64,000 bases of DNA from Cinnamomum chago (lineage: Eukaryota > Streptophyta > Magnoliopsida > Laurales > Lauraceae), in contig CP142451.1 of NCBI GenBank assembly GCA_038049695.1, positions 12,026,001 to 12,090,000 of the forward strand. The letters are read 5' to 3'. Below the pieces are notes generated by a model, which did not search any database, was not told the DNA's origin, and saw nothing but the letters and a program-made list of their open reading frames with translations. Shown here one piece after another: positions 1 through 64,000 of the stretch; positions within the stretch are counted from its first letter, which is position 1, and every line of letters begins with the position of its first letter. The translations under genes and the position numbers were made by a program.

Positions 1-63
1 CAATGTAATCAAGTTGTGTGAATGAGATCTGTCATTTATTTCCTGTGTTTTTTTGGATTGCAG

Positions 64-1163
64 AAGGAGTTGTTGCAGGGGCTAAGGCTGCAGTTCTTGC
101 TACCATTGCAAGTGCAATTCCAACGGTAAGAAATGAAATTTGAATTACATAAGTACGCCAAGCTGACTTATCAGAGGAAGGCTGAGTTTGGCCTAGCTTG
201 TTTTTGGTATTATTGACATGGGCAACTGAACTTATGTAAATCATGGTCTACAATGCAGCTTGCTAGTGTGAGGATGCTGCCATGGGCAAGGACCTACCTT
301 AATCCCACAGCTCAAGCTCTTATCATCTCATCAGGTGATTATTATTGATGTTGTTGTTAATCCTACTACTACTGCTGTTATTATGATTATGATTATTACT
401 GCTACTATGCTACTATTACAATCATTATTATATATGCACTTCGATCTGTGTCAATGTTATGGTGCTAGTGGGATGGAACAGTCCGGGCCAACCAGGCCTA
501 CATTGCATTTGGGCTATGTTTTAGGTCTTCTGGACTGCAGCTTATGCCTAAAACTAGCCTATCCTGACACCTTCAGTACAAAACCTGGCTAGGTCATGGG
601 TCACATAATTTTGAGAACGGATGGGGCTGGGACTAACTTTCAGGCCTATAGGCTGGAGTAACTAAACAGACTGGGCTTAAATCAGCAACAGCCCTTGCCC
701 AATCTGGCCCATGAAAACCCATAATCAGTAAATCTCAACATACTTGGGGGTTTGGTGATGGGCCTCAATATCACTCAGATCAGCAGTGATGTTATTCAAC
801 AATCAGACTGAATCTACGATTGGGCTGTGATTGACTTCCCACTTGATTTAGTTTTCCCTTCTTGGAATGATTCAATCTTGCAGTAAATATATAACACTCA
901 AGCATGAGTAAAAGTCATTAGTCATGACCATTACCTATCATAGTTACAGGGCTAGACTGAAAGACAAAGGTTTTTCCTTGATGTAAAAACTGGGCCCTTA
1001 TATTACACGGCTGGGTGGATATACTCATTTCCATATTGTTGTTACAAGTAATGAAATGGTGTTTGTGATGGCAGCTGCGGGTGCTGCATACTTTATAGTT
1101 GCGGACAAGACTGTGCTGGCTTCAGCAAGGAAGAACTCCTTCGAGCAGGCCCACCAACGTTGA
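64..1163 (+). CDS. ENOD93: Early nodulin 93-like protein, copy 1, exons 2-4 (5' end outside window)
   Basis: Three exons are visible: 64-125, 259-334 and 1075-1163. All have GT/AG borders, and joined they read through in one frame to a TGA. The translation begins EGVVAGAKAAVLATIASA, continues with LASVRMLPWAR and ALIISSAAGAAYFIVADK, and ends SFEQAHQR. This is the conserved, largely hydrophobic core of plant ENOD93 proteins. ENOD93s are small, probably membrane-associated proteins first found in root nodules and later linked to mitochondria and nitrogen responses; the exact role is unsettled. Exon 1 is not in the window and should lie upstream, since positions 1-63 are the end of intron 1. Compared with copy 2, this copy has Val where copy 2 has Leu in GV(V/L)AGAK. 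It converges with the PPR gene at 2818-5043. Confidence 0.85.
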
Positions 1164-1179
1164 AGCTTGATTTATTGCA

Positions 1180-1270
1180 TGTAACTAGCCAGTCCCATAG
1201 ATGGGATGGGACTATGATGATGATGTAACTAGCCAGTCCCATAGATGGGATAGGCTATGATGATGATGAT
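1180..1270 (+). repeat. 44-bp direct repeat downstream of ENOD93 copy 1
   Basis: The stretch from TGTAACTAGCCAGTCCCATA onward occurs twice with a 44-bp period, followed by (GAT)n. It lies just after the stop codon, probably in the 3' UTR. The same repeat is present in copy 2 at about 30426-30515, so it predates the duplication. Confidence 0.8.
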
Positions 1271-2542
1271 GAAAAATGAACTTAGCTTGTACTCTGCTTA
1301 TTATATATATAGATAAATGAGAAGCGAGTTTAGTTTTTGATAACAATTGAGTTGCAGCAAGGAATCAAGTAAGAAAAAAAAATCTTGGTTTGCATGTCAA
1401 AAGTATGCTCCTGTTTGTGGGTACCCGACCTTGATGCATCTAATTACAAGAATAAGGAGATGGGAAGGATATGATGCGGATTAATGATTGTTCAAAGTCC
1501 ACTCTAGTTAGATTATTTTAATCCTTCACTGTAGTGCCTTAAAAGTTTTAGCAGTTTGAAAGATGGATTGGATCAATCCTAAGTCAGTGGTGTTCATTTG
1601 CTGGGTTAAACGACCCATTTATTTCTCAGGCCTAAAATTCAGGACTGGATTCAGCTCATCTGCCAGAAAGTCAGGCCCAGGTCTAGCCCATTCGCAAAGT
1701 TTATAACCCCCGTAGTATGAAGTTTGTTGGATCAGGCTGGCCCTCAATAACCTATAACCGCTACTCCCCTTAGCATGCACTGTTGATGATACTGAACTGA
1801 AGTGCCTGTATATTGTATAATAATGTTCCCTTCTATTATGCTTCCAGTACATCTTTATACTTCCCAACATCTCTACACCAAGATAGAAGATGTCTTGAAC
1901 CGTGTTCTGTTAGGATTATAACCTGAAAATCTTAGTGTGCTCCCATTGCCTTTCAGCCGGCCCGCATCACTGATATGGATCCAATTGTAGATGATCACAT
2001 ATATCATGGATGATGATTATATGGACAGGATGAATCATGTCAAAGCAACAAGGAAGACTTTTTGTGACCTGGTGGGTAGACGTCTTGTGTTCTGGGTAAG
2101 CAGGATTGGTAATAGGTTGAGTCCATTGGAGTAGCCAGGACCAGGTTGAGTCCATATGTATTTAGGCAATAGGTAATTGTACCAGCAGTAACCGGCTTTC
2201 CTTAAGGCATATGATCTAAGAGTGGAAAAGAAAAGAGTTTTTTTTCTATGCCTGTGGACAAAGGCACACCGCCGAACCCACATAAATCTTTTTTTTATTT
2301 ATTTAATTCTCCCCTGTATATCTGCTTTGTGTGGTTGATTCAGGTTGTTACACTTTAGCGCACAGCATGAATATAAACCTTGAGCATGGGAGATAACTAG
2401 CTACTATTTTAGTGATTTTTGATCCCTTTATTTCTTTTCTTCTAAAACTAACAGCATTGGTCTCAAGTAAGAACTTAATTTGGAGGGTTAATTATATCAT
2501 TTTGGCTTTTTTATGAATAATGTAATGCCATCATTATGACAT
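1271..2542. other. Intergenic, no gene seen
   Basis: This is AT-rich sequence between the converging ENOD93 and PPR genes. It should hold both 3' UTRs. I see no convincing coding region, RNA gene or mobile element. The equivalent of copy 2 differs by small indels only, for example about 20 extra bases near 31472. Confidence 0.6.
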
Positions 2543-2814
2543 CTTAGTCAGAAATACATTTGTGGGCTGTTCATGATGATGACCTTTTCACACCATCAAT
2601 CTTCAATCTTCACTGTTTCTCTGCAACTCTATATCCTCTCAAAGATCATGACAATATAAATAGAAGTGAAGATGGAAGCTTAGTCAGAAATACATTTGTG
2701 GGCTGTTCATGATGATGACCTTTTCACACCATCAATCTTCAATCTTCACTGTTTCTCTGCAACTCTATATCCTCTCAAAGATCATGACAATATAAATAGA
2801 AGTGAAGATGGAAG
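2543..2814. repeat. 136-bp tandem duplication, copy 1 only
   Basis: Units 2543-2678 and 2679-2814 are essentially identical and abut the PPR stop codon on its 3' side. Copy 2 has one unit only (ending just before 31955), so the doubling happened after the segmental duplication, or was lost from copy 2. Confidence 0.93.
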
Positions 2815-2817
2815 CTT

Positions 2818-5043
2818 TCACCAGTAGTCCATGCATGAACACAAGCCATCTTTAAAATGGTGGAAACGACAACGATCTCTGGCAATAATCTCCCTATTGA
2901 AGATCTTAGAAATGAGCTTTGCTTCTGAATGGCAATTCCCACATACGCGAAGGTTCTTCACAATTCGAATTGTTGTCCCTGGACTAGTACTGATCAACCC
3001 AAAGGCAATCGCTATCTTCTCACTGTGATAACACAATGCCCCTTCCTTCATGGACTCCATATCATAGAGCACTTCGGAGGTATCCGGCTCATGTCCTGCC
3101 AATTCCAACTGGTTGTCTATTTCATCTAGCATTTCATAAATCTGGCTGCTCTGTGGATGAGCTTTGTCCCCAACCAGAAATTCATGAACAACACCATCCA
3201 CCTCGATGGAGCTACACCCAGGCAATTTCTTCATTCCCATATCATTTAATCTAGTTCTTATTCTCGCCACGTCATCCCATCTACCAGCTCCTGCATAAAT
3301 GTTAGATAAAAGCGCATAAACACCAGGGTTTTCGGGCTCCAATTCAAGAAGCTGACCGGTTACTAATTCCGCCAATTCTACATTGCCATGAACACGACAA
3401 GCACCAAGCAAAGATCCCCAGATAGCCCCATCAGGTTTCATCTCCATCTTCTCCTTAATGTCCTTCGCCTCGTCAAAGAGTCCAGCTCGACTGAGAAGAT
3501 CTATCATGCATCCATAGTGGTTCAGTTTGGGTGGGATCTTATAAACCCGGATCATGGAATCAAAATGCTGACAGCCAGCTTCTACCAAACCGGCATGGCT
3601 ACAAGCAGACAGAATTCCAACAAAGGTGATATCATCTGGTTCGAACCCTTTATCGACCATTTTAGAGAAAAGGGCAAGAGCCTTATCTGCATTTCCATGC
3701 GAAGCTAGAGCAGAAATCATAGCTTTCCAAGAAGCCAAGGTTTTGACTTCCATTGCATCAAATAGTTGTTCCGCAGACTTGATACTCCCACATTTAGCAT
3801 ACATGCCAATGAGGCTACTGTAAAGGGAAGTATTGGTTGTGCTACTCATGTTCTTGGCTATATAAGCATGTATCCATTTACCAAGATCAAGAGCACCCAA
3901 GTAAGTACAAGCTGGAAGAACATTCAAGAAGGTGACCTCGTTAGGCTCCTGGTTTGAGAGCTGCATTTGCCTAAACAGGGCCAATGCCTCTTTGTAGCGG
4001 CTCAAATGAGTACATCCACCAATCATAACATTCCATGAGATTTGATCTTTTCGAGGAATTGCATCGAACAATGTGCGAGCCGTCTCCAAGTCCCCGCACT
4101 TTGCATACATATCTATGAGATCATTAACAAGCCGGATATTTGAACCAAACCCATTGTCTTCAATCCAAGACCGAACCCAATCCCCTATTTCAATAGAACC
4201 CAAGTGGGCGCAGGCTGAAAGGACACTAACCATTGTGCTTTCATTGGGTTCAACCATAGCATTCAACATCTCTTGGAAAAATTCTAATGCCTCTTTAAAC
4301 TGACTGCTTTGGGCATACCCAGAAATCATCGCATTCCATGACACTACATCCCTCACTGAAATCTCATCAAAAAGTTTACGGGCATCATTCAAATAACCCC
4401 GTGAAGCATACCCAGCAATCAATGCCGTGAAAGAGACCGCATCACGGAGAGGACTTTTATCGAACACCCGGCGGGCATCATCCAACTCACCACATCTCAC
4501 ATACATATTGATGAGGGAGGTGTGTACGAAGGCGTCGGAGTCAAGTCCAAATTTCAAAACATGCACATGGACCTGTTTCCCTTCGTCTGGGGCTGGAGTT
4601 TGGGCGCAAGATTTCAAAAGGAAGGGGAAGGTGTACGAATTCGGCTCGACCACTGAAAGGAGCATGCAGATGTAGAAGGAGATGGCGAGAATAGGAGTTG
4701 GGCTCAGAGAGTAGCCTCGGATGATGGTGTTCCAGATTATGGGGTTGGGTTCATGGATGGAATTGAAGATGAGGAGAGCGTAGGAGAGGTCGCCCAAGGG
4801 GGAGACGGCGCAGAACTCGATGAGCTTGCTTAGAGCGAATTGGGTGTTGTGGAGGCCAGTTTTGATGAAGTGGGCGTGGGCTTGTTTGATGGTTTGGGTG
4901 CCTCTGCAAGTGGAGAGGAGAGAAAGAGATGGGTGGTTTTGGAGGTATTTGTATGGAGGGTCTGAAGAAGGGAGAAAATGGAGAGGGAATGAAGAAGCAG
5001 AAGAAGTAATTGGAATAGAAGGTGATGAAAATACAGTTGCCAT
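2818..5043 (-). CDS. OTP82: DYW-class pentatricopeptide repeat protein, OTP82-like, copy 1
   Basis: A single-exon gene of 741 codons, chosen to start at ATG 5041-5043 (MATVFSSPSIPITSS), which gives a Ser-rich, chloroplast-transit-like N-terminus. The frame stays open for 76 more codons upstream to 5271, but that part looks like 5' UTR. After the leader come alternating P, L and S PPR motifs (for example SWNAMISGYA and NALIDMYAKCG-like units), then E/E+ motifs (PGCSSIEVDGVVHEF) and a full C-terminal DYW domain with the HSE motif, the CGNCH motif and the terminal CSCMDYW. The DYW domain is the cytidine deaminase of plant organelle RNA editing. Sequence order and length match Arabidopsis OTP82 (741 aa), which is needed for editing plastid ndhB and ndhG transcripts; the orthology is my inference. 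Copy 1 has Asp308 and Lys440 where the second copy has Ala and Asn. Confidence 0.9.
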   Translation of the reverse strand: MATVFSSPSIPITSSASSFPLHFLPSSDPPYKYLQNHPSLSLLSTCRGTQTIKQAHAHFIKTGLHNTQFALSKLIEFCAVSPLGDLSYALLIFNSIHEPNPIIWNTIIRGYSLSPTPILAISFYICMLLSVVEPNSYTFPFLLKSCAQTPAPDEGKQVHVHVLKFGLDSDAFVHTSLINMYVRCGELDDARRVFDKSPLRDAVSFTALIAGYASRGYLNDARKLFDEISVRDVVSWNAMISGYAQSSQFKEALEFFQEMLNAMVEPNESTMVSVLSACAHLGSIEIGDWVRSWIEDNGFGSNIRLVNDLIDMYAKCGDLETARTLFDAIPRKDQISWNVMIGGCTHLSRYKEALALFRQMQLSNQEPNEVTFLNVLPACTYLGALDLGKWIHAYIAKNMSSTTNTSLYSSLIGMYAKCGSIKSAEQLFDAMEVKTLASWKAMISALASHGNADKALALFSKMVDKGFEPDDITFVGILSACSHAGLVEAGCQHFDSMIRVYKIPPKLNHYGCMIDLLSRAGLFDEAKDIKEKMEMKPDGAIWGSLLGACRVHGNVELAELVTGQLLELEPENPGVYALLSNIYAGAGRWDDVARIRTRLNDMGMKKLPGCSSIEVDGVVHEFLVGDKAHPQSSQIYEMLDEIDNQLELAGHEPDTSEVLYDMESMKEGALCYHSEKIAIAFGLISTSPGTTIRIVKNLRVCGNCHSEAKLISKIFNREIIARDRCRFHHFKDGLCSCMDYW

Positions 5044-5392
5044 TGAAGTGGTGTTGGTTGAGAGAGATGGTTTGAAAAGCAGTTGATTTTGTGTTACCCG
5101 CCAAATAAAACGGTCGGGAAGAGGGTGAGATGAGATTAGGGCCTTATAGAGGCCAGGTGGGGCCCAAGACCCAACTGGGCCGTTGAAATAGCAGTCCTGG
5201 GTCGATGGTTGGTGCCAATGGGCCGGGTCTAGTCCTGATTTCATATGATGATGGGCTCTACTAGGACCCAAATTTTACAATTTTCTTATCTAGAATACTT
5301 ACTTTCGTTTTGAATACACCCACGAGGTAGTCCTAGAACTGGTATCTAGTATTGGGACTCGATTGGATTCAATAACATTAGGTACTTGTACA

Positions 5393-5867
5393 TAGGGTTG
5401 TAAATGGGTATCCAATCATTCGATTACCTAAAAGTTACAATCCATAAAAAACTAGGTTCGGAATCTAATTTAGGTTCCGATTGATCAAACAGGTCCAGTT
5501 CCAAGTCCATATAGGTTTTGACCCATGGACCCTGGATCTGGCATATGAGCTTTTGATTTGCAAATTGTACCTCAAAATCAACTTTATTTTTGAACATTTT
5601 TATGTATAATATGAGAGGTAGCAGACTTGATGCATTGTTATAAGTTTAATGATATGCTTATTTTAAGAAAAACAAAAAATAAAGAAAAATTAGAATCAAT
5701 TTTGGAACTAGATTCCAGTCTTCTAGATGGATCTGGTTTCGGAACCGGATTCGAATTTTCCTATCGAAAAAACAAAACAGGTTCCGAGTTAAAAGCGGGA
5801 CCATTATTTAGAAACGGGTCCGAGTTCATTATTGTTCCGATCCAGAACCATTTCATTTGCAACCCTA
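5393..5867. mobile_element. hAT-type MITE (TAGGGTTG ends), copy 1
   Basis: A 475-bp non-coding element. It starts TAGGGTTGTAAATG and ends GCAACCCTA, flanked by CTTGTACA (5385-5392) and CTTGTATA (5868-5875). In copy 2 the two 8-bp flanks are identical, so they are a true 8-bp target duplication, the hallmark of hAT elements. It lies about 350 bp upstream of the PPR start and predates the segmental duplication. A related element is at 13804-14342. Confidence 0.8.
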
Positions 5868-7329
5868 CTTGTATACACTCAAACCCAAACTGGAACAATG
5901 TAGCCTACTTTCTAATCTTGTTGAGATTCCTTAGAGAGGTTCAGATCCTCTGCACCTCTTGTATCAAGAGGCTTTTGATATTTTTCAAAATAGGACACGT
6001 GATAGAGTTTTCAGGCCCACTAATTTCTTTAGATGATGGAGGCATTTTACTTTTTAGATCTAGCAACTTTAAAGTTAAGTCCTCTATATATTCATGTCAT
6101 TGGATGATATATTTTTTTCATCTCCTTTTGTTTTAGAAAGATGAGATAGTTAATAATAAAGGGCATCTGGTCGGAGGTCCCTCAACTTTGGTTTTTACTG
6201 CAAACGGTCCACGTGTTTTTTTTGTAGAGCCAAATGTCACTTTTCAAGTTTTAAACACTTAAAAAGTCTACAGTGCCCCTCTTAATACACTCTGTGCAGT
6301 ATACAAAAAAGGAAAACTGATTTCGTTAAGAGTTTCATTTGGAGAAAAAAAAGAGAGTAAATTCGTCAATGTCGTGAAGATTATTTAATTGCACAAATCA
6401 ATGATTACGACAAGTAAGAGAAAGAAAATGGGGAAAACGGATTCAAATAAGAATAAATCCTCTAGAAAATCTGCACGTAGGACTGAACAAAACTCAAATA
6501 AATTTATCTGAGAAGGAGAAATTATCTAGAGAATCTGCACATGGGAATGGGGAAAACTTAGACATTTTTTTCCTTTTGTTCGCGGATAGGCTTTTCTCAA
6601 GCCCTCTTTTATCTCCATATGCTATGGGTTAGCTAGAGAATCGAAAATTATACTAGGACATTATAGACTGCTTGGGGCTCACTTCTACAGTTCTACTCAA
6701 TCATCTTCTTCATGTTTATATTATGGGCCCCTCCCAATTCTAATTAACTTGAGTATACGAACGAGTGCACCTTTAATTATAATAGGTCGTGAACAGTTGA
6801 ATTGCATCCTCTTATGCAGGGGTGGAAGGACAAAATTCTCCTTGGTGGTGACCATACTTTTATGTTTATACTTTTAGATATTTGGGAAGCTAAATCTATT
6901 TATTATTGGCCTACTCACTGATGAATCAATGGCAAGGCATATCATAGAGGCAATCAGGATCCAATCTCATTTTTAGTGGTCAGGTTAGAAAATATAACTC
7001 TCTTGCCATTTGACAAATAGAAAAAAAAAATCCATTTATTATTATTTTCTATCCAAACACATCCACAATGAGACCTTTTCAAACTAGTTGGAGTTGTGAC
7101 TTGTGACTTTCTTAGGGCCTATTTCTTGAGTGGGATTTCTGACAAAAATTGGTTGCTTGGGACTTGAGGGATTCCTGTCAGAAAATCTCTGTTCAATTAA
7201 TAAAATTTGGATAATGTTGGAATTTTAGTATTTCAAAATGCTCAAAAGGAGGCATTTTCAGATTCTGATCCACCTTCTAGCATTTATGAATTAAAAAAAT
7301 TTGGAGACTTTTGGTGGAACTCCGGTGCA
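5868..7329. other. Intergenic, no gene seen
   Basis: AT-rich sequence upstream of PPR copy 1. The short open frames here show no recognisable protein motif and differ in length between the duplicate blocks, which argues against coding function. Confidence 0.6.
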
Positions 7330-9000
7330 CCAATTTCTAAAGATGGGCCCATGTATCATAGTTTTTAATGGTGGACCCCAAATTAGATTTCTTAAAAAGC
7401 GGGTTCCATTTTATGATTTCTAAAAATGTGACCCTGTTACCTCCAGTTTCTAAAAGTAGGCCTTTGTTAGAATTCCATGCACTACAAAAAGTGGGCCCAA
7501 ATTGTAATTCCTATGAAGGTGGCCCCCATATTCTAATTCTTAAACTTGGGCCCCATGTTGTAGTTCATGAAGGTGGGTCCCATGTACAACAAGTTCTAGG
7601 TCATTCCTTATTGCAACTCCTAAAGATGGACTCGCAATATTGTAATTCCTAAGTATGGGTTCATTGATCACAAGCACAAAAGGTAGGCCACATTCATATT
7701 CACATAAAGGCGGGTACCATGTGCTAATTTCTAAAGATATGTCTCATATTGTAATTTCTAAAGGTGAGCCCATGTATGCTAATTCCTAAATGTGGGCTCA
7801 CATTGTAATTTCTAATGGCAGCTCCGATGTTTCCAATGGTAAAATGTGGCATGCAGTTGAATTCCTATAAAGGTAGGCCCCATGTACAGCAATTCCTCAA
7901 GGTGGATCCATATTTTAATTTGAAAAGGTGGGACTATGTAAAAATTCCTAATGGCGGACCCAAGTCTCAATTCCTATAAAGGAGGGCCCATGTTTGGATT
8001 CCTTCCAATTAGGGATGAAAGTGGGCCGGGCCAAGCCGGGCTTTGACAGGCCCTAGGCTCGGCCCTAGTATTTTTCTGTAGGCCCTAGCTCGGCCCTAGC
8101 CCTAGAGGGCCTCAAAAACCCTGGCTCGGGCTCGACCCTTATTAAGTTATGAGGCCCTAGGGCCGGCCCTTTGAACCTGGCTCGATTGAGGCCCTAGGCT
8201 CGGCTCGTGAGCTCGGCCCGTTTTATAATGATATAGTACTAGCTGAAAGAAAATATTTTCAGGAAAAAAAAATCCTGTAGGAATTCAAAGAAATCTGCAT
8301 ATGTAAACCAAAACAAAAAAATGGTCAAATGCATGCATTCATCCCATATTCTCATTCTCATAATTTGGATTGCAGCACTAAAATTAACTAAAATAAAAAA
8401 GACTTCATAAAAGCAAAGGGAGCCTAGTTCCAACACTCCATAATAGTTCAATGTTAATGTAGATTAGCAGCATTAAACTCCAACAATAATACAAATCAAA
8501 TTAAACTCCAATAGCATCATAGAAAAAAATAAAGTATTCGACTAACATCATAAAATAAAGTTTTCATCATCACCAGCATCACCTATAACAACAAGAATAG
8601 AGCCTTGTATATAAATAATAATAACAACAAAGGAAAGATTGTTTCAAAGTTACAAGACTTAAAAACTGGGCAGCCGTTGGTTGGATCCACTTTAATGATC
8701 CAACGGTTCCCACTTGACCTGAATAAATCTTTATATATAATATATATAGGCCCTAGGGCTTACGAGCCGGGCTTCATCAAGCCCTAGCTCGGCCCTTTTA
8801 AGCAAACGGGCTTCTTACTAGGCCCTAGCTCGGCTCTTTTGTCTTTTGAGCCGAGCTCGGGCCGAGCCTATAACGGGCCGTCCGCGGGCAGCCCTAGGAC
8901 GGCCCGGCCCACTTTCACCCCTACTTCCAATGTTATGTAATTTCTAAAGGTGGGGCTTATGTACAACAATTCATAAAGGTGGATCCGTAGAAATGGACAA
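7330..9000. repeat. Degenerate 30-36 bp minisatellite, copy 1
   Basis: From about 7330 to 8009, and again at 8932-9000, a unit resembling AATTCCTAAAGGTGGGCCC followed by ATGT recurs roughly every 30-36 bp with many substitutions. The hAT element at 8010-8923 interrupts the array. The uninterrupted array of copy 2 is at about 36460-37190. Confidence 0.75.
8010..8923. mobile_element. 914-bp non-autonomous hAT element, present only in copy 1
   Basis: The left end is TAGGGATGAAAGTGGGCC and the right end is its reverse complement with one mismatch; the terminal match runs about 23 bp. The element is flanked by an exact 8-bp target duplication, CTTCCAAT, at 8002-8009 and 8924-8931. Copy 2 has an intact empty site with a single CTTCCAAT near 37126-37133. 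The ends are rich in GGCCCTAG/CTCGGCCC subterminal repeats, while the centre is AT-rich and has no transposase. Confidence 0.95.
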
Positions 9001-9503
9001 TGAAAAAACAATAAGACATTTGTCAAATGGGAAAGTAATCTCCAGCCACGGCCCACTTTACCACAAACTTTACCAGCTCTCACTTTTTTTGACTCATAAA
9101 ACTAAGGTAACGTGTAGTGAAGTAAGATAAAAAAAAAGGCCTAGTTTACCACACAAACTCTCTCACCTTACTTTACCTCATATAAAACAAACACAAACAT
9201 TGCTTCACCACTTACTTTCTCTCACCTTTACTGTTGATGTGACCTTTAATTCACCTTTACTTTACCACACTTGTAAACAAACATCCAGTATGTGAAAAGT
9301 TGACCAGGGCTAGCATTCGAGCTACATTTCTATCAAGATTGGCCCATCACCAGATGAGAAAAGTTGGCAATTGGTCCAGTTGGAATGGATTTGACTTGGG
9401 TTGAGCGCCGACTGTAATAAATATACACTAACTTGAATCTTGACCTAATTATTTTCAACTAGGCTGAAAATCTGATCCATAATTCTTAATTGAGAATGTT
9501 GAC

Positions 9504-10259
9504 CAGGGTTTTTGGCAGATTTGACTGATTGGGTTCGAAAAGTGTGCGACTGGAACGCTAGGCAAACGAGATTTTTTTTTAACGAAAAAATGCAGATTTT
9601 AAGTTCATTATATGGACTTCGAGTTCCCCAATTTTCATGAAAAAATACCCTCCGGAAGTGGGTCAAACAGTGACCTAAACAGGGCTACTCAGATTGGTTT
9701 TTGGCAGATTTGACTGACTGGGTTCCAAAAGTGCGCTACTGGTACGCTAGGCAAATGCGTTTTTTTTTTTAACCGAAAAATGCCGATTTTAAGTTCAATA
9801 TATAGACTTTGAAACCCCCAATTTTCATGAAAAAAATCCCTTCGGAAGTGGTCAAACAATGACCTAAACAGGGCTACTCATATTGGTTTTTGGCAGATTT
9901 GACTGACTGGGTTCCAAAAGTGCGCGACTGGAACGCTAGGCAAACGTGATTTTCTTTTAACGAAAAAATGTAGATTTTAAGTTCATTATATGGACTTCGA
10001 GTTCCCCAATTTTCATGGAAAAATACCCTCCGGAAGTGGGTCAAACAGTGACCTAAATAGGGCTACTCAGATTGGTTTTTGGCAGATTTGACTGATTGGG
10101 TTTCAAAAGTGCGCGATTGGAACGCTAGGCAAACGCGATTTTTTTTAGAACAAAAAATTACAGATTTCAAGTTCAGTATATAGACTTTGAAACCCCCAAA
10201 TATCGTCCAAAAATTCCTTCGGGAAGTGGGCTAACCAGTGCCCCAAATAGGGGTACTCA
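9504..10259. repeat. Four tandem copies of a 189-bp unit
   Basis: The word GGCAGATTTGACTGA starts at 9514, 9703, 9892 and 10081, an exact 189-bp period. Each unit also contains CGACTGGAACGCTAGGCAAA, a poly-T run and a TTTTAAGTTCATTATAT-like segment. The array begins within a few bases of the point where homology to copy 2 ends. The fourth unit is the most diverged. It is absent from the rest of the window. Confidence 0.93.
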
Positions 10260-10299
10260 GCATCACTTTAACAAAAAAACTTGTTCTTGCCAATCACTT

Positions 10300-10600
10300 A
10301 AAACATCTATAATTCACCATTCTTATTCAACATTCAACACTCAACCATTCACCTATAACTCCCACATTCAAACTCAACCTGTTTTTGCCCATCACTTAAA
10401 ACATCAAGATTTTCCATTCTTATTCAACATCAAACCAACCATTCATTCACCTATAACTCCCACATTCAAACTCAACCTGTTTTTGCCCATCACTTAAATA
10501 ATCAGCATTCACCATTCTTATTCAACATCAAACCAACCATTCATTCACCTATAACTTCCACATTCAACATTCAACATCAACACAAACTATTTCCATTGAA
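10300..10600. repeat. About 98-bp imperfect tandem repeat, three units
   Basis: CATTCTTATTCAACAT starts at 10318, 10415 and 10513, each followed by AACCATTC, CACCTATAACTCCCACATTC and TGCCCATCACTTAAA. It is a CA-rich, low-complexity array immediately after the 189-bp repeats, fading out towards 10760. Confidence 0.8.
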
Positions 10601-11171
10601 TATCAAGGAATATCAACATTATCATTCACACGTAACATCAACAAAAGCATTCAGATTCAGCACCAACATCACCATTCTTACTCAACATTAACAAATATTC
10701 AGATTCATTCACCATGCTCATGCTCATCCTGAGCAAGGACAACAATACTTATGTAGGAACCATTCAACATGATACACATATCAACATGGGACAAAAAGAA
10801 ATCCAACATGAGAATTCAACATTCACATTTAACATTGGCGCCAGAGTCAGAGTTGTTTTTTGATAGTTGCAGAAATCTTTATGGCACCCCTGAAATGTAA
10901 ACATGCAAGGAATAATTAATGAAACAATTGAAAAGAATAAAATTGACCAATGTGAAAAACACACACACACACCAAAATATTTCTCAAAAAGCTCTCACAG
11001 ACAAAAGCATCAAGAAACCAGTACAAAATTATAATTCTTCTCTTTGAAGCATCAAATTATACTTTTCAAGATGAATGTACAAGCCTGTACTTTAAATTCA
11101 TCACAAGGGTAAGGAAAGAAAAAGTGGAAGAGAAATTAACCAAGCATAAAGAAAAAAGTAATAATTATTAC

Positions 11172-11361
11172 CTTCAAAGGAACACAATTGACTTCCATAT
11201 CCACATATAACATAACCTGAAGACGGCAAAAAGGAAAATAAATCAGGGGCATACATAAAAAACCTAGAGGAATGAAAGAGAAAAGTGATGACCCATACCA
11301 CCCGTGCAAAAGCTTCAGGGTTGTGCTCCAGTGCAGCAGCCCAGTTCTCATCAATTCCTTT
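11172..11361 (-). pseudogene. DDI1: DDI1-like gene fragment, two exons
   Basis: Two exons with good splice borders lie on the reverse strand: 11299-11361 (KGIDENWAAALEHNPEAFAR, then V) and 11172-11216 (VMLYVDMEVNCVPLK). Both match the region of plant DDI1 proteins just before and at the start of the retropepsin-like aspartyl protease domain; DDI1 is a ubiquitin-receptor shuttle factor for the proteasome. The usual Gly after VN is Cys here. The next exon, which should carry the catalytic Asp-Ser/Thr-Gly motif, is not recognisable, nor are the ubiquitin-like and UBA domains. Because the intron is kept, this is a DNA-level fragment, not a retrocopy. Confidence 0.7.
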
Positions 11362-12111
11362 CTGCATTATAAAGTTAATATACAAGTATCACAACAAGGA
11401 AATAGAACTGCGAGGTTTTACACTGAAAATATAATCAAGAAAGAAGGTAACACAAGTATCAGGCTATCAGCACTTTAAAGAAAAAAAGAAACAAAGAGTT
11501 TCTGATGGCTACAAATTTCTTGAAAAGGTTTAAAGAAACACATCATATCTTGAAAAGAGGGAAGAGAAGAAAAACAAATTTCAAATTAGACTTCAGAGAA
11601 AAGCCAAAAAGTAACATGAACCACATTGGAAATGCAAGAAATGAACTACTTGAATTTGACCAATTAATGTAACAATTAAGACCAACAAAACAGATAATAA
11701 AATTCACATGAAATTTCATTATCATTTTAATTCATATTAGTTGGAGTGAACTACTTCATGTTTGACAATTAATTTTCCTCACCCAGAATCTAGAGCACAT
11801 GGTTATTTATGTAGACTATCATGGTTGGTTGTGAAATGCATTGGATGTTTGTTTTAGTGAAAGGAATCAAAGTGTAGCCATCACCAACATGTTCAGATTC
11901 CTCATGAAATTGCCGAAAACTCAACCTCATATAAAAGAATAAAAATTCATTGAATCAAATAAAAGATAAGGTATTGGGCTCTTTTGCACTCTTCCAAAAT
12001 GGAGAACCTGATCGAGGGGTTTTTTATTTTTATCCCCTTTCATTTCAACCATATTTCAGTCCCAGGAATTTTAATAACATGCATATCATGTAAGATATTA
12101 AAAGGAGTTCA
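11362..12111. other. No gene seen
   Basis: AT-rich sequence upstream (on the reverse strand) of the DDI1-like exons. I looked for the preceding DDI1 exons and did not find them. Confidence 0.5.
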
Positions 12112-12600
12112 GACCTGAGTTCAGACCGGCGAGGGAGGGCTTCGTCGCTTTTAGAGAGAGAGAGAGAGATCTCAGGGGAGTCGTCGTCCGATCGTCGTCG
12201 TGAGAGAGAGAGCAGGCGAGAGACAGAGAGAGATGTGTTTTTTTGGGCATCGCCGTCCGATCGTCGTCGTCCGAGAGAGAGAGAGAGAGAGGCGAAAGAG
12301 AGTCGAGAGTCAGAGAGAGACGAGAGACAGAGGCAGAGCAGCGATTAGGTCTGAGAAATGTAGAGTGAGAAGGGAGAAAAGAGAAATAAGGGAGGGCTGG
12401 TCGTCGTCGTCCGAGAGGCAGCGATTAGGTCGTCGTCGTCCGAGAGGGAGAGGCGAGTTTCAGACGAGAGACGAGAGACAGAGGAGAGGAGTTTTGGAAT
12501 GAGCTGGGGGGAAAATGTTTCATAAGAGCGGGAAATGGACTTATTTCGTCAGGCATCACCGTTGGGCCGTTGGGCCAAGCACGTTGCAACTTGTAATATG
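12112..12600 (-). promoter_or_regulatory. Promoter/5'-UTR-like region for a reverse-strand transcript
   Basis: Read on the reverse strand, 12555-12590 has two TGGGCC-type site II elements (GTTGGGCCGTTGGGCC on +) next to an ACGT core. These motifs are common in housekeeping plant promoters. Downstream (12530 to 12112) is a TC/CGACGA-rich stretch of the kind seen in 5' UTRs, with GTCGTCGTCC blocks repeated near 12180, 12255, 12400 and 12430. It points towards the DDI1-like exons about 750 bp away. That it once drove that gene is an inference. Confidence 0.4.
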
Positions 12601-12627
12601 AACCGCTGCAGTGTGTGTGATCCGTTC

Positions 12628-12629
<2 letters not shown>

Positions 12630-12674
<45 letters not shown>
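12630..12674. repeat. (AT)n microsatellite
   Basis: About 45 bp of uninterrupted TA dinucleotides. Confidence 0.95.
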
Positions 12675-12681
<7 letters not shown>

Positions 12682-13803
12682 TTGTGCTCAAAATTAGGAG
12701 TCTGGATTTCAAAATTAGTCTCAGTTTAACCACGATTTACTCATGTGATGCGTCATTGTGGAAACAAACCTAAGGATGCGTACCTATTACGCACGAACCC
12801 ATGTACATATGTAAATATATGCAAACAATCGACCCCTAAAAGTAAATGACTATGCTATTGTAAAGCAAAAAACCGATGAAGAAGAAAGGAAGGAAAAAGA
12901 AATGGAAAGAAAGAAACCCCATTATACTACAGAAGAGAGAAAGTCGAGCTGTGGAAGACTGGAAGGAAATGAATAAAAGGATCACATATAAGGAAAATAA
13001 TCACTTTGAAGAGTCAATTGAGAAAATCCCACACACGGAGACTGAAATCCAACTACACATTGCTAAAAATAAAGTCATTCGTTCATTTCATATAGATGGG
13101 CCCCATTTTCATGGGCCTGTATAAAGGAAATATATTTTCTCTTCTTGGATCAAAGATCAATCTTGTACAGTCCATGAGGCCTTGTTTGAGCTCCTTATGG
13201 ACTGTCTCCACCTTTTGATTGTAAGACTAAATGATTTCTGACCGTTGATTTTCCTACCTTATGATAAGTTCATTAAATCTTTAAAGTACACATCATCCCT
13301 TACTTAAATTTGCCCCAGTCCATTGATATTGGGCTTGATACAACATTTCTCACTATGGGTTGTGTTCATATCCATTCCTATGAGATCAAGCCGACCCGAA
13401 CCTGACCAAAGAAGTGAACCCAGATATATTGGATACAGGCCCTATTTTGACCATATTTGACAATAGATCTGGATTGGGCCCATTGTTGATCATTTGGGTA
13501 ATTGGGTCAGAGATGGGTTGAGCCCAGGTACCAGAATACTAGAGTGAGTATGAATCATGTATGCAATGAGGTTGGCCCTAGACTTTGATCAGACCTCTGG
13601 ACAGAGAAATCTTATGTTGGCTGTCATTTTAGGACTGCGCTGGAGAATTATTTCTACATTTAGGACCGCAGCTACAGAACTACCTTGGGTAGCATGGAGG
13701 TAGTTGGGTGGGTTACCCCTGGCCAGAAGTCAACTAGGCCTTTCTGATCCACCAAGGACGAACATTAACCTGACCCACTGGTATCACTAGCCTCCCTAGT
13801 AAG
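12675..13803. other. Intergenic, no gene seen
   Basis: Mixed-composition sequence without a recognisable gene, RNA or element end. Confidence 0.5.
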
Positions 13804-14342
13804 TAGGGTTGCAAACGGAACGGTTTTGGATCGGAACCATAGTGGTCCCGGACTCTGACTTGTTACTAAATAACGGTTCTGGATCCAGTTTTGACTCGTA
13901 ACCTATTTTGTTGGTTTCAAACCCAATTTTGATAGAAAAACTCAGATCCGGTTCCGAAACCGGGTCCTCCTCTCTAGTTCCAAAATCGATTCTAATTTCT
14001 CTTTATTCTTCATTTTTCTTAAAATAAGTAAATCGTTAAGCTTATAAAAGTGCATCCAGTCTACTACGTCTAATATTATACATAAAAATGTAAAAAAAAA
14101 AAAAAAAAGAGTTGATTTTGAGGTACAATTTGCAATATCAAAGGCTCATATGCCGGGTCCCGAGTCCACGGGTTGGAACCTTTATAGACTCGGAACCGAA
14201 TCCGTTTATTAATCGGAACCTAAATCAGGTTCCGGACCCGTACCTGTTTAAGAATTGGAACCTAAAATAGGTTCTAGATCCGGTTTTTCACGGGTCGGAA
14301 CTTCCGAGTAATCGGAGAATCGGATACCCATTTACAACTCTA
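13804..14342. mobile_element. hAT-type MITE related to the one at 5393
   Basis: It begins TAGGGTTGCAAACGG and ends TTTACAACTCTA, inverted with respect to each other, and the interior shares the GGTTCCG/CCGGTTCC-rich pattern of the elements at 5393-5867 and 34530-34988. The flanking 8-mers (CTAGTAAG and CTTGGTAG) agree at only five positions, so the copy is old. A poly-A run sits near 14092-14108. Confidence 0.65.
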
Positions 14343-14549
14343 CTTGGTAGCACTCAAACCCAATCAAACGAGCCTTAACCATGGCCGGGGATTCTTTGGG
14401 CACGGGCCTTTGTTGCTCAATTATCTCCTTTAGAGATTGTTTCTTATTAAATCCTTGATGAGAACCATTTGATATTCAAGCTTGACAAGAATATTAAATT
14501 TGAATCAAACACTGAACAAAGGATGATGGTGGTAGAAATATTCAAGTTC

Positions 14550-14877
14550 TCACCTATTATATGATGAGCTTTTTTGCGGAGCCCAACTAGCAACCTATCC
14601 AAATCTAGCAAGCAATAGGGAATCTCTTGAAAGTTACTAATCTCAAAGATTGATACACACCCAAATGTACTTAATCGTTGGATCGAAGGTTGAATATTTT
14701 TTTGAATATGAAGACATTAAACTTGTAGGCCACGGATGAAGGGGTTATGGGCATGAGTTTGAAGTCAAATTTGATACTTGGGGTGGTCTCACGTAGACCT
14801 TTCCATCCCCCCCCAGTTTCATCCCCAAATGGGGCACACAATTGGGCTCCACAAAAAAGTTCTCATATAATATGTGA
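14550..14877. mobile_element. MITE with about 36-bp terminal inverted repeats, family A
   Basis: Left end CACCTATTATATGATGAGC followed by TTTTTTGCGGAGCCCAA; the right end is the inverted equivalent (TTGGGCTCCACAAAAAAG then TTCTCATATAATATGTG). The interior matches, in inverted orientation, the element at 44857-45210. No coding capacity. Confidence 0.7.
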
Positions 14878-15520
14878 TGGGATGGGCCCTACTGATTATA
14901 TCAAATTTTGGATCAATCCCATGCTTAGCTATAAACCCTTAATCTGGGGTTCAGAAGTTTATTAGCTTTATATCAAAAAGATTTTGAACCTCAGTCTTAC
15001 AGTCCAGTTCATTTTGAGATAAGGTGCAAACTTATGGGATCTAGATTGCCCGGAGACCAACTAGTTACTTCTCTAAGTTAAGTGTCACCCCATTAAGAAG
15101 GGGGTAAACTGAATCATGAGGCAAGTCCTGTACAGGGGGGAGGGAGGTGTGAGTAGAGTGTTCTAAAAAAAACTAAGGCTTAAGATTAGTTTAATTAAAC
15201 ATGTGTAAACATGTGAATGTATTAACTAACATAGAACTCATTGGATCAAATGCCTTAGAAAGGCACTGTGTCAAATAATTTGGTCAAACTTTCCTACTTT
15301 CTATTGAATTCCTATGATCTCAAAGTAAAGTGGTTTTAGAGAAGACTTGTTAATAGAGGTGCCGTGTGAAGTATATAAGGTGGAAGCCTCCTCACTTTCA
15401 TAGGATACCAATTAGTAGAAGTGTAGAAGTAGAACGATGTCTGGCGTAATCATTTTCTATCAAAGGAGAACATCTATTTTTACCAATGTGTGCCTCTTAA
15501 TCCCAAGGGATTGGCTGAGT
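14878..15520. other. Intergenic, no gene seen
   Basis: No coding region or element boundary recognised. Confidence 0.5.
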
Positions 15521-16484
15521 GGTCAGGACTATGGTTTAAAATCTCGGCTTATACCGGTTCATATACAACGGCAATATTTTGCAGCGATACTAAGTCAGGC
15601 AAAATATCGGCCAATATGGTCAAAATATCGGTTTAACCGATATCTCGGTCGATATTACTGACATCTCTGATCGGCCGCGATGGAGTAATTTTCAAAAACC
15701 TTGATTTTTTTATAACTTTTTCCCTATTTTCCCACTTACTTCTCCTCTTCCCTTATCTCCTTAGAGCAACCATGTCTCCATAGCTCATTCTCTTATATAT
15801 TTCCAACTTCCAACACTATTTTTTAAAGAAATCATTTTATTTAGTAAGAGAAAATCAAATTAACTCCCTTATTTTTACTATTATGTGTTTTTTATTTTTT
15901 ATTTTTAGATTAAGCATAGAAATGAATGAAACGGTCATTGGCATGTCATTTTTGGGTTTGCGTTGTGTTATTCACTTAGATCTACACACTTTCATGTTAG
16001 ATCTACTTATAAACATGATTTTGGGTGTAGAAAAATGGTTTTTTTTAAATCTTCTACTTTTAAAAAAAAATTGGAGTATTTATGATGCTAAATAGTAATT
16101 CTAATAGCTTATTAATAATGCATAGATAATTATTATGTTATCTTTATTTTCTTATATTTTACACTAATAAATTGATCGTGAGCATAAATAATGGTTGCAT
16201 TATATGAAATATTGGAGAAGACAGCGAACTGCGATACAGACATGACTCATAACTTAATGTGACCGAAATTTTAATTTATTATTGTTACTAATGGAAAAAA
16301 TATTGTTTTCTAGCATTTTCTAATATTCTGAATTTTTTGGATATTTTTGTGAATTTTTTTTTATTAAAAAAAAATTCACACTACGAAGACTGCGACGGAC
16401 CAATATCCGCGACCGATACCGATATCATATCGGTTTTTTGGCTGGGCCGATACCGAGACCGAGACTTTAAACCATGGGCAGGAC
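15521..16484. mobile_element. MULE-like non-autonomous element, about 945 bp
   Basis: The ends are inverted: ATGGTTTAAAATCTCGG at 15531 and its complement with one mismatch ending at 16475. The flanks GGTCAGGAC (15521-15529) and GGGCAGGAC (16476-16484) agree at eight of nine positions, consistent with a 9-bp Mutator-type target duplication. The subterminal parts are full of CGATATCGG-like words; the interior is AT-rich and non-coding. Confidence 0.6.
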
Positions 16485-17234
16485 CGCGGTTTCTCCCTCT
16501 TCCGAAGTTAGAGATCTTGGTATTGACCTCCGGTTCTCCCTTTTTAAAAAATCGAAGGCTGAGTGCACTAGTATTATCACCTTGGGGCCACAGGGGTGGA
16601 GTGTTTATATCTATTCTATATAGACATCCTTTCCAATCTGGCAATCTCCATCGAAGGCAGAAAGAGCCCACTGATTACATGGGCATATGTGGACCTTCAT
16701 AGTACAGATGCACTTAAGAGGCACCGAACATTGTGCTTCAGCCTTCAGAGTCACCCTCTCTCCTTTACTGCAAACCATTGGCTACCCACCAATATTTGAA
16801 AAAAGTGGAACCCGGCAACTTTCTTGGGTTGGTGTAACATTGAAAGATGACCAATCCACAATAGATAATAATTTTCCCATCTAGACAGTTGATAAGCTGC
16901 ACGCGTCCTCATCCTAGTTGAGAGAGAAGAACCTAACTTGGTACCCACCGTTTCTTCAAAATCTTTACCCAAACCAATGGACAACCTAGTAAAAAAATTG
17001 TCATGTCACCTGAATTTGATGTCAGTGAAAGATGCAGACTGGAATAACCCTTCCACCCCATTGAATCATTCATCATTGCATAAAACCCTCTCCCATAGTC
17101 ACATGCATGTATTTTGAGTAAGCGCATTTAGATAAAGTACAAAAGGCATGTCTCCCCACCAAGCAAAACAGGTGACTGAGGACTTGGGATTGGAAAAAAC
17201 CAGCAAACCACTTTCAACTCCCACCCTCCTCTCT

Positions 17235-17341
17235 CAGTCCTGATAAATATAGCTCTCAATTGCAAATCATCTTACCATACCTTCTCCTCTCATTTTTTGT
17301 CTTATAACATTTCCTAGAGTTCAAATTCCAATTTCAAGAAA
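17235..17341 (+). promoter_or_regulatory. Core promoter and 5' UTR of ENOD93 copy 2
   Basis: A TATA-like TAAATATAG sits at about 17243-17251, roughly 90 bp before the ATG. A pyrimidine-rich CTTCTCCTCTC stretch follows near 17281, typical of a plant transcription start and leader. The corresponding region for copy 1 is outside the window. Confidence 0.5.
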
Positions 17342-20300
17342 ATGGCCTCTGGTTCTTCTTCCTCTAAGGCTCCCCAAATGGCCAAAAGGGTGGTATTTTC
17401 TCCGTTAGAGAGAAACGGGTTGGCTTCCTTGGACCAGAAGCTGGCCATGGCAAAGAGAAGCTCTCATGGTATTTGTTCTTCTATCATCTTTCTTGCTCAC
17501 CACTTACTGCTTTATTTCACCCGATCCATATAATAACAGAAGGGACATTTTCTGTACGGTCACCTACAGTAGGTCATATCCCTCCCCTGTTACCAAAGTT
17601 CAACATATTACCAAGACGTTCTCCGTACAGCCCGTACCGCTGGGCAGACCACAAGCTGAGTCTTTTTTGCGATATCACAACATATATTGCGATACCGCAA
17701 GTTTTTAATTTGCGATACCGCAAATTAAGTTGCGGTATCGCAAATTATGTTGTGATATCGCAAAAAAAAAACATGTTAAAAGTCAACGAATGCATTTATA
17801 TTTATAATTGATTTCCGTTCCGTTGCTTTCGTCGATCTCTGGCTTAGGTTATTTCTCTGCTCTTTATAAGCGTTGCTTCTGCCACGATTTCTTTTGCATG
17901 TCAACCTTAGGCCATTATCATAAATAGTAATTGAATCTCCTGCGACATCTTTGTCTTAGGTATTTATTCCATGTTTCCCACCTTGTATGTATCTCCCTCT
18001 TATTTATTGTATTATTTTTTTCTTCTTTTGTGTCTTTTGAAAAAAAAAAGTTAGAATACAAGGAATCCCACTTGTAGAAACATTTGAAATATTTTGTGTA
18101 AATATTAATAGTAACCTTAGGTTGGACTTGTGGTGCCTCATTCTTTTATGAACATCCTGTTGTTAATATATTAAAAAATCCCCTTGTTCTCATCATGAAT
18201 TACCAACAACTGGATTTGGCCTGGACGTCTAGTTGCAAAAAACAATGAGGCATGTCTTGTTCATCCCGTCCTACAGTGGGCTCAAGCACAAATTCTGTAT
18301 AAATGTCCACATATTCTTTTAGCATTTGCCTGTTATTGTGGCATTACAGACATCATTTTGATCATTATCTTAAATTGCTAATGATTTTTTTTAATGCTAT
18401 ATATAAGTAAATGGTTTAGATTCTTTAGTAGTTATCAACAAATGGTGATATTCATTAGATGAACGGTCTTGATTGATTTCACAATTATTTTATTTAAATG
18501 GGTGTTTTATGGTGTGTATATATATACTTTTGCTAAATGTAGAGAATTAGTACCAATGAGATGTAAAATAAATTTGCTAAAATATCTAGTGTAGAATTGA
18601 TTAAGATAATGCATTTTTTTTTTTAACGGACAATGCATTGTTATTTGTTTGTTAATGTTATAGAAATATGTAGCTTCATGATATCCTAAATGTCAATGCT
18701 TAGATTTTAACTCTTATAATTTTCCATGTATGCATATAGTAGTTTTTTATTTTACATATAACAACCTTCAAATCTTAGTAATTCCAAACATTCATCTTAT
18801 TTACTAAAAAAATACTTATTCCGATATTTATTTTCAGACTTCAAATCTTCATGGATTATATGGATGTTTGTGGGTAACTTCAAAAATATTCAAAAGTAAA
18901 TCTTATTATTTGAAATTTGTGTTCTACTTCGTAGGATGGATAATACTGAGATATGTATAATATGTCATTATAATGGTATATTAGACGTAAGCAATCCACT
19001 GCCAGTCTACATTGGCGGTGAGCAGAAGGTAATATGGGTTGATGTCAATATAACTTTCAATCAACTACTCGGAAAGATAAACGAAGAAACTGGTTGGGAG
19101 CTTCATGATGAGCATATAATATACAATATCAGTTTCATAATGGCCGAAGCTTCACGTTCATAACCATAAAAAGTGATGATGATCTCCATCGGATGTTTAG
19201 ATTATTCCAAAATGGAAGTCAAGCTATATTTATGTATTTGCATTCAAATAGTGAAGCAAGTGCAAGTCGACAACCATCACATCTAAGGTCTACATACGCT
19301 CGGCCTAACAGCCCGCGAGGGAATAGACCGTCATTTAATTTGTTAATTTGAACAGGTGCCACCACAACCCATCATAACAAATGTAGTAACTGCTGATTTG
19401 TTTAATATCTTATTTTAGTTATGTTACTGATTGTTTTATGACATGGTGATTCACGCAGGGGGAATTTGATGACATATACAAATACCACAAACTTTTCCAA
19501 CGGTGAAAATGATACAGGTGGCCCTTCAACAAGAGAGGATGTTTACAGGTTTGGTTTGCTATACATCTGATTTGATTATATTATGTAATTTATATATGAT
19601 TGACTATTTGCCATGCAGGTGCGACGTCTCATCTTATCCTGTTCGAAGCCAGTTTGACCTGAACACGCCTGTTGTACCTCATGATAACCCATTTGTAGAC
19701 ACCATGCTTGAAGATTTAATAGCTCCCATTAATCTTGCAGAAGATGAAAATGAAAAATTCTCTAATAGAAGGGATGAAGTTGTCATGGATTGGATGGAAA
19801 CGGAAACAGTATCCAAAATTCCTTATTTTGATGGAGGGTGCAATGTAGTGGAGGAGGGGGCTAAAAATGATGAAGATGATTTTGATATTGATGTTGACCC
19901 TAGAGAATATATATTGCAAAATGGCATAGGACCAGGAAGAACATGGCATGCACAAGAAGGATTGGGTCATGCATCAAATGTTGTGAGTGTAGAAGATATT
20001 ATTGATACTTTAGTCCCTGATGATGACCATATTGGTGTGGATCACCATGAGGTATCTTTTCGTGAAATGTGGAATGGAAGACGGTTTCAGACTCGTGAAT
20101 CATTTAGGAATGCATTGAGAAAATTTGCAATGTACAGTAATTTTGAGCTTCATTGGGTGAAAAGGTCTATGACAGAATTAAGTGGAAGGTGTGGTGATCA
20201 TCAATGTCCTTGGCGCATCCATGGATCTATCTTGCAGTCCGGCCCTGAGTTTATTGTGCGAACTTATTCAGAAAAACATACTTGTTCGAAGCCAATGATG

Positions 20301-23300
20301 GGACTCGCACATTCTCAGGCCACATCGGCGTTGATTGCCGATTAGATAAAAGAACGGTTGCGTATCCATCCAAGTTACACTCCAAAAAAAATTGCGACAG
20401 ACTTTCAATTAGAGTTTGGCATCCATATCAGCTACAGGAAAGCTTGGCTAGCAAAAGAGAAAGCATTGATTGACATACGTGGTTCTTATGAAGATTCATA
20501 CAGAATCCTGCCTAGTTATTATATTGAACTAGAAAGGACAAATCCAGGCAGCGTGTCTCATCTGATCGGGGAAGATGATGATTCATTCCAGAGGTTATTT
20601 TGGGCTTTTGGCTCAAGTATTCGCTCTTTCAAGAGTTCATTACGCCCATTAATAGCTGTTGATGGTGCCCACCTTCGTGGAAAATACCCTGGAGTTTTGT
20701 TTGTTGCCGTGACATATGATGGAGACCGTAAGTTATTTCCAGTCGCCTTTGCCATAACCGAGATAGAGGATAGAGATACCTGTGAATCGTTCCTTGCAGA
20801 GTTGGATGTGAACTTAGGGCCCTTTCCAAATTTAACCATTGTATCTGATAGACAAAAAAGTCTCATACGAGTCGTTCAAGAGCATTTTCCTCACGCTAGT
20901 CATACCTACTGCATGCGTCAAATATCAGCAAACTTTAAAGAGAAGTACAAGAATGAGGCTCTGATGGTTAAATTTTGGAATGCAGCAAGAGCATATAGGC
21001 GGGTTGATTATGAGAGATATATGGCTGAAATAAAGGATCTGGATGAAGGTGCATTCAAATGGATTGAAGACATTGGGCCGCATCACTGGGCAAATGCATT
21101 TGTTGAAGGGCGACGGTATGACATGATCACAACCAATATTGCGGAATGCACGAATAGTTTATTGAAAGAGGCTAGGGAGTATCCAATCACAAAACAAGTT
21201 GAGGCCGTACGGTGTAAACTAATGGAATTTTATGATGTACGCCATCGCAGTTCACTTGGCTTGTGTACAAGACTAACTCCATATGCCGAGAAAATACTGA
21301 GCAAAGAATCTGAAGATGCCCGTCGGTTGGGAGTCCGACCTGCAAGCCAATTCGAATACCAGGTTCACTCTTCCGAATACATTGATGTGGTGCATCTTGA
21401 TTTGCGATCTTGTTCTTGCCGGAAGTGGGATGTCTTAGGTATTGCATGTTCGCATGCACTGGCAGCAATGCAAATGAGAGGAGTTGATCCATATGATTAC
21501 TGTGAGCATTGGTTCTCGAGCGATGTTTATCGCTCAACATATAACAATATTGTCCATGCGATCAGAGACATCCACCAATGGGAAATTCAGAGCAATCTTC
21601 GCGTCTTACCTCCACAGGCACGACGACAAGCTGGCCGACCTAAAAAGAACAGAACTCGTACTGAGGACAGACAAAAGCGACAAGTCACGTGTTCCAATTG
21701 TCGCCAGATTGGGCATAATCGAAAGAGATGTTGTTACCCACCTGCCCGACAGTAGTTATGTGTACCAATAAGCTCAAAACCTTTTGTATGATTATCTGTC
21801 TAATTGTGTCTATATGTGACTACTTTGTAGAAAGAGATGATACATTTTGTATATATTGAAGCAGTTGCTTGACGAGTCACTAAGACTATGTGTACTCTTA
21901 TAATGGATATGCATACACTTTTTGTGGTTGGGCATTCAGTCTTAGTTTGTAGATTTTCAATGTGCTCCTGCTGGTAAGAATTGGAACATGGAATATGTCC
22001 ATTCACAATGTGTACTTAAGCTAAGCAGTATCCAAATGTGCATCTAGTCAGATTTTCTCTACCAATTTAGACACCTTCCTCCCCTGATCACAACCTTCAC
22101 AATGTCCATTCACATTGTGTATTTACTTGCCAATAAATATTCATGATAATGTATATTTTAGTTCAATTTTTTATCTTACTTGGTGGGTTTTTTTTTATTA
22201 TTATTAGATGCTTTCTGTGCCATTTGATCACAACATATATTAACTGACAAGGTGATATGATCCTCACATGGGATTGTCCATTCATCAGTTGTTATTTAAT
22301 CAAACAACATGAATAATGTATATCTTACTTCAGCCCAACAAATGGAGCTAATCGTAATGAAATAACACAACATTTATTCATGTGTATCTTACTTTTTTTT
22401 CTTTTTTATGAGATGCTTTCCGTACCTTGACAAAACCTTCCTCTCCTAACAGTGTCATAAGATGAAAGCCCAACACATGGAATTTTCGATTCACAGTTGT
22501 TATTTTATTCTTACAACATAAATAATGTATATCTTACAAGAGAGCACACTCAGAAGTTACACCTGCTTCTCTTCACCATACATGAAGCAGTCACATTGAA
22601 CGATCTTAATTCATGTGCACATGAAGTGTTGTATTTATTCTTAAATTACTTGTAAGTTCACATCTAACAACTTTTGTTATTCAAATGCACACTCACATTC
22701 ACAATTCACACTTCAGGCCACATCTACACATGAAGTGCTATACATGCACTTAAATCACCGGCACATTCACATTTCTACACCTTCTCTTCACCTACACATG
22801 AAGTGTTCAAAATCCACATCAAACTTCAGCTGGACATTCCTTCAGTGTTGTATAGTATTTGTGCTCCAACTGAACAGATATTTGAAAAATCATTCGTCTC
22901 TTCACCTGTAAATGAAGCACTCATGATTTACATCTTAAGTCATCTGCACATTCATTCAGTGCAATACATTATCTTAATTCACACTGCACATTCACATTGT
23001 ACACCTTCTTCTCTTCAACTGCACATTAACTTTGAATGTGATCATCTCAACTCATTTGCACAATATAGTGTAATACACCATCTTAAATAACCTGCAGCTT
23101 CACATTATATAACTTATTCGTCTCCACCTGTACATCACATGGCACTATAGAACACCTACCTTCATTTACATATTCGCATGATGCATCGGCAATCGTCTAA
23201 TATCACCTGCTCATTCATTTGAAATTGACACCATCCATGCATGGAATGTCTGGCCACATCCCTGGAGATACCAAAACCTATATCTACCTATAAACAAATC

Positions 23301-24901
23301 CATGCTAAAGTCTCATTCATATATAAAAACAACCAACAAATTTGATATGTAAAAACAACCATCAGTTATTTACACCGTCACCATTTGTTTACATCAAATG
23401 TAAGACACATTGGATCACACGCGGAACAATGGAATGGATACATCCAAAATAAAAACAATTACTACGCAAATATGGCAAAAAACACTGCAGTACATCTCAA
23501 ATTCTTGGTTATACATTGACTCATCCCCTCTCTTCCACCACCGCATTTGTTTCTAAAGCATTTTCATCCTCTACCACGTCTGCCAATTAAAACCTTTCAT
23601 GTCATATTAGACATAAAGCGAAAGCGAACTCGATCCGATCCCAACTCCGCTCTATCGGTCGCCCTATCTTCATCCGAGAAAAGGCCCAAATCTGCTCCAC
23701 ATGTAAAACCATTGTGCATCGATAAAAGATAAACATAATAAAACATGGAGATCATTTGATCATAAAGTAAAATTATTACCTGTAAAAATTGAAGTGGGCC
23801 CGTAAGTGTTCTGATCCCATCTTTCAATCTTGTTGCTCTACCTAGAGTCCTATACAAATTTGCCAGACAGGCTGGCCCCCACGCATATCTTTCAAATGTC
23901 CTAAACAACTCAAGGAGGTATCCGTTCCCCCTCGACCCGGAAGTATTGCTACAAATTTGTTGGGCCACTAAGCAAAATAGGTATGCACGGGTATAACGTT
24001 GTACAATTTCTTCAGATGCCCCCTCTGGACATCTGCCAAAATGGAGACGAAACCAGGTGTACTTTATTTGTGCACCCATGCAGTCCAAAGCTTGGTTGGG
24101 AACTATCCCTAATAAGTCAAAACATAATGCTCTCATCTCTTCTACCCTGGCAATTGTACGACCCGTAACTAGCCTTCCATCGATGGGAAGGCCATAAATG
24201 TAGGCAACATCCTCCAATGTTATTGTCGCCTCGTCGAAGTTAAAATGGAAAGTATTAGTCTCGGGTCTCCATCTCTCCACCAGCGCCCATATAATGCCAT
24301 GGTGAATTTTCATTTTACCAATTGAGGCCAAATTGTGTAGGCCGACCATACGGACAATTTCTTCTTGACTTTCATTTAATTCCCAGAATTCATTTAAAGG
24401 GTCAACTGGGATGCACTTCAGTGGGCCAAGCTCCTGCAATTAACAAATGCATAACATCATAACAAGAGACTCGCGAGAAACCATCTGAAAATAATAGAAT
24501 TATGTTAAAGTTTAGAAATGAATTGACTCTACCTGCCCTTCCCATATCACTTTTGATATATGATTATCTTGATCAGTAAGGATATGTTTATCCAAAGGAC
24601 CGGGATCCATCTTTCAACTATCCAGTCACAAAAAGAATAAAAGTTAAAAATACAAAATATGGCAAGAACCATTATTTCAACTGCATTATACATGATCACC
24701 TCAATAGCTAACAGCTAGCCAATCAATTACTCTAATACCTCATCATCACTAGTCATTACTATTATAGTGACCAGTTTGGTTATTATAATGTGTCCATCTG
24801 TGTTTGTATGAATGTTTATGTATATCATCATAACAGTAATTATTATTATTATTATTACTGCTATCAATCAAAGATTTAATTAGAGAAACTCTATTCTCAT
24901 A

Positions 24902-24939
<38 letters not shown>

Positions 24940-27900
24940 ATATTTATTTATGTTTTTAAATCTTGTGAAGTGGGATTTTTAAATTTTGGAGTGTGGCAGC
25001 TGGCAACGCCTCAAGTGGGATTTGGTTTTCATTTTTCTTTGAATCTGGAACTGGTTTTTATTTTTCATTTTTCTTGGAATCTGGGACATGGGTTTTGCTC
25101 TATGAGAAGCTGGGTTTTCATTTTCATTTTTTCTTGGCATGTGGGACATGGGTTTTCCTCTATGAATATGATATGTTGGTTTTAGTTTTCATTTGATCTT
25201 AATTTCAAAGTTAGTTGGTTGCAGCAATTGTTGTATACCAATGGTCAGTTCTGTCTCAGTGTACCATTTGACTTTCCAGAATATATTACTCCACATGGAA
25301 AGAGATTTCCCACCAAAGAAAAGATACAGTTGAATGTGAATTTTGGTTTAGCAATGGAAGTTACATTCAACACTGCTAGCCATCCTTTGAAGGTTTACCT
25401 TTAGTTGTAGATTTAGTAGTTGCTTGCGAGCTTTGCTATTATAATCCGACTCTGCAAAAGTTCTAGTTTGGTGCTTGTTTTCTTTTGGACTCCAACTAGA
25501 TGGATTGCTTGGTCTTTATCAAATGATATGGATATTTTCCAGGAAAAAAGACGACAAATGGGGAAAATGGGTTTCTTGTATGAAGCAGATGTGCTTAAAT
25601 GGTCAACTACTGATTTTCGTTTTTCCTATACGGTGAGACATATTAGGTTCCACTGATGGATTACTACTTTCTTCTTCTTGGTCTAACTTACATGTCCTTA
25701 AGTTCATCTATGGTCCAGCTTCACCAAACTGTGCTTCTATCTTGAATGTTCGTATAAGAAAAGGAAAATGTGAACGGTTTCCTCATGAAATTGAAATATG
25801 TATTGGCATTCAGCATGTATGCTGCAGTTTATCGTCTGAAGTGTTGTCTATTTTAATCAGCTACTTCTCTTTGCCTGATTGGAAGTCAAATTCAAGCAAG
25901 CAACCTGTTGCTGATAATCATACTACGAGGATGTCTCTGGCAATAATAATGGTATCTTAATCAAGGTTGAGATACTTGATTCGATCCTAATTTTACCTGT
26001 TGAAAACAATACCAGTGATTCCTTACAACTTGGACTTCAACAATTATATTGCAGTTATGTCACATTGAGGAATTCAACGGATGCACTTAAGGATGTTCCT
26101 CATAAGCGTGATTTCAACAGTTAGCGTTGTTGATACCATTCAGCTTGTCAATGTGTTTTTGGTATGCAGAGGATTACTTTTTCTATGGACTAGAAGCAGT
26201 TATACTTGTTATAGATCATCTATTGACAATTGGTAGAGAATCCCAGGGGTTCACAACTGATGTTTTGCAGTTTGTGCAGTTCAAGAGAAGTTTAAAGGAG
26301 AGCAATGCCGTTTTACTTGATTCAAGAGAGTTATTGTTGTGGTGGATTGGATTCGGTTCTATCTTCAAGGCATCATGATATAATTGTAATCTTAAGAGAT
26401 ATATTTACTTGTTTCCCCTTGATATTTAATGTGAGTTACAACTATGTTGTCTTGTGTCTGGTTTCTTAATTTCAAATCTTATTGTTCATGTGAAATGTTT
26501 ATGTCATTTACTTTGTATGGAAGTAGTTGTTCAGTTTATTGTGTCCCATCATTGTTTTTAGCTGACAAACCATTGTGTTCTAGATACATGCTTTCTGCTT
26601 CTGTATGTTGGCTGCTCACCACTTTAGAAATCCTGCTGTGACTTTTCTCTTATCATGCAACAGTATTGTTGAGTTGTAAACTGCATCATGGTTCGATTTG
26701 GAGCATCCATAACATAAAAAAACAGCAATACATTTACTGTCTTAATTTAATTGGAATTCAACTTTGTTTTGATCTCATCCTTGTATGTTACTTTCAGTTA
26801 AGATGAATAGGCAAATGTTACAATATTATTATGTCCTGCTAATGATCATTCTCGTGTGTTCCTTTGGAGCAGAGGCATCTTGCCAGCAGTCGATGTTATT
26901 GGTGATCATATTTTGGTTGGGGTGAGTTGATGATGCTTTAAGATATTGCGTTTGTGTATTTGCAGATATCATTTATCTCAATCTATTTTATAAACAAAGG
27001 AAAGCATTCTGTTTGAGTCACAGACGCTACAGTTGAAGGGATAGCAGATGTCATTTATCTTGATTTATTTTATAAACAAAAGAAAACATTCTGTTGAGCC
27101 ATAGACACAAAAGTTTAAGGGATTTGATCCCTAATCCAGGAAATCATCTATAACAAAGATGTTTCAGCCAGCTTTAAAACATTGGAGGTTGAAATGACAA
27201 GTAGAAAGGATTTTTAAGATGTTGATAGCATGCATGATTCACCTTTGTCTTGTCAGAATTCTTCTTTCTCAATGCTTTGAAGCTTGAAATTCAACATGAA
27301 CTTTGATGCCTCCATTAGATCTTTTGAAAGTCAAGTCAAGTCAGGTTAAAGCTTCTAGTATTATCTGATATGATCAAGTTTTTTGGGTACTCGACTCTAG
27401 TCTTCAACCTTGTGCTTGTGACATTGAAACAACTTTCTGAGTTAGGGGCATTTGTCTAGTTTTTTTTAGCATTCTGTTGATTTCTTTTTTCTAATATTGA
27501 AATGTGAATAGAAAGGATTTTTAAGATGTCGGTAGCATGGATGATTCACCTTTGTCTTGTCAGTATTCTCCTTTCTCAATATTAAAAAAAAGAAGTATTC
27601 TTCTTTCTCAATGCTTCAAAGCTTGAAATTCAACATGGACTTTGATGTCTCCATTAGATATTTTGAAACTCTAGTCAAGCTACTTCATATGTTTTTTCAA
27701 GGTGGAAAGCTTGTAGTATTATCTGATATGTTCAAGTTTTTTGGGTACTCGATTCTAGTCTTCGATCTTGTGCTTGTGACAATGAACAACTTCTGAGTTA
27801 TGGGCATTTGTCTAGGTTTTTTGAGCATTCTGTTGAGTTCCTTTCTCTAATATTGGAAATTTGTTTCTCAATCAAAAATTTTGAGTAATTGCTTCAATTT

Positions 27901-30408
27901 TAGCTTTCTCAAAAAATAATCTACCTCTTAGCCAAAGTTTCCAGACTTTTCCCCACTTTGAACAAGCATAAAATGAGTTTACTCATGCTGCATCCTCCAT
28001 CTAAATCTTGTTATAATTGCTTGAACTTCTCTCGTCAATATCACTAGCATGATACATTCAGAAAGGAGGCTTACCAAGTACCAACACCTTTACTTGCTTG
28101 TGTGTGTGTGTGTTGCAGTGGTGCGCGGCTAAATAATGTAATAGAACCACAAGAGCACAACGACCTGTAAGAGAGGGGCAATCAAACCACAACGCCCTAC
28201 AAACACCAAGACCTACAACTCCAAGCCTCAATGCAAAACAAGAAGAACAAACAACAACGAATCAAAACCAAATCAAAGACTGCATTTGAAGGAATCGAAC
28301 ACACCTGATTGATTAAGATCGACCTGATCTATTCACTTAGATGAAAGAAAACCCAAAAAATAACCACTGGGGAGATGAGGATGGAGACGATGGAGACGAT
28401 GAGGCTTTGTCGAAGGCGAATGGACGTTAGGACCTTGCGTATTTGCAAATAGGTTGGCGAGGGAGGAAGATGGTGAAATTCGGCTGGGGAGAGAGTTACC
28501 GTTGGTGAAATTAGGGATAGTCGAACAGAGAGGGTTAAACGGATGAAAGGGGCTTTCTTGTGTTGTGATATCGCAACATAATTTGCGATATCGCTACTAA
28601 AAAATTGCGATATCGCAACTTAATTTGCGATACCGCAAATTAAAAACTTGCGGTATCGCAATATATGTTGTGATATCGCAAAAAATACTCAGCTTGTGGT
28701 CTGCCCAGCGGTACGGGCTGTACGGAGAACGTCATGGTAATATGTTGAACTTTGGTAACAGGGGAGGGATATGTGCTACTGTAGGTGACCGTACAGAAAA
28801 TCTCCCATAACAGAAAGTAGGAACATACCTGTTGTTGTTGTATGTGAATGATGAAGTCAGTCCCCCGTTTCTGTCTCTTCAAGTGGGCTAACAAATCTTT
28901 TATTCATACTATCATTTTTCAGTGTGGCCCACCTGCTTGATGGGTCAGATGATGATCTGACGGAGACCATTCCCATTTGGGTCTGTCTCAAAATGCAACA
29001 AAACCAGGAGCATACCTCCTCTGACTCATCTAATGACAAAACCACGAGGAATATACCTGTGGTTGTTGTATAGTTCGCATGTGAACTATGGAGTCCATCA
29101 GCACTATCTATTCAAGTGGGCTCATAGATCTCTATCCATACTATCATCTTTTGGAAGGGCCCACCCGCTTGATGGGTCAGATGATGGATCTGATTGAGAC
29201 CATCCATATTTGGGTCTGTCTTAAAAATCAATGTAATCAAGTTGTGTGAATGAGATCTGTCATTTATTTCCTGTGTTTTTTTGGATTGCAGAAGGAGTTC
29301 TTGCAGGGGCTAAGGCTGCAGTTCTTGCTACCATTGCAAGTGCAATTCCAACGGTAAGAAATGAAATTTGAATTACATAAGTACGCCAAGCTGACTAATC
29401 AGAGGAAGGCTGAGTTTGGCCTAGCTTGTTTTTGGTATTATTGACATGGGCAACTGAACTTATGTAAATCATGGTCTACAATGCAGCTTGCTAGTGTGAG
29501 GATGCTGCCATGGGCAAGGACCTACCTTAATCCCACAGCTCAAGCTCTTATCATCTCATCAGGTGATTATTATTGATGTTGTTGTTAATCCTACTACTAC
29601 TGCTGTTATTATGATTATGATTATTACTGCTACTATGCTACTATTACAATCATTATTATATATGCACTTCGATCTGTGTCAATGTTATGGTGCTAGTGGG
29701 ATGGAACAGTCCGGGCCAACCAGGCCTACATTGCATTTGGGCTATGTTTTAGGTCTTCTGGACTGCAGCTTATGCCTAAAACTAGCCTATCCTGACACCT
29801 TCAGTACAAAACCAAATAAATTTTGAAACCTGGCTAGGTCATGGGTCACATAATTTTGAGAACGGATGGGGCTGGGACTAACTTTCAGGCCTATAGGCTG
29901 GAGTAACTAAACAGACTGGGCTTAAATTAGCAACAGGCCTTGCCCAATCTGGCCCATGAAAACCCATAATCAGTAAATCTCAACATACTTGGGGGTTTGG
30001 TGATGGGCCTCAATATCACTCAGATCAGCAGTGATGTTATTCAACAATCAGACTGAATCTACGATTGGGCTGTGATTGACTTCCCACTTGATTTAGTTTT
30101 CCCTTCTTGGAATGATTCAATCTTGCAGTAAATATATAACACTCAAGCATGAGTAAAAGTCATTAGTCATGACCATTACCTATCATAGTTACAGGGCTAG
30201 ACTGAAAGACAAAGGTTTTTCCTTGATGTAAAAACTGGGCCCTTATATTACACGGCTGGGTGGATATACTCATTTCCATATTGTTGTTACAAGTAATGAA
30301 ATGGTGTTTGTGATGGCAGCTGCGGGTGCTGCATACTTTATAGTTGCGGACAAGACTGTGCTGGCTTCAGCAAGGAAGAACTCCTTCGAGCAGGCCCACC
30401 AACGTTGA
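17342..30408 (+). CDS. ENOD93: Early nodulin 93-like protein, copy 2, complete, interrupted by an 11.8-kb intron
   Basis: Four exons: 17342-17468, 29292-29353, 29487-29562 and 30320-30408. All introns are GT/AG and the joined frame is 117 codons plus TGA. Exon 1 encodes MASGSSSSKAPQMAKRVVFS, followed by LASLDQKLAMAKRSSH, the usual ENOD93 N-terminus. Its split codon joins exon 2 to give the family signature SHEGV(L)AGAKAA. Length and order fit the family (about 105-120 aa). The protein core is hydrophobic with one or two likely membrane segments (AAVLATIASAIPT; ALIISSAAGAAYFIVA). Intron 1 contains a complete MULE (17542-28806). Whether transcripts still splice across it cannot be told from sequence, but all splice sites remain intact and the insertion is well clear of both borders. 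Confidence 0.85.
17542..17743 (+). repeat. MULE left terminal inverted repeat
   Basis: It starts GGGACATTTTCTGTACGG. Its inner half contains 14-bp palindromic motifs of the type TTGCGATATCGCAA at 17667, 17687, 17710 and 17730, and another just inside at 17750, that is at 20, 23, 20 and 20 bp steps. Confidence 0.96.
18936..21755 (+). pseudogene. MuDR-type MULE transposase with frameshift and premature stop
   Basis: The first part (18936 on) encodes a PB1-like N-terminal domain (ICIICHYNG, VYIGGEQKVIWVDV). A 2-nt offset near 19137 shifts the frame; the homologous reading resumes as NGRSFTFITIKSDDDL. Probable exons 2 (about 19460-19548) and 3 (19619-21755) follow. Exon 3 has the MuDR DNA-binding zinc region (GDHQCPWRIHG, YSEKHTC), the MULE catalytic domain (IAVDGAHLRGKY, IVSDRQKSL, the Glu of TTNIAECTNSLLKEA), a SWIM zinc finger (CSCRKWDVLGIACSHALAA) and a C-terminal CCHC knuckle (CSNCRQIGHNRKRC). 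An in-frame TAG at 20343-20345 separates the DNA-binding and catalytic domains, with the same frame open on both sides. It is probably a former CAG (Gln). Confidence 0.9.
22540..23170. repeat. Degenerate repeat region inside the MULE
   Basis: Words such as CTTCTCTTCACC, ACACATGAAG, ATCTTAATTCACA and TGCACATTCACATT recur at uneven intervals of roughly 90-140 bp. The region lies between the 3' ends of the converging transposase and PMD genes and is non-coding. Confidence 0.55.
23602..24610 (-). CDS. Plant mobile domain (PMD) protein carried by the MULE
   Basis: Three exons on the reverse strand: 24533-24610 (MDPGPLDKHILTDQDNHISK, then VIWEGQ), 23780-24433 and 23602-23691. All have GT/AG borders in phase 0, giving 273 codons plus TGA. 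Recognisable PMD landmarks are FWELNESQEEIVRMVGLHNL, VERWRPETNTFHF, EATITLEDVAYIYGLPIDG and the C-terminal IWAFSRMKIGRP. The PMD family includes MAIN and MAIL1, nuclear proteins needed for transposon silencing and genome stability, and PMD genes are known to be carried by MuDR and Ty3 elements. This protein ends soon after the last conserved motif, so it is shorter than the MAIN/MAIL1 proteins. It is convergent with the transposase. It has no internal stop, unlike the transposase. Confidence 0.85.
24904..24936. repeat. (CT)n microsatellite
   Basis: About 33 bp of CT dinucleotides upstream of the PMD gene, near the border with the captured host fragments. Confidence 0.95.
25225..25632 (+). pseudogene. 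Captured fragment of a VIT/VWA (ITIH-like) gene
   Basis: Two exons with intact borders: 25225-25392 (56 codons, containing GQFCLSVPFDFPEYITPHGK and KEKIQLNVN) and 25543-25632 (30 codons, containing GKMGFLYEADVLKWSTTDF). Both match the N-terminal VIT region of plant inter-alpha-trypsin-inhibitor heavy-chain-like proteins, and they are in the same order and phase as in such genes. The rest of that gene, including the VWA domain, is missing. Upstream, 24970-25200 has a repeated TGGGACATGGGTTTT-CTCTATGA motif but no recognised exon. The intron is kept, so capture was from genomic DNA. Confidence 0.6.
25676..26122 (+). pseudogene. Captured fragment, probably of a VPS13-like gene
   Basis: An open stretch reads FIYGPASPNCASILNVRIRK, then FPHEIEICIGIQHVCCSLSS and ISYFSLPDW. 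After a one-base frame change near 25925 it continues as GILIKVEILDSILILPVE and LQLGLQQLYCSYVTL to a stop at about 26122. The pattern resembles the repeated chorein/VPS13 region of plant VPS13-like lipid-transfer proteins, but I recognise it only from general pattern and am unsure. It follows the VIT fragment directly without a common reading frame, so two donor genes are likely. Confidence 0.4.
26964..27815. repeat. Internal duplications in the MULE
   Basis: Two diverged adjacent pairs are present. First, an about 81-bp unit (GCAGATATCATTTATCT and GCAGATGTCATTTATCT) at 26964 and 27045. Second, a unit of about 255-305 bp at 27206-27460 and 27510-27815, both starting GAAAGGATTTTTAAGATGT and ending near GGGCATTTGTCTAG; the second carries a short insertion. 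No protein is recognisable. Confidence 0.75.
27816..28562. other. Right subterminal part of the MULE, no gene seen
   Basis: Contains a (GT)n run at about 28099-28113. Then comes a GA/CGA-rich stretch (28370-28500) like a 5' UTR or promoter, next to the right TIR. No open frame of note. Confidence 0.45.
28605..28806 (-). repeat. MULE right terminal inverted repeat
   Basis: Inverted copy of 17542-17743. It has palindromic TTGCGATATCGCAA-type motifs at 28605, 28625, 28648 and 28668, and two further copies just inside at 28563 and 28583. The outer end reads GTACAGAAAATCTCCC. Confidence 0.96.
28821..29227. repeat. Diverged direct repeat in the 3' part of ENOD93 intron 1
   Basis: 28821-28993 and 29048-29227 share ATACCTGT-GTTGTTGTAT, CTTGATGGGTCAGATGATG and ATTTGGGTCTGTCT in order. 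The second ends exactly where the visible homology to block 1 begins. The intron has therefore had its own old tandem duplication before the MULE arrived next to it. Confidence 0.8.
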
Positions 30409-31954
30409 AGCTTGATTTATTGCATGTAACTAGCCAGCCCCATAGATGGGATGGGACTATGATGATGATGTAACTAGCCAGTCCCATAGATGGGATAGGA
30501 CTATGATGATGATGATGAAAAATGAACTTAGCTTGTACTCTGCTTATTATATATATATAGATAAATGAGAAGCGAGTTTAGTTTTGGATAACAATTGAGT
30601 TGCAGCAAGGAATCAAGTAAGAAAAAAAAAATCTTGGTTTGCATGTCAAAAGTATGCTCCTGTTTATGGGTACCCCACCTAGATGCATCTAATTACAAGA
30701 ATAAGGAGACGGGAAGGATATGATGCGGATTAATGATTGTTCAAAGTCCACTCTAGTTAGATTATTTTAATCCTTCACTGTAGTGCCTTAAAAGTTTTAG
30801 CAGTTTGAAAGATGGATTGGATCAATCCTAAGTCAGTGGTGTTCATTTGCTGGGTTAAACGACCCATTTATTTCTCAGGCCTAAAATTCAGGACTGGATT
30901 CAGCTCATCTGCCAGAAAGTCAGGCCCAGGTCTAGCCCATTCGCAAAGTTTATAACCCCCGTAGTATGAAGTTTGTTGGATCAGGCTGGTCCTCAATAAC
31001 ATGTAACCCCTACTTCCCTTAGCATGCACTGTTGATGATACTGAACTGAAGTGCCTGTATATTGGATAATCATGTTCCCTTCTATTATGCTTCCAGTACA
31101 TCCATCTTTATACTTCCCAACATCTCTACGCCAAGATGGAAGATGTCTTGAACCGTGTTCTGTTAGGATTATAACCTGAAAATCTTAGTGTGCTCCCATT
31201 GCCTTTCAGCCTGCCCGCATCACTGATATGGATCCAATTGTAGATGATCACATATAACATGGATGATGATTATATGGACAGGATGAATCATGTCAAAGCA
31301 ACAAGGAAGACTGTTTGTGACCTGTTGGGTAGACGTCTTGTGTTCTGGGTAAACAGGATTGGTAATAGGTTGAGTCCATTGGAGTAGCCAGGACCAGGTT
31401 GAGTCCATATGTATTTTGGCAATAGGTAATTGTACCAGCAGTCACCGGCTTTCCTCAAGGCATATGATCTAACCTGTAAACCTTAGGTCTAAGAGTGGAA
31501 AAGAAAAGAGTTTTTTTTCTATGCCTGTGGACATAGGCACACCGCTGAACCCACATAAATCTTTTTTTTTTTTTTCTAATTCTCCCCTGTATATTTGCTT
31601 TGTGTGGTTGATTCAGGTTGTTACACTTTAGCGCACAGCATGAATATAAACCTTGAGCATGGGAGATAACTAGCTACTATTTTAGTGATTTTTGATCCCT
31701 TTATTTCTTCTCTTCTATAACTAACAGCATTGGTCTCAAGTAAGAACTTAATTTGGAGGGTTAATTATATCATTTTGGCTTTTTTATGAATAATGTAATG
31801 CCATCATTATGACATCTTAGTCAGAAATACATTTGTGGGCTGTTCATGATGATGACCTTTTCACACCATCAATCTTCAATCTTCACTGTTTCTCTGCAAC
31901 TCTAGATCCTCTCAAAGATCATGACAATATAAATAGAAGTGAAGATGGAAGCTT

Positions 31955-34180
31955 TCACCAGTAGTCCATGCATGAACACAAGCCATCTTTAAAATGGTGG
32001 AAACGGCAACGATCTCTGGCAATAATCTCCCTATTGAAGATCTTAGAAATGAGCTTTGCTTCTGAATGGCAATTCCCACATACGCGAAGGTTCTTCACAA
32101 TTCGAATTGTTGTCCCTGGACTAGTACTGATCAACCCAAAGGCAATCGCTATCTTCTCACTGTGATAACACAATGCCCCTTCCTTCATGGACTCCATATC
32201 ATAGAGCACTTCGGAGGTATCCGGCTCATGTCCTGCCAATTCCAACTGGTTGTCTATTTCATCTAGCATTTCATAAATCTGGCTGCTCTGTGGATGAGCT
32301 TTGTCCCCAACCAGAAATTCATGAACAACACCATCCACCTCGATGGAGCTACACCCAGGCAATTTCTTCATTCCCATATCATTTAATCTAGTTCTTATTC
32401 TCGCCACGTCATCCCATCTACCAGCTCCTGCATAAATGTTAGATAAAAGCGCATAAACACCAGGGTTTTCGGGCTCCAATTCAAGAAGCTGACCGGTTAC
32501 TAATTCAGCCAATTCTACATTGCCATGAACACGACAAGCACCAAGCAAAGATCCCCAGATAGCCCCATCAGGTTTCATCTCCATCTTCTCCATAATGTCC
32601 TTTGCCTCGTCAAAGAGTCCAGCTCGACTGAGAAGATCTATCGTGCATCCATAGTGGTTCAGTTTGGGTGGGATCTTATAAACCCGGATCATGGAATCAA
32701 AATGCTGACGGCCAGCTTCTACCAAACCGGCATGGCTACAAGCAGACAGAATTCCAACAAAGGTGATATCATCTGGTTCGAACCCTTTATCGACCATTTT
32801 AGAGAAAAGGGCAAGAGCCTTATCTGCATTTCCATGCGAAGCTAGAGCAGAAATCATAGCATTCCAAGAAGCCAAGGTTTTGACTTCCATTGCATCAAAT
32901 AGTTGTTCCGCAGACTTGATACTCCCACATTTAGCATACATGCCAATGAGGCTAGTGTAAAGGGAAGTATTGGTTGTGCTACTCATGTTCTTGGCTATAT
33001 AAGCATGTATCCATTTACCAAGATCAAGAGCACCCAAGTAAGTACAAGCTGGAAGAACATTCAAGAAGGTGACCTCATTAGGCTCCTGGTTTGAGAGCTG
33101 CATTTGCCTAAACAGGGCCAATGCCTCTTTGTAGCGGCTCAAATGAGTACATCCACCAATCATAACATTCCATGAGATTTGATCTTTTTGAGGAATTGCA
33201 TCGAACAATGTGCGAGCCGTCTCCAAGTCCCCGCACTTTGCATACATATCTATGAGAGCATTAACAAGCCGGATATTTGAACCAAACCCATTGTCTTCAA
33301 TCCAAGACCGAACCCAATCCCCTATTTCAATAGAACCCAAGTGGGCGCAGGCTGAAAGGACACTAACCATTGTGCTTTCATTGGGTTCAACCATAGCATT
33401 CAACATCTCTTGGAAAAATTCTAATGCCTCTTTAAACTGACTGCTTTGGGCATACCCAGAAATCATTGCATTCCATGACACTACATCCCTCACTGAAATC
33501 TCATCAAAAAGTTTACGGGCATCATTCAAATAACCCCGTGAAGCATACCCAGCAATCAACGCCGTGAAAGACACCGCATCACGGAGAGGACTTTTATCGA
33601 ACACCCGGCGGGCATCATCCAACTCACCACATCTCACATACATATTGATGAGGGAGGTGTGTACGAAGGCGTCGGAGTCAAGTCCAAATTTCAAAACATG
33701 CACATGGACCTGTTTCCCTTCGTCTGGGGCTGGAATTTGGGCGCAAGATTTCAAAAGGAAGGGGAAGGTGTACGAATTCGGCTCGACCACTGAAAGGAGC
33801 ATGCGGATGTAGAAGGAGATGGCGAGAATAGGAGTTGGGCTCAGAGAGTAGCCTCGGATGATGGTGTTCCAGATTATGGGGTTGGGTTCATGGATGGAAT
33901 TGAAGATGAGGAGAGCGTAGGAGAGGTCGCCCAAGGGGGAGACGGCGCAGAACTCGATGAGCTTGCTTAGAGCGAATTGGGTGTTGTGGAGGCCAGTTTT
34001 GATGAAGTGGGCGTGGGCTTGTTTGATGGTTTGGGTGCCTCTGCAAGTGGAGAGGAGAGAAAGAGATGGGTGGTTTTGGAGGTATTTGTATGGAGGGTCT
34101 GAAGAAGGGAGAAAATGGAGAGGGAATGAAGAAGAAGAAGAAGTAATTGGAATAGAAGGTGATGAAAATACAGTTGCCAT
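31955..34180 (-). CDS. OTP82: DYW-class pentatricopeptide repeat protein, OTP82-like, copy 2
   Basis: A 741-codon single-exon gene with start ATG at 34178-34180, equivalent to the start chosen for the first copy; the in-frame upstream extension to 34408 is also present. Domain order is transit-like leader, P-L-S PPR array, E/E+ and a complete DYW domain ending CSCMDYW. Over the 817-codon open frame I count 12 amino-acid differences from copy 1. At several of them this copy has the residue usual for the family (Ala308, Asn440, Arg in EAGRQHF, Met in DIMEKM). It has one unusual residue of its own, Thr for Met in YGC(M/T)IDLL. If one paralog keeps the ancestral plastid RNA-editing role, this copy is the better candidate. 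It converges with ENOD93 copy 2. Confidence 0.9.
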   Translation of the reverse strand: MATVFSSPSIPITSSSSSFPLHFLPSSDPPYKYLQNHPSLSLLSTCRGTQTIKQAHAHFIKTGLHNTQFALSKLIEFCAVSPLGDLSYALLIFNSIHEPNPIIWNTIIRGYSLSPTPILAISFYIRMLLSVVEPNSYTFPFLLKSCAQIPAPDEGKQVHVHVLKFGLDSDAFVHTSLINMYVRCGELDDARRVFDKSPLRDAVSFTALIAGYASRGYLNDARKLFDEISVRDVVSWNAMISGYAQSSQFKEALEFFQEMLNAMVEPNESTMVSVLSACAHLGSIEIGDWVRSWIEDNGFGSNIRLVNALIDMYAKCGDLETARTLFDAIPQKDQISWNVMIGGCTHLSRYKEALALFRQMQLSNQEPNEVTFLNVLPACTYLGALDLGKWIHAYIAKNMSSTTNTSLYTSLIGMYAKCGSIKSAEQLFDAMEVKTLASWNAMISALASHGNADKALALFSKMVDKGFEPDDITFVGILSACSHAGLVEAGRQHFDSMIRVYKIPPKLNHYGCTIDLLSRAGLFDEAKDIMEKMEMKPDGAIWGSLLGACRVHGNVELAELVTGQLLELEPENPGVYALLSNIYAGAGRWDDVARIRTRLNDMGMKKLPGCSSIEVDGVVHEFLVGDKAHPQSSQIYEMLDEIDNQLELAGHEPDTSEVLYDMESMKEGALCYHSEKIAIAFGLISTSPGTTIRIVKNLRVCGNCHSEAKLISKIFNREIIARDRCRFHHFKDGLCSCMDYW

Positions 34181-34529
34181 TGAAGTGGTGTTGGTTGAGA
34201 GAGATGGTTTGAAAAGCAGTTGATTTTGTGTTACCCGCCAAATAAAACGGTCGGGAAGGGGGTGAGATGAGATTAGGGCCTTATAAAGACCAGGTGGGGC
34301 CCAAGACCCAACTGGGCCGTTGAAATAGCAGTCCTGGGTCGATGGTTGGTGCCAATGGGTCGGGTCTTGTCCAGATTTCATATGATGATGGGCTCTACTA
34401 GGACCCAAATTTTACAATTTTCTTATCTAGAATACTTACTTTCGTTTTGAATACACCCACGAGGTAGTCCTAGGACTGGTATCTAGTCTTGGGACTCGAT
34501 TGGATTCAATAACATTAGGTACTTGTACA

Positions 34530-34988
34530 TAGGGCTGCAAAGGGGTTCCAATTATTCGATTACCTGAAAGTTACAATCCGTAAAAACCCAGGTCCGAAAC
34601 CTAATTTAGGTTTCGATTGATCAAACGGGTTCGGTTCCAAGTCCATATAGGTTTTGACTTATGGACCCGGGATCCGGCATATGAGCCTTTGATATTGCAA
34701 ATTGTACCTCAAAATCAACTCTCTTTTTTTAACATTTTTATGTATAATATAAGAGGTAGCAGACTTGACGCACTGTTATAAGTTTAATGATATGCTTATT
34801 TTAAGAAAAATTAGAATCAATTTTGGAAATAGATTCCAGTCTTCTAGATGGACCTGATTTCGGAACCGGATTCGAATTTTCCTATCGAAACAACAAAACA
34901 GGTTCCGAGTTAAAAGCGGGACCGTTATTTAGAAACGGGTCCGGGTTCATTATTGTTCTAATCCAGAACCATTTCATTTGCAACCCTA
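34530..34988. mobile_element. hAT-type MITE (TAGGG ends), copy 2
   Basis: Orthologous, within the duplication, to 5393-5867. Flanks are identical 8-bp CTTGTACA (34522-34529 and 34989-34996). It is about 16 bp shorter than the copy 1 version because of small internal deletions. Confidence 0.8.
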
Positions 34989-34996
34989 CTTGTACA

Positions 34997-36459
34997 CACT
35001 CAAACCCAAACTGGAACAATGTAACCTACTTTCTAATCTTGTTGAGATTCCTTAAAGAGAGGTTCAGATCCTCTGCACCTCTTGTATCAAGAGGCTTTTG
35101 ATATTTTTCAAAATAGGACATGTGATAGAGTTTTCAGGTCCACTAATTTCATTAGATGATGGAGGCATTTTACTTTTTAGATCTAGCAACTATAAAGTTA
35201 AGTCGACTATATATTCGTGCCATTGGATGAGATATTTTTTTCATCTCCTTTTGTTTTAGAAAGATGAGATAGTTAATAATAAAGGGCATCTAGTCGGAGG
35301 TCCCTCAACTTTGGTTTTTATTGCAAATGGTCCACTTTCTGTAGAGTCAAGGTCACTTTTCAAGTTTTAAATACTTAAAAAGTCTACAGTGCCCCTCTTA
35401 ATACACTTTGTGCAGTATACAAAACAGGAAAACTGATTTCGTTAAGAGTTTTATTTGGAGAAAAAAAAGGAGAAAATCCGTCAATTTCGTGAAGATGATT
35501 TAATTGCACAAATCAATGATTACGATAGGTAAGAGAAAGAAAATGGGGAAAATTGATTCAAATAAGGATAAATCATTTAGAAAATCTGCACGTAGGACTG
35601 GGCAAAACTCAAATAAATTTATCTGATAAGGAAAAATTATCTAGAGAATCTACACATGGGACTGGGCAAAACTTAGACATTTTTTTCCTTTTGTTCGCGG
35701 ATAGGCTTTTCTCAAGCCCTCTTTTATCTCCATATGCTATGGGTTAGCTAGAGAATGGAAAATTATACTAGGACATTATAGACTGCTTGGGGCTCACTTC
35801 TACTCTATCAATTCCCTTCTCAATCATCTTCTTCATGTTTATATTATAGGCCCCTCCCAATTCTAATTAACTTGAGTATACGAACGAGTGCACCTTTAAT
35901 TATAATAGGGCGTGAACAGTTGAATTGCATCCTCTTATGCAGGGGTGGAAGCACAAAATTCTCCTTGGGGGTGACCATACTCTTATGTATATACTTTTAG
36001 ATCTTTGGGAAGCTAAATCTATTTATTATTGGCCTACTCACTGATGAATCAATGGCAAGGCATATCACAGAGACAATCAGGATCCAATCTCATTTTTAGT
36101 GGTCAGGTTAGAAAATATAACTCTCTTGCCATTTGACAAATAGAAAAAAAAATCCATTTATTATTATTTTCTATACAAACACATCCACAATGAGACCTTT
36201 TCAAACTAGTTGGAGTTGTGACTTGTGACTTTCTTAGGGCCTATTTCTTGAGTGGGATTTCTGACAAAAATTGGTTGCTTGGGACTTGAGGGATTCCTGT
36301 CAGAAAATCTCTGTTAAATTAATAAAATTTGGATAATGTTGGAATTTTAGAATTTCAAAATGCTCAAAAGGAGGCATTTTCAGATTCTGATCCACCTTCT
36401 AGCATTTATGAATTAAAAAAATTTGGAGACTTTTTGGTGGAACTCCGGTGCACTCAATT
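34997..36459. other. Intergenic, no gene seen
   Basis: Counterpart of 5868-7329, AT-rich, with only spurious short frames. Confidence 0.6.
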
Positions 36460-37190
36460 TCTAAAGATGGGCCCATGTATCATAATTTTTAATGGTGGAC
36501 CCCAAATTAGAATTCTTAAAAAGTGGGTTCCATATTATAATTTCTAAAAATGTGACCCAGTTATCTCCAGTTTCTAAAAGTAAGCCTTTGTTAGAATTCC
36601 ATGCACTATAAAAGGTGGGCCCAAATTGTAATTCCTATGAAGGTGGCCCCCATATTCTAATTCTTAAACTTGGGCCCCATGTTGTAGTTCATGAAGGTGG
36701 GTCCCATGTACAACAATTTCTAGGTCATTCCTTATTGCAACTCCTAAAGATGGACTCGCAATATTGTAATTCCTAAGTATGGGTTCATTGATCACAAGCA
36801 CAGAAGGTAGGCCACATTTATATTCACATAAAGGCGGGTACCATGTGCTAATTTCTAAAGATAGGTCCCATATTGTAATTTCTAAAGGTGAGCCCATGTA
36901 TGCTAATTCCTAAATGTGGGCTCACATTGTAATTTCTGATGGCAGCTCCGATGTTTCCAATGGTAAAATGTGGCATGCAGTTGAATTCCTATAAAGGTAG
37001 GCCCCATGTACAGCAATTCCTCAAGGTGGATCCATATTTTAATTTGAAAAGGTGGGACTATGTAAAAATTCCTAATGGCGGACCCAAGTCTCAATTCCTA
37101 TAAAGGAGGGCCCATGTTTGGATTCCTTCCAATGTTATGTAATTTCTAAAGGTGGGGCTTATGTACAACAATTCATAAAGGTGGATCCGT
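36460..37190. repeat. Degenerate 30-36 bp minisatellite, copy 2 (uninterrupted)
   Basis: Same GGTGGGCCCATGT / AATTCCTAAA-type units as 7330-9000. It contains the empty target site (CTTCCAAT near 37126-37133) of the hAT element found only in copy 1. Confidence 0.75.
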
Positions 37191-37360
37191 AGAAATGGAC
37201 AATGAAAAAACAATAAGACATTTGTCAAATGGGAAAGTAATCTCCAGCCACGGCCCACTTTACCACAAACTTTACCAGCTCTCACTTTTTTTGACTCATA
37301 AAACTAAGGTAACGTGTAGTAAAGTATGATGAAAAAAAAGGCCTAGTTTACCACACAAAC

Positions 37361-37479
37361 TCTCTCACCTTTACTTTACCTCATATAAAACAAACACAAA
37401 CATTGCTTCACCACTTACTTTCTCTCACCTTACTTGACCTCATCTAAAACAAACACAAACATTGCTTCACCACTTACTT
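37361..37479. repeat. 60-bp tandem duplication, copy 2 only
   Basis: Two units beginning TCTCTCACCTT at 37361 and 37421, each containing AAACAAACACAAACATTGC. Copy 1 has one unit at about 9160-9222. Confidence 0.88.
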
Positions 37480-37762
37480 TCTCTCACCTTTACTGTTGAT
37501 GTGACCTTTAATTCACCTTTACTTTACCACACTTGTAAACAAACATCCACTATGTGAAAAGTTGACCAGGGCTAGCATTCGAGCTACATTTCTATCAAGA
37601 TTGGCCCATCACCAGATGAGAAAAGTTGGCAATTGGTCCAGTTGGAATGGATTTGACTTGGGTTGAGCGCCGACTGTAACAAATATACACTCAACTTGAA
37701 TCTTGACCTAATTTTTTTCAACTAGGCTGAAAATCTGATCCATAATTCTTAATTGAGAATGT

Positions 37763-40700
37763 GGGGAATAGGTTTTGTTGGGCTTGGCCTGTCATCATAG
37801 TGGAACCAGTAGTGTTGGGTTGGTCTGATTGGTGGGTTAAATAGAAAGAGTAAACTCATTACAAACCCAACCCATTAATGATAAAGCCAGAAATTAAATG
37901 TCAACCTAAAGACATGTCAATTACTGGGTTTAGTTTTCCAGTTAGTGGGTTAGATTAGGAAATGCCACCATATATATAAACCATGGCGGACTCAGGATTT
38001 TCATTTGGGTGGTGCGTACAATGGTCAAGTTAAGAGGTTAAATAATAAAAAATAAGTTTTTAAGATATCTTTTAAGAAATTTTCCGAATCTCGCAGGTGT
38101 GGGCAATACCTAGGTCCGCCCCTATATATAAACATGGACCTTATGTCATTTTCATCTACATTACCTGATTATTATCATCATGAGAAATGACCCTCCCTAC
38201 CTTCGGCAATGGAGCTCCTACTGTGCCATCAGCGCATTATATTATAGGTCCTCCCATGAGTTTGCATATGGTAGGCTTTTACTTTCAACTCCCTCCTCTT
38301 TCTTCATCTTTATTTGACTCTTAATCTTATTCTACTCCACCCCTCATGCAAACAAACGTACCAAAAGTTTTTCCACTTCAAATGATTTTCAATCCTCATA
38401 TTATTGGTTACAGGCTATCAAATTAATGACCCGCGCAGCTGAACATAGATAATTGACTATTTTGAGTATGCCAAAGGCCAACTTGCCACTCTATAACCCC
38501 AATTGATTTTTTGGGAGAAATACAACCCAAAGATTGATAGGTGAGAAGTGAGAGTTTGTCTCAATGCCAAACATTTTTTTCCCAAGCATTAATTCATCTA
38601 TTTAATATATTAAAAAGCATTCCCCTACGACCAGGATGTAATCCCACAAGGCTCCTAATTACAGACAGGCCCATGAAAAAGGACATTGATCTGTTTTTCC
38701 ACATCCCCCATTGCGCTGGGACAGGATAACATCTTCCCAAAATTAGTTAGACTGAGCTTTGATATATTGAGATGGCCAGTGGAGGAGTCACACAACTTGA
38801 AAACTTTCATGCTCTGCTCATGAACTGTATGTACATAATTTCTCACTTGTTGTTACTACTAAAGTCTATTATCATAATTTTCTTTTAGATGGCCGATTGC
38901 CTGATGATCATGCAGTGGGTCCCTCTACTTATTAATCAGGCGTTTTACACTTTACAGTTGTCAACTCTATTTTTGGTCCCTAAAGTGGAATGCCTCACAC
39001 TTCACACGTGCCATCTAGTCCAGTCTGCCTTGGACAAACATCCCTGAAAAAGAAAATTATTAAGAGCTTTTCTTTTTGATAACCAAGAGTATGTGCCCTA
39101 GAAATGTGAGAGAGAGAGAGGGAGGGAGAGAGAGGGAGGGAGTGTGTCTGATTAGGGATGGGGAACTGGGCCAAGGGGGTGACACTCAGCATCAAAAGAT
39201 GGGTGCCCAAAAGAAAAATAAAGGAGGGAATTTTTATCATTGTGAGATGACGTCGTTCATTTAAACCCACCACCAGGGCACGTGCATGCAACTCAAAACT
39301 ACAAATCCTCAATTCATATTTGTCACTAATAACCACATGAGTTGTATTTATAGGGTAGGCATAACGTTTTACCTTGTATCTACAGTATATAGTTTGTTCA
39401 AACTTACATGGAGGACCGGGGGGGGTGGTGGGGTTGGGTGGTTTTGTTTGTTTGGGGTTTTGGGTTTTTGAATACATGAGCTATGTGGGGGTGTTTGGGT
39501 TTTTGAATACATGAGCTATGTAAAATACCAATTTCCTTAGATTTTTTAATACATGAGCTATGTAAAATATCAATCTCATTAGATTATTCTAATCTATTGA
39601 TCTATGATCTTTAAATTAAAATATTTTTTTTTTCCGTTTCAATCCAATTGTGAGTAATTGGTGAGTAATTAATAGTTTGATGAAAGTTACATTTGTACTT
39701 TGTCTGAGGGAAATAACATGCCTATGAGATGGTCTAGGTGGCCCATTCCATGTACAAAAGAAACTGACACTCATTAAGATTGAGGAAATGGATTCCCTGT
39801 TTGAGTCAGGAGGTTTGAGTTGGATCTATGATATACTCAGATTGCGACTGAACAAGTTACATGGGACCCATGTCAGGACCTGAGTCCTAGGCTTAGGATC
39901 AGTATCCATACTCAAATTTCCTAGAATCTAATGTTGAACGCCCGGACCTGGACTTTGAATCCTAATAGATTGACCTATATTTAGGAACATTATCATTATT
40001 ACGAAGGAGTCCAAAGATTTTCTAAAGGTTTGATCATCCAAAGATATGGGCATTCGATCAGAGAACCATTCTCATCTCTAACAATCATATGACATAATAC
40101 TGATCACATGCTAAATGAAATACCACTTAATTAAACTATGTTTGTCACTCTTGGGTTTTAATATATCCTAAATATGTTCCAAACTTAGTGATCTTATTAG
40201 GAACTCATGAGTTGATTCAATTTGATGAAGAACAAAATCTACAAGACTACAACTAAAGACGACCAGTTTCTTTTTAATTGTCATTGTTCTTGATATTAGT
40301 GTTCTCATTATTCTAAACTCCAAATTCAATTAAATAAGTCATTAATTAATGTACCAAAAAAGGAATTAAAATAGAACTAGCTTAATACTGAAGAGTGATA
40401 AAGAACATGACTCTGAACAAGATTAAGAGGAAGTAAGTGTAAAGATTTAGGGGCTAAAACTTGCCAAATTTCTATGGTTAGATCCGATCCTGTGATCAAA
40501 CCGACCTTTTCTTCTCCACCTGCCTTCATTAGAAATTATATAATAGAAATCCTAAAAAGTTGGATCAATGGGAGACATGTCCCACATTTCCAACTCATCA
40601 TTCTGATATATGTATTGTACATGCATGCTTCCTGTGTATGAAAACACATTACAATACAAGTTGTTTACACAAGAGAGATTATTGCTTTACCCTTTTATAT

Positions 40701-41107
40701 TTATCAGTATTTCAAATGCTTTTGATGAAAAAGCAGGAGAGAAACAAAGACGGAAACAAAGATACTTACACTTAGAAAGCTGCGTTTTCAGTGATCAATG
40801 CAATGCCCTCATGCACAGAGCCATCGAATCCAAAGCCTTTTTTGGTATTAGTGTTGGTAGGAATGAAAGAAAGTAAACGAGAGAGAAAAAAGCACGTTAA
40901 GTGATTGAAACCTTGGTGGGCTGCGGTCATGGTCTTGCATGGAAGCATTTCCCTAGGGAGAATCGATTCTGCCCTTCTTTTCTTTCCCTCTTTCACAGTT
41001 TGCTCGCTCCTTTAACGACCCCCAAGAAAAATGGGAGGCATATCTTCCTAATGTTTTTAAATTCTCATGAAATGTGAGAATTTATGTATGTGTCATGTGT
41101 GTGTGAA
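37763..41107. other. Long intergenic stretch, no gene seen
   Basis: Starts at the end of block 2. I see no protein of a known family, no tRNA and no element ends. A G-rich run (GGGGGGGGTGGTGGGGTTGG) is at about 39418-39437, and TTTTGAATACATGAGCTATG is repeated at about 39465 and 39503. Confidence 0.5.
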
Positions 41108-41119
41108 AGAGAGAGAGAG

Positions 41120-41176
<57 letters not shown>
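41108..41176. repeat. (GA)n microsatellite
   Basis: About 69 bp of GA dinucleotides with two small interruptions near its start. Confidence 0.95.
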
Positions 41177-41180
<4 letters not shown>

Positions 41181-42798
41181 GATGCTTTTCTAGCCTTCTT
41201 CCTTGTTCCTTTTATCAGAGAGGAAAAGCAAAAGCAGCAAACGGTGATAGCTGATCCTATATCGTGGCAACTTCAGCTTTTAAACATACACACATGGGCA
41301 GATTCAATGGGACTCACCGGACATTTCAGATAGTAGGAAGCTTTTGGATCTAGCAACTATAAAGGAAAAATAAATCCATCATACATTTTCAGCTATTCGA
41401 TATAAGATTATAAAATGGACATTTCAAAACCATGGTTTTGTCCCTTTTATATATATATATAACACTACTTCTTCAGAAACTCCACATCTCCAACTAGCAT
41501 GGGAAGATAAATTACATGAGTTTGATATTGATCTAGAGAGCCCAACTGCTTCATCCAATGTGAGCCCTCTAATAGTAATAGTTATGTGGCAGAGGATAAG
41601 TTCATATCCTTCTTGTATTTGGTATATGCAAAGAGGCCCACTTAGTATGCCACGTCTCATAATTTTTTTAAAAAGCTGTAGCTTACAGCACACAGCTTTT
41701 GCAGCAGAGGACTCCATTCCAATATAAAATAGTTTGAGAAAGGTGGCGATGAGAGAAAGTGCATAAATAAAGAGGAAAAAAAAAGAGGAGGAACCGAGAA
41801 AGGAAAAGAAAAGACGGTCAAAACCATCCTCGAAGACTTCTTTCATCATTCAGCTTCTTTCTTTATCGAAACTCTCCTTTGAATTTTCTTTCTTTCTTTC
41901 TTTCATTCTCTGTTTCTTTCTTTCTATGTTTTTTCGTTTTTAGTTCTCTCTTTTCATTGTTTTGCATGTTCATGAAAACAAGCAAAGATGCTTCTCCTCT
42001 GATGTATGTTCATGAGATCTTTAAATCCTCAAAACCACAGTCCTAAAGCCATGCATTTGTTAAATTTTTTTGCAGGTATTCATGCACAAGTATTCATCAG
42101 GTTTCATGTATGTGAAAATGAGACCTAGTAATCTCAGCAACACCATACTTTTTGATCAGTTGGGCCCCTCTATGGGTTTGATCACACCCATCTCAAATTT
42201 AGGCCCCCTTGGATAGATATAACCACCTAAAGATGCACCTGAGTTTGGAACATGTGTCAAAATTTCTATATATGAACCATTAATCACTCGACTCTGTCGG
42301 ATATGATCTCTCACACGTGTGCAAGGGAGGAAAAAGTACGGCTCCAAGTGGCATGGGTATTTTCTTTAACAAAAGAAAAAAAAAAAAGTGGACTTGCCTT
42401 TTCCAAGATGAGTCAGATTGGCTTTGTATATCACCGAGTTTGGCGGGTCAAATGAGCACGACCAACCCAATTCTGAGTCAAGTTGAGTTCCTGAGTTTTG
42501 GAACTATCGAAGGTGAACCAGGAGCTAACTCTGACCCTAGCTCTACTTAGGCTAAACTCTGAGTTAATTAAATACCCCTCCCCTGGGGGCATTTGTTAGG
42601 AGAAATGTGGGAACTCCATGTGTTCGGAAATATCTAACCGCAGTGTCAGATAATTCTCCCCCAATATTTGAGATTTCTTATTAGATTTATGAGATTCCAA
42701 AAATTTATCCTTGTAAATTGTTACCTTTAACATATTAATTTCTCTAAATTCTAGCTTTCAAGATGTTGGGGATGTATATGAACATTTGTAAATTTTGT
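41177..42798. other. Intergenic, no gene seen
   Basis: Includes a (TTTC)n stretch at about 41883-41905. No recognisable coding exon. Confidence 0.5.
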
Positions 42799-42855
42799 TG
42801 GGGGGGGGACATTTGTAAATTTTGTGGGGGGGGGGGGGGGGGCGGGGGGGGGGGG
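42799..42855 (+). repeat. Poly-G tracts separated by a repeated 17-mer
   Basis: GGGGGGGGGG at 42799-42808 and a G tract of about 30 nt at 42826-42855 broken by a single C. Each is preceded by ACATTTGTAAATTTTGT-like sequence, so a 25-30 bp unit was probably duplicated and the G run then expanded. Confidence 0.9.
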
Positions 42856-44856
42856 AATATTTGGAGAATTTAAATATCAATTTGAGATATGGTCGGCTCA
42901 CAAAGCTGAGCTCTTTTATGCTTTTCCCTAAGAACCTTATAATTAAATGGATCGAACATGAACAATTATGTCGTGGCCCATCCTGGCCCGCTGGATGGGG
43001 GTGGCTAAATCTCTTTAACATAAGCTAAAATGGAATTACAAAGCGGACCATGGTGAAAATGGTCCATGGTTTGTTTGGTTTAAAAGGTTTCAAAGGTTTT
43101 TTCTATTTTTTGCTTATTCAGATCAACAGCAACTTTCTGTCAATTCATCAAAATTAGGTCAGTTTTTGCACCCTTTGACCTAAGATGGTTTTAGAAAGAA
43201 ATTGGGCGTGCAAGTACCAAAAGGAATATTCAAAAAAATTGAAAAGCAACGGCTATTTTTCGCGGGTGGTGACCGTTAGGGTTAGGTTGTGAAAGTGTCA
43301 CTTGAAAACGTTGGAGATAAGAATAAGGTGTGTGGGCCTGTGTCTAGGTTTCTTTGTGTGTGGAATATTCATATTGTCTGGTGAGAGGGAATGTGAGTGG
43401 GATGCTTTCTTATCCTATCCATGGTCAACATGGAAGCAAATATGCCACCTTGTGGGCCTGTGGACTCAGATTCTATTTGTCACATTACCCACCTATGGGG
43501 CCATCTACTTAGGATTATAAATGGGTATCTGATTATCTGAATATTTAAATTTAGTCCTGAATAAAGCAATTATAAAACCTACTTTTAAGATTGGGAGAAA
43601 TCTGGATATGAATTCAGAACCAAGCGCATTGGATCTAAAAAATATAGATCCGGAACTAAATCATGCATGTTTTGACCTGAGGACTCGCATACAAAATGAT
43701 TATATTCATATTATATATATATATATATATATAAGTCCTAAGAGTCTAAATAGCTTGAGTTATATTCAAATTTGCAGATCTACTTTTTTACATTATATTC
43801 TATTTAATGGTCTCACTTGTATATTTAAAATTCTAAAGCTTTTTTATTCAATTATAATAATGAACTTTGTATTTTATTTCAGATCTAAATCTAACATCAA
43901 ATCGATAGTTTTTTTCAAGTTGATGTCTGATCTAGCTACAACACAAAGATTTTGGATTCAGATCCATATTCAGAATTGAATCTACAAGAACGGATCCAAG
44001 TCCAGATCCACCTCCCGCACCGGATAAGACCCGTTTGCATTTGAAAGTTCTAGCCATGGTGGAAGTGTAGAAATTTACTTCCTAATATTTTGCAAAGTTA
44101 TCTGTGTATATGATCATTGAATCAAACCTAATCACATTACAACTCTAATTTGATATAATCCTAATTACATCATTGAAAATCTTATATATGATCAGATCGG
44201 ATTGCATAGAAAACCCTCACTAAGTTAATGTAACAAAAAAAAAAAAAGCACGTACACACACAAGTAAATGTGTGGCGGCCCGTCACCGTGGTGATGAAAG
44301 CCAAGAAACCTTCAAACCACACAAAAATGGATTGCTCTATCCAGCCGAATATAGAAATGGAAAAGAAGAGCCAAGGATGGGATTGGATTAGGTTAGGATG
44401 GAAAAGGATATATTCCTTGAGAAATTGCAAGTGTTTAGAATGACCCACGAACCTAAACTGTGAATTACTCAGGGAAGGCAGATCCCTAAACCCCTCCAAG
44501 TTGGAGTGAAGTGCCCCAAAGAATCAAACACCTGTGTGCATATTCAACAATCACTACATGCCTTTTAGGTACAATAATTGGATGGAATTGGGTATGCAAA
44601 GAAGGTGATGATGTGCATGTCCACGTTTGCAATGTGGCCCACGGCAATTGTGGGTGATTTGTGAGGCTCATCAGAAAAATAAAGAGGAGTGTAGATTAGG
44701 CATCTATCAAAAGGCAGAGATATTATGAAATAGATGGCCAATGGATTGAGGATGGATGTATAGTCAGGGTGGGGCACCACAATAATGCATATGAGAGACA
44801 GAGATGGAGGATGCAATGATTGTCACATTCTTATAAAATCATATATATATATATAA
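42856..44856. other. Intergenic, with a possible old TAGGGTTG-type MITE at about 43510-44050
   Basis: AGGATTATAAATGGGTATCTGATTATC near 43511, and CGGATAAGACCCGTTTGCATTT near 44020 on the other side, echo the ends of the hAT MITEs at 5393 and 13804. No target duplication is visible. An (AT)n run lies at about 43711-43732. No gene seen. Confidence 0.35.
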
Positions 44857-45210
44857 GGTAATATTTAGGTGGGAACTGTTCTCACATAGGAGAATTTTTT
44901 TGTGGAGCCCAATTGTCGGCCCCATTTGGGGATGAGACAAAGGGGGATGGAAAGATCTATGTGAGACCACCCCAAGTATCAAGTTTGACTCCAAACCCAA
45001 GTCCCTAACCCTTTCATCCGTGACCCACAAGTTTAAGGGCTTCATATTCAAGAAAATATTCAACCCTCAATCAAACAGTTCAGTTCATTCGAATGTGTGC
45101 AATCCTTGGGATTAGTGACTATCAAGGGGCTCCCTATTGGTTGCTAGGTTTTGATGGGTTGCTAGTTGGATATCGCAAAAAAGTTCTCATATTCTCACTT
45201 GAATATTACC
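44857..45210. mobile_element. MITE family A, second copy, inverted relative to 14550-14877
   Basis: It begins GGTAATATT and ends AATATTACC. The subterminal parts read TTTTTTGTGGAGCCCAATTG and TATCGCAAAAAAGTTCTCAT, inverted to each other. The interior (GGGGATGAGACAAAGGGGGA, ATGTGAGACCACCCC) is the reverse complement of the family A element at 14550. Confidence 0.7.
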
Positions 45211-45234
45211 CATATATATATGGAGATGCTCCTA

Positions 45235-45354
45235 TGAGAGCATCTCTCACCTTATTATGAGATATAGGAGTGGGAGCCCTCATATTTAAGTTGTTGGAAT
45301 TAGATATCGATGTAAGGGCCCCCACCTTATCTCTTATAATAAGGTGAGAGCATA

Positions 45355-45359
<5 letters not shown>
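45235..45359. mobile_element. Small MITE, about 125 bp, with roughly 30-bp inverted ends
   Basis: CTCTCACCTTATTATGAGAT at the left and its inverted counterpart TATAATAAGGTGAGAGCATA at the right enclose about 65 bp. It lies directly next to the family A element, with an (AT)n run at 45360-45387 on its other side. Confidence 0.6.
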
Positions 45360-45387
<28 letters not shown>

Positions 45388-45390
<3 letters not shown>

Positions 45391-46360
45391 GATATAGAAT
45401 AGGTAGATTCAAAGGGCTTGAGCAAGGCTATTTTTGGATGTTGGATGGGATTGGTATAAAGAGAGCTAGAAATCATTTGGATGTAAGACGAGAATGGTAT
45501 AAAGAGGCCTAGAAATCATTTGGATATGAAAGTTGATAGTGGACTTGGCCCCTCCATATTATTAGTGATAGTGACTAAGTTGAGTCAACTCGTTGGCTCA
45601 CTCAACTGAGTCTTGGTCGAGTCATTAGTGGAAAAGGAGTTGATATAATATTTGAAAAGGGCACAATTTTTTAATTTTTTTTTTGGAAAAGAAGATTTCC
45701 CAATGTTGTATTGACCTGGCAGCCATGATAATAAATCCCGCTCGGAACGCCAGCAACTCGAGTGAGTCATATTGACTCAATGATCAGTACCAAGTTGGGT
45801 CACCTGGTCCATATCATGTATTGACAGGCAAGTCGGGATTTTATTTTCCTCTCTTTTCTCGTTATAAGTTTGGCTAGAACCTTGAGAGACCCAACTAATG
45901 TGGGACTGAACCCCGCACACGCACGTGAAAGGACCCGAGAATCAAACATTGGGCATTTATGTGAGAATGAGATGGCCAATCACGGGGCTATCCCTTCTCG
46001 ACAATGGTGTCGGTTAATTTTAATAAAGAATATTATATGTTAAGAAGGTTGTTACGATGGAGAATGACTAATTATAATCATTTGGGTAATTAAATTTATG
46101 ATGTTTCAGTTTGGGTTACCAAATCTGATTTACTATGTGATTATGGTTTGATTATATTATAGTCATGGTATGATTTTTCTAAGTCAAATTTAAGAATCCC
46201 TCTTAATTCTGCTTTAATCTTTTTTTTTCCTCTTTGCTTCTTTTAGAACTATAGATTTTTGTGATTCCATCGTTCAAAGAGACAAGGTGATGGACACGAA
46301 AAAGAACAAGCGCGGCCCTCCACAGGCAATCTCGATTCTCGATTCTTGAGGCCTAAACCT
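45388..46360. other. Intergenic, no gene seen
   Basis: Upstream region of the zinc-finger gene. TGAGTCA/TGACTCA-like words cluster at 45568-45800, but I cannot assign a function. Confidence 0.45.
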
Positions 46361-46479
46361 GTATATAAACCAACCCAACCCACACTCCATAATCACCACT
46401 CTCTCTACTATAGTCTATCCCATCTCTCCTACTCCTACCCTCCCAACTCTTTTGTCTGCACTTCCTTGTTTTATTTAAG
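46361..46479 (+). promoter_or_regulatory. TATA box and 5' UTR exon of the RanBP2-type zinc-finger gene
   Basis: GTATATAAAC at 46361-46370 is a good TATA box. A CT-rich leader follows (46395-46470) and ends at a donor AAG/GTAAGC at 46479/46480. The matching acceptor is just before the ATG at about 46969 or 46974. A leader intron of about 490 bp is therefore likely. Confidence 0.55.
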
Positions 46480-46979
46480 GTAAGCACCATAAAAATCTCC
46501 TCCTTCTCCTTCACTACCTTCCCCATTCTCTCCATTCATATACAGGCTCTCTACAAATCATGTTTGCTGCTTTGAGGTCTTTCAGGCTCCAGTTGCAAAA
46601 ATATCCATCACAGGGACAGCATGTTCAAGCACTTGGGGTTGCAAGTTTTTAGTTTTCTAGTGCAATGAACTTGTTTATACCTTAAACAATTCATCTGCAG
46701 TATTTCTTGATCTTACTTCAATCTTTTCCATCATAGGGTGTTCATTGATGAACTAATGCTGCTAATGTATATAATGAACAAGTAATTTATGGCTTCATAC
46801 AGCAAATAGATGCATTTTTTTTCTTTATTGTTTCTAATCATTTGGGTTTCTTCTTCTTAGATTTTGATCTTCATATTGAGGACCTAATAAGTGGTACAAG
46901 AGCCATATTACACTAAAAATTGAGCATTGTTATTGTTTTTTTTTTTTTTTTCTTCATTTGAATATTAAGGTCAGAGAAG

Positions 46980-47412
46980 ATGAGCAGGAAGCCAGGAGAC
47001 TGGAACTGCAGGTCATGCCAGCACTTGAACTTTAGCCGGCGAGATTCATGCCAACGGTGTGGGGAGCAAAGGTCTGGTGACAGAGGCGACTTTGGAAGCT
47101 TTGGTGGGAGGGGCAGCAGCGGCTCCTCGTTCGGGTTTAGTGGGTCTGATGTCCGGCCTGGAGACTGGTACTGCTCTGCCGGTAGCTGTGGTGCACACAA
47201 CTTTGCCAGCCGCTCAAGCTGCTTCAAGTGCGGTGCCTTCAAGGATGAGTCTGGCGGCAGCTTTGATGGTGACGGCCAACGTTCCAGAGGTGCCTTTGGC
47301 TTCTCCAGCTCCAGGGGCAGCCGCTCTTCCTGGAAATCTGGTGACTGGTATTGCTCCAGGTAATGTACTTCTTCCTGTAGTCTATCCTATCCATTTTTAG
47401 AGCAAACACCCA

Positions 47413-47503
<91 letters not shown>

Positions 47504-47918
47504 CATGGGTCTATTTTTATCTTATTTATTGATTTGTATTATCAATGCATGAACAACAAAACAAAGACGTTGGTGACTGTAGTATATATAATTCTCTTAG
47601 TTTTCTTACTATGATTTATGATCCTAGTAACCACAAGTATTAGCTATACCCAATTATAAAGTATACATTTGTTGATGGATTTTAAAGAAGGGGACTGTCT
47701 TTCTTGTTTTGCATTCTCCTTAAAAGAAAAAGAAATAGATTCGGTTTGCTTTGACCACCTTGGATGTATTTTTACCTTTTTCTGGTCAAACTTTCATGTA
47801 TCTTCTGTTTCCAGTGTTTCCTACTATTTCATCATTCTATCTCATGCAGATCCATCCAAACAATAGGAAGTTTGTTTTTGCATTAGTCATCAACTTCTCT
47901 CTCTTTTGCATTAGTCAT

Positions 47919-48003
<85 letters not shown>

Positions 48004-48152
48004 GAATAGCCTCACGGCCATTGTTATTGAGTTGTAGTGCTTGAGATAAATATCTACGTATATGTTTGGATAGGCCTGGGTGCAATGAGCACAACTTTGC
48101 GAGCAGGATGGAATGCTTCAGATGCAATGCACCTAGGGACTCTGATAACTGA
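46980..48152 (+). CDS. RanBP2-type zinc-finger protein with three fingers
   Basis: Two coding exons, 46980-47359 and 48074-48152 (GT/AG, split codon AG|G), encode 152 aa. There are three RanBP2/NZF-type zinc fingers of the form W-x-C-x(2-4)-C-x3-N-x6-C-x2-C: GDWNCRSCQHLNFSRRDSCQ with its closing RC, GDWYCSAGSCGAHNFASRSS with CFKC, and GDWYCSRPGCNEHNFASRME with CFRC. Gly/Ser-rich linkers separate them. The last finger is completed only by the second exon, which confirms the splice. Plant proteins of this build bind single-stranded RNA and are thought to act in RNA processing. The 3' UTR appears to be spliced too (donor near 48182, acceptor near 48282). The intron contains long (AG)n and (CT)n tracts. 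Confidence 0.88.
47417..47498 (+). repeat. (AG)41 microsatellite in the zinc-finger gene intron
   Basis: 82 bp of uninterrupted AG, starting about 57 bp after the splice donor. Confidence 0.97.
47934..48001 (+). repeat. (CT)n microsatellite in the same intron
   Basis: About 68 bp of CT with one CCC interruption, ending about 72 bp before the splice acceptor. It is complementary to the (AG)n tract at 47417-47498. A 36-bp direct repeat (GCATTAGTCATCAACTTCTC and onward) precedes it. Confidence 0.97.
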
Positions 48153-48399
48153 TCTTCATATTCAACACAGGCTTTCATTTTTGGGTATGACCACCTTTAC
48201 CATATCCCAATGTTATTGGATTCTTTTTTATTTGGTGTTCACATTTAGTGTCCTTGACAATTTTCATGGCTTCTGTTTTCAGGCACTGCAGTCTAAGGAG
48301 AAAGCCAAAGAGATCAGACGATCATATGATATTCCAAGTTTGTTTACTTTTTGCCCCCATCTTACCTTTTTCTTCCTGGTGCCAGCGTTCCTGTAAGGG

Positions 48400-49868
48400 T
48401 CCATGGTTGAAGACCCATATTCCAAATAGAGATCTTTTTCTCAGCATTTTGTTAGGTTTTGTAGTCTTTATCCTCTCCCTCCCCAGTTCTTAACAAATAT
48501 AGCTATGTAGTTGTGGTGATGCATATGTTCATCTGCTCTAGTGTCTTTGTATGGGTTGGAAGGGCTCCTTGCTTACTTTGAGATGCATGGCATCTTTACA
48601 AAAGCTTATGAATACCCTTCTCTTTTCTATTAATAGATATCATCTGTTTAAGATGTTTATTTTTATATTTATTTTTTCATGACTCACCCCTTTTGATGAG
48701 ATTTGTTCTCAACATCCATAATTCATATTTAGCTTTTGTGGGTGGTCCAAGGAATGTTTGACAATGCCTTTTATGTTAAAAAAAAAATGCACATATCTCC
48801 AAAGCGTTTAAAGGGTACTTGGTCATGGGCCACGCCATCAGAGCCTTGGGTTCAACCAAAGCAAGAGAAATCATAGTTCCAAGATTCAAAGAATATCTAT
48901 GAGTGGTTTCACTTGTAAAGGGTGTTGGGGAAATGAATGATGACTGCTCAAAGCATCAAAATCCTAAAAAGGAACTCACTACTAAGATAAGAATTGGATG
49001 CAATGCTTTAAAAGTACATGATTCAACAACCATTTCAAAGTTGGGTCAAATCTACCTCCTTTCTCTTTGTTGGGGTAATCTAGGATTTTCTGTAATCTCA
49101 ATGTTGTAACCCGAATATCATAATTAAGGAAGTCAAATTAACATTATGTGACAGCCATCATGTCCTTTGAGCCTGTGACACCTCTTAGACAGGCCATATA
49201 TGTTTGTTGTGGTTGCAATTTGCATATTAGCAATATGAGTAGATTATAATGGGCCAACAAAACAACAGGTGGACTGATTATACACATTTCATTTTGAGGG
49301 AGGCCATGACGACTGCAGTAGTTTTTGTTTTGTTTAATGATTATGTTATGGGGCACACATACGGCTGTACAGTCTTCAACCATTTAAACTCATTACTTAA
49401 CTTCTCCTAATATTTCATCAATCAATCAGTAGCAACAGAAGTCATCAATTTCCAACATTTTCTCAATTAAGATTAGTCTTACTAGTTCCTGTAATCCCAA
49501 ATTGGCATGGAAGGTTGGCCAACTAGAGATCTGCCTTCAGGGAATCTCATAATTTGGAAGTTGTTCACCAACGAGCACATCGCATATTGTGCTTATGTAG
49601 TCCAGCTTGCAGGGCCCACTTAGATGCACTACTATCATCAGAAGAAAGATAGATGGAAAGGTCTTTATATGGATACAATCCATCAAATTATCCTAACCAT
49701 AGATATTTTTTAGATTCAATCCAGCGATGAGTAAAATTCCTATAAACAAAAAATTGGTATCGTGCTAGACCATGGGGGCATAAAAAGGAGCTGCACTTAT
49801 CAAAGTTGAGCCCATGTAAGCCCCACGAGCCAGACAATACAAGCAGGGCAGAACTACCATGCACTCTA
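48400..49868. other. Intergenic, no gene seen
   Basis: Downstream of the zinc-finger gene; no coding motif recognised. Confidence 0.5.
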
Positions 49869-50199
49869 GCGCCAATGTTAAAAATATGGGTGGGGGCCAC
49901 CTTTGGAAAATCCAAACTCCTCCATTGCCCTAAGACTGAATATTTAAAATCTATTTCAGTGGGTCAACCGATTGATCAATTACCAGATTTCATACATAAG
50001 AGGCTCCTTCCATTTCTGCCATTAAAAAGAGGAAAGTAATGAAAGTTAATCACATATTTCAATTTTAGTTAATCCAACGGTGGCCATCCCACTAATTTGA
50101 ATAAGAATCTAACATTTGATCACTACAATGGTAATAGGGCTAACAAGAGGTTTGAATTTTCCAAAGGTGAGCTCCACCCATATTTTCAACATGGGCGCC
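49869..50199. mobile_element. Inverted-repeat element, about 330 bp, MITE-like
   Basis: GCGCCAATGTTAAAAATATG with GGTGGGGGCCACCTTTGG at the left is matched in inverted orientation by CCAAAGGTGAGCTCCACCCA and TATTTTCAACATGGGCGCC at the right, about 50 bp each. No clear target duplication was found and there is no coding capacity. Confidence 0.6.
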
Positions 50200-55338
<5,139 letters not shown>

Positions 55339-55431
55339 TATTGGGTAGGACAAAAAGCATGTGCTTCCAGTTGCAGGCACACATTAAACAAACTTGAAAC
55401 ATATTAATTTGCATGGATTCTTATATCAAGG

Positions 55432-57405
55432 TTATGCTCTTTCAACCCTGGTTTTGAATACTAGAACAAAGAGTTTTTCCATAGAGAAATACAGGAAACA
55501 ACCTGTCGAGTGTGTCACAAATGATCCGAAACTCATCCCCACGATACAATGCCAAGCAGGCCCATACGCCTTGTCAAATTCCTGTAACCATAGATTAAAA
55601 TCTATTAACTGCACAAAATTGGCTGACATTACATATAGAAAAATTAAACAAGAAGGAAAAACGTTTAGCAGATAGTTTAATGTAACATGTGATTAACTGA
55701 CTTCTCAATTATGATAATATAGATTTGTATTTCTTTTGAGTAGTTACAAAAGTTACTCATATATTGGAATGATTCCGTTCTTCCCTTTTCTTTAATAATG
55801 GAAGAAGGACATTTTGTCTTTTTTGTTCATTGGTTTTCATCTAATTTAAAACCATGGGACCATGAATACAACTCAATTATGCATAGAGTCCATGGGTTGT
55901 CAGTTGTCCTTTGTAACATGTGCCACATGGACATGATATCCTAACCGTTCATCTTGTGGGGGCCTAGTCCTGCCACTGTTGGGGAATAGTTCAGTTGTCT
56001 CATTCATTGTATAGTCGTAGTCCTAGCCCTTCAACTGGAGGACTCACTAGGAAAACAAGATTGGGGGTTGACTTTCTTGATCATCTACTCTCTCTTGTGA
56101 CTGTTCTTTGATCGGATGGCTAGGATTGCCCGTCTGGTTCCTTAAGTCTAGGGTCATTTGAAGGTAGGACCTGCAAAGTGATCAGGGTAAATGTGCACAA
56201 CTCATGTATATATAGAGTCACTGATCAAGGGCACATACTGTACGATAAGTTTGCAATTTATGATGCTTAGTGTAACTTGTCACTTCAAAAAAATGAACAG
56301 CATCTGGCATTCTAATCATCAGATCCAAGACGTCAAATTGACATTCGAAACAAAAATTAATTAACAGCTAATTATCATCTCCTTAGATAGGACTAGAAAC
56401 TCCTGATAAAACTAAATCTTGGTGAATGTCATATTCACTACCACTCCTTGTTTTTTTTTTTTTGGAGTCAATATAGGTCCAACTCCCCAACACACACACA
56501 CACACACACCCCAAATCACACTTACCATGGCCAAGGTACACACAGCCATCCACCAAGTCACGCTTAACATGGCCAAGGTACACACAGCCACCCACCAAGC
56601 CCCACTTAACATGGCCAAGGTAGATAGTTTTTGTCTATTAACTGTTAAAAGTTTTTGTCTATTAACTGTTAAAGAATGATACAAATGCATCTGAATTAGA
56701 CAACCATAGATTAATTGTTAATCTTTTTAGCTTCTGTAATGAATTAATAATCATTATCTAATTTTGTAGATTCAATCAGACAGATTTTCAAATCTCATTT
56801 TTAGTAAATTCTAAAAGGATTGTGTGTGTGTGTGTGTGTGTATTTTTATGTTATTTTTTTTTTTTTGGAGGCCAGGTCACTCAAAGTGCAATGAAGAAAA
56901 CAATCTCCCAAGAAGAAAAACAAAAGAAAAGGAAAACCACATATAACCATACTAGAGTGACTTATTTGACCTTAAAATTCAACAAACATGAAAATGTTAG
57001 AAAATTTCCATTCCCAACACACACCTTCTTCATGTTGTAGGCCATGTGCTTGGAGCTGAACTTCTCTAGGCTATCATATGTTCGTCTTGCACACCGGAAG
57101 GCGTGTGCTTGCATGGACTCCGGCATGTCAGCTGCAATCACCTTCACCTGAAGGAACATGGCCACAGACTTTACGTTCGTCTCGATGTGTGACACCGACT
57201 TCCTCCCCTCGACGATTGCCCCTCTCGACATTTCCCTTTGCATTGCTTTCCCCACTTCGCAGCGAGCTTTGGGCTTCCTAAGGCCACCATGCTGTGATAT
57301 GGACTTTGTCGCCTTCGGTTCGACGTCGGATTCCAGTGTGCGTTTTCCGAAGCCAAAGTTATAGAGACTGAAGGATCCTCTCCTTTGCTTTCCATGGGTA
57401 TCCAT
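55432..57405 (-). CDS. LC8-type dynein light chain family protein
   Basis: Two exons on the reverse strand: 57025-57405 (127 codons) and 55432-55581 (49 codons plus TAA), GT/AG, phase 0, giving 176 aa. The C-terminal half is an LC8 domain: [38 protein letters not shown], then [32 protein letters not shown] and VLVFKT. The intron falls at the KK/EFDK position used in plant LC8 genes. The first 75 or so residues ([20 protein letters not shown] onward) are basic and Ser-rich with no domain. Plants lack dynein heavy chains, so such proteins act as dimerising hubs for other partners. The usual G(S/C)SFGS position reads GMSFGS and VGGF reads TGCF, mild departures. A TTATAAG-type TATA candidate lies about 55 bp before the ATG (57450-57465, reverse strand). 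Confidence 0.85.
56526..56675. repeat. 42-bp and 23-bp tandem repeats in the dynein light chain intron
   Basis: CATGGCCAAGGTACACACAG begins at 56526 and 56568, with a partial third unit at 56610, a 42-bp period. It is followed by TTTTTGTCTATTAACTGTTA twice with a 23-bp period up to about 56675. A (CA)n run precedes them at about 56489-56508, and a (GT)n run lies at 56820-56841. Confidence 0.88.
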
Positions 57406-57479
57406 TTCTAGCCCTCTCTCCTCCTCACATGCTGCATGGTGTGGTAGTTATAAACAACTTATAAGCTGTGAAAGGTTCC

Positions 57480-60400
57480 CCTATTGAAATCATTAATGTG
57501 GGACTATTAAGTTATTGATTTGGACTGGAAGGGGTTGGATTATGATGAATAATTAGAGGAACAAACCATGTGTTTCTGTTGGCTTTGGTCAAGGTGATTC
57601 GCATGGTGGTAGACTGGTAGTGTGTGGGAGAGATTTGATAGATTTTGTTCTCCTTCCCGGGTTGTATGTGTGGGGTGGAGAGGACAATGACTGGCATTTG
57701 TTAGTCTTTGGACGGTCTGTGTGACTAGAGAGCCAGCACATGCGGACCCCACCCCTCCAAGGGCTTTATGATATGGCACCCTACTTGGGTCTAGAACAGG
57801 AACAGATGCTGACCTGTTTGACTGTGGAAGTGTGACCCTTTCTTGGTGTATCCGTGGAATCAGCATGATGTTCTAAAACCTGTGGGAGAGTTTGGGTTGC
57901 TGTGGTGGTTTTTAACCCGGTTTTGGGCCAAAAAAATGGGCTGGGTCAACTCAGACTTGGGGGTTAGCCTGGGTGATTTTAATCCTATTGATGAAATTTA
58001 TCTTATTTTGTGTACAAAAAAGGAAATTCCCTTTGATCCAATCTAGTTGAAAAAAAAAAGTTGGTCTTCTGACATTAGCATTCTGACTGAGCCCAATTCA
58101 AATTAGAGATGAAGTACTATATAGACAAAATAGTGAAAATACTCCATATTTCATCAATTGGATAAAACCCAGCCTCAATTGTCAACTGAAACTGTCAGAT
58201 TGAATGTAAATGGGTTAGGTCATTGGTGGACCCATACCCAGAGCTGGCTAGATTTTCAAGGGTGTTTTGTTAATTTTACGGGTTATGAAAACCAATTTGG
58301 TTTAAAAGGTGTGATGTATGGTAGTAAGTATGAAAATCAAGGGTATTTTGATATGGATCTGACTGGACCCAAATTTGATTGTCAGAGGGCCTGAAGAACT
58401 GATGCATCTTGATTTTCAAGTTGGAGCCTCAGTAATCAGGGAATGCACTAAATTTATATGATTTTCTCTTGTGCTCAATTTGCTCCATGTGATTATTTTC
58501 TGCAAATCTGATCATTGATCTGGTGGACCCAACACTACAGACCATACAAAATTGTCCTTCATCTCCTGTATTTTCTAGTATGACACCATATAAGAGTTAG
58601 GGTCCATCCACATTGAAGATGTGTGGGCCATCCAACGGCCACATGAGGCAACATGGCACACTGTCCATCACTAAGCACTGCAAACAGACGAAACCAGTTG
58701 ATATAGGTGGGGGTCGTCGACATGGTCATTAAACCAGGTGGGCCTATTCATCAATTGGGGTCATAAATATCAAAAAATATTAGTGGACCATAGAAACTGG
58801 AGCTACCTGATGAAATAGAACTGTCCTTTACTCAGGCCAGTTCTTAGCCACATGGTGGGGCCCCCCTTGGAGGTGGTCAAGGTGTGGCACACGAGTGACA
58901 CACCCCAAGAGAGGCACGTGAGCTGGGAAGGCCCCAAACATGCAATTAGCATAAGGGTGCATGTTGTGGGCTGCACCATTGAAAGGGGCATTAGAATTTA
59001 GATGATGAGAAGAATGTCACTAGTGGAATTAAATGGTAGTGGGGTCCAGGTGCTAGGAGCAGTGGATGCAACCTGTCATATCATCTATCAAACTACATTC
59101 AATTTGTCCATCTTATTATTGGTTCCTTCCATTTGTTTTATGTGTCATGGGAGTTTTTATGCTGCCCCCTTTGGTTGATAACTTGAATAAGGCCCATCTT
59201 TTCTTCATTTCCATCATTCATATTCAACCCAAATCTCACTTATATGAGAATAATACTGGGTTTTAGATTAAATAGAGTGTGAAAGATAGCATTAACTGTT
59301 GAATTCCACTCATTTTCATATTGATGTAGGACCAGTAGGGGAATAATTTATGAATGTCAAGATTTTGAGAAAACAAGCAAAGAATGATAGTGTCAACAAC
59401 CTCAAACCACCATAACTTTTTATTCGGGTATCGATTTGTAATGTATAAGTAGTCATTTTGAAGTCATCAACGTAGTCTATGACGTGGGCAATCCAAGACG
59501 AAAATTATGAGGTCATCTAGGAGGTGGAAATGTAGTTTTCATACAAAAGTAAAGTTGGAAGAACAAGAAAAGTAAATTAGAGTTTGGTTCGAAATTTTTT
59601 ATGTAATTAGAACTTTTACTATTTTTCATAAATTTTACTATTTTGAGAGTTAGGGTGTTGGGGTGATTGATATGTAAGATTGTTAGATTGCTATTGAAGA
59701 CCATATGAAGATTTCCCTAGTTTTTTTACTTTTTTTTTTTTAAATGGTGATGAAAGAGTTTATTGAAAATAAACATCTAGTAAGGAGGTTAGAAATAACA
59801 CAAAAAAGAGGAATGAAAAATGTGCAAGAGAGATGCAACACACCCAACCACAAAAAACAAGACACCCAATTACATAATCACTCCTACCCAAGGAACAAGC
59901 CTATCATCCCCTTGCTTGACAAGCATATCCGTTGCGGAGTTGGTGGATCTAACTAGTTTTTTTGCTTGAATCCAGAATTTTGTTATTTTGTTGAGGACAA
60001 TGTTCTTCTACTTTAATCCTTTTATGCTTTCTATGGAGCAAATGTTTTAATTTTAGTTTGAAAATCTTTACAAATTTCAGTCCCTTCTAGCTTCAAGAAT
60101 TTACCCTCTCTACTAACTTAAGATATAAGATGTGGCAGTTTCCTATCATATAAAACAAGGCTTAGAGATAACAGTCTAATCTATGACAAATGTTAAACCT
60201 GTGAAAAACTTTTCAAGCCTATAAAATGTTGATAATAGTCTAATTTAATGTTATGAAATATACAAATAAAAATCTCCCTCTCTATGTTGACAGCTCATTT
60301 CATGACTTTAGATAGGACAACTATCAACATTTAGTAAATCTTTTTCGTTATTTTAAGGCTCTAAATCCATAAGTTACCTTGTATATATATGGTATAGCTA

Positions 60401-60570
60401 GCAAGGTCCACAGACTCCTTAACCGGTAGAGTTTCTAAAAGCCAAAAGCAGAAGAGCAGAGTACACCATGGAGGATCCAAATCCATCTTTTATCAATTGG
60501 GAACCTAAATAGGTTTACCTTAGAAAATTTTTACAAATAGAAACAATTCTGGTTCCTTTGACAGCTTGCC
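57480..60570. other. Intergenic, no gene seen
   Basis: Upstream of the dynein light chain gene. No coding exon, RNA gene or element boundary recognised. Confidence 0.5.
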
Positions 60571-61178
60571 TAGGGATGTTTGGGGGGTTTACTAGTGGAG
60601 TTGGGTGAAGTAAAGATTATTTTGGAGAAATAATAAAATATAAGTGGGTTGTGATGGTATTTTATTTTTAGTTGTTTGGTGTATAATTTTTTTGACGTTT
60701 TGTATAGGAAAGCGGATTTTTTTTTATTTTTTAGTGAAGAAAGGAGGTTTCTTTTTTACTTTTTTTTTAAATTATGACAGAAAATCTGAATTAAAGTACT
60801 TATGGTTTGACATTTTTTTTAAGAAATGGGGCTTCACTTAACTCAATTAGTAGAGTTGTCAAACAAGCCATAAAACTAGTTTCGCACTTACTAGTAGGGT
60901 AAAAGTCAAGTAAAACCTCCATTTTTCAGACAAGATGTCATATCAAAAGCACTTTAATTCAAAACACTATTCAATTTTTTCAAAAAAAGTCAAAAAACAA
61001 TCACCTTTATCCACTAAAATACAAAAAAACTCCACTTTCACATTCAAAAAGGAAAAAAAATTCCATAACAAGCAACTAAAAATAAAATACCATCATAACC
61101 CACTTATATTTTATTCTTTCTTCAAAATCAACTTTACTTCACTTGACTCTATTAATAGAGTCGTCAAACTAGCCCCTA
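60571..61178. mobile_element. Foldback-type MITE, about 608 bp
   Basis: The two halves are inverted copies of each other over most of their length. For example, AATAAAATATAAGTGGGTTG and TGATGGTATTTTATTTTTAG at 60630-60670 are mirrored by TAAAAATAAAATACCATCAT and AACCCACTTATATTTTATTC at 61077-61116. ACTCAATTAGTAGAGTTGTC and ACTCTATTAATAGAGTCGTC occur on the two arms. The ends are TAGGGATGTTTGG and the inverse of TAGGGGCTAGTTTG. No clear target duplication. No transposase. Confidence 0.8.
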
Positions 61179-64000
61179 GTCCTATAATTCCTCCTCTGTG
61201 AGGCCCACTGCCGGCCCATCTAACGCGTCTCGCCTGTTCCCGTACTATTGGCACTTGGCCAAATTTCAATTAGATCGATCAGAGCTGGGGCCAGCCTTAG
61301 ATTGATCAAGTCAAATCCTGTGTTTTTAACATGTTCAGTCTTAATGTGCTACTTACAGTAATAAATTGAGGGGATAGTAGTTTTGAGCAATTTAGATTTC
61401 AGAAATGAACCCCAACAATCAGTTTCATGGGTATAAACCAAGAGAACTCAATGTGGCTGGCCTTGGAAATGGAAAGAATCGTTAGAAAATCCAGCAGTGG
61501 GCTTCTCATACAAAATCTATAGTGCTAAAATCACTGTCTTTATATTATTAACTCTTATCATTTTTCGCTCCTATCCAAGTTAGAACCATCGTCATATTGA
61601 TTATATGCAAAACATGCAATTAAAAAAATCCCCCCTTGGTAAGGTTCACAAGACATGGACAACTAGTGACACAACAAAGATGAGTAGAGGGAAGTACAGA
61701 CATCTCACATCCATGATGGAAGTTGCATAGCTGACAACCCTTCTTTGCAACCATGGTTCAAAAAAATTGGCTGAAACCAAAAGGAATCACCCTGTAAGTT
61801 TGCTTTTCGGCCCAAATAATATCATTTTTGGACCTCTATTTTATTTGATGAGTAGTAATCAGATCGGATCTATGACTATCACTCCACTAAAACCTACAAA
61901 GCTTTCCAGATTTTGAGTGAGGTTGGGGCACAGAACAAACTTGGATCCAAACACGACCACAATGGACACACAAAATCAATAAAAACACAACAAGTTTACG
62001 TGGTTAAATAGTATGCCTACATCTATTGGAAAAAAAAGGAAAAAAAAGAAAAAAAAAGAAAACCTCAACCATATGCTGTTCGAGAATAATCCCATAACCT
62101 TTTAGGAGATATGTTAAATATTCAAGTCATTAGGAGTGGGGCCCACTGTTCGATTGATCAAGATTGGCTCTGCTTATACGATATGGTAAAGAAAATATAG
62201 TTTTGAAGGAATAAATAAATAACTCACTTTTCCTTTACCACACAATCCGAAAACCTTTTCCATTCAACTAAAATGTCAACTCTATTTTGAACCATCACTA
62301 ATTTCCATGTAAGTTTTTCCTTATCATATAAGTAAATTAAGCAATAAGTAAACACCTCAGAGTTAAGGTTAGGGTTGCACAGACGTGCCCTTATTGGCCC
62401 AAATGGTTGGTGGCTAATCCATTCAGACTTATAAACTCTCGGAATACAAGAGACATGACCCAGCAGTTTATCAACTGTTGGGGGACATGAACCGTCCTTT
62501 CAAATCATGATCACATGCAAGAAAGTCCTCACCAATTGCTCAATCAAAGACAGCAACTCATCTACATAATGAATATTGACACATATATTGATGTACACCA
62601 CATCTTCATACATCTACCAGCTGTATGTGAGAGAGAGAGAGAGAGAGAGAGAGAGCAAGTACAATTAAATTAGACTTGGGAGATCTTGACATGGTCTTTA
62701 CATATCAAACTTGAGAATATGAATAAATGAAGATATGGGTGTCCTGTCACTGTTGCGAACAAGAATCAGATTCAGGAAAGTAGAAAGTTTGAAACAAGAG
62801 AGAAGGTTCAATTGTGATTGACAGAGGTGAATTCCATCATTGTATATATTCTTTTCAAAAAGGACAGTAAAAGAAGCAATGCCATTTGCATTTCTTCCTG
62901 TTCCTGCACAAGAGTCTGATTTCCCACTGTGGCATGATATTCTTATAGTAGTATACGTTGATGAAGAAAAATTGGTATGTTATTGATGGCCCTGGGGACC
63001 ACTGAAGAAGTGGGTCTCAACTCTTAGTGCAATTCAAGTGTCTCCATGTTTGGGAACCATCTCTCCATAACATATCTTTCATTGGAAGGTGAGTATCATC
63101 CAATTTAACTTTTTTGGTTTGTGGCCCATCCACTATTTAATACCCAATGTTGTTGTCCAGATCTTGTTGTGTCTTCCATATGTCTGGTCTTCAGATAAAC
63201 CAAAAGGCTCAATGGACTCAGCCCAAAGTGGGGAGGCCCAGACTGTATGTGACGTCCGACGTGTTGAGCCTGGGTCTGATTTTAAGGCCTGATGGCCTTC
63301 ATTATTTTACAGGCTCGTATAAAGATTTGAAAACATAGTCTTGATTCTTCAATTGGATGGGGGTTTAATGAATTGGGCTTGGAACATTATACATCAGTTA
63401 CATGCTCTGCCTAGTCTTAACAGGGCTATTATTGAAACAGGCCATGAATGGATAATTTAAGCTAGTGTGATTATGTTTAGCAGGGAATGGGCCTAACGGT
63501 CTTGAATCCAACATCAAGCATGGACTACTCTTACCATGGAGCCATAATTGGGCTCACCCAGAGAGAGAAGGAGAGAGGGAGACCATCAAAATTAAATCCA
63601 TTCCTAAACCCATCGGGCTTTTCCGGCAGATATTCAGGAAGGTCCAGGAGTTCATGGATCAAACTATCCATGCAGCCTAAGACTTAGTCTTCCCAATTAT
63701 TAGCCCGAAGCTTTTAGGGTTCCACGCCGGCCCGGCTCATCTGAAGCCCAAATATTGATCTAAACTATGAACACCCATAAGCCATTAATGATCAATGCCT
63801 ATCCCACTTCCCAGAAACTGCTAAACGCTATGTTCACGGTCTACAAAAGCTCAGCAAAAGCAAACAGCTAAAGGAGTCCTCTCACACACCCTTGCAAGAT
63901 CATTACCTCTCACACCCTTGCAAGATCATTACCTCTCCCCTGTCCTCCATGTTTATTTCTCTCTTTCATGGGCTTGTAGGGGCGAGAAAATTGTAGAAAT
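61179..64000. other. Intergenic to window end, no gene seen
   Basis: Contains an A-rich run (about 62031-62062), (GA)n at 62629-62655, and a 26-bp tandem pair CACACCCTTGCAAGATCATT at 63885 and 63911. No recognisable gene. A promoter or exon continuing past 64000 cannot be excluded. Confidence 0.5.

Follow-up and report, generated by a model that had tools for sequence, protein, structure and literature searches.

Both ends of a MULE in the window, by which we mean the whole 64-kb stretch of Cinnamomum chago DNA analysed here, carry evenly spaced 14-bp palindromes, and the question that they raise is what, if anything, reads them. We have addressed it through the structure of the element, its copies and relatives in the host genome (1.06 Gb, 14 contigs), and comparison with known transposon ends.

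The element and its two arrays

The MULE spans 11,265 bp (17542..28806), with the terminus GGGA(C/G)ATTTTCTGTACGG and long terminal inverted repeat (TIR) arms of 205 nt that are 96% complementary (17542-17746 and 28602-28806). The target site duplication (TSD) ATAACAGAA on its left (17533..17541, plus strand) matches the copy on its right (28807..28815, plus strand) exactly, and a perfect 9-bp duplication, within the 9-11 bp of MULEs, is present in nine of nine element pairs, the window copy included. The transposase is of MuDR type and MULE-type domain content. Its N-terminal reading frame (19473..20345, plus strand) matches DBD_Tnp_Mut (PF03108, E 1.8e-9, best stretch about 20070-20252), and the catalytic frame (20346..21755, plus strand) holds a MULE domain (PF10551, E 4.7e-13) and a SWIM zinc finger (PF04434, E 3.7e-9). 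An in-frame TAG (20343-20345) breaks the window copy; several of the genomic transposase paralogues listed have an open frame of more than 700 aa, stop-free within the match. Convergent with the transposase lies a plant mobile domain (PMD) gene (23597..24439, minus strand; PF10536, E 5.1e-40), the antisense arrangement described for PMD-bearing MULE clades (Dupeyron 2019, PMC6446971). Also inside the element, the region 27189-27863 holds an imperfect tandem duplication, with its two copies about 310-360 bp apart.

The left array (17667..17763) comprises five 14-bp sites starting at 17667, 17687, 17710, 17730 and 17750 (steps 20-23-20-20), and the right array (28563..28681) six, at 28563, 28583, 28605, 28625, 28648 and 28668 (steps 20-22-20-23-20, or 20-23-20-22-20 from the outside in). 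All 11 palindromic sites stand where the earlier note on this DNA had placed them, each with 0-1 mismatch to TTGCGATATCGCAA; because the ends are inverted copies (96%, 205 bp), they amount to only 5-6 independent sites. Both arrays begin 125 bp inward of the MULE termini. At up to three mismatches the window contains 14 matches against 1.8 expected (maximum 6, 100 shuffles), and the three outside the arrays are scattered, with three mismatches each. The two arrays are also the densest clusters of near-palindromes in the 64 kb, with 7 and 6 per 110 bp, where 20 mononucleotide shuffles reached no more than 4.

Arrays in family copies and in related MULEs

Across the host genome the exact 14-mer occurs 386 times, against once for a composition-matched reversed control, and adjacent site pairs 182 times against 0. 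Copies of the family were collected in three overlapping ways: by the whole end or the paired motif, by the outer 121 bp, and by the palindromes of contig 1. The array is present in 51 of the 51 distinct ends drawn by whole end or paired motif, as is to be expected since both searches used the array. The steps in these ends are exactly 20 bp in 135 cases, exactly 23 in 82, 22 in six and 24 in six, with one each of 18, 21, 25 and 43; six sites are found in 30 ends, five in 15, four in three, seven in two and three in one. The commonest layout from the outside in is thus about 20-23-20-23-20, or six sites in three doublets (30/51 ends), of which the left array of the window is one site short. 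Within doublets the linker is 6 bp, with a single exception of 4, and between them a T-rich linker is mostly 9 bp (range 7 to 11); loss of a site in some ends yields 23-23 or 20-20 steps. Motif and spacing are kept although the linker letters drift. When the outer 121 bp served as a query blind to the array (40 of 283 candidates scored), 30 of the 30 ends read had at least four sites with up to three mismatches each, the first at a constant offset 6-7 bp inside; in two ends of this set (L061 and L076) the spacing is clearly disturbed. On contig 1, sixteen further palindrome loci each contain two or more sites, and the outer end sequence is present at 13 of them with up to five mismatches. At one locus (L010, C6:46804437-46807662) the right end of one MULE lies about 0.5 kb from the left end of the next, which suggests clustered insertion of the family.

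Relatives of the catalytic frame fall into close copies (84-97% identical) and sister families (57-65%; 91 of 3420 candidates scored), which contain the same convergent transposase and PMD pair. Ends were sought in the 4.4 kb upstream of five sister transposases, one of which (L103) was left out of the count because an element of the window family ends there. In the comparison with related MULEs that the earlier note proposed, GATATC arrays recur at other fixed spacings (18/15; 22) in two of the four informative families. In L101 (64%) a MULE-like terminus, GGGAAATTTACCGTACGG, is followed by eight GATATC at steps of 18, 15, 18, 15, 18, 15 and 18 bp, and L104 (58%) has two GGCCGATATCGGCC 22 bp apart. 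L102 (60%) has two TGCAATATCGCA-type sites with an AATATC core, 18 bp apart, and L105 (59%) has no array at any recognisable end within the 4.4 kb; its two GATATC 18 bp apart lie in what appears by eye to be the N-terminal coding region.

Of 12 family members, 9 have the L101-type end at a distance of 2.03-2.05 kb from the transposase match, upstream of it and in the same orientation, and no such end was found for the remaining three (23 of 46 listed matches compared). Alignment of the L101 end with the right end, inverted, of the related element L106 runs on through the beginning of the array (score 94; none of 200 shuffles exceeded 29). Three ends of the L101 family (62-65%; C4:4664635, C4:81468118 and C11:21957641) are 100% identical over 271-275 bp, and these copies have equal transposase and PMD match scores, a likeness that suggests very recent movement. 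Pairs of GCCGATATCGGC number 62 genome-wide against 0, and all 50 listed are 34 bp long, equivalent to a step of 22, though 16-28 was allowed. Four of the eight transposases of this family have a pair 2.0 kb upstream; for those on C5 and C8 the matches listed include no perfect pair in the vicinity, and those on C9 and C12 fall beyond the listed matches, so that six members are testable.

GATATC triplets at steps of 15-24 bp number 1134, against 34 for CTATAG, a control with the same letters that is also palindromic; overlapping triplets are counted separately here and copies within one family are not independent. The 50 triplets listed for contig 1 lie in about 28 places, the window family included, and 29 belong to the 15/18 step class, six to 18/24 and three to 20/23, the rest being others. 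Of 30 distinct 12-nt linkers, 29 have A at position 3 and 27 have T at position 10, the letters in between being mixed; in 9-nt linkers A at 3 and T at 7 each occur in 20 of 21. Triplets flanked by T/A at the third base out from the core (TNNGATATCNNA), which the window site TGCGATATCGCA fits, number 844 against 0, and the motif GATATCNNA..TNNGATATCNNA..TNNGATATC is accordingly a lead for finding non-autonomous MULEs. This wider core is not universal, because the GCCGATATCGGC class departs from it with G at -3. Elsewhere on contig 1 (L108, C1:12403860-12404380) a repeated 18-bp palindrome, ATAGTCGATATCGACTAT, places GATATC at steps of 22, 42, 44, 45 and 66 bp; clear MULE ends are lacking in this tract.

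Dyad symmetry, helical phase and a minimal element

The changes in the half-sites, which the earlier note had read as compensated, are almost never so: GGTATC and GATACC each break one dyad base pair. Among the 386 sites of 71 copies, perfect palindromes number 107, the other 279 have between one and three broken pairs, and no more than four site-pairs are compensated, so that pairing itself is not kept. This bears on the suggestion that the array has no binding function and is a foldback-like structure spread by descent or slippage, the ends of which matter as hairpin DNA or RNA or not at all. The left end does fold far better than shuffled sequence (z -11), the array is common to family copies by descent, and the number of sites ranges from 3 to 7, all of which would suit such a structure. 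However, apart from the lack of compensation, the core and its T/A flanks recur across families, and the linkers vary in their middles while keeping their lengths; we consider this explanation very improbable.

That the sites face the same side of the DNA holds roughly for the window family (mean resultant 0.84 at 10.5 bp per turn) but fails as a general rule. The value falls to 0.64 for relatives of the 18/24 class and to 0.35 for those of the 18/15 class, whose sites share no common face.

A non-autonomous element of the 18/24 class, L107, is only about 296 bp long and consists of inverted ends (score 56; none of 200 shuffles exceeded 28) with five GATATC in the middle; its flanks imperfectly resemble a target duplication. 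Matches running from position 1-3 to 292-296 were found in 18 places (40 of 433 candidates scored; match extents only), and in the part of contig 1 listed the triplets are intact at 13427997 and 21015016 and not at 8326114. Since an element of little more than ends and array has multiplied, the array may bear, to judge from sequence, on whether the element moves or survives rather than on how its genes are expressed. The point weighs on the idea that a host factor, either a transcription factor or a silencing protein, reads the palindromes, making of them an enhancer or promoter or a nucleation site for silencing. GATATC-type sites presumably resemble GARP/MYB-related sites such as P1BS (GNATATNC), a likeness in favour of this idea. 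Promoters are, moreover, reported in MULE ends (PMC3310237). Against it, there is nothing to express in the 296-bp element, which is devoid of genes, and spacing and flanking bases that are specific to a family suit a reader encoded by the element better than a shared host protein. A host reader is in our estimation improbable.

Candidate readers, known systems and the setting of the element

The array for a dimeric DNA-binding protein that the earlier note had envisaged is still the best-fitting reading, once compensated changes and a general same-face rule are taken out of it. It fits best because motif and spacing are kept while linkers drift, because all of the array-blind ends read carry the array, because two of four informative sister families (at other fixed spacings) and a multiplied 296-bp element have arrays, and because a DNA-binding zinc finger is predicted in the transposase. 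WRKY-GCM1 zinc-finger domains have a four-stranded sheet and CCHC zinc ligands. The finger of the transposase, a candidate DNA reader, may be WRKY-GCM1-like and adjoins the catalytic domain. We therefore propose, with about an even chance of being right, that the palindromes are a cis-acting docking array in the MULE ends for transposase dimers. According to this model, each site (core TNNGATATCNNA, here TGCGATATCGCA) would accommodate two dyad-related DNA-binding domains, and doublets of 14+6+14 bp, set apart by T-rich linkers of about 9 bp, would form the docking units. Several transposase dimers could then load side by side, perhaps cooperatively, by means of the candidate zinc finger; once loaded, the array would aid assembly and pairing of both ends for cutting. 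As spacing and flanking bases vary by family, the transposase complex would prefer the ends of its own family. A further step, which we consider doubtful, is a spacing code, whereby a group of plant MULEs would share the word TNNGATATCNNA, or at least GATATC, and distances of 20/23, 18/15, 18/24 or 22 bp would mainly set family identity, as a ruler for the geometry of a multimer of the transposase or a partner.

Known systems offer both support and caution. Muta1 and Muta5 of Aedes aegypti and Tm1 of a root-knot nematode resemble the window MULE in having long TIRs with several copies of a 12-15 bp motif, and their derivatives share TIRs as in the window group; Muta1 and Muta5 also make TSDs of 8-9 bp (PMC5225508, PMC3169594). 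Repetition of a short motif in the TIR, a mark of foldback-type MULEs with subterminal tandem repeats, is thus seen here as well. The units of Muta1, Muta5 and Tm1 are described as tandem repeats, however, with uniform spacers of 3-4 bp in Muta1, whereas those of the window are dyad-symmetric with linkers that alternate between 6 and about 9 bp, and no core common to several families is described in the accessible text of these reports. The Muta1 transposase mobilised five of five natural derivatives tested, and because derivatives often carry a reduced number of repeats, the complete array cannot be needed in every case (PMC5225508, PMC3169594). Hermes, a hAT element, likewise has several short subterminal sites, with a palindromic pair bound by two BED zinc fingers and phase important at the tip (PMC10368747). 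It belongs to another superfamily and has AAGT/AAGC half-sites and asymmetric ends, unlike the similar arrays at both ends of the window MULE, and its authors regard extra transposase at the inner repeats as unlikely in cells (PMC10368747). Hermes and Muta1 therefore weaken the case that inner repeats are strictly needed, and together with the two of six testable GCCGATATCGGC-family members without a perfect pair among the matches listed they slightly lower our confidence in transposase docking and slightly raise that in a VANC-like or a host reader. In En/Spm, a CACTA element, the element-encoded TNPA binds repeated subterminal motifs needed for excision, superfamily and protein both being unrelated to those of the window MULE (PMC2613891). 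The MURA site of maize Mu is a transposase site inside a long TIR, as the candidate array would be, although it is about 32 bp long and no palindrome array is described in the part of the source available (PMC3310237).

The VANDAL elements of Arabidopsis provide the main rival. These too are MULEs with arrays of short motifs in non-coding parts, the motif varying by family, and the arrays are read by the anti-silencing protein VANC (PMC5735166, PMC10398659). By analogy, the array might be the address of some element-encoded protein besides the transposase, with the PMD product as the likeliest candidate, which would bind the non-coding ends and lift or block silencing of its own family. The presence of PMD within MULEs is already known and it is suspected of anti-silencing (PMC5418596, PMC6446971), a service that Ikeda et al. 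propose for MULE-captured PMD (PMC5418596); its convergent position in the window and in sister families agrees with this. VANDALs, however, have YAGTATTAY-like motifs in introns and upstream regions, degenerate TIRs and a VANC gene (PMC5735166, PMC10398659), whereas the window MULE has long TIRs, GATATC palindromes and PMD. A six-frame scan, which spliced exons could escape, gave no Pfam match to VANC (DUF1985). VANC repeats also grow and shrink between copies, whereas the window-type array mostly keeps phase; the gene-less 296-bp element fits a need in transposition at least as well, and neither our analysis nor the accessible literature points to a DNA-binding function of PMD. We regard anti-silencing as unlikely.

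Short repeats in MULE TIRs are thus known from mosquito and nematode. What appears to be new here is a dyad-symmetric phased array with a core common to several families and a spacing that differs by family; the open-access literature searched, as far as available, lists nothing on it. Among plant MULE transposase sites, the accessible parts of the literature cited name only that of maize MURA. With a shared word, phased spacing that varies by family and a candidate zinc finger, the way in which such transposases find and pair their ends becomes open to simple tests of binding and excision.

To the left of the MULE is exon 1 of a small plus-strand gene (MASGSSSSKAPQMAKRVVFSPLERNGLASLDQKLAMAKRSSHG, 17342-17470), and a later exon, at about 30250-30390, follows some 1.5 kb to its right; the MULE was thus probably inserted in an intron of this gene, which we take to resemble ENOD93. 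A segmental duplication of about 97% identity (1-8009 and 29229-37133) includes two nearly identical reading frames of 818 aa on the minus strand (2818-5274 and 31955-34411), presumably PPR-like.
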